64,000 nucleotides of DNA from Dactylosporangium sp. AC04546. Lineage in GTDB: Bacteria; Actinomycetota; Actinomycetes; Mycobacteriales; Micromonosporaceae. The notes under the pieces were generated by a model. It searched no databases. It was not told the origin of the DNA and saw nothing but the letters and a program-made list of their open reading frames with translations. Of this stretch, positions 1 through 64,000 are shown piece after piece. The position numbers and the translations under genes were made by a program. Position 1 is the stretch's first letter. Each line of letters starts with the position of its first letter. The stretch spans positions 62,001 to 126,000 of the forward strand of contig NZ_JAHYSG010000004.1 in NCBI RefSeq assembly GCF_022095675.1, read 5' to 3'.

Positions 1-389
1 TTCGCCGCCTCGGTGAGGTCGAACTCGGCGAGCAGCTGCGCGGCCCGCGCCTTCGCCTCCCTGGCCCGCAGGTCGAGCAGCTGGCCGATGAGCACGAGGT
101 TCTCGGTGCCGGTGAGGTCCTCGTCGACCGACGCGAACTGGCCGGTCAGGCCGCTGATGCGGCGCACCTCGGCGGGCTGGCGCACGACGTCGTAGCCGCC
201 GACGACCGCCCGCCCCGCGTCGGGGCGCAGCAGCGTGGCGAGGATGCGCACGGCGGTGGTCTTGCCGGCGCCGTTCGGGCCCAGGACCCCGAGGACCGTG
301 CCCGGCTCGGCGGCGAGGTCCACGCCGGCCAGCGCGGTGGTCTTGCCGAACCGCTTGACCAGGCCGGTGGCCTGGAAAGCGAAACTCAT
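1..389 (-). CDS. DrrA-type ABC transporter ATP-binding protein (partial)
   Basis: Nucleotide-binding subunit of an ABC exporter of the daunorubicin-resistance (DrrA) type, which would energise a separate membrane permease on the inner face of the membrane. The N-terminal about 129 residues are present: a Walker A GPNGAGKTT at residues 37-45, and a Q-loop followed by ASVDEDLTGTENL, typical of the DrrA subfamily. The start is the ATG at 389, preceded by a purine-rich AGGGGG about 6 bases upstream. The signature motif, Walker B and C-terminal domain lie beyond the left edge, as would a partner permease. The substrate cannot be judged from this fragment. Confidence 0.93.
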   Translation of the reverse strand, partial: MSFAFQATGLVKRFGKTTALAGVDLAAEPGTVLGVLGPNGAGKTTAVRILATLLRPDAGRAVVGGYDVVRQPAEVRRISGLTGQFASVDEDLTGTENLVLIGQLLDLRAREAKARAAQLLAEFDLTEAA

Positions 390-699
390 GGTGTTCCCCC
401 TGTGGATGGTTCTTGACCCTCACAGCGTGCCGGACGCCGCTGTCAAACCGCGCACATCGCCCTGACACGGCCTGACAGTGTGTTTCGTCTCGAATCGTGG
501 ACGCGGGTTGACGATCTCCGGTCGGCGTCGGCACCATCGATTCCGTGGCGCTGCTGACCCAACGGCTGTTTGTCGACCTCGTTCGACACGCCAGCGCGCG
601 CTGTCCTCGCTAGAGCCTCTCGCTCGCGTCTCCCTGGCCCCTTGGGCTTCTTTGTGTGCTTTAATTCCTATCTAGTACGTGCGAATACTGGAGTTTTCC
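390..699. promoter_or_regulatory. Divergent intergenic region between the ABC ATPase and cysteine dioxygenase
   Basis: I see no gene in these 310 bases. Near the ABC gene the minus strand carries TTGACA, a possible -35 box, at about 450. Near the cysteine dioxygenase gene there is an AT-richer patch (about 655-676, with TATCTA) that stands out from the surrounding GC-rich DNA and could be its promoter. Both are visual calls only. Confidence 0.35.
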
Positions 700-1155
700 G
701 TGACGCTCTCGCTCGCCCTGGACCACCTGGCGGTCGCCCAGTCGTACGCCTCGGCGCCCGACGACTGGGCGTTCGCGCCCCGCTTCGACCCCGCCTCGCG
801 CTGGTACGGCCGGCTCGCCGCCGCCGACGACCACGAGGTCTGGGTGCTGACCTGGCTGCCCGGCCAGGCCACCGACCTGCACGACCACGGCGGCTCCGCC
901 GGCGCCTTCACCGTCGTCTCCGGCGAGATCGTCGAGCAGACCGTGCAGGGCGGCTCGCTGGTGAACACGCCGATGCCGGCCGGGCGGGGGCGGCGTTTCG
1001 GCCCGCACCACGTGCACCGCGTCGTCAACGCGGGCACCCGGCCGGCCGTCACCGTCCACGTGTACGGGCCGGCGCTGACGGCCATGACGCGGTACCGGCT
1101 GCACGACGGCCGGCTGACGGTCGAGTCCGTGACGAAGGCGGGAGCGGACTGGTGA
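700..1155 (+). CDS. Cysteine dioxygenase family protein
   Basis: Cupin-fold iron enzyme of the cysteine dioxygenase type I family, expected to oxidise cysteine to cysteine sulfinate in the cytoplasm. About 151 residues. It has the metal-binding HDHGG (His61 and His63) followed by the second cupin motif FGPHHVHRVVNAG. I prefer the GTG at 700 over the in-frame GTG at 679 because ACTGGAG sits about 6 bases upstream of it. The stop overlaps the start of the rhodanese gene, so the two are probably co-translated; a rhodanese partner fits a sulfur-catabolism role. Substrate specificity (cysteine versus another thiol) is not settled by the sequence. Confidence 0.88.
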   Translation: MTLSLALDHLAVAQSYASAPDDWAFAPRFDPASRWYGRLAAADDHEVWVLTWLPGQATDLHDHGGSAGAFTVVSGEIVEQTVQGGSLVNTPMPAGRGRRFGPHHVHRVVNAGTRPAVTVHVYGPALTAMTRYRLHDGRLTVESVTKAGADW

Positions 1156-1544
1156 GCGGCCGCGGCATCGACGAGATCCTCGCCGACGCGCGGGCCCGCC
1201 TGGCCCGCCTCGACGCCGACCAGGCCCGGCTCGCCTTCGCCGAGGGTGCCGTCCTGGTGGACATCCGCCCGGCGGCGCAGCGGGCGCGCGAAGGGGAGAT
1301 CCCGGGCGCGCTGATCATCGAGCGCAACGTCCTGGAGTGGCGCTTCGACCCGCGCAGCGACGCCCGGCTGCCCGTCGCCGACCGCTACGACCTGCCCGTC
1401 GTCGTGTTCTGCTCGGAGGGCTACACGTCGTCGCTGGCCGCCGCCGCGCTGCAGGACCTGGGCCTGCACCGGGCGACCGACCTGGCCGGCGGCTTCCAGG
1501 CGTGGAAGGCCGCCGGCCATCCGGTGACTACGCTGGTGGGGTGA
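1152..1544 (+). CDS. Rhodanese-like domain protein
   Basis: Single-domain rhodanese of 130 residues, a likely sulfurtransferase. The fold signature VLVDIRP is near the N-terminus; the active-site loop is VVFCSEGYTSSLAA, with the catalytic Cys at the expected position, followed by the typical C-terminal DLAGGFQAWKAAGHPV. The GTG start at 1152 overlaps the cysteine dioxygenase stop, and its own stop overlaps the GTG of the Smr gene. The three genes therefore form a translationally coupled unit. A role in handling sulfur from cysteine oxidation is inference from context. Confidence 0.9.
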   Translation: MSGRGIDEILADARARLARLDADQARLAFAEGAVLVDIRPAAQRAREGEIPGALIIERNVLEWRFDPRSDARLPVADRYDLPVVVFCSEGYTSSLAAAALQDLGLHRATDLAGGFQAWKAAGHPVTTLVG

Positions 1545-1819
1545 AGCTCAAGCTCGACCTCCACGACATCTTCAACCGCAGCGGCGACATCGACCGCGCG
1601 CTGCGCGGGATCATCGACGAGGCGGTGGCCAAGCGCGCCAGCCTCGTCGAGATCATTCCCGGCAAGGGGTCGGGCCAGCTGAAGAAGCGGGTGATCCGCT
1701 TCCTCGACCAGCGCGAGATCAAGGCGCTGTATCACCGGATCGAGAAGGACTCCGACAACTGGGGCCGCCTCTTCGTCCACTTCCGCTGGAACGAGTCCAC
1801 CGGCCGGCGCCGCCGCTAG
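1541..1819 (+). CDS. Smr domain protein
   Basis: Small 92-residue protein consisting almost entirely of a Smr (small MutS-related) domain. It has the LDLHDI motif near the N-terminus, the central EIIPGKGSG motif and a basic C-terminus. Smr domains are nucleic-acid binding or nicking modules found at the C-terminus of MutS2 and as stand-alone proteins. The GTG start at 1541 overlaps the rhodanese stop (GTGA). Why it is coupled to two sulfur-metabolism genes is unclear. Nuclease activity cannot be claimed from the sequence. Confidence 0.85.
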   Translation: MKLKLDLHDIFNRSGDIDRALRGIIDEAVAKRASLVEIIPGKGSGQLKKRVIRFLDQREIKALYHRIEKDSDNWGRLFVHFRWNESTGRRRR

Positions 1820-1832
1820 CGCTCGCGGGCGC

Positions 1833-1940
1833 TCAGCGGAGGGCCATCACCAGGGCGGCGATGCTTCCGACCACCACGCGCGCGGCGATGGCGGCCGCCA
1901 CGAGCACGAGCAGGTTGATCCGGCGGCGGGGCTCCTTCAC
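1833..1940 (-). CDS. Possible 35-residue membrane peptide
   Basis: A short reading frame with a GTG start encodes a basic N-terminus (KEPRRR) followed by about 25 hydrophobic residues rich in Leu, Val, Ala and Ile, ending in Leu-Arg. This is the composition of a single-span membrane peptide. It fills the gap between two convergent genes and has no clear ribosome-binding site. I do not recognise a family; it could be chance. Confidence 0.3.
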   Translation of the reverse strand: MKEPRRRINLLVLVAAAIAARVVVGSIAALVMALR

Positions 1941-1984
1941 ACCTGCGACGATACTGAACGCGGCCGCATGATCACCCTCAGCCG

Positions 1985-2659
1985 TTAGGCTCTTCTGACG
2001 TCGACCGCGACGACGTAGGTGCCGTCCGGGCGCTTGCGCTCGCCGATGCGGACCTGCGGGCGGCTCGCCGCGAAGCCGAACCCGTAGGTGACGTAGGCCT
2101 CGTAGTCGCCGGCCAGCTGGTAGCCGCTGAGCTGCCGGAAGCCCGGGCGCTGGAGACCGATCGGCACCGTCGCCTTGCCGGCGTCGTCGTGCGCGGAGGC
2201 GGGGTTGAAGACGATCTGGAAGTAGCCCCGGCCGGGCAGGTGGACCGGGTCTCCGCTGCCGTCCTGCACGACCTGCTTGACGTAGTGGAAGCGGTACCCC
2301 GGGAAGTTCGCGCCCCGGAAGGCGAAGGTGACGCGTTCGTAGCCGTCGGCGGTGTGGTCACCGGCCTTGACCTCGACCAGGACCGGCACCGGGGGGACAC
2401 TCACGCGGTCCGCGACGGTGACCTCTTCGGTCGGGACTCCCCAGTTGTACCGAATGGCGAGTCCCGGGTCGTCTGCCGGCGTATCAGCGGGTTTGTCGTT
2501 TGTCGCAGGTGCCGCGGGCGCGGTGCTCGTGGTGCTCGGGGTGTCCTGTGCGGTGCTGGCCGGCGGCGCTGCCGGCGCTGAGCTGGCGGTGGTCGGGTCG
2601 TTGGTCGTGCACGCCGCGAGCAGGGCTGTCGCGGCGAGCAACGTGAGCAGGCGCTGCAT
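1985..2659 (-). CDS. Putative secreted lipoprotein, function unknown
   Basis: About 224 residues. The N-terminus MQRLLTLLAATALLAAC is a lipoprotein signal peptide with a lipobox. It is followed by about 50 residues rich in Ala, Pro, Thr and Ser, a typical cell-wall spacer, then a C-terminal domain of about 150 residues with alternating beta-like segments. I chose the ATG at 2659, which has AAGGGG about 6 bases upstream and gives a clean signal peptide; an in-frame ATG ten codons earlier is less likely. The mature domain is not one I recognise. Confidence 0.75.
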   Translation of the reverse strand: MQRLLTLLAATALLAACTTNDPTTASSAPAAPPASTAQDTPSTTSTAPAAPATNDKPADTPADDPGLAIRYNWGVPTEEVTVADRVSVPPVPVLVEVKAGDHTADGYERVTFAFRGANFPGYRFHYVKQVVQDGSGDPVHLPGRGYFQIVFNPASAHDDAGKATVPIGLQRPGFRQLSGYQLAGDYEAYVTYGFGFAASRPQVRIGERKRPDGTYVVAVDVRRA

Positions 2660-2719
2660 TGGGAACCCCTTCGCTGGTGGGTTCCTCATCGACGCGCGTA
2701 CCCCCGCGTTGGTTTACCG

Positions 2720-3100
2720 TCAGAACGCGCCGGCTGCGTCGGCCAGGTGACAGACGGCGACCAGGCGCAGCACGGTCCAGTCGGCGGCGGCCCAGTCGAC
2801 GCTGTCCGGCGTCGGCAGCGGCCGGCCGTGGCGCTGGTGCACCGCGATGACCGACCTGGCGTAGCCGGCGAGCGAGATCGAGTCGACCGGCTTCCCGGCC
2901 GCCGTGAGGCTTTCCCGGACGGCCGCGGCGTGCTGGTCGACCTTGGCGAGCAGGAACGGCTGGGCGAGCGCCTCGACCAGGCCGTCCACGCCGACCATGG
3001 CCATGACCTGGTCCAGGTAGTGGCGGGCGTCGAGCTCGGCGGTCGCGAGGTAGGCGGCGTCGAAGGAGGCGTCCATGGCCGGCGTGCGTTCGTTGTTCAT
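2720..3100 (-). CDS. Hypothetical protein, 126 residues
   Basis: Mostly helical, Ala- and Asp-rich small protein, beginning MNNERTPAMDASF. A second in-frame ATG eight codons later is equally possible because neither has a strong ribosome-binding site. No signal peptide, membrane span or recognisable catalytic motif. The next minus-strand gene downstream is the lipoprotein, 60 bases away; co-transcription is possible but not shown. Its length and composition resemble small actinomycete proteins of unknown function. Confidence 0.6.
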   Translation of the reverse strand: MNNERTPAMDASFDAAYLATAELDARHYLDQVMAMVGVDGLVEALAQPFLLAKVDQHAAAVRESLTAAGKPVDSISLAGYARSVIAVHQRHGRPLPTPDSVDWAAADWTVLRLVAVCHLADAAGAF

Positions 3101-3242
3101 GGACGATGACGCTAGGCGGCCGGGGGGCCTCCCGGGCGGCCAACAACCGAGCGGCACCCGTACCTGACCTGTTGCACTCCCTGGCGGTTTCTGTCAGTGG
3201 GGGCGTGCAGAATGTGCTCACCCCCACCTGGAGGACCGAACC

Positions 3243-5579
3243 TTGTCCGACCGCAGTTTCGCCGCACCGCCGCGGCGGCCGCTCGTCGCCGCCGCCGCGG
3301 TGGCCGTGCTCGCGCTGCTCGCCTTCCTCGGCATCGCCGACGTCCAGCCCCCGTCGCCCCGCCCGGCGTCGGCGCCGGCCGGCGACTTCTCCGCCGGCCG
3401 GGCGTTCACCCACGTCCAGCGGATCGGCCAGGAGGTCCACGCCACCGGCAGCCCGGCCAACGACCGCGTCCGGGAGTATCTGGTGGAGACCCTCACCGGG
3501 CTGGGGCTGCGGCCGGAGGTCCAGGACACGGTCGGGGTCAACGCCGGCAAGTTCGGCGACGGCGGCATGGCCCACGTGCGCAACGTGGTCGCCGTGCTGC
3601 CCGGCAGCGCCTCGACCGGCCAGGTCGTCCTCATGGCGCACTACGACTCGGTCCAGGTGAGCTTCGGCGCCAACGACGACGGCGCCGGCACCAGCACCCT
3701 GCTGGAGGTGGCCCGGGCGCTGACCACCGGCGAGCGGCCGCGCAACGACGTCGTCTTCCTCTTCACCGACGCCGAGGAGGCCTGCCTGTGCGGGGCCGAG
3801 GCGTTCGTGAGCCGGCACCCGCTGGGCCAGAAGCCGTCCGTCGTGCTCAACTTCGAGGCCCGCGGCAGCAGCGGCCCGGCCGTCATGTTCCAGACCTCGG
3901 TGGGCAACGCCGACCTCATCGACGTCTACGCGCGCACCCCGCACCCGGTCGGCACCAGCCTCGCCGTCGAGGTCTACCGGCTGCTGTCCAACGACACCGA
4001 CTTCACGCCGTTCCTGGGCCAGAGCCGGTTCACCGGCCTCAACACGGCCTACATCGACGGCTCCAGCGTCTACCACAGCCCGTTCGACCGCCCGTCGACG
4101 ATGCACCGCTCCAGCCTCCAGCACCACGGCGACAACGCGTTGGCGCTCGCCCGCGCGTTCGGCGGGGCCGACCTGCCGCCGCTCATGAAGCCCGCCTCCG
4201 GCGACGCGGTGTACTTCCCGTTCGCCGGGCTCCTGCTGCGCTACCCGTCGGCGCTCACCTGGCCGATCGCCGCTCTCGCCCTGGTCGCCGTCGCCGCGCT
4301 GGTGTTCCTGGCCCGCCGCCGGGGGCTGACGTCGGTGCCGCGCACCCTCGCCGGCCTCGGCCTGGCGCTCGTGCCGGTCATCGTCGTCGCGGTCGCCGCC
4401 CAGCTCCTGTGGGCGCTGCTCGTGGCGATCCGCCCCGGTTACGGTGAGCTGCTCGACCCGGCCCGCCCGACCTGGTTCCGCTTCGGCGTGGTCGCGCTGA
4501 CCGCGAGCGTGCTCCTGGCGTGGTATGCGCTGAGCCGCCGCCGGCTGGGCCCGGTCCCGCTGGCGACCGGCGGCCTGGCCCTGCTCGCCGTGCTGGGCCT
4601 GGTGTTCGCGGCCGCCATCCCCGGCGGGTCCTACCTGGTGGCGATCCCGGCCCTGGCCGGCGCCCTGGCCGGCATCGCCGCCCTCTTCGTGCCGCACCAC
4701 GTCGTGAAGGTCGCCGTCCTGACCGCCGGCGCGGGCGTCGCCACGCTGATCCTGGCCCCGACGGTGGCCCTGTTCTTCCCGGCGCTGGGTCTGGCGACGG
4801 GCGCCGCCCCGGCCCTGTTCGCGATGCTGCTGGGCCTCGCGGTGCTGCCGGTGCTGGAGCCGCTGTTCCGCCCGGCCGGCGAGCCCCGGCACCGCCTGCT
4901 CGGCTCGGCCCCGGCCGCGGCGGCCCTGGTCCTGGCCCTCGTGTGCACGACGGTCGGCATGGTGGTCGACCGCTGGGACGCGGGCCACCCCGAGCCGACC
5001 CACCTGATGTATGCCCTCGACCGCGACACCGGCACCGCCGAGTGGGTCAGCCTGGAGCAGTCCCCGGGCGACTGGACCTCGGGTTACGTCCGCAACCACC
5101 AGTCGCTCAACCGCCAGTTCCCGGTCCTGCCGGAGGGCATGCTCTCGGTCGGCCCGGCCCAGACGGCCGACCTCCCGGCGCCGGTGGTGACCACGATCCC
5201 CGACTCCGGCTCGGGCTCCGCCTCGGGCGGCCGGCGCACGGTCCGCTTCCGCATCGAGTCGAAGCGCACGGTCCGCTTCATCTCCTTCTACGGCGACGTG
5301 GGCGACCACCGTGTCGTGAAGGCCACGGTGGAGGGCCGCGACGCCGTGACGTACCTGCCCGACCAGGACCGCTTCGGCGTCGTCTTCCACGCCCCACCGG
5401 CGGACGGCATCGAGGTCGAGTTGGTCCTGTCCGACGCGGCCCCGTTCACGTTGCGGGTGGTGGACGGCAGCGACGGCCTGACGGCGCTGCCGGGCTTCAC
5501 CCCTCGCCCGGCGACGGTGGGCGTCTTCGGCAGCCACTCGAGCGAGCTGGTAGCGGTGGCCAGGACGACCCAGGTCTAG
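3243..5579 (+). CDS. M28-family zinc metallopeptidase with polytopic membrane domain
   Basis: 778-residue membrane peptidase. A signal-anchor segment (residues about 15-35) precedes an extracytoplasmic M28 domain with the metal-site motifs AHYDS (His133, Asp135), NDDGAG, DAEEA and a His near YHSPFDRPS. After about residue 330 there are roughly eight to nine hydrophobic segments, then a beta-rich C-terminal domain (about 590-778). This layout is like ER metallopeptidase 1 and yeast Pff1 relatives, here probably an actinobacterial exopeptidase acting outside the membrane. The start is TTG at 3243, supported by GGAGG 8 bases upstream. The exact substrate is unknown. Confidence 0.9.
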   Translation: MSDRSFAAPPRRPLVAAAAVAVLALLAFLGIADVQPPSPRPASAPAGDFSAGRAFTHVQRIGQEVHATGSPANDRVREYLVETLTGLGLRPEVQDTVGVNAGKFGDGGMAHVRNVVAVLPGSASTGQVVLMAHYDSVQVSFGANDDGAGTSTLLEVARALTTGERPRNDVVFLFTDAEEACLCGAEAFVSRHPLGQKPSVVLNFEARGSSGPAVMFQTSVGNADLIDVYARTPHPVGTSLAVEVYRLLSNDTDFTPFLGQSRFTGLNTAYIDGSSVYHSPFDRPSTMHRSSLQHHGDNALALARAFGGADLPPLMKPASGDAVYFPFAGLLLRYPSALTWPIAALALVAVAALVFLARRRGLTSVPRTLAGLGLALVPVIVVAVAAQLLWALLVAIRPGYGELLDPARPTWFRFGVVALTASVLLAWYALSRRRLGPVPLATGGLALLAVLGLVFAAAIPGGSYLVAIPALAGALAGIAALFVPHHVVKVAVLTAGAGVATLILAPTVALFFPALGLATGAAPALFAMLLGLAVLPVLEPLFRPAGEPRHRLLGSAPAAAALVLALVCTTVGMVVDRWDAGHPEPTHLMYALDRDTGTAEWVSLEQSPGDWTSGYVRNHQSLNRQFPVLPEGMLSVGPAQTADLPAPVVTTIPDSGSGSASGGRRTVRFRIESKRTVRFISFYGDVGDHRVVKATVEGRDAVTYLPDQDRFGVVFHAPPADGIEVELVLSDAAPFTLRVVDGSDGLTALPGFTPRPATVGVFGSHSSELVAVARTTQV

Positions 5580-5682
5580 CCGTCTGTCGTCGCTGGCCGG
5601 AAAGCCCGAATCGGCTGCGGAGTTATCCACAGGGCGAGCGTCGTGCTGGCGTTCGGCGTGGTGGCGTCCTTACCGTCTACGT

Positions 5683-5994
5683 ATGGCTATCGACGTGGCC
5701 GCGGCGGGGGAGTGCACGGTCGAGGACATCTGGCGGGTGCCGGCCGTGGCCGCGGAGGGCCGCGAGGTTCGCGCGGCGCTGCGCAGTGCGCAGCGTGCGC
5801 TCACCGCGATCCTCGAGCGGGTTGAGGTGCCCGTGGTCCTGCGCGACGACGGGCGGCTGAGCTTCTTCCCGCATGACGCCGCCGAGCTCGCCGCCGTCAG
5901 GGCCGCCGTCGACGCCGCCCGGGCCGTTCACGCCCACCTGGTCGGCGTGCTCCGCCAGGCGGCCGGCGACGACGCGGCCGGCGACGACGCCTGA
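5683..5994 (+). CDS. Hypothetical protein, 103 residues
   Basis: Small protein with alternating helical heptads (RAALRSAQRALTAILERVEV) and an acidic Ala/Asp-rich tail ending in two near-identical AAGDDA units. No signal peptide or membrane span. The ATG at 5683 lacks a strong Shine-Dalgarno sequence. Codon usage (third-position GC) matches its neighbours, so it is probably a real gene, but I recognise no family. Confidence 0.5.
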   Translation: MAIDVAAAGECTVEDIWRVPAVAAEGREVRAALRSAQRALTAILERVEVPVVLRDDGRLSFFPHDAAELAAVRAAVDAARAVHAHLVGVLRQAAGDDAAGDDA

Positions 5995-6058
5995 CGCAGC
6001 AGGGGCCGCTCGCGGATGGACAACACCCCGCGACCCGCATGACGACGCACCGGGCATC

Positions 6059-6679
6059 ATGGTGCGGGTGTACGAGCTGGACGTCGTGACGCCCGAGAGT
6101 TTGGCCCGTTTCGTCCACCGCTGGTACGGGCTGCCCGACCGCCCACCGGTCGACCTGCCGCTGCCCGGCGTGCCGGAGCCGCTCGCCGGGTGGCACCGCA
6201 TCGCCGCCCGCTACTCCCTCCCGCTCAGCCGCGACCACGTCATGCACCCGCCGGACGAGCTGCGGCAACGGCGCGGCCTGGTGCGGTTCTGGGAGGGCGC
6301 GACCGACTGGTACTCCTACGAGGCCGACGCCGGCGACGACCCCGAGGTGCACGAGAACGACGAGTCCCCGACCGGCCTCACGCTGAGCCGCTTCCTGGTC
6401 CACGTCGCCGTCTACGAGGCGACGTACGCGCCGCTGCACGGCCTCGTGCGCATGGAGCCCGGGCCGGAGGCGCTGCGCGCGGTCAAGATCCGGCTCCGGG
6501 AGCTCGACGACGCGCTCTGGGCCTGGCCGGACCCGGACACCCGGTACTTCGGCGACGACGACCTGCTCGGGCACGTCGGGCCCGACCGGATCGTGCTCGC
6601 CGCCCGCCATCGCGACGCGCTGGGCCGCTTCGACGGGCTCGGCATCGAGTGGGACTGGGACACCCGCACCGAGCGATGA
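6059..6679 (+). CDS. Hypothetical protein, about 206 residues
   Basis: Soluble protein rich in Trp, Tyr and Asp (for example RFWEGATDWYSYEADAGDDP and WAWPDPDTRYF), a composition seen in SMI1/KNR4-like and immunity-type proteins, but I cannot assign a family. The ATG at 6059 is chosen because homologous-looking structured sequence begins there; the frame stays open further upstream with low-complexity residues only. It ends one base before the convergent phosphatase gene. Confidence 0.65.
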   Translation: MVRVYELDVVTPESLARFVHRWYGLPDRPPVDLPLPGVPEPLAGWHRIAARYSLPLSRDHVMHPPDELRQRRGLVRFWEGATDWYSYEADAGDDPEVHENDESPTGLTLSRFLVHVAVYEATYAPLHGLVRMEPGPEALRAVKIRLRELDDALWAWPDPDTRYFGDDDLLGHVGPDRIVLAARHRDALGRFDGLGIEWDWDTRTER

Positions 6680-6680
6680 G

Positions 6681-9137
6681 CTAGCGCACGTGCACCAGCA
6701 GCGCGCAGACGTCCTCGTCGTCGGCCACGCTGAGCGCGCCGACCAGGTGCTGGACCACCGCGTCGAAGTCGCTGAGGTCGACGTGCTCGCCCGCGCGCCG
6801 GACCAGGTCGAGCCCGCCGCCGCGGCGCCGGTCGACGCGCGCCTTCCCGCCGGTGTACAGCAGCACCCGGTCGCCCGGTTCGAGGGTCACGGTGGTCTCG
6901 GTGTAGCGCATCTCGTCCACCTCGCCGAGCGGCAGCCCCAGCGGCCCGGACAGCACCGAGCCCTGCCCGGAGGCCGCGTAGCGGATCGGTGCCACCTGGC
7001 CGGCCGCCGCCCACCGCAGCTCGCGGGTGGCGGGGGAGAAGCGGGCCACCACGAGGCACGCGGTGTGCTCGACCTCCATCTTGCAGAGCATGCTGTTGAC
7101 GGCGGTCAGCACGTCCGCCGGCGACGTGTCGAGCGTCGCGTACGCCCGGACCGCGTACCGCAGCCGCGCCGCCGTCGTCATCGACGACAGGCCCCGGTCG
7201 TCGACGTCGCCGAGCACCAGCATCGTCCCGCCGTCGGCCAGCGGCGCGGCGTCGAACCAGTCGCCGTCGACCGTGCCGACCCGCTCGGGTGAGCGGCACC
7301 GCCCGCAGATCTCGACGCCCTCGGTGTGGCCGAGCTCCGGGTCGGTGGGCAGCAGCGCCTTCTGCAGCGCCTCGGCGGCCCGCCGCTCGTCGGCCAGCCG
7401 GTGCCGCTGCGCGGCCAGGGCCTCCTCGGCGCGGCGCAGCCGGCCCTCGATCGCCCGCTCCTCGGTGACGTCCTGCACGGTGCCGCGGACCGCGGTCACG
7501 TTGCCGGTCTCGTCGAAGATCGGCTCGGCGGTGAGCCGCAACCGCCGGCCGTTGACCCGGCCCGCGCCGCGGACCTCGGCGAGCAGGTGCTTGCCCTCGA
7601 CCAGGGTGCGCCGGACCGCGTCCTGCACGGCCAGCAGGTCGTCGGGGTGGACGCTGGAGGTCAGCTCGTCGACCGGCACCCGGGCCGCGTCGCGCCCGCC
7701 GTGGAAGAGCCGGACGAGTTCGGGGGAGCAGCGCGGCTCCGGGTCGCGCAGCTCCCAGCAGAAGGAGCCGATGCCGGCGATCCGCTCGGCCTGCAGCAGC
7801 TGGTCGTAGAGCAGGTCTGCCTCGGTCGCCACCCGCCAGACGGCGAACACCCGGTCCCACAGCCGCACCGCGTGCACCGACAGCGTCTGCGGGCCGGGCA
7901 CCCCGTCGGTGCGCGGGTCGGCCCGCAGCCCCTCCAGCCGGCGCGGCTGGCCGTCCTGGAGCAGCCGGGCGAACTCGGGCAGCAGCGTCGCGCTGCCCAG
8001 CGCCGGGTACGCCGCCAGGAGCGTCGCCTCGTCGGGGTCGACGCGGGCGCCGGAGAAGATCTGCCGGGCCAGAACGTTCGCGTACTCCACGCGGAAGTCG
8101 ACGAGCTGCCCGTCCTCGGTGACCGGGGACAGCAGCGCCGCCGGGTCGTGCAGCGCGTCGACGACGGTCGGCAGCCAGACCTGCGCGGGCGCGGCCTGTG
8201 CGCTCTCGTCGCCCTCGTCGTGGTACCAGGCGCTGGCGATCTCGTCGCCGATGAGCGCGTCGACCTGGCGGGCCACGGGCTCGAGCAGCGCGGTGACGTA
8301 CCGCCGCAGCCCCTCGGAGCCGGGCAGCGGCTCGTCCCAGGTCATGAGGATGCCGCCGACGATCCGCTCGCCCGCGATGAGCGGCGAGGCCAGGACCGTC
8401 GCGCCACGGAACGGCAGCTGCCCCATGACCGGGAACCGCGCGTCGCCGGCGCCGAGCCAGATCGTCTCGACGTCCTGCACGGCGACGACCAGCGGCAGCG
8501 CCGGGTCGGGCGGGATGCGCGACCAGCGGCTGCGCACCTCGCCGGCGACGCCGAACGAGCCGACCCCGCGCTGCGCGCCGTCCGGGTCGAGCAGCGTGAG
8601 CCACACCGTCGTCGGCGCCGGCCAGGCGGTCGGCGCGGTGCCGAGCACCTCGCTGATCTCGTCGTAGCTGCGCGCGGCGGCGATCCGGGCGCCGAGCAGC
8701 TGGTGCTGGGACTGCAGCGCCTCGACCTCGGGGCTGCGGCTGGCGCGCTTGCGGGCCGGGGCCGGGGCGGGCGCGGCCGGCGGCCGGGCGGCTGCCGCCT
8801 GCTCGCGGCGCCGGGCGACGTGCTGGCGCAGCTCGTCGTCGATGAGGTTCACCACATCGGGCGCGTTCGGGTCGGGCGAGGTCGTCCCGACGATCGCCGC
8901 GGCGACCTCGATGAGCTTGATGTTCGTGCGCTGGGACAGCCGGACCAGCTGGTCGAAGCCCTGGTCGGGGGTGATGCCCAGGCGTTCGACGAGCACGCCT
9001 TTGGCCTGCTCGATGACGGCCCGGTTCCGCATGGCGGTGCGCACCCCGGTCAGCTCGGCGCGCAGCTTGGCCACCAGCGCGGCGAGCGCCTCGGCCGGTT
9101 CGGCACTGCCGCCCTCGACGGGTGGCTTGTCCGCCAT
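6681..9137 (-). CDS. ANTAR-GAF-PAS-PP2C (SpoIIE) signalling phosphatase
   Basis: 818 residues. Domains in order: an N-terminal ANTAR-type helical segment (about 25-85, with RAVIEQAKGVLVERLGI), a linker, a GAF-like sensor (about 130-290), a PAS domain with the HPDDL motif (about 440-560), a coiled-coil (about 560-590) and a SpoIIE/PP2C phosphatase domain (about 590-818, with the metal-binding VDGDWFD and LVLGDVDDRG). Such proteins act in the cytoplasm on anti-anti-sigma factors. The ATG at 9137 has GGAGA about 8 bases upstream. The SigB-family sigma gene 1.6 kb away may be in the same regulatory circuit (inference). ANTAR domains bind RNA and are usually C-terminal; here it is N-terminal. Confidence 0.88.
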   Translation of the reverse strand: MADKPPVEGGSAEPAEALAALVAKLRAELTGVRTAMRNRAVIEQAKGVLVERLGITPDQGFDQLVRLSQRTNIKLIEVAAAIVGTTSPDPNAPDVVNLIDDELRQHVARRREQAAAARPPAAPAPAPARKRASRSPEVEALQSQHQLLGARIAAARSYDEISEVLGTAPTAWPAPTTVWLTLLDPDGAQRGVGSFGVAGEVRSRWSRIPPDPALPLVVAVQDVETIWLGAGDARFPVMGQLPFRGATVLASPLIAGERIVGGILMTWDEPLPGSEGLRRYVTALLEPVARQVDALIGDEIASAWYHDEGDESAQAAPAQVWLPTVVDALHDPAALLSPVTEDGQLVDFRVEYANVLARQIFSGARVDPDEATLLAAYPALGSATLLPEFARLLQDGQPRRLEGLRADPRTDGVPGPQTLSVHAVRLWDRVFAVWRVATEADLLYDQLLQAERIAGIGSFCWELRDPEPRCSPELVRLFHGGRDAARVPVDELTSSVHPDDLLAVQDAVRRTLVEGKHLLAEVRGAGRVNGRRLRLTAEPIFDETGNVTAVRGTVQDVTEERAIEGRLRRAEEALAAQRHRLADERRAAEALQKALLPTDPELGHTEGVEICGRCRSPERVGTVDGDWFDAAPLADGGTMLVLGDVDDRGLSSMTTAARLRYAVRAYATLDTSPADVLTAVNSMLCKMEVEHTACLVVARFSPATRELRWAAAGQVAPIRYAASGQGSVLSGPLGLPLGEVDEMRYTETTVTLEPGDRVLLYTGGKARVDRRRGGGLDLVRRAGEHVDLSDFDAVVQHLVGALSVADDEDVCALLVHVR

Positions 9138-9283
9138 CGATGGTTCTCCAATCGTTCGGTACCGACTCGCCCGTTGATGTTTACCACCAACCGGCTCGGG
9201 TAGGGGCGTCGGCAGGTCAGCCGGTTCGGCCAGGTGGAGGTGCGCAGGGTGCGAGTGGCATCTTCGTCGTCGGCGGGTGAGCG

Positions 9284-10537
9284 TTGAGGGTCGCGCTGGT
9301 CTCGGCCCACGCAAGCCCGCTCACGCTCGGCGGGCCGGCGACGGGAGGGCAGCACACGCACGTCGCCGCGCTGGCGGAGGCCCTCGGCCGGCAGGGGCAC
9401 GACGTGCGCGTGTACACCCGGCGCGACGACCCGGACGCCCCCGGTGAGGTGCCGTTCGCCGAGCGGGTGACCGTCGAGCACGTCACCGCCGGGCCACCCG
9501 AGCCGCTGCCGGTCGACGACCTGCTGGCCCACATGGGCGACCTCGGCCGCGCGCTGTCCGCGCGCTGGCAGGACGGCGACGGCCCCGACGTGGTCCATGC
9601 CCACTTCTGGCTCAGCGGCCTGGCCGCGCTGACGGCCACGGCGGACCACCGCCGGCCGGTCATCGAGACGTACCACGGGCTCGGCACCGTCCGCCGCCGT
9701 GTCCTCAAGGACCGCGACACCAGCCCCGAGCCGCGCATCGGCCTCGAACGCACGCTCGGCACGCTCGTCGACCGGGTCGTCGCCCAGTGCGAGGACGAGG
9801 TCACCGAGCTCGGCCGGATGGGGATCCGGCGCGCCGACACGGTGATCATCCCGTCGGGCGTCGACGGCGAGCGGTTCACGGCGGGCGGCCCGGTCGCCGA
9901 CCGGCCGCGGCCCGGCATGCGGCGCATTCTCAGCGTCGGCCCGCTCGTGGAGCGCAAGGGCTTCGCCGACCTGGTCGAGGCGCTGCGCCGGGTGCCCGGC
10001 GCCGAGCTGGTCGTGGTCGGTGGCCCGGACCCGGCCCGGCTGGACCGCGACCCGGAGGCGCGCCGCCTCATGGAGTTCGCGGACCGCCGCGGCGTGGGGG
10101 ACCGGTTGCGGCTCGTCGGTGCGGTACCGCTGGAGGACCTGCCCGGCTGGTACCGCTCGGCCGACGTGCTCGCCTGCGCCCCGTGGTACGAGCCGTTCGG
10201 CCTGACCCCGCTGGAGGCGATGTCCTGCGGCGTGCCCGTGGTGGCCTACGAGGTGGGCGGGATCGCCGAGAGCGTCATCGACAACGTCACGGGCGTGCTG
10301 GTCCCGCCGCGCGACACGAACGCCCTCGCCGCGGCCCTGCGCGGGCTGCTCGGTGACGAGGTCCGCCGGATGAGCTACGCGAGTGCGGCGATCGACCGGG
10401 TGCGCAGCCGGTACACCTGGGAGCGCACCGCGACCGACCTGGAGCGCGTCTACGCGGCCGTCACGGGCGGCACCGCCGGTCCGGCGGACGAGGACGCCGA
10501 CGAGGACGACGAGGCATTGACCGACGTCTCGTCATAG
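9284..10537 (+). CDS. GT4-family glycosyltransferase
   Basis: 417-residue GT-B fold enzyme. The N-terminal Rossmann domain has GGPATGGQHTHVAALAEAL and a HAHFWLSG motif. The C-terminal donor-binding domain has VGPLVERKGF and the GT4 signature PWYEPFGLTPLEAMSCGVPVV. It probably transfers a sugar from a nucleotide sugar to a cytoplasmic acceptor. The start is a TTG at 9284 next to a GGGTGAG ribosome-binding site. It is divergent from the phosphatase gene. An acidic tail (DEDADEDDE) is unusual. Substrates are not predictable. Confidence 0.88.
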   Translation: MRVALVSAHASPLTLGGPATGGQHTHVAALAEALGRQGHDVRVYTRRDDPDAPGEVPFAERVTVEHVTAGPPEPLPVDDLLAHMGDLGRALSARWQDGDGPDVVHAHFWLSGLAALTATADHRRPVIETYHGLGTVRRRVLKDRDTSPEPRIGLERTLGTLVDRVVAQCEDEVTELGRMGIRRADTVIIPSGVDGERFTAGGPVADRPRPGMRRILSVGPLVERKGFADLVEALRRVPGAELVVVGGPDPARLDRDPEARRLMEFADRRGVGDRLRLVGAVPLEDLPGWYRSADVLACAPWYEPFGLTPLEAMSCGVPVVAYEVGGIAESVIDNVTGVLVPPRDTNALAAALRGLLGDEVRRMSYASAAIDRVRSRYTWERTATDLERVYAAVTGGTAGPADEDADEDDEALTDVSS

Positions 10538-10760
10538 GCGTGACAGGCACCGCCTTGCCTCCGCCGTGACCGAAGCGGTACGTTTAGCTAGCCTGCATCA
10601 GCCGAACGGCTAGTGGTCACTCCACCGGTCGGCGGCAGCGGGAATGCGCCAGGTGCTCGAGCCCACGGGTGCCAGCCGGCGCACCTCGTCCCCGGCCGGA
10701 GCCGGCGTGGACAGCGTCGCCGCTCGTGCCCGGCCGTGGCAGCTGGAGGGAGACCCCCTC

Positions 10761-11564
10761 ATGACCGTCACCGCCCACCGCACCGTCTCGAAGCGACCGG
10801 CCGGCAAGGAGACCGAGTCCGCCGCACAGGCCCTGCTGACCCTGCTCGGCGACCTCCCGCCGGACAGCCCCGACCGGGCCCGCGTCCGCGGCCGGCTGAT
10901 CGAGCTGTACCTGCCGCTCGCCGAGTACCTGGCCCGCCGCTTCCGCAACCGCGGCGAGCCACAGGACGACCTCAACCAGGTCGCCAACCTGGGCCTCATC
11001 AAGGCTGTCGACGGCTACGACCCGGCTCGCGGCGCCCCGTTCGCCAGCTACGCGATCCCGATGATCGTCGGTGAGCTGAAGCGGCACTTCCGGGACAAGG
11101 GCTGGGACGTGCGTGTCCCGCGGCGGCTGCAGGAGCTGCGACTGGAGCTGGGCCGCGTCACTGGGCCCCTGGCCCAAGCTTTGGGGCGCTCGCCGACGGT
11201 CGCCGACCTCGCCGCGCGCCTGGGCGTGTCGGAGGAGGAGGTCATCGAGGGGCTGGAGTCCGGCCACGCGTACCGCGCGCTGTCGATCAACGTCCCGGCC
11301 AACGGCGAGGACCACGGCGCCGAGCTGGCCGACCTGCTCGGGGGCGTGGACCGCGACCTGGAGGCGGTCGACGACCGCGAGTCGCTGCGGCCGCTCATCG
11401 CCCGCCTGCCGGCCCGCGAGCAGCACATCCTGGCCATGCGCTTCTTCGGCAACATGACCCAGATCCAGATCGCGACGAACCTCGGCATCTCCCAGATGCA
11501 CGTGTCGCGACTGTTGGCCCACGCCCTGGCCCGGCTGCGCACCGAGCTGGTGGACCCGATCTAG
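10761..11564 (+). CDS. SigB/SigF-family RNA polymerase sigma factor
   Basis: 267-residue group 3 sigma factor. Region 2 is clear (DDLNQVANLGLIKAVDGYDP, then APFASYAIPMIVGELKRHFRD, about residues 70-122), region 3 follows, and region 4 ends with a helix-turn-helix (TQIQIATNLGISQMHVSRLL, about 230-250). These factors direct general stress or developmental transcription and are usually held by an anti-sigma factor released by PP2C phosphatases. The ATG at 10761 is preceded by GGAGGGA at 10745. No anti-sigma gene is adjacent, but a PP2C phosphatase lies upstream. Confidence 0.93.
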   Translation: MTVTAHRTVSKRPAGKETESAAQALLTLLGDLPPDSPDRARVRGRLIELYLPLAEYLARRFRNRGEPQDDLNQVANLGLIKAVDGYDPARGAPFASYAIPMIVGELKRHFRDKGWDVRVPRRLQELRLELGRVTGPLAQALGRSPTVADLAARLGVSEEEVIEGLESGHAYRALSINVPANGEDHGAELADLLGGVDRDLEAVDDRESLRPLIARLPAREQHILAMRFFGNMTQIQIATNLGISQMHVSRLLAHALARLRTELVDPI

Positions 11565-11581
11565 GCCGGTCTGCACCGGGT

Positions 11582-12331
11582 CTACACCGGGGCGAAGACA
11601 GAGGACAGCTGGTAGACGTTGTAGGCCTGCCGGATCACCGGGTGGGCCACGTTGCGGACCGGCACGCCGCCGGGCGTCGTGCCGCGCTCGGAGCCCGCGT
11701 GGGCGTGGCCGTGCACCGCCAGGCCCACGCCGGGCGCGCCGTCGATCGCCTGGGCCAGCTGGTACGACCCCAGGAACGGGTAGATCTCCAGCGGCTCGCC
11801 CAGCAGCGTCTCCGGTACCGGCGAATAATGGGTCAACGCGATCCGCACGTCGCAGTCCAGCGCGGCCAGGGCCCGGCCGAACCGCTCGGCCAGCTCGCGG
11901 CCGTGGTGGGTGAAGGCCTTCATCTCCGGCTCGCCGAACTCGCTCGCGCACGCGCCCGCGAAGCCGCCCCCGAAGCCCTTCGTGCCGGCCACGCCGACCC
12001 GCACGGGGCCGCAGCTGAGCACGGTGCCGGAGCACTCCAGGACGATGAGGCCGGCGTCCTCCAGGACCTTCGCCACCTCGTCCTGCTGGTCGCTGTGGTA
12101 GTCGTGGTTGCCGAGGATCGCGATCACCGGTACCGCCAGATCGCCGAACTCCTGGGCCACGCAGCGCGCCTCCTCGGGGGTGCCGTGCCGGGTCAGGTCG
12201 CCGGCCAGCAGCAGCATGTCGGCCTTCTCGCCGAGGTGCTCCAGGGCGGGCCGGTAGCGGCCGAGGACGTCGGCGTCGAGGTGGACGTCGCCCACCGCGG
12301 CCACGCGGACGCAGTCTTCCGGGTTGCTCAC
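11582..12331 (-). CDS. Calcineurin-like metallophosphoesterase
   Basis: 249-residue binuclear metal phosphoesterase with the motif series GDVHLD, LAGDLTRHG, LGNHDYH, THYSP and GHAHAG in order. Predicted to be cytoplasmic, as there is no signal peptide. Its ATG overlaps the stop of the BON-domain gene by 4 bases (12328-12331), so the two are co-translated. The substrate is not identifiable; members of this family act on nucleotides, phospholipids or phosphoproteins. It is convergent with the sigma factor gene, with only 17 bases between stops. Confidence 0.9.
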   Translation of the reverse strand: MSNPEDCVRVAAVGDVHLDADVLGRYRPALEHLGEKADMLLLAGDLTRHGTPEEARCVAQEFGDLAVPVIAILGNHDYHSDQQDEVAKVLEDAGLIVLECSGTVLSCGPVRVGVAGTKGFGGGFAGACASEFGEPEMKAFTHHGRELAERFGRALAALDCDVRIALTHYSPVPETLLGEPLEIYPFLGSYQLAQAIDGAPGVGLAVHGHAHAGSERGTTPGGVPVRNVAHPVIRQAYNVYQLSSVFAPV

Positions 12332-12576
12332 AGCTCCTCGACCTCCTCCGGCTCGTGCACCCGCGTGAGCCCGATGTTGCAGTGCACCGGCAGCTCCGGG
12401 AAGGCCTCGCTGACCACCTGGCAGATCAGGTCCCGGCGCTCGGCGCTCTCCACCTCGCCGACGAGGCTGATCCCGCCGCCTCCGGTGTGGACGAACCGGA
12501 TGCCCTGCTCGGCGATGCGGTCGTCCTCGGCGAGCAGGTGCTGCAGCTCGCTCTCGACGTACTGGTCGACGGTCAT
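12328..12576 (-). CDS. BON-like domain small protein
   Basis: 82 residues. The sequence runs VESELQHLLAEDDRIAEQGIRFVHTGGG then ISLVGEVESAERRDLICQVV, the helix-strand pattern and central Gly of BON-like (OsmY/HSP31-type) domains, which bind membranes or ligands. No signal peptide. It is followed directly by the overlapping phosphoesterase gene and lies 12 bases downstream of the nucleotidyltransferase gene, forming a three-gene minus-strand operon. Confidence 0.6.
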   Translation of the reverse strand: MTVDQYVESELQHLLAEDDRIAEQGIRFVHTGGGGISLVGEVESAERRDLICQVVSEAFPELPVHCNIGLTRVHEPEEVEEL

Positions 12577-12588
12577 GGTGGGAGCCCC

Positions 12589-13188
12589 CTAAACGGCTGC
12601 CGACAGAGCGCTGGCCTCGGCGAGCGACATCACGCCGAGCCGGTCGATCAGGAACAGGAACGCATGCGCGTACGGCGAATGGGCCGTTTCGCGGTAGACC
12701 CGGGGCCAGTCGATCTGCTCGCGCAGCGACCGGGCGACGGGCAGCCCGCGGGCGAAGTCGCAGTAGTGCGCCGACCAGGTCAGGACCTTGTGGATCATGA
12801 GCTCGGTCGCCGACAGCACCGGCATGTGGCAGGCGTTGACCGCGATGACATCGGTGTCCGCGAGCGTCGCGTCGGTCACCGGCCGCTGCACGGGGCAGAA
12901 GATGATGTCGATGAGCAGGTCGCCGCCGTCGGTCTGGTCCCAGGCCTTGACCAGCCAGCCCTCGGGTGGCACCTCGCCGCGGAACCCGACCTCGCTCAGC
13001 GCGGCCAGCACCCGCTCGGCGTCCTCCTGCTTGATGAGGAAGTCGATGTCGTGGTCGACCGACTCGCCGCCGCGGGCGTAGACCGCGAAGCTGCCCGCGA
13101 GGCAGAAGGGGATGCCCGACTCCTTGAGGTGGAAGGCGGCCTTCTTGAGTGTGGCGATGAGCGGTTGCCTGTCCTCGGGAACTGCCAT
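12589..13188 (-). CDS. Nucleotidyltransferase-fold protein
   Basis: 199 residues. The N-terminal core has the minimal nucleotidyltransferase signature: a Gly-Ser motif (LAGSFAVYARGG) followed by DHDIDFLI, giving the two acidic metal ligands, and a third acidic residue in LLIDIIF. This matches the MNT/aminoglycoside-nucleotidyltransferase-like superfamily. The C-terminal half is helical. No HEPN partner is adjacent, so a toxin-antitoxin role is not supported. First gene of the operon with the BON-like and phosphoesterase genes. Confidence 0.75.
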   Translation of the reverse strand: MAVPEDRQPLIATLKKAAFHLKESGIPFCLAGSFAVYARGGESVDHDIDFLIKQEDAERVLAALSEVGFRGEVPPEGWLVKAWDQTDGGDLLIDIIFCPVQRPVTDATLADTDVIAVNACHMPVLSATELMIHKVLTWSAHYCDFARGLPVARSLREQIDWPRVYRETAHSPYAHAFLFLIDRLGVMSLAEASALSAAV

Positions 13189-13218
13189 GAATGGTGGTTT
13201 ACCCGCCCATCCGATCCG

Positions 13219-13572
13219 TCACACCCGCCGATTCTCACCCGGGAGGAGACGCGGGAAGAGCTCCGTCTCCTCCTCCTGCATGTGCTGGCGGACGGTGTCC
13301 AGCAGCACGGCGAGCGGTTCGGCGTTGCCGTCGAGCCCGGCGACCAGCTCGGCGACCCGGGCGTGCTCCGCCGCCTCGTAGGCGGCGAGCTCGGCGCCGA
13401 GCAGGGGGTGCAGCTGCTCCTCCTCACCGGCGGTGTGCCGGGCCAGCAGTTTGAGCGCCGCGTCCAGCGGTCCCCGCCGCGCGGCCGGGTCCGGGGACGT
13501 CTCGATCTCGGCGAAGAGCTCCTCCAGCCGGCGGTGGTCGGCCACGAGCCCGGCGACGAGGTCGGACGACAT
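13219..13572 (-). CDS. Hemerythrin HHE cation-binding protein
   Basis: 117-residue four-helix bundle with hemerythrin-type ligands: an early DHRRLEELF, a central RHTAGEEEQLHP, a His in AAEHARV and a late RQHMQEEETELFP. These bind a di-iron centre and are linked to oxygen or nitric oxide sensing and storage. The ATG at 13572 has GGAGGG about 6 bases upstream. The nitric oxide synthase gene lies about 2.5 kb away; a link through NO chemistry is speculative. Confidence 0.85.
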   Translation of the reverse strand: MSSDLVAGLVADHRRLEELFAEIETSPDPAARRGPLDAALKLLARHTAGEEEQLHPLLGAELAAYEAAEHARVAELVAGLDGNAEPLAVLLDTVRQHMQEEETELFPRLLPGENRRV

Positions 13573-13698
13573 GGCGGCACCCTCCAGGAGCGAAACGGCA
13601 CAAACGGCGTACCCGGGCGGGGTGCCGGTTAACCGTCCTGATCGATATGGGCGGGTCGGACTTCCACAGGGTTGGCACGTGTGTTCGAATACGCTCCT

Positions 13699-13914
13699 AT
13701 GGAGCGCAGAAAGCACTGGTGGAACGGCGCCTGGGGGCGGCTCGCCCGCCGCGACGTGTACCTGTTCGAGGACGCCGGCCTCTGGTGGGTGGAGACCCGC
13801 GACGGCGGCGCCGACGGGCGCAGCCGCCGTTACGAGTTCACCGACGAGGACGAGGCGATGAACTGCGTCTCCGGGCTGCTGGCCCGGCCGGGAAGCTGGC
13901 GCGAGCTGAAGTAG
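13699..13914 (+). CDS. Small hypothetical protein, 71 residues
   Basis: Starts MERRKHWWNGAWGRL and contains many aromatics (LWWVETRDGG) and acidic residues. An in-frame GTG at 13681 would add six residues. No family is recognised, but it has strong coding-like codon usage and stands alone between divergent genes. It may be a small structural or regulatory protein. Confidence 0.6.
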   Translation: MERRKHWWNGAWGRLARRDVYLFEDAGLWWVETRDGGADGRSRRYEFTDEDEAMNCVSGLLARPGSWRELK

Positions 13915-14015
13915 CAACGAATCGCCGTATCCCGGCGGTACGACACATGAAACATGCGCCAAGAAGCAGCGGATCGCAATGGTTCGCCGCCCTGGACGGC
14001 CGTAGGTTTTTCGTC

Positions 14016-14807
14016 ATGAGCCGTCGCTACCTGATGTGCCGCCCCACGTACTTCACGGTCGACTACGCGATCAACCCGTGGATGGACCCGACCGCGCCGG
14101 TCGACACCGAGCGGGCGGTCGCGCAGTGGACCACGCTGTACGAGCTGTACCTGTCGCTCGGCCACACCGTCGACCTCATCGACCCGGTGCCCGGCCTGCC
14201 CGACATGGTCTTCGCGGCGAACGGTGCGACCGTCGTCGACGGCAAGGTCTACGGGGCGCAGTTCCGCCACCCGGAGCGGGCCGACGAGGGCCCGGCCTAC
14301 CTGTCCTGGTTCGCGCGCAACGGCTTCGACGTCCACGCCGCCAAGAACGTCAACGAGGGCGAGGGCGACATCCTGCTGGCCGGCGAGGTCATCCTCGCCG
14401 GCACCGGGCTGCGCACCGAGCACGCGGCGCACCTGGAGGCGCAGGAGCTCTTCGGCCGGCCGGTCATCGGCCTGCAGCTCGTCGACCCGCGCTACTACCA
14501 CCTCGACACCGCGCTCACCGTGCTGTCGGCGACGAACGTCGCGTACTACCCGGGCGCGTTCTCGCCGGGCAGCCGTGAGGTGCTGCGCCGCATGTACCCC
14601 GACGCGGTCGTCGCGACCGCCGAGGACGCCGCCGTGCTGGGCCTCAACGCCGTCAGCGACGGCCACCGGGTCGTCCTGCCGTCCGCCGCCACCCGCCTTG
14701 CCGGGGCGCTAGCGTCGAAGGGGTTCCAGCCGGTGCCGGTCGACGTGTCCGAACTGCACAAGGCCGGTGGCGGACCGAAGTGCTGCACGCTGGAGGTGCG
14801 TCCATGA
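14016..14807 (+). CDS. Arginine dihydrolase / dimethylargininase-family amidinotransferase-fold enzyme
   Basis: 263-residue guanidino-group-modifying enzyme. It has YAINPWMD with Asn20, PDMVFAANG with Asn69, a central NEGEGDIL, YYHLDT with the catalytic His, and the C-terminal Cys in GGPKCCTLEVRP. Two Asn at these places, where arginine deiminases carry Asp, are the feature described for cyanobacterial arginine dihydrolase (ArgZ/AgrE), which converts arginine to ornithine. Many such proteins are annotated as dimethylargininase. Its stop overlaps the ornithine aminotransferase start (ATGA at 14804), and ornithine production fits that partner better than citrulline production. Confidence 0.8.
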   Translation: MSRRYLMCRPTYFTVDYAINPWMDPTAPVDTERAVAQWTTLYELYLSLGHTVDLIDPVPGLPDMVFAANGATVVDGKVYGAQFRHPERADEGPAYLSWFARNGFDVHAAKNVNEGEGDILLAGEVILAGTGLRTEHAAHLEAQELFGRPVIGLQLVDPRYYHLDTALTVLSATNVAYYPGAFSPGSREVLRRMYPDAVVATAEDAAVLGLNAVSDGHRVVLPSAATRLAGALASKGFQPVPVDVSELHKAGGGPKCCTLEVRP

Positions 14808-16027
14808 CCGGTGCTGTTACGAACCGGACCGCCCCCGCGGTCGCCGAGGCGGAGCGCTGGACGGCGCACAACTACCACCCGCTGCCCGTCGTGATCGCCG
14901 AGGCCGAGGGCGCCTGGGTCACCGACGTCGACGGCCGGCGCTACCTCGACTGCCTGGCCGGCTACTCGGCGCTGAACTTCGGCCACCGCCACCCGGCGCT
15001 CGTCGCCGCGGCCCGCGAGCAGCTCGACCGGGTCACGCTCACCAGCCGGGCGTTCCTGCACGACCAGTTCGGCCCGTTCTGCCACGAGCTGGCGCAGCTG
15101 TGCGGCAAGGACATGGTGCTGCCGATGAACACCGGCGCCGAGGCCGTCGAGACCGCGATCAAGGTGTCCCGCAAGTGGGGGTACCAGGTCAAGGGCGTGC
15201 CCGACGGCAGGGCGACGATCGTGGTCGCCGCCGGCAACTTCCACGGCCGCACCACGACGATCGTGAGCTTCTCGACCGACCCGGAGGCGCGGGCCGACTT
15301 CGGGCCCTACACGCCGGGCTTCCGCGTCGTCCCCTACGGCGACCTCGACGCCCTGGCCGCCGCGATCGACGACACGACGGTGGCGGTACTGCTGGAGCCG
15401 ATCCAGGGCGAGGCCGGCGTCCTCGTGCCGCCCGCCGGCTACCTCACCGGCGTCCGCGCCCTGTGCACCGAGCGCGGCGTCCTGTTCGTCGCCGACGAGA
15501 TCCAGTCCGGCCTCGGCCGCACCGGCGACACGTTCGCCTGCGACCACGAGGGCGTGGTCCCCGACATGTACGTGCTGGGCAAGGCGCTCGGCGGAGGCAT
15601 CGTCCCGGTGTCCGCGGTCGCGGCCGGCGCCGACGTGCTCGGCGTGCTGCGCCCCGGGGAGCACGGCTCGACGTTCGGCGGCAACCCGCTCGCCTGCGCG
15701 GTCGCCCGCGCCGTGATCGCGCTGCTGAACACCGGCGAGCCGCAGGCGCGCGCCAAGGAGGTCGGCGCGCACCTGCACGCCCGCCTGACCGACCTGGTCG
15801 GCCACGGGCTGACCGCGGTCCGCGGGCGCGGCCTGTGGGCCGGCATCGACATCGACCCGGCCCTCATGACCGGCCGCGCGGCGAGCGAGCGCCTGATGGC
15901 CGGCGGCGTCCTGGCGAAGGACACGCACGGCTCGACGCTGCGCCTCGCCCCGCCGCTGGTGGTCACCGTGGACGAGATCGACGCGGCGGTGGACGCGCTG
16001 ACCGAGGTGCTCAAGAACGGCGTCTGA
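14804..16027 (+). CDS. rocD: Ornithine aminotransferase
   Basis: 407-residue class III PLP-dependent aminotransferase that moves the delta-amino group of ornithine to 2-oxoglutarate, giving glutamate semialdehyde. Features: NYHPLPVV and LDCLAGYSALNFGHRHP at the N-terminus (RocD-like), PMNTGAEAVETAIK, GNFHGRT, FVADEIQSGLGRTG, and the PLP-binding Lys in LGKALGGG. Overlap with the upstream dihydrolase gene by ATGA gives a two-step route from arginine to glutamate semialdehyde. Convergent with the nitric oxide synthase gene, with 24 bases between them. Confidence 0.92.
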   Translation: MTGAVTNRTAPAVAEAERWTAHNYHPLPVVIAEAEGAWVTDVDGRRYLDCLAGYSALNFGHRHPALVAAAREQLDRVTLTSRAFLHDQFGPFCHELAQLCGKDMVLPMNTGAEAVETAIKVSRKWGYQVKGVPDGRATIVVAAGNFHGRTTTIVSFSTDPEARADFGPYTPGFRVVPYGDLDALAAAIDDTTVAVLLEPIQGEAGVLVPPAGYLTGVRALCTERGVLFVADEIQSGLGRTGDTFACDHEGVVPDMYVLGKALGGGIVPVSAVAAGADVLGVLRPGEHGSTFGGNPLACAVARAVIALLNTGEPQARAKEVGAHLHARLTDLVGHGLTAVRGRGLWAGIDIDPALMTGRAASERLMAGGVLAKDTHGSTLRLAPPLVVTVDEIDAAVDALTEVLKNGV

Positions 16028-16051
16028 ACCAGCGGCCCGCCGACGGCGGTC

Positions 16052-17311
16052 TCAGGAACGGCGGCGGAACCACCGGCTCAGCCATGAGCGGTGGGCGGGC
16101 GAGGGCTCGTCCACCGCTTCCGGCTCCTCGGGGACGGCCGGCGTGACCGGGGAGCGTCCCCGCTGGCCCAGCTCCCGGGCCTCCGGGTCGAGGTAGAACG
16201 CCGGTCGCTGGTCGGCCTCGGTGTAGTACCGGTGAAACACCCCCGTCGTCGCCCCGCTCATCGGTGGCACGATCCACGACCAGTCGGCCGGTGTCGCCCG
16301 GCCCGAGCGCTCCTCGCTGGTCACGTGGGCCAGGAACCGCTCCGACTCGGTGTGGTGGTCGCTGATCCGCGCGCCCGCCTGGTCGAACGACCACAGCACG
16401 GCCCGGTTCAGCTCGACCAGCGCCTGGTCCTTCCACAGCGAGCGCTCGGTGCTGGTGTCCAGCCCGAGGCGCTGCGCCACGACCGGCAGCAGGTTGTAGC
16501 GGTCGGGGTCGGCCAGGTTGCGGGCGCCGATCTCGGTGCCGAGGTACCAGCCGTTGAACGGCGCGAGCGGGTAGTCGACCCCGCCGATCGTGAGGCGCAT
16601 GTTGGAGATCGCCGGGATCGCGTGCCAGCGCAGGCCCAGCTCGGCGAACCAGCGGTGCTCCGGGTGCGCGATCGGCACCTCCCAGACCGCGTGCTCGGGC
16701 AGCTCGTAGAGGTTGACGCCGCCGTCGGGGCCCTCGATGACGAGCGGCAGCACGTCGAAGGCGTTGTCGGGCTTGCCGCGCCAGCCGTACTGCTGCAGCG
16801 TCTCGGTGAACGCGAGGTACCGCGGGTCGCCGACGATCGTGCCGTCGGTGTGCCGGTGGCCGGCGTAGCGGATGAGCTGCTCGTTCCACAGCCGCGCGCC
16901 GGGCCGCCCCGGCACGTTCGGCGCGAAGACCGAGATCACCGGCCGGATCACGTTGCGCTCGCGCTGCCCGGCGAGGCGCAGGTGCCGCACCAGCTCCTCG
17001 GAGATCTCGTCGGGCGCGACCACCTTGCGCAGGTCGCGCACCACGAGGCTGCGCCAGTAGAGCCGGCCGATGCAGCGGCTCGCGTTGCGCCAGGCGACCC
17101 GCGCGCCGAAGACCAGCTCGGCGTAGGTGTGGGTGTACGTTCCGGTCGCCTCGATCTCGTCCCGCACCTCGGTGAGGCGGGCGCGCGGGTCGCCGTGCTG
17201 CGGGTTCTCCCTGTGGTACAGGTCGAGGAAGTCCTCGGCCTCCGCGGGATCCGCCGGCGAGTGCGGATCCCACTGCGGTCCCGGCGTGTCTCGGTATCCA
17301 GGCACGCTCAC
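16052..17311 (-). CDS. nos: Bacterial nitric oxide synthase oxygenase
   Basis: About 419 residues. Heme-thiolate oxygenase that makes NO and citrulline from arginine, taking electrons from a separate cellular reductase because no reductase domain is fused. The proximal Cys80 lies in WRNASRCIGRLYW. The substrate-binding Glu (about 260) is in GWYLGTEIGARN, and the pterin/dimer region near the C-terminus has ADWSWIVPPMSGATTGVFHRYY. A basic tail of about 45 residues after the core is extra. The GTG at 17311 has GGAGG 7 bases upstream. It faces the arginine dihydrolase and rocD genes, which compete for the same substrate. Confidence 0.95.
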   Translation of the reverse strand: MSVPGYRDTPGPQWDPHSPADPAEAEDFLDLYHRENPQHGDPRARLTEVRDEIEATGTYTHTYAELVFGARVAWRNASRCIGRLYWRSLVVRDLRKVVAPDEISEELVRHLRLAGQRERNVIRPVISVFAPNVPGRPGARLWNEQLIRYAGHRHTDGTIVGDPRYLAFTETLQQYGWRGKPDNAFDVLPLVIEGPDGGVNLYELPEHAVWEVPIAHPEHRWFAELGLRWHAIPAISNMRLTIGGVDYPLAPFNGWYLGTEIGARNLADPDRYNLLPVVAQRLGLDTSTERSLWKDQALVELNRAVLWSFDQAGARISDHHTESERFLAHVTSEERSGRATPADWSWIVPPMSGATTGVFHRYYTEADQRPAFYLDPEARELGQRGRSPVTPAVPEEPEAVDEPSPAHRSWLSRWFRRRS

Positions 17312-17772
17312 ACGCAATCCTCCCAACGCTGGCAGGGGCTCCCAGGGGACGTGAGGGCCCCGGAGGACCCCATGTTGGGCCGCCCGTTCGCGCCGAGGTC
17401 GCACATCGTGTGCGGCTCACGGCGGAGCGTGGAGGATTGCACCCTGCCGAAGGCGAGCTGCGGACCGTCGCGCAGCGCGGCCGATGGTTGATGGCGGGTG
17501 TCTGCTGTGTGTGGCTGGTCGTGGTGGACCGGTCGGGGGTTGTTGTCGTGATCGTGGACGATGCCGCTGCGGTGTTGCAGCGCCGACAGGACGGTGCGGT
17601 TGTGGGATCCGGCCACCGGGGAGTCGGTGGGCCGCACCGAGATACCAGGAGTGGTGCGTGCGCTGTCTCCGTTACCAGACAGCCGGTTCGCCGTGGGCTA
17701 CGGGCAACAGGTCGCCGTCATGCGTTTCCGCTGAGCCCCCTGGCGCACCGCACGCTCGGGACCTTCGGGCGT
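17312..17772. other. Gene-poor region upstream of nitric oxide synthase
   Basis: About 460 bases with no convincing gene. Open frames exist on both strands but lack family-like sequence, ribosome-binding sites and normal codon bias. The part just left of 17450 must hold the nitric oxide synthase promoter. The rest may be decayed coding sequence. Confidence 0.4.
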
Positions 17773-17834
17773 TGACGTTGGTCGATCTGCCCTCGGGTTG
17801 GTCTCGAATGCTGAGGGTAGATCGACCAACGTCA
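17773..17834. terminator. Long inverted repeat after the YjfF-like permease gene
   Basis: Two 22-base arms (17773-17794 and 17813-17834) are complementary at 21 positions, with an 18-base spacer; the arms begin TGACGTTGGTCGATCT. The hairpin sits 20 bases beyond the end of the sugar importer operon, so a transcription terminator is the simplest reading. There is no T-run, as is usual in high-GC actinomycetes. An operator or a repeat element is the alternative. Confidence 0.6.
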
Positions 17835-17853
17835 CAGCGGTAGCGGCGAGGAG

Positions 17854-18861
17854 TCAGCCGGACGCCACTCGCCGCAGGCGGGCCAGGTACGTCTGGGCCA
17901 CCACGACCAGCGCGATGAACGTGCCGCTGATCACCGTCTGCCAGGCCGACGTCACCGTGCCGACCTGGTTGATCAGGTTCTGGATCACCTGGAGCAGCAG
18001 GACGCCGGCGATCGTGCCGCCCAGGGTGCCGGCGCCGCCGGTCAGCAGCGTCCCGCCGATGACGACCGCCGCGATCGCGTCGAGCTCCATGCCGGTGCCC
18101 AGCACCGTCACGCCGGAGCCGAGGCGGGCCGCGTTGATCGCCCCGGCCAGGCCGGCCAGCAGGCCGGAGAGCACGTAGACGCGGATCTGGGTGGCCCGGA
18201 TGCGCACGCCCATGAGCCGGGCCGCGTCCTCGCTGCCGCCGATGGCGTAGACGGACTGGCCGAGGCGGGTGCGGTACAGCAGGAGCATGCCCACGGCGAA
18301 CAGCGCGGCGACGAGGTAGACCGGGTAGCCGATGCCGAGCAGCTCGCCGGTGCCGAAGTGCTTGAACGGGTCGGCCTTCACCAGGTAGGTCTCCCGGCCC
18401 TCGCCGGACAGCGCCAGCATGAGCCCCCGCGCGCCGAGCAGCCCGGCGAGCGTGACGATGAACGGCGCGAGCCGGGCGTAGGCGATGACCAGGCCCTGCA
18501 CCAGCCCGAAGAGCCCGCAGGCGGCCAGCGGCAGCGCGAACGCGGCCACCACCCCGAACTGGGAGGCCCAGGCGGCCAGGACCCCGCCGAGGACGTACAG
18601 CGAGCCGACCGACAGGTCGATGCCGCCGCTCACGATCACGAACGTCATGCCGAGCGCGATGAGCGCCGGCGGCGCGGCCGAGATGAGCACGGTGCCGACG
18701 TTGTCGTAGGTGCGGAAGCTGTCGAACGCCACCGCCCCGACCACGACGACGATCGCCAGGACGGCCAGGGCGCCCTGCCGCTGGACCAGCTCGACGATCC
18801 GCTCGGTCGGCAGCGACGCCGCCTGGGACTTCTCGGCCTTGGGCTCCGCGACGAGCGTCAT
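17854..18861 (-). CDS. Sugar ABC transporter permease (YjfF-like)
   Basis: 335-residue inner-membrane permease of the ribose/galactofuranose (CUT2) family. About nine to ten hydrophobic segments, with the family motif GGIDLSVGSLYVLGGV in the first third and GGTLLTGGAGTLGGTIAG near the end. It is the last gene of the operon; its ATG overlaps the stop of the upstream permease (ATGA at 18858-18861). The order binding protein, ATPase, permease, permease is that of E. coli ytfQ-ytfR-ytfT-yjfF, which imports galactofuranose. Confidence 0.9.
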   Translation of the reverse strand: MTLVAEPKAEKSQAASLPTERIVELVQRQGALAVLAIVVVVGAVAFDSFRTYDNVGTVLISAAPPALIALGMTFVIVSGGIDLSVGSLYVLGGVLAAWASQFGVVAAFALPLAACGLFGLVQGLVIAYARLAPFIVTLAGLLGARGLMLALSGEGRETYLVKADPFKHFGTGELLGIGYPVYLVAALFAVGMLLLYRTRLGQSVYAIGGSEDAARLMGVRIRATQIRVYVLSGLLAGLAGAINAARLGSGVTVLGTGMELDAIAAVVIGGTLLTGGAGTLGGTIAGVLLLQVIQNLINQVGTVTSAWQTVISGTFIALVVVAQTYLARLRRVASG

Positions 18862-19817
18862 CGGGTCCTCCGTTCGCGGGCCGCGTACACGGCGACCAGG
18901 ATGATGACCGCCTGGACCATCTGCGCGGTCGAGTCCTTCAGGTTGTTCGCGATCATCGTCGCGGTGAGCAGCTGCATCAGGAACGCGCCGGCGACGGTGC
19001 CGAGCACGCGGATCTTGCCGCCGGTCAGCGGCGTGCCCCCGACGACGACCGCGGTGATCGCCGACAGCTCGATGAGCAGGCCGATCCGCGACGCGTCCGC
19101 CGAGCCGATGCGCGACACCTGGACCACGCCGGCGACCGCGGCCAGCACCGCGGCGATGACGTAGACGGTCACCAGCACCCGCCGTACCGGCACGCCGGCC
19201 AGCTCGGCGGCCGGCCGGTTGTCGCCGATCGCGAGCAGTCGCCGGCCGAAGACCGTGCGGCGCACGACGAACCCGACGACGAGCGCGAGCACGGCCGCGA
19301 TCCAGACCGTGTAGGGCACGCCGAGGAACGCGCCGGTGCCGATGGCGAGGAAGTCCTGGTTGCGGATGTCCTTGTACCGCCCGCTGGACAGGACCAGGGC
19401 GATGCCCCGGCCGGCGACCAGCATGGCGAGCGTGGCGACGATCGGCTGGAGCCCGACGAAGGCGACCAGCCCGCCGTTGACCAGCCCGATCACCAGGCCG
19501 CCGACCAGGGCCAGGAGGATGGCCGGGACCATGCCGTAGCCGAGGTACAGCGGGATCAGCGCGGCGCCGAGCGCCATCACCGAGCCGACCGACAGGTCGA
19601 TGCCCTCGGTGCCGATGACCAGCGCCATGCCGAGCGCGACGATGACGACCGGGGTGACCTGCACGAGCTGGATGCGCAGGTTCTGCCACTCCAGGAAGTT
19701 GTCGGTGAAGGCGATGTTGAACAGCACCAGCACGACGATGGCGACGTAGACGCCGTAGGCGGGCAGCCAGCCGCGCAGCCGCCGGGGCAGCGAGGGGGCG
19801 GACGCGAGAGTGGTCAT
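18858..19817 (-). CDS. Sugar ABC transporter permease (YtfT-like)
   Basis: 319-residue CUT2-family permease with multiple membrane spans, EGIDLSVGSVMALGA after the second span, and VVVGGTPLTGGKIRVLGT near the C-terminus. It pairs with the YjfF-like permease to form the membrane channel. The start ATG at 19817 overlaps the stop of the ATPase gene, and its own stop overlaps the next start, so the operon is translated as a coupled unit. Confidence 0.9.
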   Translation of the reverse strand: MTTLASAPSLPRRLRGWLPAYGVYVAIVVLVLFNIAFTDNFLEWQNLRIQLVQVTPVVIVALGMALVIGTEGIDLSVGSVMALGAALIPLYLGYGMVPAILLALVGGLVIGLVNGGLVAFVGLQPIVATLAMLVAGRGIALVLSSGRYKDIRNQDFLAIGTGAFLGVPYTVWIAAVLALVVGFVVRRTVFGRRLLAIGDNRPAAELAGVPVRRVLVTVYVIAAVLAAVAGVVQVSRIGSADASRIGLLIELSAITAVVVGGTPLTGGKIRVLGTVAGAFLMQLLTATMIANNLKDSTAQMVQAVIILVAVYAARERRTR

Positions 19818-21334
19818 GACGCCGCCACCGCGATCGTGTTCATCAGCTGCTCCGTCGTCACCTGGTCGCCGCGCAGCTCGCCCACGACGGCTCCGTCGCG
19901 CAGCACCACCACCCGGTCGGACCCCTCGATCAGCTCCTCGGCGTCGGAGGAGACCAGCACCACCCCGAGGCCTTCCGCGGCCAGCTCGTCGATGAGCGCC
20001 TGTACCTCGGCCTTCGCGCCGACGTCGATGCCCCGGGTCGGCTCGTCGAGCAGCAGCACCTTCGGCCCGGTCGCCAGCAGCCGGGCCAGCAGCACCTTCT
20101 GCTGGTTGCCGCCGGAGAGGTCGCCGACGCGCTGGTGCGGCCCGGCGGCCTTGATCCGCAGCCGGGTCATGAACGTCTCGACGATCCGGTCGATCCTCTT
20201 CTCCGACACCAGGCCCGCCGCCGACAGCCGGGGCAGCACGGCGAGCGCGATGTTCTCCCGCACCGACAGGCCGAGCGCGAGCCCCTCGGCCTTGCGGTCC
20301 TCGGGCTGCACGGCGATCCCGGCCCGCAGCGCCCGCACGGGGGTCGGCCGCCGCAGCGGCTTCCCGTCGACCTCGACGGTGCCCGCGTCCAGCGGCAGCG
20401 CGCCGGCGCAGGCCTTGATGGTCTCGCTGCGGCCCGCGCCGAGCAGGCCGCCGAGCCCGACGACCTCGCCCGGCCGCACCGCGAAGCTGACGCCGGCCAG
20501 CCGGTGGCGGCTGCTCAGCCCCTCGGCCCGCAGGACCGGTGGGCGGTCGGTGGCGGCGTCGTGCGAGCCGGCGAAGCTGGTGAAGCCCGCGCGGCGCACC
20601 TCGGCGACGGGCCGGCCGAGCATGTGCGACACGAGCGCGACCCGGTCGAGCTCGGCGAGCGCGCCGGCGTGCACCAGGCGGCCGTCGCGCAGGACGGTGA
20701 CGCTGTCGCAGATGCGGTACAGCTCGTCGAGCCGGTGGCTCACGTAGACGATCCCGACGCCGCGCTCGTGCAGCTGGTGGATGACGCCGAAGAGGGTCTC
20801 CACCTCGCGCGGCTCCAGCGACGAGGTCGGCTCGTCCATGACCACGACCCGGGCGTCGACCATGACGGCGCGGGCGAGGGCGACCATCTGCTGGGCGCCC
20901 AGTGCCATCAGGCCGAGTGGCCGGCGCACGTCGGAGGTGATGCCGTAGCCGGCCAGGATCTCGGCGGCCTCGCGGTTCATCCGGCCGACGTCGACGAGGC
21001 CGAGGCGGTTGCGAGGCTCCCGGCCGAGGAAGAGGTTGCGCGCCACGCTCATCAACGGGACGAGGTTGACCTCCTGGTAGATGGTCGAGATACCGGCGTG
21101 CTGGGCGTCGAGGGGTCCGGTGAAGGCGGCGGGGCGGCCGAGGAAGCGGACCTCGCCGCCGTCGGGCCGGTACACGCCGGTGATGACCTTGATGAGCGTC
21201 GACTTCCCGGCGCCGTTCTCGCCGACCAGGGCGTGCACCTCGCCGGGGCGCAGCGTGAACGAGACGTCGTCGAGGGCGCGCACGCCGGGGAACTGCTTGC
21301 TCACCCCGGCGACGTCGAGCAGGGGTTCGGACAT
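19814..21334 (-). CDS. Sugar ABC transporter ATP-binding protein (double-domain)
   Basis: 506-residue ATPase with two nucleotide-binding domains, typical of CUT2 importers. The first has Walker A GENGAGKST (about 38-46) and Walker B VVVMDEPTSSLEP. The second has a degenerate P-loop (GGLLGAGRSE, with Arg replacing Lys), the signature LSGGNQQKV and Walker B VLLLDEPTRGIDVG. The degenerate second P-loop is normal for this family. It energises the two downstream permeases at the inner face of the membrane. Confidence 0.93.
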   Translation of the reverse strand: MSEPLLDVAGVSKQFPGVRALDDVSFTLRPGEVHALVGENGAGKSTLIKVITGVYRPDGGEVRFLGRPAAFTGPLDAQHAGISTIYQEVNLVPLMSVARNLFLGREPRNRLGLVDVGRMNREAAEILAGYGITSDVRRPLGLMALGAQQMVALARAVMVDARVVVMDEPTSSLEPREVETLFGVIHQLHERGVGIVYVSHRLDELYRICDSVTVLRDGRLVHAGALAELDRVALVSHMLGRPVAEVRRAGFTSFAGSHDAATDRPPVLRAEGLSSRHRLAGVSFAVRPGEVVGLGGLLGAGRSETIKACAGALPLDAGTVEVDGKPLRRPTPVRALRAGIAVQPEDRKAEGLALGLSVRENIALAVLPRLSAAGLVSEKRIDRIVETFMTRLRIKAAGPHQRVGDLSGGNQQKVLLARLLATGPKVLLLDEPTRGIDVGAKAEVQALIDELAAEGLGVVLVSSDAEELIEGSDRVVVLRDGAVVGELRGDQVTTEQLMNTIAVAAS

Positions 21335-21405
21335 CGGCTCTCTCCTTGCCGCGTTCGTGCCGCGGGGCCCAGGCCGACCGGCCTGGGCCCCCGTCCGGGA
21401 TCGGA

Positions 21406-22491
21406 TCAGTACGCGAGGCCCAGGTCGGCCTGCGCGTTGCTGGCGTCGTACTCGCGGTCGGAGATGATGATGTTCTCCGCGATCGCCTCACCGTTGAAGA
21501 ACTTCTGGGCGGTACCGAAGGCGAGCGGGCCGAAGCGCGGGTTCGACTCGATGACCGAGTAGATCCAGCCGTCGACGATGCCCTGCACCGCGCCCTTCGT
21601 GCCGTCGATCGTCACGATCTTCACGTCGCCGGCCTTCTTGCTGGCGCCCTTGAGGGCCGTGATCGCGCCGAGCGCCATCTCGTCGTTCTCGGCGTAGATG
21701 CCGTTGATGTTCGGCTTCGACTGCAGCAGCTGCTCGGCGACCTTCTGGCCCTCCTCGCGGGAGAACTGGCCGGTCTGCTCGAACTCGATCTTGATGTTCG
21801 GGGCGACCTTCGCGATCTGGTCCTTGAAGCCGTTGGTCCGCAGCGTGGTGACGTTGTTGCCCGGGGCGCCGAGGAGGATCGCGACCGTGCCGGTGTTGTT
21901 CAGGGCCTTGGCCATCTTGTCGGCGGCGCGCTTGCCCTGCTCGTAGAAGTCGGAGCCGATGAACGTCAGGTAGTCCGTGCAGTGCTTGGCGTTGATCTTG
22001 CGGTCGATGGTGACGATCGGGACCTTCTTCTGCGCGGCCTTCTGGAAGACCGAGTCCCACCCGTCGGAGTTGAGCGGCGCGACGATGAGCAGCTGGACGC
22101 CCTGGTCGAGGAGCGTGCTGACGTCGGTGATCTGCTTGTCGAACTTCGAGTCGGCGTTGGTCACCTTGAGGTTCGACGCGGGGATGCCGAGCTTGGCGGC
22201 CTCGTCCTTGATCGACTGGGTTTCCGCGATCCGGAACGGGTTGGCCTCCTTCTCCGACTGGGAGAAGCCGATCGTCGCGGTCTTCAGGTCGACCTTCTGG
22301 CCGCCGAACTGCTGCAGCGTGCAGGTGGAGCCGCCGGCGTCGGCAGACTTCGTCGTCTGCGCGGCGGCGGAGCTGTCGGCCGTGGTCGAGCCGCCGGGCT
22401 CGTCCTCGGACTTCGCGCAGCCGGTCATGAGCAGGGCGGCGGCGCTGAGAACGGCGAGAGCGGGCCGCCAACGGCCACGCATTCCGATCAT
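21406..22491 (-). CDS. Sugar-binding lipoprotein of CUT2 importer (YtfQ-like)
   Basis: About 361 residues. The lipoprotein signal peptide ends in the lipobox LLMTGC, then comes an Asp/Ser/Ala-rich linker and a periplasmic-binding-protein type 1 fold: KTATIGFSQSEKEANPFRIAE, LLIVAPLNSDGW, IYAENDEMALGAI, IVTIDGTKGA. The first of these motifs is characteristic of the galactofuranose/galactose YtfQ group. The ATG at 22491 has AAGGGAG about 8 bases upstream. First gene of the operon and divergent from the alpha-galactosidase, so a galactoside-derived sugar is the likely ligand. Confidence 0.9.
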   Translation of the reverse strand: MIGMRGRWRPALAVLSAAALLMTGCAKSEDEPGGSTTADSSAAAQTTKSADAGGSTCTLQQFGGQKVDLKTATIGFSQSEKEANPFRIAETQSIKDEAAKLGIPASNLKVTNADSKFDKQITDVSTLLDQGVQLLIVAPLNSDGWDSVFQKAAQKKVPIVTIDRKINAKHCTDYLTFIGSDFYEQGKRAADKMAKALNNTGTVAILLGAPGNNVTTLRTNGFKDQIAKVAPNIKIEFEQTGQFSREEGQKVAEQLLQSKPNINGIYAENDEMALGAITALKGASKKAGDVKIVTIDGTKGAVQGIVDGWIYSVIESNPRFGPLAFGTAQKFFNGEAIAENIIISDREYDASNAQADLGLAY

Positions 22492-22734
22492 GTCGGTCAC
22501 TCCCTTGAGCGAGGGGTGGACCGCGGTCCATATTCGCGAACCGCGTTGGGGTGTACCGCATTCACTCATCCTCAAACTTTTTCTGTCAAGACTCTGCACC
22601 TACCGAAACAAAACCGAACACCAACTGTCACACGGCCGGGGTGCGCGTGCTGTCGTGTGGGACCTTGTGCGAGACCAAACAGCGGCGTAGAACAATATCC
22701 AACAAGTTCGATCTATTGCACGCAGGGAGCTGCA
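22492..22734. promoter_or_regulatory. Divergent promoter region of importer operon and alpha-galactosidase
   Basis: A consensus -35 hexamer TTGACA lies on the minus strand at 22584-22589, directed towards the binding-protein gene. The region is clearly AT-richer than its surroundings and has repeated AAACCGAAC-like words around 22600-22620. CAACAAGTTCGA at 22700-22711 resembles CAACAAACTCGA at 27962-27973, in the other divergent region of this cluster. That makes it a candidate operator for the DeoR-family regulator encoded here. Confidence 0.5.
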
Positions 22735-24820
22735 ATGATCCGACGAACTGCCCGCCTGGCCGCCGCCGTCACGGTGGCCATCTCATCCATCGTCGTCGTT
22801 GTCGCCGGGTCCGCCGGGGTGTCACAGGCCGCCGCCACCCCGGCCCCGGGACCGATCACCGCCCCGGTCATGGGGTGGAACAGCTGGAACCGGTTCGGCT
22901 GCAACATCGACGAGAGCCTCATCCGGGCGACCGCCGACGCCCTGGTGAGCACCGGCCTGCGCGACTCGGGCTACACGTACGTCAACATCGACGACTGCTG
23001 GATGGCGAGCACCCGCGACGCCCAGGGCCGGCTGCGCCCGGACCCGGTGCGGTTCCCGGGCGGCATCGCCGCGCTCGCCGACTACGTCCACGCCCGCGGG
23101 CTCAAGCTCGGCATCTACTCGTCAGCCGGCACCGCCACCTGCCAGGGCCTGCCCGCCAGCCTCGACCACGAGACCGTCGACGCGCAGACCTGGGCGTCGT
23201 GGGGCATTGACCTGCTCAAGTACGACAACTGCAACAACCAGGGGCGGCCGGCGGTCCAGCGGTACAAGGCGATGGGCGACGCGCTCAAGGCCACCGGCCG
23301 GCACATCGTCTACAGCATCTGCAACTGGGGCCTCGACGAGCCGTGGGTGTTCGGCCCGGACGTGGGCGGGAGCTACTGGCGCACCACCGGCGACATCAGC
23401 GACAACTGGGGCAGCGTCACCTCGCTGCTCGACCAGCAGGCCGGGCTGGAGACCTTCGCCCGCAAGGGCTTCTACAACGACCCCGACATGCTGGAGGTCG
23501 GCAACGGCGGGCTCACCGCCGACGAGAACGTCGCCCACTTCTCGCTCTGGTCGCTGCTGTCCTCGCCGCTGCTGCTCGGCAACGACCTGCGCAGCGTCAG
23601 CGCATCGACCCTGGCGATCCTGCGCAACCCCGACGTCATCGCGGTCAACCAGGACTGGGGCGGCGCACAGGGCCGTCGGGTCGCCGACGCGGGCGACCAG
23701 GAGGTGTGGGCCAAGCCGATGAGCGACGGCTCGGTCGCCGCGGTGCTGTTCAACCGGGGCGGGGCCGCCGCCACCGTGTCGACGTCCGCCGCGGTCCTCG
23801 GGCTCGGCGGCTCCAGCTCGTACACCGTCCGCAACCTCTGGACGGGGAGCACGTCGACGACGGCGGGCGCGATCGCGGCCACCGTGCCGGCGCACGGCGT
23901 GACGATGGTGCGGGTGACCCGGGCGGGCACCCTGGCCGCGCCGCCCGCGTCGGGCACGCTGCAGGTGAGCGACCTGCCGTGGCTCGCGTCGAGCAACGGC
24001 TGGGGGCCGGCCGAGCGGGACCGCGCCAACGGCGAGCAGGCGGCCGGCGACGGCGGGACGCTGAGCGTCGGCGGCACCACGTTCGCCAAGGGCATCGGCG
24101 CGCATGCCGACTCCGCGGTCCACGTGTACCTCGGCCGCGCCTGCCGCACGTTCACCGCACAGGTCGGCGTGGACGGCGAGGTGGGCACCAACGGCTCGGT
24201 GCGCTTCGCGGTCTACGGCGACGGCCGCCTCCTCGGCTACACGGCCGTGAAGACCGGGGGACAGGCGCCGACCCGGCTCACCGTGTCGACCGGCGGCTAC
24301 CTGACGCTGGAGCTGCGGGTCACCGACGCCCGCACGAACGGCATCCAGTACGACCACGCCGACTGGGGCGCGCCGACCCTGGTCTGCGGCACCACCGGCG
24401 CCGGCTCGTTCGTCAGCGACCGCACCTGGGGCACGGCGACGAACGGCTGGGGCCCGGCGGAGCGCGACGCCTCCAACGGCGAGCAGCCGGCCGGCGACGG
24501 CAGCGCGCTCACCGTCGGCGGGGTCACCTACCCGAAGGGCGTCGGCGCCCACGCGGCCAGCGACGTCACCGTGCCGCTCGGCGGCGCGTGCAGCCGGTTC
24601 ACGGCCGTGGCCGGGCTGGACGCCGAGGTGGGCACGTCGTCGACGGGCGTGACGTTCAGCGTCCTCGGCGACGGCGTCACGCTCTGGACGAGCCCGACGG
24701 TGACCGCGGGCGCGCCGGTGGCGCTCGACGTGAGCGTGGCCGGCCGCACGAACCTGCGGCTGGTCGTCGGCAGCGCGGGCAGCGTCGACTACGACCACGC
24801 CGACTGGGCCGACGCTCGCC

Positions 24821-24831
<11 letters not shown>
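22735..24831 (+). CDS. Secreted GH27 alpha-galactosidase with two NPCBM domains
   Basis: 698 residues. The signal peptide (1-37) ends near VSQAAA. The GH27 barrel (about 45-325) begins MGWNSWNRFGCN and contains the nucleophile Asp in LLKYDNCNNQG and GDISDNW near the acid/base region. A beta-sandwich follows, then two tandem NPCBM carbohydrate-binding domains (about 405-545 and 560-698), each starting with a NGWGPAERD motif and GxHA. It releases galactose from extracellular alpha-galactosides. The ATG at 22735 has GGGAG upstream. Its end overlaps the convergent galactokinase gene by 11 bases. The adjacent importer and gal genes would take up and process the galactose. Confidence 0.93.
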
Positions 24832-25947
<1,116 letters not shown>

Positions 25948-25951
<4 letters not shown>

Positions 25952-27021
25952 AGCGTGACCCCCCGCAGCATCTCGGCGGCCTGCTCGGGCCGCACGTCGT
26001 TGACGAACACGCCCATGCCGGACTCGGATCCGGCGAGGTACTTCAGCTTGCCCGGCGCTCGCCGCGTGCTGAACAGCTGCAGGTGCAGGTAGGCCAGGTC
26101 CCGGTCGACGCGGACCGGCGCCTGGTGCCAGGCGGCGATGTAGGGCATCGGCAGCCCGAACATCCCGTCGAGGCGGCGCAGGACCTCCAGGTAGAGCGGG
26201 CCGAACGCGTCCCGCTCGGCGGTTGTCAGCGAGGGGATGTCGGGGGTCTGGCGCCTGGGGTACAGGTGGATCTCGAACGGCCAGCGCGCGGTGGCCGGGA
26301 CGAAGGCGGTCCAGAGGCCGTTCTCCGCCACGATCCGCCGCCCGTCGGCCTGCTCGGCCGCCAGCACGTCGGCGAAGAGGTTGCCCCGGGTGTACCGCCG
26401 GGCCGACTCGAGCATGCGGCGGGTGCGCGGGGTCACGAACGGGTACGCGTAGATCTGGCCGTGCGGGTGGCTCAGCGTGACGCCGATCTCCTCGCCCCGG
26501 TTCTCGAAGCAGAACACCTGCTCGACGTCGTCGCGGGTGGCCAGGTCGGCGGTCCGGTCGGCCCACGCCTCCATGACCGTGCGCACCCGCTGCCTGGACA
26601 GCGACGAGAACGAGGCGCTGTGGTCGGAGGTGAAGCAGACGACCTCGCACCGCCCGGCCGCGCCCCGGGCCGGCACCAGCCCGGGCAGCACGTCGTCCTG
26701 GGCCGGACCGACCCGGTGGCTGAACGACGGGAACCGGTTCTCGAAGACGACCACGTCGTACTCCGGCGCCGGGATCTCGCTCTGCCACTGCGGCGTCGAC
26801 GGGCACAGCGGGCACTCGTCGGACGGCGGCTTGTAGATGCGGGTCTGCCGGTGCGTGGCGATGGCCACCCACTCGTCGAGGATCGGGTCGTGCCGCATCT
26901 CCGACGCGGGCGGCGGCGGGGGCAGCTCCCGCTGGTCGACGGCGTCGCGGGACGCGTCGTCGCGCTCGTCGAAGTAGATGAGTTCCCGGCCGTCGGCGAG
27001 GTGGGTGACCGTGCGCTTCAC
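25948..27021 (-). CDS. galT: Galactose-1-phosphate uridylyltransferase
   Basis: 357-residue HIT-superfamily enzyme that exchanges galactose-1-phosphate with UDP-glucose. The catalytic His-Pro-His is in SHPHGQIYAYPF. Zn-site Cys residues are in ECPLCPS, and the C-terminal ligands include EIHLYPRR and WHQAP. The GTG at 27021 has GGAG 5 bases upstream. It follows the DeoR-family gene by 20 bases. An epimerase gene (galE) is not in the window. Confidence 0.95.
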
Positions 27022-27041
27022 TCGTTCTCCAGAGGTCCTTG

Positions 27042-27821
27042 CTAGCCGTTCGGATCCACGACGATGAGCTCCCCGACGCGCTCGGCGAGCTGGACCCGCG
27101 CCTCGGCGGCCAGCCCCACGTCGGTGATGAGGATGTCCGCCTCGTCGAGCGGGGTGATGGTGGCGATGCCGACCATCTCCCACTTGGTGTGGTCGGCCAG
27201 GACGACCAGGCGCCGGGAGGCGGCGACGAGCAGGCGGTTGGTGCCCGCCTCCATGAGGTTCGGGGTGGTGAAGCCGGTGCGCGGGCTCATCCCGTGCACG
27301 CCGAGGAACAGCACGTCGACGTTGAGCGAGCCGATCGCGGCCTCCGCCACCGGGCCGGCCAGGGCGTCGGAGGGGGTGCGGATGCCGCCGGTGAGCACGA
27401 CGGTCTGGTCGGGGCGGCCCGCGTGGTACAGCGTGTCGGCCACCGGGATCGAGTTGGTGACGATCGTCAGGCCGGGCACGTCGACCAGATGCGCGGCCAG
27501 CGCGGCGGTCGTGGTGCCGGCGGACAGGGCGACCGCGGTGTGCGGCTCGATGAGCTTGGCGGCCCGCTCGGCGATCGCCGCCTTCTCGTTGCGCTGGCGC
27601 ACCGACTTCGCGTCGAAGCCGGGCTCCTCGGTCGAGCCGGGGCCGGCGATGGTGGCGCCGCCGTGCACCTTGTCGACCAGGCCGCGGTCGGCGAGCGCCT
27701 CCAGGTCGCGCCGGATCGTCATGTCCGACACGCCGAACTGGCGGACCAGTTGGCTCACGCGCACGCCGCCGTGGCGGCGTACCAGGTCGAGAATGGCCGC
27801 CTGACGTTGCTGTGCGAGCAT
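27042..27821 (-). CDS. DeoR-family transcriptional regulator
   Basis: 259 residues. The N-terminal helix-turn-helix RVSQLVRQFGVSDMTIRRDL (about 20-40) is the DeoR signature. It is followed by the sugar-phosphate-isomerase-like effector domain with ALSAGTTT, TNSIPVAD, LTGGI and FLGVHGM. Effectors are normally phosphorylated sugars. Either ATG 27821 or the adjacent GTG 27824 may be used; both sit behind AAGGGA. As first gene before galT-galK it probably represses this operon, and perhaps the divergent importer, until a galactose phosphate builds up. Confidence 0.92.
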   Translation of the reverse strand: MLAQQRQAAILDLVRRHGGVRVSQLVRQFGVSDMTIRRDLEALADRGLVDKVHGGATIAGPGSTEEPGFDAKSVRQRNEKAAIAERAAKLIEPHTAVALSAGTTTAALAAHLVDVPGLTIVTNSIPVADTLYHAGRPDQTVVLTGGIRTPSDALAGPVAEAAIGSLNVDVLFLGVHGMSPRTGFTTPNLMEAGTNRLLVAASRRLVVLADHTKWEMVGIATITPLDEADILITDVGLAAEARVQLAERVGELIVVDPNG

Positions 27822-28167
27822 CACGCCGGTCCCTTCGCCGTTTCCGTCACGGATTCCACCGCAGACGTTACGTCGCGGGGGCGGGTGTGCACCCCGCCGA
27901 CCCGGTCGAAGTCTGGGCGCGCTCGCATGGCGTACAGCTTCGAACCTAGCCGACCAGAAGTCAACAAACTCGAACAGCGATCTCTGTGACGCACCTCGTG
28001 CGTGTGTCGGTTCTGTTACCGATATGTGTCGATCGCGTTTCGCCCCGAATCTCATCGATCTACGCAAATCATTGCTGATCATGGCCACTTATCCATTGAC
28101 ACTGAACGTTCAATAGGCCAATGTCGCGGTTCTGGAGGTTCTCGTTTGGTTCTGTGAGGAGGACGCG
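27822..28167. promoter_or_regulatory. Divergent control region between deoR-gal and the CUT1 importer
   Basis: 346 bases without a gene and AT-richer than the neighbours. Towards the importer there is a consensus -35 TTGACA at 28096-28101, directly followed by the 10-base palindrome TGAACGTTCA at 28103-28112. This lies where an operator between -35 and -10 would act. CAACAAACTCGA at 27962-27973 matches a word upstream of the alpha-galactosidase. An AGGAGG-like ribosome-binding site precedes the ATG at 28168. Confidence 0.55.
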
Positions 28168-29427
28168 ATGAACTTCTCCCGCCGTACCGTCCTCGGTGGC
28201 GCGCTGGGCCTCGGTGGGGCCGCTCTGCTCAGCGCCTGCGGTGACGACTCCGAGGGATCCGGCTCGTCCGAGGTAACTTTCGGCTCCAACTACTCCGACT
28301 CCGTGCCGAAGTCCGCGATGGAGGCCGTGCTCAACGGCTACCGCAGTTCCGGCAAAACGGTCAAGGTCAACACGGTCGACCACAACTCGTTCCAGGAGAA
28401 CATCAACCGGTACCTCCAGGGCAACCCGGACGACGTGATCACGTGGTTCGCCGGCTACCGGATGCAGTTCTTCGCCAAGCAGGGGCTCGTCGGCGACCTG
28501 TCCGACCTGTGGAAGGAGGTCGGCGGCGACTTCTCCAACGCTCTGCGGGCCGCGTCGACGGGGGAGGACGGCAAGCAGTACTTCCTGCCGTTCTACAACT
28601 ATCCGTGGGGCGTCTTCTACCGCAAGAGCCTGTGGCAGCAGAAGGGCTACACCGAGCCGCGGAACCTCGACGCCTTCAAGGCGCTGTGCGAGCAGATGAA
28701 GAAGGACGGGCTGACCCCGATCGCCTTCGCCGACAAGGACGGCTGGCCCGCGATGGGCACCTTCGACTACCTCAACATGCGCATCAACGGCTACCAGTTC
28801 CACGTCGACCTCATGGCCGGCAAGGAGGCCTGGACCGACAACAAGCTCAAGGGCGTCTTCGACACCTGGCGCGGCCTGCTGCCCTACCACCAGCCCGGGG
28901 CCAACGGCCGGACCTGGCAGGAGGCGGCGCAGTCGCTGCTCAACCGGCAGTCCGGCATGTACGTCGGCGGCACGTTCGTCGGCGAGCAGTTCCCCGGCGC
29001 CGAGCTCGACGACCTCGACTTCTTCGCCTTCCCCGAGATCAACCCGCAGTTCGGCCGGGACTCGGTCGAGGCGCCGATCGACGGGTTCATGCTCGCCGCC
29101 AAGCCGAAGAACCGCTCCGGGGCGCTCGACCTGCTCAAGTACCTCGCCTCCGGCCCGGCCGAGCTCGCGTACCTCAAGAGCAACCCGACCAACATCGCCG
29201 CCAACGGCAAGGCCGACACCGGCGGCTACAACGCCCTGCAGAAGAAGTCGCAGCAGCTCGTGAGCTCGGCCAAGCACATCTCGCAGTTCCTCGACCGCGA
29301 CACCCGCCCGGACTTCGCGTCCCAGGTCATGATCGGCGCGCTGCAGACGTTCATCAACAAGCCGGACGACGTCGACGGGCTGCTGAAGAGCATCGAGGCG
29401 CAGAAGAAGACCATCTTCACGTCGTGA
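28168..29427 (+). CDS. Extracellular sugar-binding lipoprotein (CUT1 importer)
   Basis: 419-residue solute-binding protein of the maltose/oligosaccharide type. The signal peptide carries both a twin-arginine-like SRRTVLGG and a lipobox (LLSAC), so export may be Tat-dependent with lipid anchoring. The mature part has EVTFGSNYSDSVPKSAMEAVL, then VITWFAGYRMQFF and the family-typical PFYNYPWGVFYRKSLW. Clear ribosome-binding site GAGGAGG. First gene of a three-gene operon. The ATPase is missing, as is usual for actinomycete CUT1 systems that share an MsiK-type ATPase. The sugar is unknown; the context suggests a galactose-containing oligosaccharide. Confidence 0.9.
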   Translation: MNFSRRTVLGGALGLGGAALLSACGDDSEGSGSSEVTFGSNYSDSVPKSAMEAVLNGYRSSGKTVKVNTVDHNSFQENINRYLQGNPDDVITWFAGYRMQFFAKQGLVGDLSDLWKEVGGDFSNALRAASTGEDGKQYFLPFYNYPWGVFYRKSLWQQKGYTEPRNLDAFKALCEQMKKDGLTPIAFADKDGWPAMGTFDYLNMRINGYQFHVDLMAGKEAWTDNKLKGVFDTWRGLLPYHQPGANGRTWQEAAQSLLNRQSGMYVGGTFVGEQFPGAELDDLDFFAFPEINPQFGRDSVEAPIDGFMLAAKPKNRSGALDLLKYLASGPAELAYLKSNPTNIAANGKADTGGYNALQKKSQQLVSSAKHISQFLDRDTRPDFASQVMIGALQTFINKPDDVDGLLKSIEAQKKTIFTS

Positions 29428-30299
29428 GGATCCGCCGCTTCGACACCCGGGACCGCCTGGTCATCGCGGTCCTGCTCGGCGTGGCGGTCGTCGTGGACCT
29501 GGCGTTCATCTGGGGCCCGGCGATCGCCTCGCTCGCGCTGTCCTTCACCGCCTGGAACGGCGTCACCGACCCCTCGTACGTCGGCGTGCAGAACTACGAC
29601 ACGATCGTCAACGTCTACCCGCCCTTCTGGCCGGCCATGCGGCACAACCTGTTGTGGCTGGCGTTCCTCGGGGTGGTCGCCACCCCGCTCGGGCTGTTCT
29701 TCGCGGTGCTGCTGGACAAGCAGATCCGGTTCACGCGGCTCTACCAGAGCGCGCTGTACCTCCCGGTCGTGCTCTCCCTCGCCATCGTGGGCTTCATCGC
29801 GCAGCTGGTGTACTCGCGCGACTACGGCGCCCTGAACAACATCCTCGGCCGGACCTCGAACCCGATCGACTTCCTGGGCGATCCCTCGATCAACATCTGG
29901 GCGGTCCTCGTCGCCGTCGGCTGGCGGCACACGGGGTACGTGATGATCCTCTATCTGGCGGGACTGAAGGCGGTCGACCAGTCGTTGAAGGAGTCGGCCG
30001 CTCTCGACGGCGCCAGCGAGGCTCAGACGTTCTTCCGGGTCACGTTCCCGACCCTGCGCCCGGTCAACATCATCGTCCTGGTCATCACGGTGATCGAGGG
30101 CCTGCGGGCGTTCGACGTCGTCTACGCCATCAACCGCGGCCGCAACGGCCTGGAACTGCTCTCCGTGCTGGTCACCGACAACATCATCGGCGAGGCGAGC
30201 CGCATCGGCTTCGGCTCGGCGATCGCCGTGATCCTGCTGCTCATCTCGCTCGGCTTCATCGTCACCTACCTGGTGCGCACCCTTCGGGAGGACCGATGA
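29424..30299 (+). CDS. CUT1 sugar ABC transporter permease, UgpA/MalF type
   Basis: 291 residues, about six membrane spans. The cytoplasmic loop carries the EAA motif ESAALDGASEAQTFFRVTFPTLRP, which contacts the ATPase. The GTG at 29424 overlaps the stop of the binding-protein gene (GTGA), and its stop overlaps the next ATG, so the operon is translationally coupled. It forms the channel together with the second permease. Confidence 0.92.
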   Translation: MRIRRFDTRDRLVIAVLLGVAVVVDLAFIWGPAIASLALSFTAWNGVTDPSYVGVQNYDTIVNVYPPFWPAMRHNLLWLAFLGVVATPLGLFFAVLLDKQIRFTRLYQSALYLPVVLSLAIVGFIAQLVYSRDYGALNNILGRTSNPIDFLGDPSINIWAVLVAVGWRHTGYVMILYLAGLKAVDQSLKESAALDGASEAQTFFRVTFPTLRPVNIIVLVITVIEGLRAFDVVYAINRGRNGLELLSVLVTDNIIGEASRIGFGSAIAVILLLISLGFIVTYLVRTLREDR

Positions 30300-31147
30300 G
30301 GCCCGCTCGGCTCCTGCTGCACGCCTTCCTGGTCGTGGTGGCGCTCGGCTGGCTGGCCCCGCTGGCGCTGGCCGTCTACGCATCGTTGCGCCCCTATGCC
30401 GAGACATCGCGGAAGGGCTACTTCTCGTGGCCCGATCGATTGACGCTGCACTATTACGCCCAGGTCTGGGAGCAGGCCGAGCTACCGAAGTACTTCTTCA
30501 ACTCGGTGGCGGTGGCGGTGCCGGCGGTGCTGCTGACCCTGTTCCTGGCGTCCTTCGTGGCGTTCGGCATCGCCCGCCTGCGCCTGCGCGGCAGCGTGCT
30601 GTTGCTGGTGGTCTTCACGGCCGGCAACCTGCTGCCGCCGCAGGTGCTGGTGACGCCGCTGTACGAGCTGTACAAGCAGATCCCGGTCCCGCCGTTCGTC
30701 TCGTCGTCGGGCACGCTGTACGACTCGTACCTGGGCCTGATCGCGATCCACGTGGCGTTCCAGGCCGGCTTCTGCGTGTTCGTCCTGGCCAACTTCATGA
30801 AGACCTTGCCGCAGGAGATCACGGAGGCGGCGGTGGTGGACGGCGCGGGCGTCTGGCGCCAGTACTGGACGGTGACGCTGCCGCTGTGCCGCCCGGCCCT
30901 GGCCGCGCTGGCCACGCTGCTGTTCACGTGGATCTACAACGACTTCCTGTTCGCGCTGGTCCTGATCTCGACGGGGGACAAGCTCCCGGTGACGAGCGCG
31001 CTGAACAACCTCCGCGGCCAGTTCTTCACCGACTACAACCTGCTGGCGGCCGGCTCGTTGCTGGTGGCCCTGCCGACCCTGGTCGTCTTCTTCGCGCTGC
31101 AACGCCACTTCGTGGCGGGCCTGACCCTGGGCGCGTCAAAGGGCTGA
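30296..31147 (+). CDS. CUT1 sugar ABC transporter permease, UgpE/MalG type
   Basis: 283 residues, six predicted membrane spans, with the EAA loop EAAVVDGAGVWRQYWTVTLPLCRPAL. The ATG at 30296 overlaps the stop of the first permease gene and is preceded by GGGAGG. Last gene of the operon; three inverted repeats follow in the intergenic region. Confidence 0.92.
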   Translation: MRPARLLLHAFLVVVALGWLAPLALAVYASLRPYAETSRKGYFSWPDRLTLHYYAQVWEQAELPKYFFNSVAVAVPAVLLTLFLASFVAFGIARLRLRGSVLLLVVFTAGNLLPPQVLVTPLYELYKQIPVPPFVSSSGTLYDSYLGLIAIHVAFQAGFCVFVLANFMKTLPQEITEAAVVDGAGVWRQYWTVTLPLCRPALAALATLLFTWIYNDFLFALVLISTGDKLPVTSALNNLRGQFFTDYNLLAAGSLLVALPTLVVFFALQRHFVAGLTLGASKG

Positions 31148-31183
31148 CAGCGCCGTTGTGCGGGCCCACCCGCCCCGAGCCTC

Positions 31184-31258
31184 CGCGATCTTGGAGTTGT
31201 GGTCCTGATTTTATGGTGCTATTTCCGACAAATCCGGGACCACAACTCCAAGATCGCG
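31184..31258. repeat. Palindromic element copy 1 (22-base perfect arms)
   Basis: The arms 31184-31205 and 31237-31258 are perfect inverted copies, with core GATCTTGGAGTTGTGG and a 31-base AT-rich spacer. A second copy with core GATCTTGCAGTTGTGG is at 39798-39875, also just past a plus-strand gene end. The shared core points to a dispersed palindromic repeat that may serve as a terminator for the sugar permease operon. Confidence 0.8.
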
Positions 31259-31319
31259 CGGGGGGCGCGTGCGACGTCCGCGTCGAGCGTCTTCGACCCG
31301 CGCCCGCGCGGGGCGGCCC

Positions 31320-31375
31320 CATGATCGTGGGAAACATGTGGTCGCCGGGGTAGCCAGATGTTTCCCACGATCATG
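31320..31375. terminator. Inverted repeat 2 in the convergent intergenic region
   Basis: Perfect 18-base arms at 31320-31337 and 31358-31375 (CATGATCGTGGGAAACAT and its complement) with a 20-base GC-rich spacer. It lies between the converging permease and HelD-like genes and could terminate transcription from either side. Confidence 0.65.
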
Positions 31376-31467
31376 AAGGCGCCCCGGGCCGTCGGCGTTC
31401 GTGGCTCGACCGACCGGCCCGCGGCGGGCATTGCGGCATGCCGCAGCCGACGGCGCGAGCTCATGAC

Positions 31468-31511
31468 CGATGGCGTGTTCTGGTTGCTATGACAGCCAGG
31501 ACGCGCCATCG
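31468..31511 (-). terminator. Hairpin next to the HelD-like gene end
   Basis: Arms 31468-31486 and 31493-31511 (19 bases) with a 6-base loop. Sixteen positions are Watson-Crick; the other three are G-T pairs, so the hairpin is best formed in RNA made from the plus strand, though a weaker one forms from the other. It lies 18 bases past the end of the minus-strand HelD-like gene. Confidence 0.6.
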
Positions 31512-31528
31512 ATCAATGCTGCGGCGCT

Positions 31529-33688
31529 TCAGTACGGGCGGGTGCCCAAGGTCGTCAGGCGTTGCGTTGCCCGGGACAGGGCCACGTACAGCGTGCGGAA
31601 GCCCGTCGACGCCTCCTCGCGGATGTCGGCCGGCTCCACCACCAGGACCGCGTCGTACTCCATGCCCTTCGAGTCCAGCGCGCCCACCGTCTGCAGCCGG
31701 TCCGGCGCCAGGTCCGCGACCCACTTCGCCACCTCGTCGCGGCGCGGCGTCGGGGTGATCACGCCCACCGTGCCCTCGACCTGCTCCAGCAGGGACTGGG
31801 CCGCGGTGCGGACCGCGGACTCCAGCTCGTCGGCAGGCACCACCTGCTCGACCGGCGCCAGCCCGGAGGAGCGGACCGCCGTGGGCAGCTCGATGTCCGG
31901 CTGGGCCCGGCGGATCACCCGGGCGGCGACCTCGAAGATCTCGGCCGAGTTGCGGTAGTTGGTGGTCAGCGTGAAGGCCGAGCGGCGCCGGGTGCCCACC
32001 GCGCCGTCCATCGCGCGGTCGGACTCGGCCGCGTCGGCCCACGCGGCCTGGGCCGGGTCGCCGACGATCGTCCAGGTGGCGTGCGGGCCGCGGCGGCCGA
32101 TCATGCGCCACTGCATCGGCGAGACGTCCTGCGACTCGTCGACGATGATGTGCGCGTAGTCGCGGTAGTCGGTCGGGCGCTCGACGGCCTGGGCGCGGGC
32201 GGCGGCCATCCGGTCCGCGTACGTGGTCACCTCGCGCACGCCCTCGGCGACCTGGAACGGGTCGCGGGGCGCGCGCTTGCGGGCCGGCGGGTCGCCGAGC
32301 AGCTCGTGCAGCTCGTCGAGCAGCGCGATGTCCTCGACGGACAGGTCGTCGGCGACGACCGACCCGGCCAGGATGCCGATCTCCTTGTTGCTCAGCACGC
32401 CGTTGGCCCAGCGGGAGAGGCGGTGCCGGTCGGCCAGCCAGCCGAGCACCTCCAGCGGGCGCAGGACCGGCCACCAGCCGCGCATGAACTGGATGAACTC
32501 CGGGCGCTCGGCGATGTCGGGGGCGAACTCCTCGCGCTTCTGCTGGCGGCCCGACGGCAGCAGCTCGACGCTCTGCCGCCACAGCGCGTCGAGCACGTGG
32601 CCGGCCGCCTTGGCCCGGGCGGCGTTGCGCTTGACGCCCAGGTTCAGCACGGTGCGGCGCAGCTCGTCCAGGGCGGGCCGGTCGAGGCTCAGCAGCACAC
32701 CGCGGTACAGGATCCGGAGCCGGTCGGGGGAGTCGGGCACGGGGCCGCGGGCCGCGCGACCGAGCACCCGCTGCATGCGCAGCGTGCCCTTGACGGCGGC
32801 GACCTCCGGTGGCTCATGGCGGGTGGCCTGGACGCCCTCGACCAGCTGGCCCAGCGAGCGCAGCGACGCCGTGTCCTCGCCGAGCGACGGGAGCACCCGG
32901 GAGACGTAGCCGACGAAGACGTCCGACGGGCCCACGACCAGCACGCCGCCGGACTCGTAGCGGTTGCGGTCGGCGTACAGCAGGTAGGCGGCGCGGTGCA
33001 GCGCCACCGCGGTCTTGCCGGTGCCGGGGCCGCCGCGGACGATCGTCACGCCGGAGGCGGGGGAGCGGATCGCGTCGTCCTGCTCGCGCTGGATGGTGGC
33101 GACGATGTCCTTCATGCCCCGGCCGGTCGCCCGGGACAGGTTCGCCAGCAGGGCGCCGTCCCCGATCACGGCCATGGACTCCGGGGCGCCGTCGGGGTCG
33201 AGGAGGTCGTCCTCGATGCTGACGACCTTCTCGTTGGTACTGCGGATGCTCCGGCGCCGGACCACGCCCATCCGATCGGTGGGGGTGGCGCGGTAGAACG
33301 GCGCCGCCGCGGGGGCACGCCAGTCCACGACGAGCGACTCGTACGTCTCGTCGCGCAGTCCGAGGCGCCCGACGTAGCGCACCTCGCCACCCGGCACCTC
33401 GGGGGAGACGGCCGCGGCGTCGGCGCCCGACACCCCGTCGGGGCCCAGGTCGAGCCGGCCGAAGACGAGGCCGTCGTGCTCGCTCTCCAGCGCCCGCCGG
33501 CGGCGGGCGGCGTGGTACACCATCGCGTCGCGCTCCACGAGCGCGCCGAAGTTGCCGACCCGGGCCAGGCTGTAGCCGGCCTTCTCCACCTCGGCGGCGG
33601 AGACGCGCAGCTGGTCGAGCCGGGTGTAGACCCGGTCGAGGTATGCCTGCTCGGCGGCGATCTCCGACTCGCGAACCACGTCGCTCAA
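31529..33688 (-). CDS. HelD-like UvrD-family ATPase (first copy)
   Basis: 719-residue superfamily 1 ATPase. The N-terminal coiled-coil arm (about 1-60) and a beta-barrel-like segment (YVGRLGLRDETYESLVVDWRA) are followed by Walker A GGPGTGKTAVALHR (about 230), Walker B VDESQDVSPMQW, and late motifs (TTNYRNSAEIFEVA, LYVALSRATQRL). This layout is that of HelD/HelR RNA-polymerase-recycling factors; HelR members protect RNA polymerase against rifamycins. The ATG at 33688 is the only reasonable start. A second relative is at 46.3 kb. Confidence 0.88.
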   Translation of the reverse strand: MSDVVRESEIAAEQAYLDRVYTRLDQLRVSAAEVEKAGYSLARVGNFGALVERDAMVYHAARRRRALESEHDGLVFGRLDLGPDGVSGADAAAVSPEVPGGEVRYVGRLGLRDETYESLVVDWRAPAAAPFYRATPTDRMGVVRRRSIRSTNEKVVSIEDDLLDPDGAPESMAVIGDGALLANLSRATGRGMKDIVATIQREQDDAIRSPASGVTIVRGGPGTGKTAVALHRAAYLLYADRNRYESGGVLVVGPSDVFVGYVSRVLPSLGEDTASLRSLGQLVEGVQATRHEPPEVAAVKGTLRMQRVLGRAARGPVPDSPDRLRILYRGVLLSLDRPALDELRRTVLNLGVKRNAARAKAAGHVLDALWRQSVELLPSGRQQKREEFAPDIAERPEFIQFMRGWWPVLRPLEVLGWLADRHRLSRWANGVLSNKEIGILAGSVVADDLSVEDIALLDELHELLGDPPARKRAPRDPFQVAEGVREVTTYADRMAAARAQAVERPTDYRDYAHIIVDESQDVSPMQWRMIGRRGPHATWTIVGDPAQAAWADAAESDRAMDGAVGTRRRSAFTLTTNYRNSAEIFEVAARVIRRAQPDIELPTAVRSSGLAPVEQVVPADELESAVRTAAQSLLEQVEGTVGVITPTPRRDEVAKWVADLAPDRLQTVGALDSKGMEYDAVLVVEPADIREEASTGFRTLYVALSRATQRLTTLGTRPY

Positions 33689-33756
33689 CGCCCTACTCCT
33701 GCCGCCGGCACGAAAAACAACCCCGAAAGCTTACTCGGGCCCGGGGAGAGCGGCGG

Positions 33757-34407
33757 TCACGGCGTGGCCGCAGGCTCCTTCTCCGCCTCGATGGCCGTGG
33801 CGCGGGCCTCGGCGGCCGCCTTGCGGCGCAGGTAGACGGTGGTGGCCAGGCCGGCGACGACGGCGGCGGCGAGCGCGATCCAGGAGAAGTCCTTCAGCCA
33901 CTTCTCCGCCACCCGGCCGACCGAGTAGATGGCGAACACGGTGCCGAACGCCCAGGTCAGGCCGCCGAGCGCGTTGGCCGCGAGGAACTTGCCGTAGGGC
34001 ACGTGCAGGGCGCCGGCGAGCGGCCCGGCCAGGATGCGCAGCAGCGCGATGAACCGGCCGAAGAACACGGCCCACACGCCCCAGCGCTGGAACGCCCGTT
34101 CGGCCTTCGCGAGGTGCTCGGGGCCGAAGTGCTTGGGGAACCGCCGGCCGAAGCGCTCCAGGAGCCTCCTGCCGCCGCGGCGGCCGATGTAGTACCCCAG
34201 GGAGTCGCCGATGATCGCCCCGGCGGAGGCGGCGCTGGCGACCAGCCACGGGCTGATCGAGGTCGTCACCGACAGCAGCGAGGCGGTGACGAGGGTGATC
34301 TCGCCCGGGACCGGGATGCCCATGCTCTCGATGCCGATGACGCCACCGACGAGCAGGTAGATCCAGATCGCGGGGAGCGTGCTCATCCACTCCTCGATGT
34401 GATGCAC
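33757..34407 (-). CDS. DedA-family membrane protein
   Basis: 216 residues with about five hydrophobic segments. Hallmarks are the N-terminal GIESMGIPVPGEITL (conserved Glu), GDSLGYYIGRRGG, and the FGRFIALLRILAGPLAG motif of the DedA/VTT family, implicated in lipid-carrier flipping and membrane homeostasis. The start at 34407 lacks a clear ribosome-binding site; an ATG at 34386 is an alternative. Only 20 bases separate it from the divergent reductase-like gene. Confidence 0.92.
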   Translation of the reverse strand: MHHIEEWMSTLPAIWIYLLVGGVIGIESMGIPVPGEITLVTASLLSVTTSISPWLVASAASAGAIIGDSLGYYIGRRGGRRLLERFGRRFPKHFGPEHLAKAERAFQRWGVWAVFFGRFIALLRILAGPLAGALHVPYGKFLAANALGGLTWAFGTVFAIYSVGRVAEKWLKDFSWIALAAAVVAGLATTVYLRRKAAAEARATAIEAEKEPAATP

Positions 34408-34426
34408 GACCTAACCCTCTCATACC

Positions 34427-35446
34427 GTGGTGAGCGTGACATGGATGGTGTACGGCGCGAACGGGTACAGCGGAGAACTGCTCGCCCGGCTCGCGGCCGG
34501 TCTGGGGGAGCGCCCGGTGCTCGCCGGCCGTTCCCCGTCCAGTGTGGCGCCCCTTGCCGCCGCACTGGACCTGCCGTATCGGATAGGCGACGCCGCCGCC
34601 GTGTCGCTGGACGGTGTCGACACGGTCGCCAACTGCGCCGGCCCGTTCGCCGAGACCGCGGCGCCGCTGGTCACGGCGTGCGTCGCGGCGGGTGTTCACT
34701 ATCTTGACATCACCGGGGAGCTGGACGTCCTGGATTGGATGCTTCAGCAGGACGCCACGGCCCGCGCGGCCGGTGTGGTGCTGCTCACCGGCGCCGGCTT
34801 CGACGTCGTGCCGACCGACTGCCTGGCCGCGGCCCTGGTCGCCCGGGTGCCCGGGGCCGTGTCGCTGGAGCTGGCCTTCCACGCGCCGGGCGGGCTGAGC
34901 CGCGGTACCGCACGCACCGCCCTCGGCGAGGCGGCGGCCGGCGGCCTGCGCCGGGTCGGCGGCCGCCTGGTGGCGACCCCGCACGGCACGCCGGCGCGCG
35001 AGGTGCCGTTCCCGTCGGGGCCGCGCCGGGTCGGCGCCACGCGCTGGGGCGACCTCGTCACCGCGTACCACTCCACCGGCGTCGCGGACATCACGGTGTA
35101 CACGGCCCTGCCGCGCGGTGCCGGTTCGCCGCTGGTCGGCGCGCTGCGCTTCGGACCGCTGCGCCGCCTGCTGCAGGCGCTGGTGCGCCGGGGCGGGCCC
35201 TCGGAGCGGACCCGGACCGGCACCGGCTGCGAGGTGTGGGCCGAGGTGCGCGACAGCGCCGGCGTAACCCACTCGGCCACCCTGACCGGCCCCAACGCGT
35301 ACGCGCTGACGGCCGAGGCGACGCTGCGGGCGGTCCGGCGGATCCGCGACGGCCGGGTCCCGCCCGGGGCGTACACCCCGGCCCAGGCGCTAGGCCCGGA
35401 TTTTCTGCACGAGCTTCCGGGCGTGCGCCTTGAGCTTCCCCGTTGA
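34427..35446 (+). CDS. Saccharopine dehydrogenase-like / trans-acting enoyl reductase family protein
   Basis: 339 residues. The N-terminal Rossmann fold is marked by VYGANGYSGELLARLAA, then a second domain with NCAGPFAETAAPLV, HYLDITGELDVLDW and GAGFDVVPTDCLAA. The family includes saccharopine-dehydrogenase-like oxidoreductases and the mycobacterial trans-acting enoyl reductase of lipid synthesis. Several GTG codons cluster at the start (34427, 34430, 34436). Its last 57 bases overlap the convergent alpha/beta hydrolase gene. The substrate is unknown. Confidence 0.82.
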   Translation: MVSVTWMVYGANGYSGELLARLAAGLGERPVLAGRSPSSVAPLAAALDLPYRIGDAAAVSLDGVDTVANCAGPFAETAAPLVTACVAAGVHYLDITGELDVLDWMLQQDATARAAGVVLLTGAGFDVVPTDCLAAALVARVPGAVSLELAFHAPGGLSRGTARTALGEAAAGGLRRVGGRLVATPHGTPAREVPFPSGPRRVGATRWGDLVTAYHSTGVADITVYTALPRGAGSPLVGALRFGPLRRLLQALVRRGGPSERTRTGTGCEVWAEVRDSAGVTHSATLTGPNAYALTAEATLRAVRRIRDGRVPPGAYTPAQALGPDFLHELPGVRLELPR

Positions 35447-36382
35447 ACGGCGGCGGGGTGCGGCCCGCCGGATCACCGACACGATCGCGTCGGTGACGGA
35501 GTCGGGGCGCTCGATCGGCAGCATGTGCCCGGCGTCGGCGCACACGACCAGCTCGGCGTCGGGCAGCTCGCTGGCGATCGTGTCGGCGCAGGCCACCGGG
35601 GTCAGCCGGTCCGCCGAGCCCACCAGCACCGCCGCCGGCAGGCCGCGCATCGCGGCCAGGCTCTCGACGCGGTGGTGCAGGTCGACCGCCGGACGGAAGC
35701 CGCCGATCGCGCACAGCCGGGCGTTGCCGACCATCGAGGTGGTCAGCGCGACCCAGCTGGTGTCGACCCGGTGGCCGAAGACCAGCCAGCGCACGCCGGG
35801 GGCGAGCAGCGGCATCAGCCGCCGGTGCGGCCGCCAGGCCCCCGAGCGGGCCAGCAGGCCGGCGCCCTGCATCTCCAGCACACGCATGACCCGGGCGAGC
35901 CGCGGGCTGAGGCCGTAGCTGGTGCGCGAGGAGCCCTCGGCGGAGGTCGAGACGAGCACGACCCCGACCACGCGGGCGGCGAATTCGGCCGGGTGGCCGT
36001 ACGCGTACTCCATGATGGCCATCCCGCCCAGCGAGTGGCCGACGAGGACGATCGGGCCCTCGGGGACAAGCTGCTCGACGACCTCGGCGAGATCGTCGCC
36101 GAGCTGTTCGAGCGTGGCGTCCGCGCCCCGGGTGGCGGACGAGCGGCCGTGGCCGCGCAGGTCGAAGGCGATCAGCCGGACAGGGGCGCCGAGCCGTTCG
36201 GGAAGGTCGGCGATCTGCTGTTGCCAGAGGCGGTTGTCGAGCGTCCATCCGTGCAGGAGGACCACCGTGACGGGCGGCGGGGCCGTGGGGGACGGCTGGG
36301 GCGCCGGCGGGTGGAGCACGCTGTACAGGCGGGCGCCGTCCTTGAGCCTCACGGCCGGGGTGACGACGGTACCCATGGTCAA
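35390..36382 (-). CDS. Alpha/beta-fold hydrolase
   Basis: 330 residues. Oxyanion region LLHGWTLDNRLW, DLRGHGRSS, the nucleophile elbow GHSLGGMA, an acid in VLVGSADRLTPV and the catalytic His in CADAGHMLPIERP. No signal peptide, so probably cytoplasmic. A basic C-terminal tail (RRAAPRRRSTGKLKAHARKLVQKIRA, of which the last part overlaps the opposite gene) is unusual and may contact nucleic acid or membrane. The overlap with the reductase-like gene is real in both reading frames. Confidence 0.88.
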   Translation of the reverse strand: MTMGTVVTPAVRLKDGARLYSVLHPPAPQPSPTAPPPVTVVLLHGWTLDNRLWQQQIADLPERLGAPVRLIAFDLRGHGRSSATRGADATLEQLGDDLAEVVEQLVPEGPIVLVGHSLGGMAIMEYAYGHPAEFAARVVGVVLVSTSAEGSSRTSYGLSPRLARVMRVLEMQGAGLLARSGAWRPHRRLMPLLAPGVRWLVFGHRVDTSWVALTTSMVGNARLCAIGGFRPAVDLHHRVESLAAMRGLPAAVLVGSADRLTPVACADTIASELPDAELVVCADAGHMLPIERPDSVTDAIVSVIRRAAPRRRSTGKLKAHARKLVQKIRA

Positions 36383-36448
36383 TTGTTACCCGGAAGTACC
36401 AAGAAGTACCCCCCGCCAATATCAAATGTGATCCAGGTGCAACACACT

Positions 36449-36479
36449 CAGGCCGCCGGGATCGAGTCCCGGCGGCCTG
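36449..36479 (-). terminator. Hairpin terminator
   Basis: Perfect 13-base GC-rich arms (CAGGCCGCCGGGA at 36449-36461, complement at 36467-36479) with a 5-base loop. It lies 17 bases past the end of the minus-strand 109-residue protein gene, and the bases after the stem on that strand include a short T/G run. Confidence 0.8.
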
Positions 36480-36495
36480 TCGTCAGCGTGGAGGC

Positions 36496-36825
36496 TCAGG
36501 CCTCGAGAACGCCGGCCTCGACCAGACGCTTCTCGGTCGCGTCCCAGCCGTGGCTGGGCTCCGCGACGGCGAACGCCTGGAGCTCGGCGCGGATCTTGGT
36601 GGCGTGGCCCGCGCCGGCCAGCACCCGGATCTCCTCGACGAAGGCGTCGGAGGTGGTGCTGAGGTGGCTGGTCTTGCCGTTGGTCAGGTTGCGCACGTAG
36701 ACGTGCTTGCCCTTGTTGAGCGGGATGAGGTACTTGAACTCACCGAGGACGCTCAGGGCACCGGACGCGCCGGCCTGACCTGCGCGGACTGAGGCCCGCG
36801 CGGTCTTTGAGGTGTTGCTCGCCAC
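36496..36825 (-). CDS. Small basic protein, 109 residues, function unknown
   Basis: Begins MASNTSKTARASVRAGQAG, a Ser/Ala/Lys-rich N-terminus, then a compact domain with LGEFKYLIPLNKGKHVYVRNL, and ends in acidic helices. No membrane span. Isolated, with its own hairpin terminator and about 240 bases of upstream intergenic sequence, so it is probably a single-gene transcript. A ribosome-binding site (AAGGAG) precedes the ATG at 36825. Not recognised; looks like a conserved actinomycete protein. Confidence 0.75.
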   Translation of the reverse strand: MASNTSKTARASVRAGQAGASGALSVLGEFKYLIPLNKGKHVYVRNLTNGKTSHLSTTSDAFVEEIRVLAGAGHATKIRAELQAFAVAEPSHGWDATEKRLVEAGVLEA

Positions 36826-37067
36826 GGCGGGTAACTCCTTGTCGAGGCTTGACGTGCAGAGACGCCCAGAACTGTAACACCTTCCGACCGGTAACCTCCG
36901 GGGCCGCCCGAGCGTTGGACAATTCGTAATGCCGAAGTTCTCCGTTCTCTAGCGCACCGCAAGCAACATCGTCATCATTGGTCCCAACAGCAAGGTCGCT
37001 GCCAGGGCTTGACCCATCGGACACGAGGTCGTAGGGGAAGACGCACCTCGTCTCCGGGAGGTCATTC

Positions 37068-37559
37068 GTGCCCACGCGTGGCGTCATATACGTTCACTCG
37101 ACTCCGCTCGCCGTGTCCTCGCACGTCGAGTGGGCGATCGCTCGCGTCCTCGGCGCGCCCGTTCGCCTCGAGTGGTCGGTGCAGCCTGTCGAGCCCACGG
37201 CCCGGCGGGCGCAGTGCTCGTGGACCGGAGCCACCGGAACCGGCGCCGAACTGGCGGCCGCCCTCCGGCAGTGGCCCATGATCCGCTTCGAGGTCACCGA
37301 GGAGCCGAGCCCCGGCGTCGACGGGGAGCGGTTCATGCACGTGCCCGGCCGCGGGCTGTTCCGCGGCTCGACGAGCGCCAACGGCGACATCGTGCTGTCC
37401 GAAGACCGACTCCGCAGCCTCGTCGCGAGCGGCCGCGGCTACGAGACGCTCGCCCACGCGCTGGAGAAGGCCCTGGGTGGGCCGTGGGACGCCGAGCTCG
37501 AGCCCTACCGCCACGCCGGCGACGGCGTACCGCTGACCCTGCTCACCCGGGTCGGGTGA
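37068..37559 (+). CDS. DUF3145 family protein
   Basis: 163 residues starting with GTG (37068) behind GGGAGG. The N-terminal TRGVIYVHSTPLAVSSHVEWAI and internal WSVQPVEPTARRAQCSWTG identify the actinobacterial DUF3145 family, which is widely conserved in this phylum but without known function. The protein is soluble. It is a good marker that the host is an actinobacterium. Confidence 0.9.
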   Translation: MPTRGVIYVHSTPLAVSSHVEWAIARVLGAPVRLEWSVQPVEPTARRAQCSWTGATGTGAELAAALRQWPMIRFEVTEEPSPGVDGERFMHVPGRGLFRGSTSANGDIVLSEDRLRSLVASGRGYETLAHALEKALGGPWDAELEPYRHAGDGVPLTLLTRVG

Positions 37560-37597
37560 GTTTCTGCGAGTTGCTCTTGCATGATTGAGTTGCTCGT

Positions 37598-39304
37598 GTG
37601 CCAGCCCTTCGGAGAAGACCTGCCCTGATCGCCATCACGGCGCTTGCCGTGCTGCTCAGCGGGTGCTCCAGCGGAGCGGCCGAGAAGCCCGCGCCGTCCG
37701 GTGGCCCGACTCGCTCCGCCGTCCAGCCCGGCGGCGACCCGGCCAAGCAGGGCGCCGAGCTCGCCGCACGGCTCAGCGACGAGGAGCTCATCGGCCAGGT
37801 GCTGATGCCGTATGCGTACGGCAACGACGCCGACAAGGTGTCGTCCGGCTCGGCGTCGGCCAACAAGCAGTACGCCGGGGCGGCCACGCCGGCCGACATT
37901 GTCAAGAAGTACAAGCTCGGCGGCATCATCCTGGTGTCCAGCAGCGCCGACGACCCGACCGCCGGCACCAACCGCACGACGAACGTCGAGTCGCCGGCCC
38001 AGGTCGCCAAGCTCACCGGCGGACTGCAGGCGGCGGCGCTGAGCCTGCCGGGCGCGGTGCCGCTGCTGATCGGCACCGACCAGGAGTACGGCCAGGTCAC
38101 CCGGATCAAGGACGGCCTGGTCCAGCTGCCCAGTGCCATGGCCCTCGGTGCCGGCGGCGACCCGGCGATGACCGAGGCAGCCTGGAAGGCGGCCGGCGCC
38201 GAGCTGGCCGCGATCGGGGTCAACGTCGACTTCGCCCCCGACGCCGACGTCCTGGGCACGCAGCCCGGCGGGGTCATCGGCTCGCGCTCGTTCGGCAGCG
38301 ACCCGAAGCTGGTCGCCGTCCAGGTCGCGGCCGCGGTGCGCGGGCTGCAGGCGGCCGGGGTCGCGGCGACCGTGAAGCACTTCCCGGGCCACGGCCACAC
38401 GACCGTCGACAGCCACAGCAGCCTGCCGGTGCTCAACCAGGACCTGTCCACGCTGGAGAGCGGCGACCTGCCGCCGTTCGTCGCGGCCGCGGAGGCCGGG
38501 GTGGGCCTGGTCATGTCCGGCCACCTCGACGTCAAGTCCGTCGATCCCGGGGTGCCGGCCTCCTTCTCCAGCAAGGTGCTCATCGACCTGCTACGGACGA
38601 AGCTGGGCTACAGCGGGGTCGTGGTCACCGACGCGCTCAACATGGAGCCGGCCCAGCAGTGGCCGGCGGGCGAGGCGGCGGTACGAGCGATCATGGCCGG
38701 CAACGACCTGCTGCTCATGCCGCCGAGCCTGACCGCGGCGCACAAGGGCCTGACCGACGCGCTGCGCTCGGGCCGGCTGCCGAAGTCGCGCCTGGTCGAG
38801 GCGGCCACGCGCATCCTGACGCTGAAGTTCCGGCTGGCGGCGGTACCGCGGCCCGGGCTCGACGTCGTGGACGGCCCGGCCGGCAAGGCGGCGGCCCGGA
38901 CCGCCGCGGCGGCCGGCGTGACCCTCTTCCGCGGCCCGTGCGACGGCGCCCTCGTCACCGGCCCGATCCGCGTCACCAGCGCGGGCAGCGAGACCGCCCG
39001 GGGCTGGCTGGAGGAGGCCCTCAAGGCGGCCGGCGCGGAGGTGGTCGCCACCGGCGGCTCGGAGGTCCGGCTCATCGGCTACGGCAAGGGCAGCTCCGAC
39101 CTGTCCCCGTCGGCGGCGGTGACGGTCGCGCTCGACACGCCGTACGTGCTGCGCTCCGCGAAGGGCCACCTCGTCGCCACCTACTCGGGCTCACGGGCGT
39201 CGATGCAGGCCCTGGCGGACGTGCTCACGGGCAAGGCGCGCGCGAAGGGCAGCTCCCCGGTCCCCGTCCAGGGCCTGCCGACTCGGGTTGGTTGCCCGGG
39301 TTAG
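37598..39304 (+). CDS. GH3 beta-N-acetylhexosaminidase-like lipoprotein
   Basis: 568 residues. Signal peptide with lipobox LLSGCSS, a Pro/Ser linker, then a GH3 barrel: LIGTDQEYGQVTRI, FAPDADV, and the GlcNAc-specific KHFPGHGHTTVDSH with the His-Asp general acid pair. GVVVTDALNM carries the nucleophile Asp. A C-terminal alpha/beta domain follows. NagZ-type enzymes cleave N-acetylglucosamine from cell-wall fragments; being lipid-anchored outside, this one may act on peptidoglycan turnover products. The GTG at 37598 gives a clean signal peptide. Confidence 0.9.
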   Translation: MPALRRRPALIAITALAVLLSGCSSGAAEKPAPSGGPTRSAVQPGGDPAKQGAELAARLSDEELIGQVLMPYAYGNDADKVSSGSASANKQYAGAATPADIVKKYKLGGIILVSSSADDPTAGTNRTTNVESPAQVAKLTGGLQAAALSLPGAVPLLIGTDQEYGQVTRIKDGLVQLPSAMALGAGGDPAMTEAAWKAAGAELAAIGVNVDFAPDADVLGTQPGGVIGSRSFGSDPKLVAVQVAAAVRGLQAAGVAATVKHFPGHGHTTVDSHSSLPVLNQDLSTLESGDLPPFVAAAEAGVGLVMSGHLDVKSVDPGVPASFSSKVLIDLLRTKLGYSGVVVTDALNMEPAQQWPAGEAAVRAIMAGNDLLLMPPSLTAAHKGLTDALRSGRLPKSRLVEAATRILTLKFRLAAVPRPGLDVVDGPAGKAAARTAAAAGVTLFRGPCDGALVTGPIRVTSAGSETARGWLEEALKAAGAEVVATGGSEVRLIGYGKGSSDLSPSAAVTVALDTPYVLRSAKGHLVATYSGSRASMQALADVLTGKARAKGSSPVPVQGLPTRVGCPG

Positions 39305-39368
39305 CCCGGGTTTCTGACAGTTTGCAGTCGTTTGCCGGACCGGTGATCCGCCAGATGATCTCCATTAT

Positions 39369-39788
39369 GTGTCGATGTTGACTGTTTTCTTGATTATTGC
39401 GGTGGTCGTCGGCATAGGCGCGACATTCAATGCGGTCAAGGACATGCGGCGGCGCCGTGAGTTCAACTCGCGGGCGGTCCGCGTCTCGGGCGTCGTGGTT
39501 GACCTGAAGTGGAAGCACACGAGCGGCGCCGGCCGGGTCGCCATGCCGATTTTCAACTACTACACCCGCGAGGGGCACCCGATGCAGGCGACGGAGACGG
39601 TCGGCACCAACCCGCCCCGGTTCCGGCCCGGCCACCAGGTGGTCGTGCTCTACGACTCGCGCGAGCCGTACCGCGCGCACCTCGAAGGGATGTCCTGGGT
39701 AGCGACGGGGACGCAGGTCATGGCCATGATCCTGGGCCCGATCTTCGCCGTGGCCGGCCTGGTGGGCCTGGCCGTCGTCCTGCTCTAG
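39369..39788 (+). CDS. DUF3592-type membrane protein
   Basis: 139 residues: an N-terminal hydrophobic helix (MLTVFLIIAVVVGIGATF), a basic stretch, an extracellular beta domain with GVVVDLKWKHTSG and RPGHQVVVLYDSREP typical of DUF3592 proteins, and a C-terminal helix of about 22 hydrophobic residues. Start GTG 39369 or ATG 39375; no clear ribosome-binding site. The palindromic repeat element follows 9 bases after the stop. Confidence 0.75.
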   Translation: MSMLTVFLIIAVVVGIGATFNAVKDMRRRREFNSRAVRVSGVVVDLKWKHTSGAGRVAMPIFNYYTREGHPMQATETVGTNPPRFRPGHQVVVLYDSREPYRAHLEGMSWVATGTQVMAMILGPIFAVAGLVGLAVVLL

Positions 39789-39797
39789 CCCCTTCCG

Positions 39798-39875
39798 CGC
39801 CGATCTTGCAGTTGTGGTCGCTGACACGCCGGGACGCCGGGGGAGTGCCGGGGCACCACAACTGCAAGATCGGCG
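39798..39875. repeat. Palindromic element copy 2 (21-base perfect arms)
   Basis: Perfect inverted arms at 39798-39818 and 39855-39875, with core GATCTTGCAGTTGTGGT and a 36-base GC-rich spacer. Same core as the element at 31184-31258 except for one base. It sits exactly between the DUF3592 gene and the remnant carboxylase gene, at the edge of the proposed deletion. Confidence 0.8.
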
Positions 39876-39878
39876 GGC

Positions 39879-40061
39879 TCAGAGGGGGATGTTGCGGTGG
39901 GCGCCGCGGGCCGGCGGTGCGCCCGCGAGTGCGGCCGCCAGGCGGCGGCGGGTCGCGAGCGCGCCGCGGCCGCCGAGGACGCCCGAGTCGTCCTGCGGGT
40001 GGAGCAGCTGCAGGCTGCCCCGGTCCAGCAGAGCGTCAAGGCGGTGTTCCACGGCGACCAC
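39879..40061 (-). pseudogene. Internally deleted acyl-CoA carboxylase beta-subunit remnant
   Basis: A 60-residue frame directly after fabF. Its first half, EHRLDALLDRGSLQLLHPQDDSGVL, matches the N-terminus of actinobacterial acyl-CoA/propionyl-CoA carboxylase beta subunits (AccD/PccB, about 450-530 residues). Its end, RLAAALAG...RGAHRNIPL, resembles the extreme C-terminus of the same family. The carboxyltransferase core between them is absent. Such a gene normally follows fabF in related actinomycetes (recalled, not checked). I therefore read it as an internal-deletion relic. Alternatively it is an unrelated small protein. Confidence 0.55.
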
Positions 40062-40070
40062 GCGGGCCTC

Positions 40071-41288
<1,218 letters not shown>

Positions 41289-41370
41289 TGCTCAACATCT
41301 CCTCTTGCGGTCCGGTCCTGGACAAAGTGCGGGGTGACCGATCCTTGCCCAAGACCGGGACGACGAAGAC

Positions 41371-41616
41371 TCAGGCCTGCGACTTCACGATGTACGACAC
41401 GGCGTCGCCGACCGTCTTCAGGTTCGGCACCTCGTCATCCGGGATCTTCACGCCGAACTTCTCCTCGGCCGCAACCACGACCTCGACCATCGACAGCGAG
41501 TCGACGTCCAGGTCGTCGGTGAACGACTTGTCCTCGGCGACGTCGTCCGGGTTGACTCCGGCGACTTCCTCGAGGATCTCGGCGAGACCTCCGGCGATCT
41601 CTTCACGGGTGGACAT
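41371..41616 (-). CDS. acpP: Acyl carrier protein
   Basis: 81 residues, acidic four-helix bundle. The phosphopantetheine attachment Ser is in DLDVDSLSMVEVV. The ATG at 41616 is preceded by AAGGAAGG about 7 bases upstream; an upstream in-frame ATG (41655) would add 13 unrelated residues. It lies between fabH and fabF and carries the growing acyl chain for both. Confidence 0.97.
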   Translation of the reverse strand: MSTREEIAGGLAEILEEVAGVNPDDVAEDKSFTDDLDVDSLSMVEVVVAAEEKFGVKIPDDEVPNLKTVGDAVSYIVKSQA

Positions 41617-41669
41617 AGAGCTTTCCTTCCTTGGGTTGACGCGCTGGTGGAACAAAGATGAACGAAGTG

Positions 41670-42626
41670 CTACGGGCAGCGGATGACTTGCCCCGCGTAG
41701 GTGAGGCCGCCGCCGAAGCCGAACAGCAGGACCGGGGCGCCGGAGGGCACCTCGTGCCGCTCGATGGCCTTCGACAACGCCAGCGGGATGCTCGCCGCCG
41801 ACGTGTTGCCGGACTCGACCAGGTCCTTGAGGATGATCGCGTTGGGCAGGTCGAGGCGCTTCACGATACCGTCGATGATCCGCGTGTTGGCCTGGTGGGC
41901 GACGAACGCGGCGATGTCCTTGCCCTGCACGCCGGCCCGGTCGAGGGCGGCCTGGGCGTACGGCGCGAGGGCGGTGGTCGCCCAGCGGAAGACCGCCTGG
42001 CCCTCCTGCTTGATGTACGGCCGCCAGCCCTCGATCTTCAGCACGTCGCCCTTCTCGGGCGCGGAGCCCCAGACGACCGGGCCGATGCCGGACTGCTCGC
42101 CCTCGGCGGCCGCGGTGACCACCGCCGCGCCGGCGCCGTCGCCGAAGAGCACGGCGGTGGTGCGGTCGGTCCAGTCGGTCACGTCCGACAGCTTCTCCGC
42201 GCCGATCACCAGCGCGTTGCGGGTCGCGCCGGCCCGGATCGCGTGGTCGGCGCTGGCCAGGCCGTAGCAGAAGCCGGAGCAGGCGGTGTTCAGGTCGTAC
42301 GCGGCGGGCGCGTTGATGCCGAGCTTGGCCGCGACCCGGGTCGCGACGTTGGGGCAGCGGTCGATCGAGCTGCAGGTGGCCACGATCACCGTGTCGATGT
42401 CGGCCGCGGTCAGCCCGGACGCGGCGAGCGCCTTGCCGCCGGCCGCGATCGCCATGTCGGCGACCGTCTCGGCGCCGGCGACCCGGCGCTGGGCGATGCC
42501 CACCCGGTCACGGATCCACTCGTCGTTGGTTTCGATCACCTTGGACAGGTCGTCGTTGGTGATCACCTGCGACGGCTGGTAGTGCCCGAAGGCGAGGATC
42601 TTCGAGCCGGCGGCTGGGGGGTTCAC
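41670..42626 (-). CDS. fabH: Beta-ketoacyl-ACP synthase III
   Basis: 318-residue initiation condensing enzyme joining an acyl-CoA starter to malonyl-ACP; in actinomycetes starters are often branched. The Cys-His-Asn triad is visible in NTACSGFCYGL, HQANTRIID and ESGNTSAASIP, and GFGGGLTYAGQVI ends the protein. The GTG at 42626 overlaps the fabD stop (GTGA at 42623), so the two are co-translated. Confidence 0.96.
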   Translation of the reverse strand: MNPPAAGSKILAFGHYQPSQVITNDDLSKVIETNDEWIRDRVGIAQRRVAGAETVADMAIAAGGKALAASGLTAADIDTVIVATCSSIDRCPNVATRVAAKLGINAPAAYDLNTACSGFCYGLASADHAIRAGATRNALVIGAEKLSDVTDWTDRTTAVLFGDGAGAAVVTAAAEGEQSGIGPVVWGSAPEKGDVLKIEGWRPYIKQEGQAVFRWATTALAPYAQAALDRAGVQGKDIAAFVAHQANTRIIDGIVKRLDLPNAIILKDLVESGNTSAASIPLALSKAIERHEVPSGAPVLLFGFGGGLTYAGQVIRCP

Positions 42627-43783
42627 AGGAGGCCTCCAATGCGGGCGAGCGGCTGGCCCGGTGCGACCGGGGCGTCGAGGTTCGCGAGCCACTCGGTGAG
42701 CACGCCGGCGCCGTGCGCCGCGACGTCGACCGGGCCCTGGCGGGTCTGGATCGCGCCGATCGACTGGCCGGCGCGCACGTCGGTGCCCGCGGTCAGGCCC
42801 TCGGCCGGGGTGAAGGTGCCGGCCGCGCCGGCCATCACCACCCGGAACTCGGGCAGCGACCGGGGCGCGGGCGCGCCGCCGTGCCGGGCGATCGCGGCGC
42901 GGGCGGCCGGCAGGTCGTCGGGGGTGTTGACCTGGACGATCTCGATGCCCTTGATGGTCCGCTTGACCAGGCCGGCGAGCGTGCCGGCCGGGGCGAGCTC
43001 GATGACCGCGGTGACGCCGAGGCTCGCCAGGGTGTCCATGCACAGGTCCCAGCGCACCGGCGCGGTGACCTGGCGGACCAGGCGCAGCAGCATGGTGGGG
43101 CCGTGCTGGACGGCGGCGCCGTCGCGGTTGGACAGCAGGATCCGGGCCGCCGGCGACGGGGTGATCCCGGCCGCGACCCTGGCCAGGGCCTCCTCGGCCG
43201 GTGCCATGTAGGGCGTGTGGAACGCCCCGGCGACCTTCAGCGGGATGATCCGGGCGCGGGCCGGCGGCGCGGCGGCGAACTTCTCCAGGCCGGCGGCGGC
43301 CCCGGCGGCGACCACCTGGCCGGCGCCGTTGCGGTTGGCGGGGTACAGCCCGGCGGCCTCGATCGCGGCGAGCACCTCGTCGGGGTCGCCGCCGAGCACC
43401 GCGGCCATGCCGGTCGGCTCCAGCGCGCACGCGGCGGCCATCTCCCGCCCGCGTACGCCGGCCAGGGTGACCGCGGCCTCCGGCGCGAGCACCCCGGCGA
43501 GGGCCGAGGCGGCGAGCTCGCCGACGCTGTGACCGGCCACGACCGCGGCGTCACGCATCGGCAGGTGCTCGGCGGCCAGCAGCGCCGCCGCCACCAGCAG
43601 CGGCTGGGTCTTGGCCGTGTCCTTGATCTCGTCCTCGTCGGCGACGGTGCCCAGGTGCACCAGATCGACGCCGGACAGGGCCGACCACCAGCGCAGACGC
43701 GCCTCGGCGCCGGGCAGCGCGAGCCACGGGGTCAGGAAGCCCGGCTTCTGTGAACCTTGGCCAGGGGCGAGTACGGCGAGCAC
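42623..43783 (-). CDS. fabD: Malonyl-CoA:ACP transacylase with C-terminal lipoyl/biotinyl-like domain
   Basis: About 386 residues. The acyltransferase domain (about 1-300) has LAPGQGSQ, the nucleophile Ser in AGHSVGELAA, a Gln/Arg substrate region and the catalytic His in VAGAFHTPYM. The last about 75 residues have the pattern of a lipoyl/biotinyl domain (VMAGAAGTFTPAEGLTAGTDV, then VRAGQSIGAIQ, then APVAPGQPLARI), but the modified Lys is replaced, with QTRQGPVDV where EAMKME would be. The GTG at 43783 lacks a strong ribosome-binding site. Confidence 0.9.
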   Translation of the reverse strand: MLAVLAPGQGSQKPGFLTPWLALPGAEARLRWWSALSGVDLVHLGTVADEDEIKDTAKTQPLLVAAALLAAEHLPMRDAAVVAGHSVGELAASALAGVLAPEAAVTLAGVRGREMAAACALEPTGMAAVLGGDPDEVLAAIEAAGLYPANRNGAGQVVAAGAAAGLEKFAAAPPARARIIPLKVAGAFHTPYMAPAEEALARVAAGITPSPAARILLSNRDGAAVQHGPTMLLRLVRQVTAPVRWDLCMDTLASLGVTAVIELAPAGTLAGLVKRTIKGIEIVQVNTPDDLPAARAAIARHGGAPAPRSLPEFRVVMAGAAGTFTPAEGLTAGTDVRAGQSIGAIQTRQGPVDVAAHGAGVLTEWLANLDAPVAPGQPLARIGGLL

Positions 43784-43850
43784 GTCTACGACTGTTCCGG
43801 ATCGACGACAGACAAGTGGGTAGCGCGACGCACCAAAGTGGACCACCTCG

Positions 43851-43869
43851 TTTGTAGAGAACCTACAAA
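43851..43869. promoter_or_regulatory. Candidate operator upstream of fabD
   Basis: Inverted repeat TTTGTAG-AGAAC-CTACAAA (7-base arms, 5-base centre), about 68 bases before the fabD start. It lies in a short AT-rich island between the PucR-family regulator gene and the operon that regulator probably controls. It is a candidate binding site or promoter element; no binding data can be inferred. Confidence 0.5.
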
Positions 43870-43918
43870 AGATAGCGTGGCGTTGCGCCAACAGATCCGT
43901 TTGTTCACCGACTGTGCG

Positions 43919-45109
43919 CTACGGCGCAGGTGGCGAGCCCGACGGCGCGAACGGGTCCAGTCTGCCGATTGTCAGCGCGATCCGGAGCGCGAACGCGTCG
44001 CGTGGTACCAGCGGGGTGAAACCGGTCACCTCGCCGATCCTGCGTAGGCGATACCGCACCGTGTTCGGATGCACGAAGAGCCCGCGGGCCGCGCTCTCCA
44101 GCACCCCGCCCCCGGCGAAGAACGCGTCGAGTGTCTCCAGCAGCTCGCCGCCGGCCCGCACCAGCGCGCCGTAGACCTCCTGCCGCAGGATCCGGCGGGC
44201 CTCGGCGTCGCCGGCCAGGGCCCGCTCGGGCAGCAGGTCGGCCGCCGCGACCGGCCGGGGCGCGGCCGGCCAGGCCGGTGCCGCGCGGAAGCCGGCCAGC
44301 GCGGCCCGGGCCGACTCGGTCGCCTCGTCGAGGGACGGCACCGCCGGCCCGACCACCACGGGCCCCTCGCCGAAGCCGACGAGCAGGCGCTCGGTCGCCG
44401 CCATCGGGTCGGCGGCGCCGCCGAGCACCACGACGAGGCGGTCGCCGTGCACGCCACCGAGGATCTCCACGCCGATGCGGCGGGCCGCGCGGTACACGGT
44501 GTGCAGCACGGCCGCGGCCTCCCCGCCCGGCGAGCGGCCCACCGCGACCGCCACCGGGGGCGCGTCGGCCCAGCCCAGGGCGGCCGCCCGGCTGGCCAGC
44601 ACGTCGGAGGAGTCGCCGCGCAGCAGCGCGTCGACGAGCAGCGCCTGGAGGCGGGCGTCCCAGGCGCCGCGGGTCTCGGCCGCCCGGGCGTAGACGCGGG
44701 CGGCGCCGAACGCGACCTCGCGGCTGTAGTGCAGCACCGCCTCCTTGATCGCCGCCTCCTCGCCGGCCGCGGCCAGGTGCGGCAGCTGCTCCTCGACGAC
44801 CTCGATGGTGATCCGGATCAGCTGGACGGTCTGGCCCAGGTTGATCGAGCGGGCCAGCGCGCGGGGGGCGGCGTCGAAGAACTCGTCGCCGATGTCCGGC
44901 GGGAGCGGGTCACCCTTCTCGCGGCTGCGCACCCACTCGACCAGCGACCGGACGCCGGCCTGGGCGACGAGCATCACCCAGGCACGCTGGTCGGCGGGCA
45001 GCTCGCGGAACCAGGGCAGCGTCTCGTCCATCCGTGCCACGCTGGCGGTCGACAGCGCGCCCGCCGCGCGCTCGATCGAGCGGACGCTCGCCTCCAGGGA
45101 GTTGCCCAC
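43919..45109 (-). CDS. fasR: PucR-family transcriptional regulator (FasR-like)
   Basis: 396 residues. A long N-terminal helical domain (RsbRD/GGDEF-like region, about 1-270) is followed by a C-terminal PucR-type helix-turn-helix: GGGVLESAARGLFVHPNTVRYRLRRIGEVTG (about 340-370). Its position directly before fabD, in the same direction, matches Streptomyces FasR, the activator of the fatty acid synthase operon. The GTG at 45109 is a weak start. The 135-base gap to fabD holds the candidate operator. Confidence 0.85.
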   Translation of the reverse strand: MGNSLEASVRSIERAAGALSTASVARMDETLPWFRELPADQRAWVMLVAQAGVRSLVEWVRSREKGDPLPPDIGDEFFDAAPRALARSINLGQTVQLIRITIEVVEEQLPHLAAAGEEAAIKEAVLHYSREVAFGAARVYARAAETRGAWDARLQALLVDALLRGDSSDVLASRAAALGWADAPPVAVAVGRSPGGEAAAVLHTVYRAARRIGVEILGGVHGDRLVVVLGGAADPMAATERLLVGFGEGPVVVGPAVPSLDEATESARAALAGFRAAPAWPAAPRPVAAADLLPERALAGDAEARRILRQEVYGALVRAGGELLETLDAFFAGGGVLESAARGLFVHPNTVRYRLRRIGEVTGFTPLVPRDAFALRIALTIGRLDPFAPSGSPPAP

Positions 45110-45141
45110 CCCGACAGCTTTTCACGCGGTACCACTACACC

Positions 45142-46155
45142 TCATCGGCGGGCGGCGAGCCAGAACCCGCCGTAGACCCCGGCCTCACGCCCCGTCGCCC
45201 GCAGACCGTTCGGCCCCTCGATCAGCCGGCGCCCCCACACCGTCTCGCGGCCCGGCTTGAAGCTCGACACGACGTCGAGGTAGTGGTACTCGGGGCTGTT
45301 GCCGCTCCACGACCAGCCCAGGTAGCCGAGGCCGTGCGCCTCGCAGTACGCCATGATCGCGTCCTCGTCCGGGTCGCCGTACTGGTGGATCTGGGAGAAC
45401 TCGCCGACCACGATCGGCAGCCGCTGCTGCACGAAGCGGTCGAGGTAGGCGGCGACCTTGTCGGCCGTGTCGAACGGGCCGTACATGTGCACGTCGAAGA
45501 CGACGTTGTGCTCGGGGTCGCTCTCGAACACCTCGGCGGCGTGGTCGTACATCACGTGGAAGGAGTCGTTGCCCCAGTTCGGCGCGTCGACCATGATCGC
45601 GTGCAGCAGGCCGGCCGCCCGCAGCCGGTGGATCGCGTCCTTGGTCGCCCCGATCCAGTTGGCGTCGACCGCGTGCCCGGACGGCTCGTTGGCGATGTTG
45701 ATGATGACGTACGACTCCTGCCGCAGCAGCACCTTGCGCAGGGTGAGCCAGTAGTCGGCCGCCTCGCTGATCGTCGCCGCGCCCGGCTCGGTGCCGTAGC
45801 CCATCGTGTCGTGGACGTCGAGCACGCAGATCAGCCGGGCCGCCTTGCACCGGGAGATGACCGAGGCCACCTCACCCGGAGGCGTCGGGTCCCACTTGTG
45901 CCCGCTCGACAGCGACACCCGTACCGCGTTGGCGCCCGTCGCCTTGATGTCGTCGAAGACCGACGCCGGGCCCTTGCCGAACGCGTAGCCGTGGTTCACG
46001 CCGCGCAGGACGAGGGGGTCGCCGCTCGCCTCGACGAGCCGGCCGCCGACGGCCTTGATGCCGGTCGCCCCGTAGGCGGGGGAGGGGGAGACGTACGCCG
46101 CCCCCAGCAACGACAGCAGCAGAGCGGGAAAACCCATCCTGACCGCGAGACGCAT
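45142..46155 (-). CDS. Secreted GH5 mannanase-like glycoside hydrolase
   Basis: About 337 residues. Signal peptide (MRLAVRMGFPALLLSLLGAAYV), then a GH5 barrel: LVLRGVNHGYAFGKG, ICVLDVHDTMGYG, the acid/base Glu in INIANEPSG, FDVHMYGPFD, the nucleophile Glu in IVVGEFSQIHQ and GYLGWSWSGNS. The motifs fit the GH5 subfamily of bacterial endo-beta-1,4-mannanases. No carbohydrate-binding domain is attached. With the alpha-galactosidase it would suit galactomannan breakdown (inference). Divergent from the second HelD-like gene. Confidence 0.88.
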   Translation of the reverse strand: MRLAVRMGFPALLLSLLGAAYVSPSPAYGATGIKAVGGRLVEASGDPLVLRGVNHGYAFGKGPASVFDDIKATGANAVRVSLSSGHKWDPTPPGEVASVISRCKAARLICVLDVHDTMGYGTEPGAATISEAADYWLTLRKVLLRQESYVIINIANEPSGHAVDANWIGATKDAIHRLRAAGLLHAIMVDAPNWGNDSFHVMYDHAAEVFESDPEHNVVFDVHMYGPFDTADKVAAYLDRFVQQRLPIVVGEFSQIHQYGDPDEDAIMAYCEAHGLGYLGWSWSGNSPEYHYLDVVSSFKPGRETVWGRRLIEGPNGLRATGREAGVYGGFWLAARR

Positions 46156-46303
46156 GACCACGGGTCGCGCGCTACCCGTCCGACCGAGGGCTACCCGTTC
46201 CGGAGAGATGAACCACCCTTCCGATGGGATCGACCGGCGTTCGTGCCCAAGGTAACGTGAGCGACACGGACCGTGGGTGAAAGATCGCGGGAGGCGGACC
46301 GGC

Positions 46304-48508
46304 TTGGAGTCCAAGGCAGCGGAGCTCGCCGCCGAGCAACAACACTTCGACCTGGCCCGCAAGCACCGCGAGCGGATGCGTGCCGAGCTGGGCGAGGCGC
46401 CCGACGCGGCGGCCAACTCGGGCGCCGGGCGGCGGCTGGCGCTGTTCCGGCGCGGCCGCAAGGACGGCATGGCCCAGCCCGACCAGGAGGTCGCGTTCGG
46501 CCGGATCGACCAGGAGTCCGACGAGACGTTCTACGTCGGCCGGGAGACGATCTTCGACGACCAGCGCCAGGTGCTGGTGGTCAACTGGCAGACGCCGATC
46601 GGCACGCTGTACTACGAGGCCAGCGCCGAGGACCCGCGCGGCCTGACCCGCAAGCGCACCTTCCGCTGCGAAGGGCACGCCGTCGTCGACTTCGAGGACG
46701 TGGTCTTCCAGCAGCTCGCCCAGGCCGTCGCCCAGCTCGAGGAGCTGCCCGACGCGGCCCTGCTGGCCGAGCTCGACCGCGAGCGCACCGGCTCGATGCG
46801 CGACATCGTCCCGACCATCCAGGCGGCCCAGTCGCGGCTCATCCGCGCGCCGCTCGACCAGATCCTGGTGATCGAGGGCGGGCCCGGCACCGGCAAGACC
46901 GCCGTCGCGCTGCACCGCGTGTCGTGGCTGCTGTTCAACCACCGCGACCGCCTCCGCCCGCAGGACGTGCTGGTCGTCGGCCCTCACCCGGCCTTCACCC
47001 GGTACATCCGCTCGGTCCTGCCCAGCCTCGGCGACACCGACGTCGCGCAGCTCGACATCGACCAGCTCGGCCCGCCGGTCCAGCGCGGCCGGTCCGAGGC
47101 CCCGCAGACCCGCCGGATCAAGGGCGAGGCGCGCATGGCCGGGCTGCTGGCCCGGGCCCTGGAGGCGCGCATCGGCACACCCGAGCCGGCCGAGCGGATG
47201 CTCTTCGACGGCCGGTTCATCACCCTGTCCGGCGTCGAGGTGGCCGCCGCCGTCACCGAGGCGCGGCAGGGCACCGGCGCCTACGCCCAGCGCCGCCAGC
47301 GCCTGCGGGCACGCCTCGCCGACCTGGTCCGCGAGCGCGGCGGACCGCCCGACCCGGAGCGCCTCGGCCCGGTCGAGAACCTGCTGGAGCGCCTCTGGCC
47401 GCTGCAGAGCGCGCCGGCGTTCCTGCGCGCGCTGTACGGCTCGACCGCGCGGCTCACGGCCGCCGGCGGCGACGAGTTCTCCGCCGACGAGCTCGGCCTG
47501 CTGCACCGCCGGGGCGCCGACCGCCTGTCCGAGGAGGTGTGGAGCGCCGCCGACGTCCCGCTGCTCGACGAGCTGGAGGAGCTGCTCAACGGCAACTCCC
47601 GGCGGTACCGCCACATCGTCGTCGACGAGGCCCAGGACCTCTCGCCGATGCAGCTGCGCTCGGTGTCCCGCCGCTCGTCGACGGGCTCCCTGACGATCGT
47701 CGGCGACCTCGCCCAGTCGACCGGGGCGTGGGCCCGCGACCACTGGGAGGAGGTGACCGACCACCTGCCGCAGACGCTCCCGATCGTCGTGCTGGGGCTG
47801 CGGTACGGCTACCGCGTCCCGCGCCAGGTCTACGAGCTCGCCGCCGAGCTGCTGCCGATCGCCGCCCCCAACGTCCAGCAGACGCGCGTGGTCCGCGACG
47901 GCCCGGCCGCCCCCGGCACCTACGTGGTCGAGCGCGGCGAACGCGCCGGCCGCGTGGCCCAGCTCGCCCGCGACCACCTGGGCGCGGGCCGCTTCGTCGG
48001 CATCGTCTGCCCGGCCGCCTCCCGCGCGGACATCGAGCACGCGCTGCACGCCAACAACCTGCCGTGGGCCCGAGCCGACCAGGGCGAGCTGGAGCGCTCG
48101 CTCAACCTGGTGTCCCCGCAGGAGGCCAAGGGCCTGGAGTTCGACGCGGTGATCGTGGTCGAGCCGGAGGAGATCGTCGCCGAGGACCCGCGCGGCCACC
48201 GCCTCCTCTTCGTGGCGCTGACCAGGACCATCCGGTACCTCGACATCGTCTGCGCCGGCGACGTCCTGCCGCTGGAGGCGGTCCCGGACGTCACCGGCCG
48301 CATCCCGCGCCAGCGCGCGGTGATCGAGCCGGACCCGGACCCGACGGTGGAGCTGAGCTCGCTCGACCGCCTGGCCGAGGACCTGGCCACGCTGGTGACG
48401 GGCGGCGCCCCGGCCCCGATGTGGGACGAGGTCCTCCTGCGCACGGCGGCGATCCTGGACGAGCGCTCAGGCCGCTCCCGCCCGAAGGGCCGCCACCACC
48501 GCCCCTAA
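46304..48508 (+). CDS. HelD-like UvrD-family ATPase (second copy)
   Basis: About 734 residues. The N-terminal coiled-coil AAEQQHFDLARKHRERMRAEL is followed by a beta segment (FYVGRETIFDDQRQVLVVNW), Walker A GGPGTGKTAVALHR, Walker B HIVVDEAQDLSPMQL and the C-terminal LLFVALTRTIRYLDIV. Predicted to act on RNA polymerase, like the paralogue at 31.5 kb, but the two differ widely. I prefer the TTG at 46304 (GGGAGG 9 bases upstream) over GTG 46277. The stop overlaps the convergent SAP-like gene by 4 bases. Confidence 0.85.
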   Translation: MESKAAELAAEQQHFDLARKHRERMRAELGEAPDAAANSGAGRRLALFRRGRKDGMAQPDQEVAFGRIDQESDETFYVGRETIFDDQRQVLVVNWQTPIGTLYYEASAEDPRGLTRKRTFRCEGHAVVDFEDVVFQQLAQAVAQLEELPDAALLAELDRERTGSMRDIVPTIQAAQSRLIRAPLDQILVIEGGPGTGKTAVALHRVSWLLFNHRDRLRPQDVLVVGPHPAFTRYIRSVLPSLGDTDVAQLDIDQLGPPVQRGRSEAPQTRRIKGEARMAGLLARALEARIGTPEPAERMLFDGRFITLSGVEVAAAVTEARQGTGAYAQRRQRLRARLADLVRERGGPPDPERLGPVENLLERLWPLQSAPAFLRALYGSTARLTAAGGDEFSADELGLLHRRGADRLSEEVWSAADVPLLDELEELLNGNSRRYRHIVVDEAQDLSPMQLRSVSRRSSTGSLTIVGDLAQSTGAWARDHWEEVTDHLPQTLPIVVLGLRYGYRVPRQVYELAAELLPIAAPNVQQTRVVRDGPAAPGTYVVERGERAGRVAQLARDHLGAGRFVGIVCPAASRADIEHALHANNLPWARADQGELERSLNLVSPQEAKGLEFDAVIVVEPEEIVAEDPRGHRLLFVALTRTIRYLDIVCAGDVLPLEAVPDVTGRIPRQRAVIEPDPDPTVELSSLDRLAEDLATLVTGGAPAPMWDEVLLRTAAILDERSGRSRPKGRHHRP

Positions 48509-48909
48509 CGCTGCGCGGTCATCCGCGTGATCGCGTCGGCGTCGGCGCGCCGCCCGACGGCCCACTCGACGAGCGTGTCGAGCAGCTTGGCCTTGGTGCC
48601 GGTCGCGGTGACGCCGAGGGTGTTGGCGAGGTCCTTGAGCTGCGGGATGGTCAGCCTGAGGTCGACCTCCAGGTAGCGGCGGGCGTCGGTCCGGTTGCCG
48701 AGCTGGCGCAGGGTCGTCTCGATCTCGTCGACCGGCCGGGGGAGCGGCTTGCCGGCGGCGGCTGTCTTCACGGGACGGCCGCCCTTGGGCACCAGCTCCA
48801 GCTTGGCCGCACCGCTGGCGAGGTCCCGCAGCTGGTCGGCCGGCAGCGTCTTCACGAACGCTGCCACGCGGAGCAGCACCTCGTGGGCGAGGTCGGCCGG
48901 GTCGGTCAT
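48505..48909 (-). CDS. SAP-like domain protein, ParA partner
   Basis: 134 residues. The N-terminus is helical (DLAHEVLLRVAAFVKTLPADQLRDLASG), a basic linker follows, and the C-terminal about 50 residues (RLTIPQLKDLANTLGVTATGTKAKLLDTLVEWAVG) have the helix-turn-helix spacing of a SAP-type DNA-binding motif. It lies 12 bases behind the ParA gene in the same direction and probably works with it as the DNA-binding partner, replacing ParB. Confidence 0.65.
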   Translation of the reverse strand: MTDPADLAHEVLLRVAAFVKTLPADQLRDLASGAAKLELVPKGGRPVKTAAAGKPLPRPVDEIETTLRQLGNRTDARRYLEVDLRLTIPQLKDLANTLGVTATGTKAKLLDTLVEWAVGRRADADAITRMTAQR

Positions 48910-48921
48910 CGGAGCGCTCCT

Positions 48922-49821
48922 TCAGATCCTGGTCCGTGCGAGGAACTCGCTGGTCAGCTGCTGCAGTTCGTATCGTAGGTTCTCGATCGTGGTGTTGCCG
49001 GGAGGGGCCAGCACCACGGGCAGGCTGTGGGTGCCGGCCTCGGAGATCGAGGTCTTGCTGTCGCGGATGCTCTGCCGGAAGACCGGGATCTCGATCTTCG
49101 TGGTGGTCTCGACCGACGTGCGCTGCGCGGCCAGCCACTGCCCGTTCGGCGTCCACTGCACCATCGTGTAGATGACCCCGACCAGCTCCGGGTTGATCTG
49201 GTGCGGCGCGATCGAGTTGTACTCCTCGACCAGGCCGCTGAGCCGCGCCCGCAGGTAGTCGATGCCCAGCGTGGACAGGTAGTCGGGGCGGGCCGGGACG
49301 ACCACGTGGTCGCTGGCGACGATCGCCGTGCGGGTCACCATGTTGAAGTTGGGCGCGCAGTCGATCAGCACGGAGTCGTACCCCGCGAACTCCTGGTCCA
49401 GCAGCGCGTCCGCAAGCGCGCGGTGCACGGGCAGGTAGCGCGGGTGCTGCTTGAGGAACCGCGCGCCGCCGAGCATCGCGGCCAGGTCCAGGTCGACCTC
49501 GATGAGCCCGAGGTGGGCCGGCAGCAGGTGGACCTGACCGCCGAGCGGCTGGACCACCGCGTTGATCTCCCGCGGGGTCAGCACGAAGCGGGGCAGCGGC
49601 TCCGACCGCTGGTTGATGAAGCCCTGGTACCACTGGAGGATCGTCAGCTTCTCCTCGGTGAAGTCCTGCGGGCGGTAGAAGGAGAACGTCAGGCTGGCCT
49701 GGGGGTCGAGGTCGATGAGCAGGACCTTGCGGCCGCGGGCGGCCAGTTCGGCGCCGATGTTCGCGGTCAGCGTGGTCTTGCCGACGCCGCCCTTGTAGTT
49801 GATCACCGACACGACGCTCAT
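48922..49821 (-). CDS. ParA-family ATPase
   Basis: 299 residues. The deviant Walker A motif [16 protein letters not shown] (about 8-23), then [13 protein letters not shown] and [13 protein letters not shown]. Similar orphan ParA proteins act in chromosome, plasmid or cargo positioning by ATP-dependent DNA binding. An unusually long insert lies between the two motifs (about 70-110). A ParB gene is absent; the SAP-like protein is next. A chromosomal location and this partner argue against a plasmid origin. Confidence 0.9.
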
Positions 49822-49882
49822 GCCAGCAGCATGCCACCGGCGCGCACGGTTTGTCGTCGGGCCGTCACCCGACTGGGCTGCC

Positions 49883-50206
49883 CTACGGCTTCTTCGGCAC
49901 GAACCCACCGGAGAGCTCCCGGATGCGGGCGATCAGCGCGACGATGAAGGGGTCCCGCTCGAACCGCCCGAACCCGCCCCCGAAGCGGTTGGCCCGCGCC
50001 TCGAAGAAGAGACAGGCCCGCAGCGTGTCGACATCGTCCCCGACCGTTCTCGACCGGTTCCACTCGTCGCGGGCGTCGGGCGCCGGGTTGACCTCGTGCA
50101 GCGCGTAGCCGTGGTAGGTGTGCGCGAACGCGGACACCTCCTCGATACCGGCGCCCGGTCCCGGCACCCGCACGGGCTCATCCATCAGCTCATCCATCAG
50201 CTTCAT
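49883..50206 (-). CDS. Hypothetical protein, 107 residues
   Basis: Starts ATGAAGCTGATGGATGAGCTGATG with in-frame near-repeats of ATGGATGAGC, so the exact start is uncertain. The ATG at 50206 overlaps the stop of the ankyrin-type gene (ATGA). Acidic and aromatic: SAFAHTYHGYALHEVNPAPD then ERDPFIVALIARIRELSG. No known family. It is probably functionally linked to the ankyrin-type protein through this coupling. Confidence 0.6.
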   Translation of the reverse strand: MKLMDELMDEPVRVPGPGAGIEEVSAFAHTYHGYALHEVNPAPDARDEWNRSRTVGDDVDTLRACLFFEARANRFGGGFGRFERDPFIVALIARIRELSGGFVPKKP

Positions 50207-51669
50207 CCATCAGCGAGTGGCCAGTCATGCGGGTCGGTCAGCGAGAGGCGGGGGAAGGCGCCCGCGTCGTTCAGGGCCCGGACCAGGTCCGGATCGGGTG
50301 CGTGGACCAGGACCTCGCACATCGGGGTGTAGCCGCCGCGGCTGCGCGCGTTCACGTCCACGCCCGCGGCCAGCAGGCGGGGGAGCAGCTCGGCGTGCTC
50401 GAACTGGTGGATCCGGTGCAGCAGGGTCTGGCCCCGGCCGTCGCGCAGGTGGGGGTCCATGCCCGCGTCCAGGAGTGCGAGCACCACCCGGGCGCCGCCG
50501 TGCTCCATGCGCCGCCACAGGTCACGGCGGTACGCGTGCAGGCGTCTCGGCAGGCCCGCACCGCCGTCGTGCCACGCGAGGTCGGCCTGGAAGCAGCCGC
50601 TGATCTCGCCGCCGAGCGCGCGCAGGGCGAGTTCGCGGCGCCGGTCGGCCTCTGTGTGGTGGAGCAGTTCGAGGCGCCCGCCCCGCAGGCCGATCCAGTG
50701 CCACTGCGCGCCGCAGCGGACGCGGATGCGCTCGCCCTCGGCGAAGCCCGCGGGAACGACGGCGGCGGACCGGGTCCCGGCCGGATGCGAGGCGGGAAAC
50801 AACGCGGCGCGGACCAGGGGGTGTACCTCGGTGACGTCGATCCGGCCCTCCCGGACCAGGTCCAGGTCGATCGGGTGGCGGAGCAGGGCCGGATGCAGGC
50901 GGAGGTCGGCCTGTACCGGTCCCGGCTGATCCGGATCCTCCGTGCGGTGCACGGCCCGGCAGCGATCCCCGGTCACCTCCAGACGCAGATGCGGCATCGG
51001 CCGCCGCGACCGGCGCCGGTGGCCGTCGGCCTGCAGCTCCCACGACCGGCGGCCGAACTGCGCGGCCACGCGCCGCAGCTCGCGCTCCGCGAGCAGCGGG
51101 TCAACGCGGCGCAGCGGGTCGATCTCCCAGCGGAACCACTGGCTGAAGTCCGCGTCGTCGAGCAGCCACCCGGCCGAGGTCCAGGCCCCGATCGTCCCGG
51201 GCGCCCGGACGTCCGCCACCGCCCGCAGCTCACCGGCGCGGCGGGCGTCCCACAGGTACGGCGGCAGCGGGATGACCGGCCCCTCCGCCAGGTCGCCCGC
51301 GCGCACGGCCCGCAGGGTGAGCCGCTGTGAGCCGGTCGTGGCCACCGGCGACACGACTTCGAGCACCACGGTGTCCGGGGTGACCGGCCCGTCGGGAGCC
51401 AGCACGTACCGCAGCCCGGCGGCCAGCGCCGCGGACCCGTTCAGCGACCGCGGCAGGTGCCAGCGGAGCAGGTCGGGCGCGAACCCGGCGAGCAGCTCCG
51501 CGGCCGGCCCGGCGTCATCGAAGTCGACGGTGACCCGGGCCGCCGCGCAGGCGGTCCGCCAGTCACCCCGCTCGCGTGCCTCGGTGCATTCGGCGACCAT
51601 CCACTCGGGCACCGCGTAGCGCCGGATCAGCCGCCAGTCGTCCAGCTCGGCGAACGGTCCGCCCACCAC
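50203..51669 (-). CDS. Ankyrin-repeat-containing protein
   Basis: 488 residues. Residues about 1-360 form an unrecognised domain with many Arg and Asp. The C-terminal part contains ankyrin-type units: VVLALLDAGMDPHLRDGRGQTLLH, ELLPRLLAAGVDVNARSRGGYTPM and LVRALNDAGAFP. Such repeats mediate protein contacts. The GTG at 51669 begins 34 bases beyond a tRNA candidate on the same strand. It is coupled to the next gene by ATGA. Function unknown. Confidence 0.8.
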   Translation of the reverse strand: MVGGPFAELDDWRLIRRYAVPEWMVAECTEARERGDWRTACAAARVTVDFDDAGPAAELLAGFAPDLLRWHLPRSLNGSAALAAGLRYVLAPDGPVTPDTVVLEVVSPVATTGSQRLTLRAVRAGDLAEGPVIPLPPYLWDARRAGELRAVADVRAPGTIGAWTSAGWLLDDADFSQWFRWEIDPLRRVDPLLAERELRRVAAQFGRRSWELQADGHRRRSRRPMPHLRLEVTGDRCRAVHRTEDPDQPGPVQADLRLHPALLRHPIDLDLVREGRIDVTEVHPLVRAALFPASHPAGTRSAAVVPAGFAEGERIRVRCGAQWHWIGLRGGRLELLHHTEADRRRELALRALGGEISGCFQADLAWHDGGAGLPRRLHAYRRDLWRRMEHGGARVVLALLDAGMDPHLRDGRGQTLLHRIHQFEHAELLPRLLAAGVDVNARSRGGYTPMCEVLVHAPDPDLVRALNDAGAFPRLSLTDPHDWPLADG

Positions 51670-51703
51670 CGCGCCACCACCCCCGGGCGTCGTTCCAAGG
51701 CGG

Positions 51704-51776
51704 CGAAGCCGACCGGACTCGAACCGGCGTCCTCCTCCGTGAGATTGAGGCGCGTCGACCTCTGCGCTACGGCTCC
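51704..51776 (-). tRNA. Unusual tRNA candidate, anticodon CTC (Glu)
   Basis: The minus strand gives a 73-base sequence with canonical lengths: a 7-bp acceptor stem GGAGCCG/CGGCTTC (one G-T pair), TA at 8-9, a D arm GCGCAGAGGTCGACGC with the GG pair, a 5-base variable loop AGGAC and a T arm GCCGG-TTCGAGT-CCGGT. The anticodon loop reads ATCTCAC, so the anticodon is CTC. Weak points are the A-G mismatch at 31/39, the A at 32, the C-A pair at 13/22, and no encoded CCA. It may be a divergent isoacceptor or a decayed copy. Confidence 0.6.
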
Positions 51777-51786
51777 GCCGGGCCGG

Positions 51787-51792
51787 ATCATA
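51787..51792 (-). promoter_or_regulatory. Possible -10 box of the tRNA
   Basis: TATGAT on the minus strand, 10 bases before the 5-prime end of the tRNA candidate, in an AT-richer spot. The spacing would put the transcription start close to the mature 5-prime end. No convincing -35 is visible. Confidence 0.4.
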
Positions 51793-51836
51793 GCGGTAGA
51801 CTCCAATAATAAGATCATCTGGACAGGTCGGATCTC

Positions 51837-53078
51837 ATGGGCTTGAGAAGCCGGGGACGGTTGTACAAGGATCTGCCTGGCCTCGCGCCGGCGTCCTACC
51901 TCCCTGGCGGTGACCTCGCCGACGAGGTTCGCGCTGCCCCGGGCTGGACCGCCAAGACAAAGACCTGGCTGCTCTTCCTCTCGCGAGTGCGGATCGCCCC
52001 GCTGTACGTGCTGATCGTCGTCGTCATCAATGTCGTCCTCAATCACGCCGTCAGCGCGGAGACCCGCAGTGACTTCGTCCTCGCCAACTCCACCAACGTG
52101 AACAACCTGGAGCACCACAGGATCTGGACGTTGGTCACCAGCGCCTTCGTGCTCGACGAGCGGGCCGGGGTGGGCGCGGTCCTCCCGCTGCTGGCGCTCC
52201 TGTCGGTGGCCGAGGTGCTGTGGGGGTGGCGGCGGCTGCTCCTGGTGTTCTTCCTGTCCAACGCCGTGGCCAGCTGCCTCGTGTACGGGCTGTTGCTGAT
52301 CGGCGTCCGCGGCAACTGGCTGGGCGGCGCGGTCACCATGGCCAATGACGTGGGCACGAGCTACGGCTCGCACGCCGTCGGCGGCGCGCTTGCGCTCACC
52401 CTGCCCGTGCGTGCACGACGCCTCCTGGTGCCGTTGGCAGTCATCGCCGTGGTCGTACCGTTGCTGAACGGGGCATCCTTCACTGACATCGGGCACCTGC
52501 TGGCCGTCCTCCTGGGCTTTGTCGCCGGCTGGCAGATGCGGCGGCGTCCGCTGGCCTGGTGCCGGCTCCGCCCGGCCTCGCGGTGCCCGGACCGGACCGT
52601 GGCCTACTCGTTCGACGACGTGACGCAGGCCCGGGCAGCATTGCTCACGGCGCTGCGTCTGCACGGGCATCGTCAGGCGCGCCTCGACGACGCCGTCGCC
52701 GCCTGCTCCGACCGGGCGGCCCGGATACACGTGCGGGAAACCCGGGACATGGCCGCGATCGACGGCGCCCTCGCCGGCGGCGCAGGCGGGGTGTTGCTGG
52801 GCACCTTCATCGGCATTCCGCTGATCGGCCTGTTCATCGGCGCGGTCGTCGTCGCGGCGGTGGCGCGCCGGCACGACGCCGGCCTCAAGGACACCACCGT
52901 GGAGCGGACGATGTGCGCCCTGCCGGCCGGGCGGGGTGCACTCCTGCTGCTGGCCGACCCGGCCGGCGAGCCGGCACTGACCCGCGAGCTCGCCCGGACC
53001 GGTGGCACCCCGGTGCCCGAGGCCGCTCGGGAACAGGATGCCGCTCGCCCGGATCGGGACGCGACGTCCCCGTCCTGA
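51837..53078 (+). CDS. Rhomboid-like membrane protein fused to a DUF1269-like domain
   Basis: 413 residues. An N-terminal soluble segment is followed by about six membrane spans (about 60-250). The serine region reads NDVGTSYGSHAVGGALAL in place of the usual GxSG, with a His in FTDIGHLLAVLLGF, the actinobacterial rhomboid-like pattern. The C-terminal part (about 265-380) has the DUF1269 layout: ferredoxin-like halves around a Gly-rich hydrophobic pair (GALAGGAGGVLLGTFIGIPL). Whether it is an active protease is open. Its ATG lies 60 bases from the tRNA candidate, divergently. Confidence 0.8.
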   Translation: MGLRSRGRLYKDLPGLAPASYLPGGDLADEVRAAPGWTAKTKTWLLFLSRVRIAPLYVLIVVVINVVLNHAVSAETRSDFVLANSTNVNNLEHHRIWTLVTSAFVLDERAGVGAVLPLLALLSVAEVLWGWRRLLLVFFLSNAVASCLVYGLLLIGVRGNWLGGAVTMANDVGTSYGSHAVGGALALTLPVRARRLLVPLAVIAVVVPLLNGASFTDIGHLLAVLLGFVAGWQMRRRPLAWCRLRPASRCPDRTVAYSFDDVTQARAALLTALRLHGHRQARLDDAVAACSDRAARIHVRETRDMAAIDGALAGGAGGVLLGTFIGIPLIGLFIGAVVVAAVARRHDAGLKDTTVERTMCALPAGRGALLLLADPAGEPALTRELARTGGTPVPEAAREQDAARPDRDATSPS

Positions 53079-53471
53079 CAGGCGGCCGGTCCCTGGCAGG
53101 ATGGGGCGGTGAGCGGCTGTGACCTCTACGCGTGCGCGTACTAGCCCCAGCTACGCACCCAGCACCGGAAACCCAACAGACGGTTCCGAGTAGCTGAAAC
53201 AGCTGGTACCAGCACTTGGTGCGACCCAACACGGTGCACCGCGGACCCGACAACACAGATCGACGACGGCGTGGTACGCGTCCTCCGGCGCCGCCGTCTC
53301 CTCGAACGCGGCGTCCGGCATGCCGACGCGCCCGTTGCTTTGGCTGCCGCCGTCGGGTCTCCAACTTTCGTTGGAGCCCAACCGCCCACCTTCGCGCCAT
53401 GTACCAGCTGACCCGCGCTTTTAGCGTCGAAGGCAGTTGCTGTGCAGGCTGCGAGTCGAGGGTGGGGCGTG
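53079..53471. other. Gene-poor stretch containing the left direct repeat
   Basis: About 390 bases with no confident gene. It holds a fragment resembling the start of the broken radical SAM gene (53092-53111), an 11-codon frame (53109-53144) that ends like that gene (GCDLYACAY), and then sequence of lower GC that is not clearly coding on either strand. The last part must contain the MMPL operon promoter. Confidence 0.5.
53125..53158 (+). repeat. Left copy of a 34-base direct repeat
   Basis: Identical at 33 of 34 positions to 58086-58119. The repeat includes GCGTGCGCGTACTAGCCCCA. Similarity continues at a lower level on both sides (about 13 bases before and 17 after). The two copies are 4961 bases apart and bracket the MMPL exporter, its two-component system and the truncated radical SAM gene. 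Confidence 0.9.
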
Positions 53472-55583
53472 ATGGCGGGCGTGTGGGATCGGCTGGCACG
53501 GCTGGTGACCGGCCGGAAAGGCGCATGGCTGGTACTGGTCGCGGGGCTGGTGCTCGCGGCCGGCGTGGCGGGAGCGCTGCGGGGGGCGCAGGCACCCGGA
53601 GCGGCCGACAGTTTGCCGACCGGGTCGGAGTCCGCGCGGGTGCGGCAGTTGGCGGAACGGTTCCCGCACCACGAGCTGGCGCCGGTTGTGGCGGTCTTCA
53701 CCCGTCCCGACGGCGCCCGGCTGAGCAGCGATGATCTGGCCGCGGCTGGCGACATCGGGCGGCGGCTGGGGCAGCGGGTGCATCAGCAGCCCTCGCCGCC
53801 GATCGTGTCCGACGACGGCAAGGCGGCGGCGGTCAACGTGATGGTCGACGCCGACCGGCCGAACGCCCAGGTCGCCCAGACCATTGACCAGTTACGCGCC
53901 ACCGGCCGGGAGGCGGCGCCGGCCGGGTTGACGGTCCAGATCACCGGCGGGCCGGCGTTCGGGGCCGACATCGCCTCCGCGTTCGACGGCGCGAACTTCA
54001 CGCTGCTGGCGGTGACGATCGGCATCGTGGCGGTGCTGCTGCTCATCACGTACCGGTCACCGATCCTGTGGCTGGTACCGCTGGCCGTGGTGGGCCTGGC
54101 CGACCAGGTCGCCGCGGCGGTGACGGCCGAGCTGGGTGCGGTGGCGAACCTGCGGTTCGACGCTGGCATCATCAGCGTGCTGGTGTTCGGCGCGGGCACC
54201 AACTATGCGCTGCTGCTGATCTCCCGGTACCGCGAGGAGCTGCACCGGGCCGGCGAGCACCGGGCGGCGCTGGCCGCGGCGGTACGCGGCACCGGCCCGG
54301 CGATCCTGGCCAGCAACGTCACCGTGGTGGCCTCGCTGCTGACACTGCTGTTGGCCGCCATGCCCAACACGCGCGGGCTGGGGGTGGCCGCAGCGGCCGG
54401 GTTGGCGATCGCGCTGCTGTTCGCGTTGCTGGTACTGCCGGCGGCGCTCGCGGTGTGCGGGCGGCGGCTGTTCTGGCCGTTCGTGCCCCGGCCGGGTACC
54501 GCACCGGCCGTGGGCCGGCTGTGGCGGCGGGTGGCGAGCGCGGTGACGCGACGGCCGGCGCCGGTCGTGGTGGCCTCGCTGCTGGGGCTGGCGGTGCTGG
54601 CCAGCGGACTGGTCGACACCCGGATCGGGCTCAGCCAGCTGGAGCAGTTCCGCGTGAAGTCCGAGTCGGCGGCCGGGCTGGAGGTGCTAGCGCGCCACTT
54701 CCCGGCCGGCGAGTCGGACCCGCTGATCGTCATCGCCAAGGCCTCGGCCGCCGACGCGGTGGCGGGTGCGGCGCGTACCGTGCGGGGCGTGACCTCGGTG
54801 CGCCCGTCCGGCACCGCCGACGGGCTGGCGAAGTTCACCGTGATCGGCTCGGCGCAGCCGGGCGGCACCGCGAGCCTCGACACCGTTCGCGACCTCCGCG
54901 CCGCGGTGCACGCGGTACCGGACGCCGACGCGCTCGTGGGCGGGCCGGACGCCGAGGACCTGGACGTACGGGCCGCGTCGCGCGACGACCTGCTCCGTAT
55001 CGCACCGCTCATCCTGGCCGTGGCGCTGCTGCTGCTCATCGCGCTCCTGAGGGCATTGCTGGCCCCGCTGCTACTGGTCCTGGTCAACGTCGCCTCGGCG
55101 GTGGCCGCCATCGGGGCCGGAACGTTCGTCGGTACGCGGCTGTTCGGGTTCCCGGCGCTGGACGTCAACGTGCCCCTGATCGCGTTCCTCTTCCTGGTCG
55201 CGCTGGGCATCGACTACACGATCTTCCTGGCCCACCGCACCCGGCAGGAAGCCGCTGCCCACGGCACCCGTACGGGCGTGATCGAGGCGGCCGGCCACAC
55301 CGGCGCCGTGATCACCAGCGCCGGGGTCGTACTGGCCGGCGTGTTCGCCGCGCTCGGCGTGCTGCCGTTGACCACGCTGGCACAGCTGGGTCTCATCGTC
55401 GGACTCGGCGTTCTGGTCGACACCCTGCTGGTGCGCAGCATCGTGGTACCCGCGGTGGTGGCATTGGCAGGCGACCGGATCTGGTGGCCGAGCCGGCGCG
55501 GCCGGAATCCAGTGGTCCCCGTGCAGCCGTCCGCGCCGGACGGTGAATCCCGTTCGGCCGAGCGGACGCGTCGGCTACCGTGA
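53472..55583 (+). CDS. MMPL/RND-family exporter
   Basis: 703 residues. One N-terminal span, an extracellular domain (about 40-170), a block of five to six spans (about 175-340), a second extracellular domain (about 380-510) and a second block of spans. MMPL hallmarks are ISVLVFGAGTNYALLLISRYREEL in the first block and FLFLVALGIDYTIFLAHRTRQE in the second, with Tyr/Asp proton-relay positions. It probably exports a lipid or drug. Start ATG 53472 (GTG 53469 possible). Its stop overlaps the histidine kinase start (GTGA). Confidence 0.9.
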   Translation: MAGVWDRLARLVTGRKGAWLVLVAGLVLAAGVAGALRGAQAPGAADSLPTGSESARVRQLAERFPHHELAPVVAVFTRPDGARLSSDDLAAAGDIGRRLGQRVHQQPSPPIVSDDGKAAAVNVMVDADRPNAQVAQTIDQLRATGREAAPAGLTVQITGGPAFGADIASAFDGANFTLLAVTIGIVAVLLLITYRSPILWLVPLAVVGLADQVAAAVTAELGAVANLRFDAGIISVLVFGAGTNYALLLISRYREELHRAGEHRAALAAAVRGTGPAILASNVTVVASLLTLLLAAMPNTRGLGVAAAAGLAIALLFALLVLPAALAVCGRRLFWPFVPRPGTAPAVGRLWRRVASAVTRRPAPVVVASLLGLAVLASGLVDTRIGLSQLEQFRVKSESAAGLEVLARHFPAGESDPLIVIAKASAADAVAGAARTVRGVTSVRPSGTADGLAKFTVIGSAQPGGTASLDTVRDLRAAVHAVPDADALVGGPDAEDLDVRAASRDDLLRIAPLILAVALLLLIALLRALLAPLLLVLVNVASAVAAIGAGTFVGTRLFGFPALDVNVPLIAFLFLVALGIDYTIFLAHRTRQEAAAHGTRTGVIEAAGHTGAVITSAGVVLAGVFAALGVLPLTTLAQLGLIVGLGVLVDTLLVRSIVVPAVVALAGDRIWWPSRRGRNPVVPVQPSAPDGESRSAERTRRLP

Positions 55584-56776
55584 TCACTATCATGTCAAAT
55601 GGCTGGTCACGGCCGGTGGCGCTGGTCCTGCTGCGCCGCAGCGAGCATGTGCTGTTCGTCGGTCTGCTGATGCTGGGCGTGGCCGGCGCGTGGCGGACAG
55701 GGTCGCGGCACTGGGTGCTGGCCGCCGGTGCGGTCGGGGTCGCCAGTTGGTACCTGGTCGGGATGCTGCTGGCCCGGCGGAGTCGAGCCCGGTGGCAGGC
55801 GGCGGGCTGGCTGGTGGTGCTCACCGCCGGCTGCGCGGCACTCGCCGTCGGTTCGGTCAGCTTCGTGTGGCTCGCGTTCCCGCTGTTCCTGCTCTATACC
55901 CAGCTGCTGCCCCTAGCCGCTTCGGTACCGGCGGTGGCGCTCGCGACCGTCGGCACCATCGCGGCCATCGCGCTCGACCGGGGTCGGCTGGACGCGCCGG
56001 CGGTGGTCGGGCCGCTGGTGGGCGCGGCGATCGCCGTGGTCATCACCGTGGTGTACCGGGACCTGGCCGAACAGGTGCGCCAGCGCGCCGAGCTGATCGA
56101 CGAGCTGACCGCCGCCCGTGACCAGTTGGCCGCCGCCGAGCGTCGGGCCGGGGTACTAGCCGAACGTGAACGGCTGGCCCGGGAGATCCACGACACCATT
56201 ACCCAGAGCCTGACCGGCATCGTCCTGGTGCTGCGTACCGCCCGCGACACCGACCCCGCCCAGGTCCCGGCGCTGCACGCCCAGCTGGACACCGCGATCA
56301 CCGCCGCCCGTGCCGCGCTGACCGACACCCGCCGGCTGGTACGCGCCCTGACCCCGGCCGAGCTGGCCAGCCGGTCGCTGCCTGAGGCGCTAGGCCGCAT
56401 TGTGGCCGACCAGCCCGGCGCAGGCACCCGGCTGCACGTGGAAGGTGAACCGGTAGGCCTGCCCACCCCCGTGGCGGTGACGCTGCTGCGCGGTGCGCAG
56501 GAGGCGCTGGCCAACGTGCGCGCCCACGCGCGGGCCCGGCGGGTGGAGGTGACGCTGACCTTCCTGCCCGAAGCGATCAGTCTCGACGTGGTCGACGACG
56601 GCATCGGCTTCGACCCCGCGCTGCCGGTCGGGCCCAGCACCGGTACCGGGCTGGGACTGGCCGGCCTGCGTGCCCGCGCCGCCGAGGTCGGCGGCAGCAT
56701 AGAGGTCGACTCGGCGCCCGGCCGGGGCACTGCGCTCAACCTCACCGTGCCTCGCGGGGAGGCAACCGATGTCTGA
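55580..56776 (+). CDS. NarL-type sensor histidine kinase
   Basis: 398 residues. Five to six N-terminal membrane spans (about 15-165), a coiled-coil, then a HisKA_3 dimerisation region with the phospho-acceptor His in REIHDTITQSLTGIVL and an ATPase domain (DDGIGFDP, GTGLGLAGLRARA). It has no large extracellular sensor, like DesK/LiaS kinases that sense membrane state. The GTG at 55580 overlaps the exporter stop, and its stop overlaps the regulator start by 8 bases, so all three are co-expressed. Confidence 0.92.
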   Translation: MITIMSNGWSRPVALVLLRRSEHVLFVGLLMLGVAGAWRTGSRHWVLAAGAVGVASWYLVGMLLARRSRARWQAAGWLVVLTAGCAALAVGSVSFVWLAFPLFLLYTQLLPLAASVPAVALATVGTIAAIALDRGRLDAPAVVGPLVGAAIAVVITVVYRDLAEQVRQRAELIDELTAARDQLAAAERRAGVLAERERLAREIHDTITQSLTGIVLVLRTARDTDPAQVPALHAQLDTAITAARAALTDTRRLVRALTPAELASRSLPEALGRIVADQPGAGTRLHVEGEPVGLPTPVAVTLLRGAQEALANVRAHARARRVEVTLTFLPEAISLDVVDDGIGFDPALPVGPSTGTGLGLAGLRARAAEVGGSIEVDSAPGRGTALNLTVPRGEATDV

Positions 56777-57395
56777 GATCCGTGTGTGGCTCGTCGACGA
56801 CCATCCGGTCGTGCGCGGCGGGCTGCGCGCCGCGCTCGACACCGACCCGGCCGTCAGCGTGGTCGGTGAGGCCTCCAGCGGCGAGGACGGCGTGGCCAAG
56901 GCCCGTACCCTGCGGCCGGACGTGGTACTGATGGACCTGCAGCTGGGCGCGGGCATCGACGGCGCCGAGGCCACCGCCCGCATCCGCCGGCTGCCCGACC
57001 CGCCGCTGGTGCTAATCCTGACCACCTACGACCGCGACGCCGACATCCTGCCGGCCATCGCTGCCGGCGCCAACGGATACCTACTCAAGGACGCCACCCC
57101 AGCCCAGCTGCTGGCCGCGGTGCACGACACCGCCGCCGGCCACACTGTGCTGGCCCCCTCGGTGGCCACACGGCTGGTCGAACGCACCCGGTCACCGCAG
57201 CAAGCGCTGACGGCCCGGGAGACGGAGATCCTGCGCATGGTCGCCGACGGGCTGTCCAACCAGGCCATCGGCCGCGCCTTGTTCATCACCGAGGCCACCG
57301 TCAAGTCCCATCTGGTCCAGGTGTTCACCAAGCTGCAGGTCGACAACCGCACCACCGCCGTGGCCGAAGCCCGCCGCCGCGGCATCATCGCCTGA
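56769..57395 (+). CDS. NarL/LuxR-family response regulator
   Basis: 208 residues. Receiver domain with the acidic pair VDDH, phospho-acceptor Asp in VVLMDLQLG and Lys in YLLKDATP, and a LuxR-type helix-turn-helix at the C-terminus (LTARETEILRMVADGLSNQA, then ATVKSHLVQVF). Partner of the overlapping kinase. Most likely it regulates the exporter gene at the head of this operon. Confidence 0.95.
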   Translation: MSEIRVWLVDDHPVVRGGLRAALDTDPAVSVVGEASSGEDGVAKARTLRPDVVLMDLQLGAGIDGAEATARIRRLPDPPLVLILTTYDRDADILPAIAAGANGYLLKDATPAQLLAAVHDTAAGHTVLAPSVATRLVERTRSPQQALTARETEILRMVADGLSNQAIGRALFITEATVKSHLVQVFTKLQVDNRTTAVAEARRRGIIA

Positions 57396-57556
57396 ACAAG
57401 CCTCCGTACGCAGAGCGGCGGATGTGGCCGCTTCCTCGGAGGTCGCGCGTCGTTCCCGAAACCGAGCTGAAGCTGGATACCTGGCCACTCGCCCACGGTC
57501 GGCGAGGACTGAGGCCACGGCATCGGCCTTCCGGGGCGGCCTGGCAGGATGGGGAG

Positions 57557-58105
57557 GTGTCCGACCTCGTCCTGATCCTGCGGTACCGCAAGGCGGTGAC
57601 GTACGGGCATCACGTGCTGCTCGCCGCCTTGGAGGAGCACGAGACCCCGACGGATTATGAGGTGGTCTTCGCGGAGTCGGCCGCGGCCACCGTCGAGGCC
57701 ATCAAGGCCGCGCGGGCCTCCCGGGTGCTCGTGCTGTGGTCGTTCTACTCGCCCGACGCGACCGCGCTGGCGGAGGAGCTGGCGGGCATCAAGGCGGCGG
57801 CCCCGGGCGCGGTGCATGTGGCGGGCGGGGTGCACGCCACGGCGGAGCCGGTGCAGACGCTCGACCAGGGCTGGGACATCGCCGCGGTCGGCGAGGGGGA
57901 GAGCACGCTGCTGGCGCTCGTGGACAGCGCCGGCGACCCGGCGGGCATCCAGGGCCTCGTCTATCGCGACGAGCACGGCAGTCTTCGACGAACGGGCAAG
58001 GCCCATCGCGAGCCGCTGGGGCGGTACCGGGCCTTTCCCCTCACGTACAAGCGCATGAACCCGATCGAGATCACCCGCGGCTGCGTCTACGCGTGCGCGT
58101 ACTAG
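57557..58105 (+). pseudogene. Truncated B12-binding/radical SAM protein
   Basis: 182 residues in place of an expected 380 or more. The N-terminal cobalamin-binding-type domain (VTYGHHVLLAALEEHETPTDYEVVF, VAGGVHATAEP, IAAVGEGEST) matches MJ1487-type B12/radical SAM proteins. The frame stops inside the iron-sulfur motif: ITRGCVYACAY is followed at once by TAG, where the third Cys should be. No catalytic barrel follows. The GTG at 57557 sits behind GGGGAG. The stop lies within the right direct repeat, indicating truncation by a rearrangement. Confidence 0.8.
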
Positions 58106-58119
58106 CCCCAACTACGCAC
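58086..58119 (+). repeat. Right copy of a 34-base direct repeat
   Basis: One mismatch to 53125-53158 (A instead of G at position 26 of the repeat). The first part is coding in the truncated radical SAM gene; the second part lies past its TAG stop. The following about 230 bases before the ATPase gene contain no intact gene, only a possible C-terminal coding relic ending at 58328. Confidence 0.9.
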
Positions 58120-58347
58120 TGAGCGCTGGAGACTGTTGGGGCGGCTCAGAGTTGCTGTAATCCCGGTCTGGTACGCCATGGCTGCGTGAGGCGGCATCGC
58201 AGTCGGCGAAGCGGCAACAGCGCAGCTTGACCGAGCATCAGCGAGGACGCAGTTGAGCACGATTCCCCCAGGTCGAACGGGTCGTCGACATGGCCACCCG
58301 GGTTCTGGCCCAGATGAGCGCGCTGTGACTAGCGGCCGGAACCGGGC

Positions 58348-61300
58348 TTAGTCGAGCCGCGAGCGTTCGAGCACCTCCTCGGTCGTGAGCGGACTGCGCG
58401 GGTGGTAGCTAAGGCAGAGCGGCGTCCGCACCTTCTGCGGTGCCTCACCCTCGGCCGCCAAGTAGAACTCGCCGGAGCGCAGCCGCGACACGTCGGGAAC
58501 GTCGCCGCCCTTCGCCTTCGCCATCTCTCGCGCGGCGTCGATCTGAATCGGGCTGTTCAGCAGGCCGAAGAACTGGGTGGCGGCGTTACCCGGAATGCGG
58601 TTGTGGAGCCCTTTCGGCGCCTGGGTGGCGAACACCAGCCCGAGACCGTACTTGCGCGCCTGAGAGGCCAGCGCGAGGGTGCTCTGCGTGCACGCCGTCA
58701 TGGTCCCCGATGGTGCAAGGGTCTGGGCCTCGTCCATCACGAACAGGCCGAGCAGGGGCCGGTCGCCGGCCGGATGCTTCTTGATGTAGGCGAAGAGCGC
58801 CATTTCGAGCTGATTGACGAAGCTTTGGCGCATGTCTTCCGACGGAAGGCCGACCAGGCTGATCACCGAGATCCGTGCGCGCTTGCCGTGCGATGGCGTG
58901 AGCAGGATCGCCGGGTCCAGCGGCGTGCTGTCGCCGCCGAACATCGGGTCATTGTCGATGGATGCGGTGAGCGTCTGGGCCAGCCCACTTGCGATTTTGT
59001 CCGCGCCGTCGAGCTCGCTGACGCCGTTCGGCAAGTCGGCGAGCGTGTCGATTAGGCCGCGCAAGGTGCCGCCGCCTCGGCGGCCATAGTGGTCGACCGC
59101 GCGCCGCAGGACGGCGAGACCGAGGTGTGCTTTGGCCGCCCGGCTATCCAGGCGAGCCCGCGGCGTCAGCGCAGCTACCGCAGAATCCACGGCCTCATTG
59201 AACTCGTCCGGGTCGTCGAGCACGCTTCTGAAGTCCGGCAACGGCTGAAAGCTCAGCGGCCTTCCGGTCTCCCGTCGTGGTGTCCACACCAGGACCTCGG
59301 TACCGGCGATGAAGGCCGCAGCTTTCTCCGCGTCCCCGGCACCCCATGCGTCGGGCGGTGCCGGCCAGGGATCGCCGAGCCTGGCCAGATCGTTGTTCGG
59401 GTCCAGCACGATGGCAGAGACGCCCTCGAGCGCGCACTCCTCGACGAGGCGCCGGATCAGCACCGTCTTGCCCGACCCGGAACCGGCAAAAATCGCGACG
59501 TGCTTGCGCAGCGACTCCATGGCCATGCGGACCGGTGCGCCGGTGGCATAGTCGTGGCCGACCGTCAGCATCGGAACCACGGACGACGCGCCGTTGACCG
59601 CCAGGTGCGGAACAGCCGGCGACCCGCCGGCCATGGCGTTCGGTTCGGTCGTCTCGGGTCGTTCCAGGTCTGCCATCGCTCGGCGGAATATTTCGATCTT
59701 GCTGGCCGGCCGGCGCGCCATCAACCACGCCCGAAGGTCGACGTGGGCCTCATCGAGCAGGACCTTTAGCGCGGCCAGCGTCCGCAAATCGGACTCGCCG
59801 AACGCGATCGTCGCCGTGTTCCGGCCCTTGAGCTCGTCGATGACGGTAAGCGTCTTGGGACCGGACCAGGCGCCGTTGCGCAGGAAGTAGAGCCGGCGCT
59901 TGGACACCCGGCCGTCGACGCCGGCGGCCATGGCCGCGCGCCTGATGCGGTGCAATGCGGCTACGCCGTGGTGCTTGGCACTGATGGCCCGGAAGGACCA
60001 GTGGGCCTGATCCTCGTTGTCCTCGTCGAGCGTGCGCCGCAGCCGCGCGTGCAGTGCCGGCTTGGCGCTCGGCGGACCGTCTTGGCTGAGGGTCTCCTCG
60101 GCCGCACCCTGCTCGATGATCCACGCCATCAGCCCGGCCGACAGCAGGCCCGGCACGACGGCGTCCTCGCGGTCGGGGTTGAGCGGTGCGGCGACGTCGG
60201 CTTCGTCCCGCAGTTCGGCGAAGCGGGCGTCGAGTTGATCGCGGACGTCATCCGGGATGTCAGTGGGGGCGAGCTGCGGCGCCGCGCTCTGCTCGGCGCT
60301 CGGCGGATCGCCCAACTTTCTGAGCTCGCGGACCTCGTCGTGCAGCAGGCAGTTCCGCACGTGCTCGTCGATTTCGATGAGCAACTGCCGCGGGGTGTGC
60401 TTCACCGCCGTGTCGAACGCCTCGGGGCGCACCGGCCACGTCGGGTAGGGCGGCGTGAACCGGACCTGGCGGTAGCTGTGGGCGAAGCGCTTCTCGATCA
60501 AGGTCCGGGCGATGGCCGGCTTCTGGATCGTCAGCATCTCCGCGGGCTCGCGGAACCGGTCGCGCACGGTGTCGGTCGTCCGGCTCTTGATGAGCATCCA
60601 CGACGGCGGGATGCACGCGACGAGGGTCAGGGTTCGCCGGGTGTACTCCCGCAGCGCCATGAGGCCGTGCGCGAGTTGCTCGAGGACAAGTATCTGGGCC
60701 CAGTCGCCGGTGCTCGACGGCTCGATCGGCTGGCCTTCCTGCGACGTGATCGACGACTGCGATATCAGCGTGTCGATCTGGTCGACGGCCATCACCGAGG
60801 GTCCGGTGAGCGCCAACAGCCGGGACAGCTCGCGGACGATCTCCTGTGCGGTGCGCGGCCGGCGCCGCATGCGCCATTTGGTGCGCTCCTCCGGATCGGC
60901 GTCCGGCTCGGAGCTGAAGTAGTTCTCCGCGAGGTCGCGATGCGTGACGTCGTCGGAGGCGGACAATGCGATCGCGCGTGCGGTGTCGTCGCACTCGCGC
61001 GCAACCTCCCGGTCGTGGTCGGCGAGGCCCTGGAGGAATGCGTCCAGGGCGGCCGGGGTCAGCTCCGTCTCGCCCATGACCGCCCGGCGCGCCGACCGGG
61101 GAGCGCCGACCACCGACGAGAGCCGCCGCAGGAACAGCCGCATCTGCGTATCGCTGCCCGGAACCGTGCGGAAGAGGCCGCTGAGCATCGAGTCCAGGAC
61201 GCTTTCCCAGAACCCCTTGGCATCCAGCACGCTCACCAGGAAGAAATAGCCGCCCTGATCCTGGATCTGCTGGCGGACCCAGCCGAGCATGTGCGTCTTG

Positions 61301-61506
61301 CCCGAGCCGCGTCGGCCCTTCAGCACCAGGCCCAGCGGGCTGCCGTCGGCGCTTTTGTGCGCGTCGGCCATGCCCGCCAGCACGTCGTTGACGACGCCCT
61401 GGTGTAGCCCTTCCACATGGAACATCGATGGGCGCCAGACGTCGTCGGGCACAGGCGCCCAGTCGAACCTGAGTGCCGCCAGAGCCTTGCGTTCGTCTTC
61501 GTTCAT
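58348..61506 (-). CDS. Dual P-loop ATPase with C-terminal HerA/FtsK-like domain
   Basis: 1052 residues. N-terminal AAA/STAND-like ATPase: Walker A KGRRGSGKTHML (63-74), Walker-B-like PSVMAVDQIDTLI (about 237-250), then an arginine-rich segment RTTDTVRDRFREP. The middle (about 390-630) is helical and unrecognised. C-terminal HerA/DUF87-like motor: Walker A FAGSGSGKTVLI (about 673-684), VLDPNNDLARLGDPW, Walker B FVMDEAQTLAPSG (about 922) and VFATQAPKGLHNRI. HerA-like motors form hexamers that pump DNA. The ATG at 61506 overlaps the stop of the winged-helix gene. Two motors in one chain beside a nuclease suggests DNA-targeting defence. Confidence 0.85.
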   Translation of the reverse strand: MNEDERKALAALRFDWAPVPDDVWRPSMFHVEGLHQGVVNDVLAGMADAHKSADGSPLGLVLKGRRGSGKTHMLGWVRQQIQDQGGYFFLVSVLDAKGFWESVLDSMLSGLFRTVPGSDTQMRLFLRRLSSVVGAPRSARRAVMGETELTPAALDAFLQGLADHDREVARECDDTARAIALSASDDVTHRDLAENYFSSEPDADPEERTKWRMRRRPRTAQEIVRELSRLLALTGPSVMAVDQIDTLISQSSITSQEGQPIEPSSTGDWAQILVLEQLAHGLMALREYTRRTLTLVACIPPSWMLIKSRTTDTVRDRFREPAEMLTIQKPAIARTLIEKRFAHSYRQVRFTPPYPTWPVRPEAFDTAVKHTPRQLLIEIDEHVRNCLLHDEVRELRKLGDPPSAEQSAAPQLAPTDIPDDVRDQLDARFAELRDEADVAAPLNPDREDAVVPGLLSAGLMAWIIEQGAAEETLSQDGPPSAKPALHARLRRTLDEDNEDQAHWSFRAISAKHHGVAALHRIRRAAMAAGVDGRVSKRRLYFLRNGAWSGPKTLTVIDELKGRNTATIAFGESDLRTLAALKVLLDEAHVDLRAWLMARRPASKIEIFRRAMADLERPETTEPNAMAGGSPAVPHLAVNGASSVVPMLTVGHDYATGAPVRMAMESLRKHVAIFAGSGSGKTVLIRRLVEECALEGVSAIVLDPNNDLARLGDPWPAPPDAWGAGDAEKAAAFIAGTEVLVWTPRRETGRPLSFQPLPDFRSVLDDPDEFNEAVDSAVAALTPRARLDSRAAKAHLGLAVLRRAVDHYGRRGGGTLRGLIDTLADLPNGVSELDGADKIASGLAQTLTASIDNDPMFGGDSTPLDPAILLTPSHGKRARISVISLVGLPSEDMRQSFVNQLEMALFAYIKKHPAGDRPLLGLFVMDEAQTLAPSGTMTACTQSTLALASQARKYGLGLVFATQAPKGLHNRIPGNAATQFFGLLNSPIQIDAAREMAKAKGGDVPDVSRLRSGEFYLAAEGEAPQKVRTPLCLSYHPRSPLTTEEVLERSRLD

Positions 61507-62126
61507 CGCGTTCCGATGGCCATGAGGTGCGTGTCCTGCCCCCCGACGCGCACGGCGTAGCGGCGGTCCTCGGCGGACAGCGTCTTCTGATTGGACTCGG
61601 GCATCATCTCGACGTCGTTGGCTCGGCTCAGCATGCTGAAGGCCTCGTCCAACGCGTCACTCGGCACATCGCTGAGCTTTCTCCGGACATCAGTGTGCTT
61701 CACCCACGCGCCGGGACGGGGCGCCAGCGATTTGTAAGCCTCGCGGATCCGTGCCTCGGGGTCGTCCTGTACCTCGGAGGTGTGGGAGAACATTTCGCTG
61801 AAGCGGTGGTATGCGCCGCGTCCCAGCACCCGTTCCCGCAGGTTGTCGTGCAACGCGCTCAAGGCCGCACCCAGTGCCTTGGCCCGAGGACTGTCGAAGT
61901 TCAGCGCCTGGTGCATACGATCCCAGCCTTTGTCGTCGAGCTGGTGGACGAAGGACCGGCCCACCTTCTCGCTCCTGACGTAGCCGGCTTCGTTGAGCCT
62001 TCTGCGGCTCTCGCCGGTGAGCGTGATCTGATAACGGCCCTGCAACTCGGGATTGGAGATTTCCCGGGCCTCCGCCATCAACACGATAAGCAGCGCGCTT
62101 TCCGAGGGAGTGAGATCGTCAGCCAC
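61503..62126 (-). CDS. Winged-helix-like protein of the ATPase/nuclease operon
   Basis: 207 residues. The N-terminal about 75 residues (LTPSESALLIVLMAEA, then LTGESRRRLNEAGYVRSEK and FVHQLDDKGWDRM) have the spacing of a MarR/PadR-type winged helix. The remainder is helical, with HTDVRRKLSDVPSDALDEAF, possibly a second winged helix. It may be the DNA-binding adaptor of the complex. The GTG at 62126 overlaps the nuclease stop by 8 bases (GTGGCTGA), and its stop overlaps the ATPase ATG by 4. Confidence 0.7.
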   Translation of the reverse strand: MADDLTPSESALLIVLMAEAREISNPELQGRYQITLTGESRRRLNEAGYVRSEKVGRSFVHQLDDKGWDRMHQALNFDSPRAKALGAALSALHDNLRERVLGRGAYHRFSEMFSHTSEVQDDPEARIREAYKSLAPRPGAWVKHTDVRRKLSDVPSDALDEAFSMLSRANDVEMMPESNQKTLSAEDRRYAVRVGGQDTHLMAIGTR

Positions 62127-63138
62127 CCTGCTGTCCTTTCGTTAAGTCATGCCTTCGGGTCCGAATGAGGTGTTCTATCTGAGCTGCCACCGCCTGCGCG
62201 TCGTACCGTACCCGCGCATTGGTGAACCTGAGCACGGCGTAGCCATCCAGCTGCAGCCGGACGTCGCGGTCCCGGTCGGCGTCGTACTGGGCGGCCCGGC
62301 AGTGCTCCGGCCCGTCGAGTTCCACCGCCACTCGCTCGGCCGGCCACAGCAGGTCGGGGCGGATCGGGTTGCGCACCGCGGCCGGCTGATAGATCGCGTT
62401 CCAAATCCGGCCGTACGCCCAATGCTCCTGCCGCCGCAGCACCGCCTCGAGCGTGGCCTCGACCGTGCTTCTCGGATGTGGTCGTCCGGCGGCCGCCGCG
62501 GCCGGTAACGGCGGTGGCGTGAGGTGCACGGTGCTGAAGCGCTCCAGGCCAGGCGACCTGGCCCCGGTGAGCCAGATGCCCAGCCGCCCGCGATCGGCGA
62601 GCCACTCCGCACCCGCAATTGCGACATTGCCGACCGGCATGGACAGCACCAGCCGATCGCGGCGGAAGCCCGATGCGATGACACGGGCCAGCCCCGCGAT
62701 CCGCGCCTCGGGACGCAGTCGTGCCCGCGGTGCCGCCCGGCCGGTGAGCGCACGTTCCGCGAGATCGGCAAGGAAGACGCTTGCGTACCCCGCGGCGCGG
62801 GCCCGCTCGATCGCCACGGCCCTGATCGCGGCCAACGCCGCCCCCTGGGTTCCGTCGAGCTCATCCGACTCGGGCAGCCACCCGTGGATCAACTGCCGGG
62901 CTATCGCGTCGAGGACATCGACCACCTCGGCCACGAAGGCCGCCGCCGTACCGTCGCCCGCGGTCGCGGGCACCACCTCGACGGACGCCGGGAGATCGTC
63001 GTGGCGAGCCATCGCCGCGACGACGTCGGCCGCCGTTACTCCGCTGAGATGCACGACGCGGTCGACCGGGATCTCGGCCAGCCGCTCGTGCCAGGCCGCC
63101 TTCCCGTCGCCGGGTTTCGTGATCGTTTCCGCCATCAC
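62119..63138 (-). CDS. DUF559-like (PD-(D/E)XK) nuclease-domain protein
   Basis: 339 residues. The C-terminal about 90 residues follow the DUF559/Vsr-like endonuclease pattern: RPDLLWPAERVAVELDGPEHC with Asp and Glu-x-Asp metal positions, then RDRDVRLQLDGYAVLRFTNARV. The N-terminal two thirds are Ala/Arg-rich helical sequence I do not recognise. The start is a GTG at 63138 overlapping the upstream stop (GTGA). Predicted effector nuclease of the operon; activity is not proven by the motif. Confidence 0.75.
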   Translation of the reverse strand: MMAETITKPGDGKAAWHERLAEIPVDRVVHLSGVTAADVVAAMARHDDLPASVEVVPATAGDGTAAAFVAEVVDVLDAIARQLIHGWLPESDELDGTQGAALAAIRAVAIERARAAGYASVFLADLAERALTGRAAPRARLRPEARIAGLARVIASGFRRDRLVLSMPVGNVAIAGAEWLADRGRLGIWLTGARSPGLERFSTVHLTPPPLPAAAAAGRPHPRSTVEATLEAVLRRQEHWAYGRIWNAIYQPAAVRNPIRPDLLWPAERVAVELDGPEHCRAAQYDADRDRDVRLQLDGYAVLRFTNARVRYDAQAVAAQIEHLIRTRRHDLTKGQQGG

Positions 63139-64000
63139 GGCTCCCGCGGCACGTAGGGCGCGCCGTCCGCGTCGAGGCCATGGGTGCGCAGCCGGTCGAC
63201 GAGCGCACGGTCGACGGTCTCGTCGGCGTTGAGCAGGGCGACGAGCCGCTCGGCGGCCAGGAATGTGCCGGCGTCGACCTCGCGCCGCAGCTCGACCTCG
63301 TTGCGGAGGTCGAACAGCAACGTGGTCAGCTGGCGGGCGGCCGTCACGTCGCCTCCCGCGATCCCGCGCCGCAGGTGGGCCAGCTGAGCCCGGACCGCGG
63401 CGCCGTCAGCCGCCGTGTTGGAGTCGTGGAGCTTTTTCAGCTGCCGGGCGGCCGCCTGGTCGCCCGCTTCGGCCCGCCGTTGCAGCAGGTCCATCCGGCC
63501 GTGCGAGGCCAGCAGTTCGGCCAGGGCATCGGCGGCCGGCTGCTTGCCCGCGTCGGCCCGCGCCTGCAGCTCGTCGATAGCACCGCGATCGGCCAGGAGC
63601 GTTGCGAGGTCCTCCTCGGCCAGTTGGCTTCCGGCGTCGGCCCTGGCTCGCAGTGCGTCGGCCTCGCCATCGTCGACGAGCAGCTCGGCGAGGCGCCGGC
63701 CGGCTTCGGCATCGCCGGCGGCCGCGGCGGTGCGCAGTTCGTCGACCCGCTCGGCCAGCGCCACGATCTGGTCGTGGCGAGCCGTCGTGACGTGATCGTC
63801 CGGCGTCGTCTCCAGCTGCCGGCACAGCACGTCGAGCGCCTCCTGTACGCGTCCACCGCGGAACAGCGCGCTCGCGAGCTCGACCGCCCCCTCACCGTGG
63901 AGGTCGAGGAGCCGCCGCAACGCCTGCTCCTCGTGGCAATAGCGCATCCGGATGGCCGCCGCGAGGGCAAGGCGGCGCAGGTCCTCCGCGTCCTCGACAG
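63135..64000 (-). CDS. Helical-repeat protein (partial, runs off right edge)
   Basis: At least 288 residues. The reading frame remains open to the end of the window (VEDAEDLRRLALAAAIRMRY precedes the first internal ATG at 63947), so the true N-terminus lies outside. It consists of about 35-residue helical repeats with the pattern A-LRARADAG-A--LA-LLADRG: units near LRARADAGSQLAEEDLATLL, LQARADAGKQPAADALAELL and LQRRAEAGDQAAARQLKKL. Such solenoids act as sensors or scaffolds. Its stop overlaps the nuclease start, so the four genes form one translationally coupled operon. Confidence 0.75.
   Translation of the reverse strand, partial: VEDAEDLRRLALAAAIRMRYCHEEQALRRLLDLHGEGAVELASALFRGGRVQEALDVLCRQLETTPDDHVTTARHDQIVALAERVDELRTAAAAGDAEAGRRLAELLVDDGEADALRARADAGSQLAEEDLATLLADRGAIDELQARADAGKQPAADALAELLASHGRMDLLQRRAEAGDQAAARQLKKLHDSNTAADGAAVRAQLAHLRRGIAGGDVTAARQLTTLLFDLRNEVELRREVDAGTFLAAERLVALLNADETVDRALVDRLRTHGLDADGAPYVPREP

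Follow-up and report, generated by a model that had tools for sequence, protein, structure and literature searches.

The window, by which we mean the whole 64,000-nt stretch of Dactylosporangium sp. AC04546 that was analysed (contig positions 62001-126000), carries four minus-strand genes that overlap at all three of their junctions (GTGATG, GTGGCTGA and ATGA in operon order; Table 1). This layout had been proposed in the original prediction, and its positions stood when the three junctions were re-read. The four genes are a real operon on a mobile island. Promoter and terminator scans gave nothing exceeding shuffles.

Table 1. Features of the operon and of the island that holds it, in window coordinates.
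Feature	Position	Strand	Basis or remark
Gene 1, 3' part, helical-repeat region	63135..64000	-	STAND-like protein, crosses window edge
Gene 2, DUF559 nuclease, 338-339 aa	62119..63138	-	Pfam DUF559, E 5.7e-11
Gene 2, predicted catalytic domain, PD-(D/E)XK-type	62164..62391	-	alignment
Gene 3, two predicted winged helices, 207 aa	61503..62126	-	
Gene 3, N-terminal wHTH, residues 7-63	61938..62108	-	model and fold search
Gene 3, C-terminal wHTH-like unit, residues 123-204	61515..61760	-	model secondary structure; barely covered by fold search
Gene 4, dual ATPase, 1052 aa	58348..61506	-	model pLDDT 83.3, pTM 0.57
Gene 4, N-terminal AAA+ domain, Orc/Cdc6/TnsC-like, residues 6-403	60298..61491	-	
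Gene 4, Walker A of AAA+ domain, residues 64-71	61294..61317	-	
Gene 4, middle domain, residues 447-598	59713..60168	-	model; helix-strand-strand-strand-helix-strand order
Gene 4, HerA/FtsK motor domain, residues 643-1043	58378..59580	-	
Gene 4, Walker A of HerA motor, residues 674-681	59464..59487	-	
B12-binding radical-SAM gene, 5' fragment, island left edge	57557..58105	+	tblastn, alignment of copies; 57563-58102 in the island map
Radical-SAM gene, 3' part	about 80408-81151		tblastn; window coordinate extended into contig
Large serine recombinase, beside island right edge	78979-80382		
DpnII-MboI REase			in island, divergent from gene 1
PDC-M05A/B pair			in island
Ubiquitin-like and E1 genes, weak E2-like gene between			in island
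Replic_Relax gene			in island

Gene 1 extends to about 65297 on the contig (locus L003:6136-8298), and its full-length product has 720 aa. In its homologues an intact P-loop NTPase precedes the TPR-like repeats; across a 23-row alignment the G-x-x-x-x-G-K-T positions of Walker A and the D of Walker B are invariant, and TPR_14 was found in 9 of the 23 homologues. Originally proposed as a helical-repeat solenoid, the protein is not a solenoid only, being an HTH-like/P-loop NTPase/TPR-like protein. The labels N-terminal HTH and STAND are our reading of the sequence and were not confirmed by any Pfam model. Gene 2, predicted to be a nuclease, does match Pfam DUF559, and its family profile matches PDB 3hrl ("Endonuclease-Like Protein") at E 1e-10. 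An N-terminal region of ~220 aa with no assigned fold precedes the nuclease domain, in which D262, E273 and D275 are invariant in 27/27 aligned sequences, and these residues would make the domain a catalytic one.

The modelled fold of the first winged helix of gene 3 matches known folds, less strongly than the motor of gene 4 does, and Foldseek alone gives no match for this protein at E 0.001. Calmodulin-like PDB matches to the winged-helix profile (best E 1.7e-4) were dropped in view of the model, in which two winged-helix-like units can be seen. The modelled AAA+ fold of gene 4 likewise resembles known folds less closely than the motor does, with no match at E 0.001 from Foldseek alone; residues G67, G69, K70 and T71 of its Walker A are invariant in 62/62 sequences. 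The motor was originally called HerA-like, and its best fold match is indeed HerA, with A674 and G677-T681 of its Walker A also invariant in 62/62. Of the PADLOC models, mad8 fits the motor best; the match covers the motor only, and mad8 matches all 15 scanned members. From its modelled helix and strand order, the middle domain is a possible inactive REase. No D/E/K set of an REase site was found at its conserved strand positions, sequence searches (Pfam, PDB) gave no REase-fold match, and the fold search left the domain uncovered. Weak Pfam matches to this region, and PDB matches such as hemagglutinin, were set aside. Gene order, coupling and intact motifs are established, the motor fold matches a known fold, and the four part types are those first described.

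The operon is part of an island of ~22 kb that splits a B12-binding radical-SAM gene, and the island interior holds two further 5' fragments of that gene and one complete copy. The radical-SAM gene is present in 10 of 61 family genomes, with extra 5' fragments in three (our own genome, G047 and G029); these stop near the same codon, apart from one own-genome fragment that stops earlier. G047 has an ATPase of 47% identity placed between a radical-SAM fragment and a full copy. The position next to a rearranged locus, as first suggested, is supported, and the setting is mobile. The suggested defence-gene context holds for the window copy, whose island has other defence-type genes, and is weak at the other loci tested. 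A flank set of 132 proteins from 70 loci was reduced to 124 from 69 after removal of 8 small proteins judged to be parts of the Trypco1 partner, and the control set was 103 random family proteins from 17 of 19 stretches. At a PADLOC threshold of E 1e-15, between 7 and 18 of the 124 flank proteins matched (7 of the matches being to one model, PDC-M60C), against 2 to 4 of the 103 random ones; because this difference is small, we do not claim defence-gene enrichment across loci. We read the two commonest neighbour clusters as ABC transporter and SDR-type enzyme.

The ATPase was found at E 1e-50 in 38/61 family genomes, own included, and the winged-helix protein at E 1e-6 in 40/61, a patchy spread; names of the closest proteins indicate that the family is probably Micromonosporaceae. 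By our count, thirteen genomes have two or three ATPase loci. The distribution is that of a gained-and-lost cargo, not a housekeeping one. One genome with the winged-helix gene and no ATPase at E 1e-50 (G051) has it beside a short ORF that we read as DUF559-like, with no ATPase inside the surrounding 14 kb, while G059 has a partial winged-helix match only. Of 198 genomes sampled more widely across the phylum, 2 matched, one being our own (at most 4 candidates were scored per genome, which may miss some). The window ATPase matches 2684 clusters at E 1e-3 among 7996 candidates scored, the weakest of which may be other HerA proteins, and a Methylobacterium ATPase matches 1446 clusters at 1e-30 among 7995. 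Viral contigs gave four weak matches, in the motor region, and phage records gave no match at E 1e-10.

Gene neighbourhoods were compared across 121 loci: 41 from the family (our own and 40 of the 51 other counted loci) and the best 80 named of at least 566 GTDB relatives. The winged-helix gene lies directly upstream of the dual ATPase in 121/121; no locus has more than 97 nt between the end of the first and the start of the second, and the two overlap in 106 (starts were estimated from the profile alignment). This invariant core couples a protein that has two predicted winged helices to a single polypeptide of Orc/Cdc6-like AAA+ domain, middle domain and HerA/FtsK motor. The rest of the operon varies. 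After removal of 6 duplicates, 115 unique loci remained for partner counts, with labels taken from profiles of first-set locus clusters, so that other partner types fall under "none". A DUF559 nuclease without the TPR protein was the partner in 59 loci, an HTH-STAND-TPR protein without DUF559 in 20, a WD40 protein in 13 (all divergent, 10 with Trypco1) and a downstream AbiU in 7, while 11 had no recognised partner, 3 of these at contig edges. TPR and DUF559 occur together, as in the window, in only 5 of the 115, so the original view of the four genes as one unit was not borne out; what is constant is the winged-helix protein with the dual ATPase, and the partner depends on the clade. The 20 loci with TPR and no DUF559 indicate that some lineages can do without the nuclease.

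One scanned AbiU partner matched Pfam AIPR at E 9.6e-44 and PADLOC AbiU at E 7e-110, and in one WD40 case Pfam identified the WD40 repeats and the Trypco1 neighbour; we also read trypsin-like and P-loop parts in the WD40 partner. Upstream ORFs were read in 6 of the 11 loci with no recognised partner, and those of L057 and L059 suggest OLD-like AAA ATPases (a reading, not a family scan). On the ATPase tree, which comes from a single FastTree run and has some long branches (L070, L071, L073, L058), the partner labels require 7 changes without the "none" rows and 13 with them, compared to a shuffled mean of 52.2, and the window's four-gene set requires two changes. So few changes imply that partners are stable within clades and occasionally exchanged. 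A trio of DUF559, winged-helix and ATPase genes in the same order was observed on a Methylobacterium plasmid, where DUF559 ends 16 nt before the winged-helix gene and the latter overlaps the ATPase, and in Tsukamurella, where both junctions overlap. Names found among the ATPase relatives include Methylobacterium, Methylorubrum, Lichenibacterium and Rhodopseudomonas.

Several known systems share parts with the operon. A 2024 analysis of Dnd systems by Rakesh, Aravind and Krishnan (PMC10853773) describes, in its passages on "capture systems", mobile operons of an Orc/CDC6 ATPase, an inactive REase, an active REase, a HerA/FtsK ATPase and a wHTH protein, predicted from sequence and proposed to capture invader DNA in a counter-invader role. 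In those passages the inactive REase is inserted between the AAA+ and wHTH parts, the active REase comes from one of two families (one AbiJ-type), and the HerA/FtsK ATPase from clade 2, 4 or 5 in the authors' tree; the corresponding text of a 2026 paper (PMC12839542) restates the capture idea. The window operon has in common with these systems the Orc/Cdc6-family AAA+ ATPase, a HerA/FtsK motor near DndH, a wHTH component and a mobile setting; it also has a candidate active REase. The likeness is less certain for the two REases: residues 447-598 of gene 4 have the right helix and strand order, with no visible catalytic set and no sequence match, and the candidate active REase is DUF559 with its invariant D/E/D, present in 64 of the 115 unique loci with or without TPR, a family that the passages of PMC10853773 do not equate with the second of its two and whose name, like AIPR, is absent from its main text. 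With three of the features present, the operon is likely a variant of the 2024 capture systems by anatomy and not a proven member. As to the general idea, then, "undescribed" claimed too much. In the passages of either paper on capture systems we saw neither the partner repertoire nor the cross-phylum trio, and in the literature searched we found neither the exact operon nor a functional test of any family member.

As originally expected, the PADLOC check matched no whole named system to the operon. MADS is an eight-gene locus, mad1-mad8. Only the gene 4 motor matches a mad model (genes 1-3 match none), and filing under MADS was rejected since the full set is missing. Among the matches listed for genes 1-4 there is no Dnd family, and unlike DndH, gene 4 has an AAA+ domain ahead of its motor. 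Filing under Sir2-HerA or DUF4297-HerA was rejected for lack of the effector beside HerA: neither Sir2 nor DUF4297 is among the Pfam matches of genes 1-4, and the N-terminal part of gene 4 is AAA+. HerA-NurA was rejected for lack of a NurA partner, the nuclease here being DUF559, and Tn7 TnsA/TnsC was considered and set aside because the operon has no TnsB-type gene and its HerA motor is fused. AbiU/AIPR abortive infection is represented by the AbiU partner at other loci, and not at the window locus. Overall, the original interpretation is partly supported.

The reading we consider reasonably probable is that of a mobile counter-invader operon built on the invariant core. The winged helices and AAA+ domain would recognise and load on invader DNA, or on a DNA structure that the invader makes; and the HerA part would form a ring and pump the DNA, which the operon's own DUF559 nuclease would cut. 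In the sub-lineage of the window, the upstream HTH-STAND-TPR protein probably licenses the nuclease-motor complex, acting as a sensor or switch that depends on nucleotide. Capture and cutting of foreign DNA is the most likely activity, and the operon probably destroys invading DNA. Counting against this model are the loci with TPR in place of DUF559 (20/115) and those without a recognised partner (11). Flank PADLOC matches just somewhat above those of random family genes also count against it, as do the lack of an REase sequence match in the middle domain and Foldseek results short of E 0.001 for the winged-helix protein and AAA+ domain.

The main rival, which we regard as unlikely, is a death or dormancy device, in which STAND-TPR, AbiU and WD40 proteins are effectors or triggers, the motor core detects invader DNA and activated DUF559 cuts host DNA. 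Partner swaps, in which the core stays and the other part is replaced, would suit such a device, as would the AbiU-type partner in 7/115 loci. A nucleoside-phosphorylase-like gene (our reading) that adjoins the operon in 8/80 named loci, all with a TPR partner, also favours it; the member at L074 matches PDC-M60C and PN-superfamily effector models. However, DUF559 is the commonest partner (64/115) and is kept across phyla, and direct cutting by a motor-nuclease pair fits at least equally. Less likely again is a module that mobilises or transfers DNA (by Tn7-like transposition, or by transfer of a plasmid or ICE), suggested by the combination of TnsC-like AAA+, TnsA-like nuclease and motor: outside the core and its partners, every protein cluster is confined to 11/80 named loci or fewer, so that among the neighbours, part of which were family-scanned, no transposase or transfer gene is seen travelling with the core, and the absence of phage-record matches at E 1e-10 also speaks against it. 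A housekeeping repair or segregation complex of HerA-NurA type would agree with the motor's best fold match and is very improbable given the 23/61 family genomes with no E 1e-50 match, the several copies in 13 genomes, the varied neighbours and the lack of NurA among the Pfam matches.

If the counter-invader reading is extended to the family, the tandem winged-helix and Orc/Cdc6::HerA core may, tentatively, serve as a platform common to a large and unstudied family of immune systems that would reach across Actinomycetota and Alphaproteobacteria at least, with alternative sensor or killing modules (DUF559, STAND-TPR, AbiU, WD40 with Trypco1, perhaps OLD-like ATPases). One capture machine would then be wired to different outputs in different lineages. 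The five loci that combine TPR with DUF559 resemble intermediates in which the replacement of one output by another could be studied. In databases, many proteins of the ATPase family are called "ATP-binding protein", "HerA domain" or the like. Should the core prove to be an immune motor, this would explain those genes, offer a system for testing how invader DNA is located by HerA rings, and provide a case of a single motor wired to several kinds of output.

The island that holds the operon also carries other defence-type genes. A multiubiquitin gene (Pfam E 8.7e-11) was found together with a ThiF/E1 gene, matched by the PADLOC E1-E2 models, and a weak Prok-E2_E match (E 0.006). A MarR-type HTH/nucleotidyltransferase and its small partner match the models PDC-M05A and PDC-M05B, a pair that we read as MNT/HEPN-type.

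Among the named loci (best 80 of the GTDB scan), the operon is adjoined in eight (L074, L088, L091, L093, L095, L098, L099, and L102) by a gene whose product we read as nucleoside-phosphorylase-like, and all eight have the HTH-STAND-TPR partner. The L074 protein is matched by the PDC-M60C model. In a Tsukamurella record filed as a plasmid (L181), the DUF559-wH-ATPase trio occupies, along with a PIN/VapB-type pair and a DEAD/DEAH helicase, the interval between rpsQ and rplN, both of which encode ribosomal proteins.

The island splits a radical-SAM gene, and two more 5' fragments and one full-length copy, on the opposite strand, lie within the island. An identical junction string ends the fragments at 57557 and 66173, as if cassettes had entered serially at one site, each supplying a new 5' end of the gene. 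A tRNA-Glu (CTC) gene in the window is not used as an edge of the island. In two other genera (genomes G047 and G029), 5' fragments of the same radical-SAM gene were observed, ending near the same codon; the G047 fragment is separated from the full gene by a distantly related copy of the ATPase operon. The radical-SAM gene is possibly an integration hot spot.

Coordinates of features in the window and the island and of related loci (extended, window numbering carried on into the contig)
Feature	Position	Locus
tRNA-Glu (CTC)	51702-51776, minus strand	
Split radical-SAM gene	57557-58105; extended 80408-81151	L003/L004
Radical-SAM 5' fragments and full-length copy inside island	extended 66173-66724, 67988-68383, 75042-76358	L003/L004
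MarR-type HTH/nucleotidyltransferase, small partner	9890-10896	L003
Multiubiquitin, Prok-E2_E (weak), ThiF/E1	12658-14668 (extended 69657-71670)	L003
Nucleoside-phosphorylase-like neighbour	2654-3916	L074
Radical-SAM pieces	4653-5960; 13308-13865	L059 (G047)
Radical-SAM region	35745-38393	G029:C17
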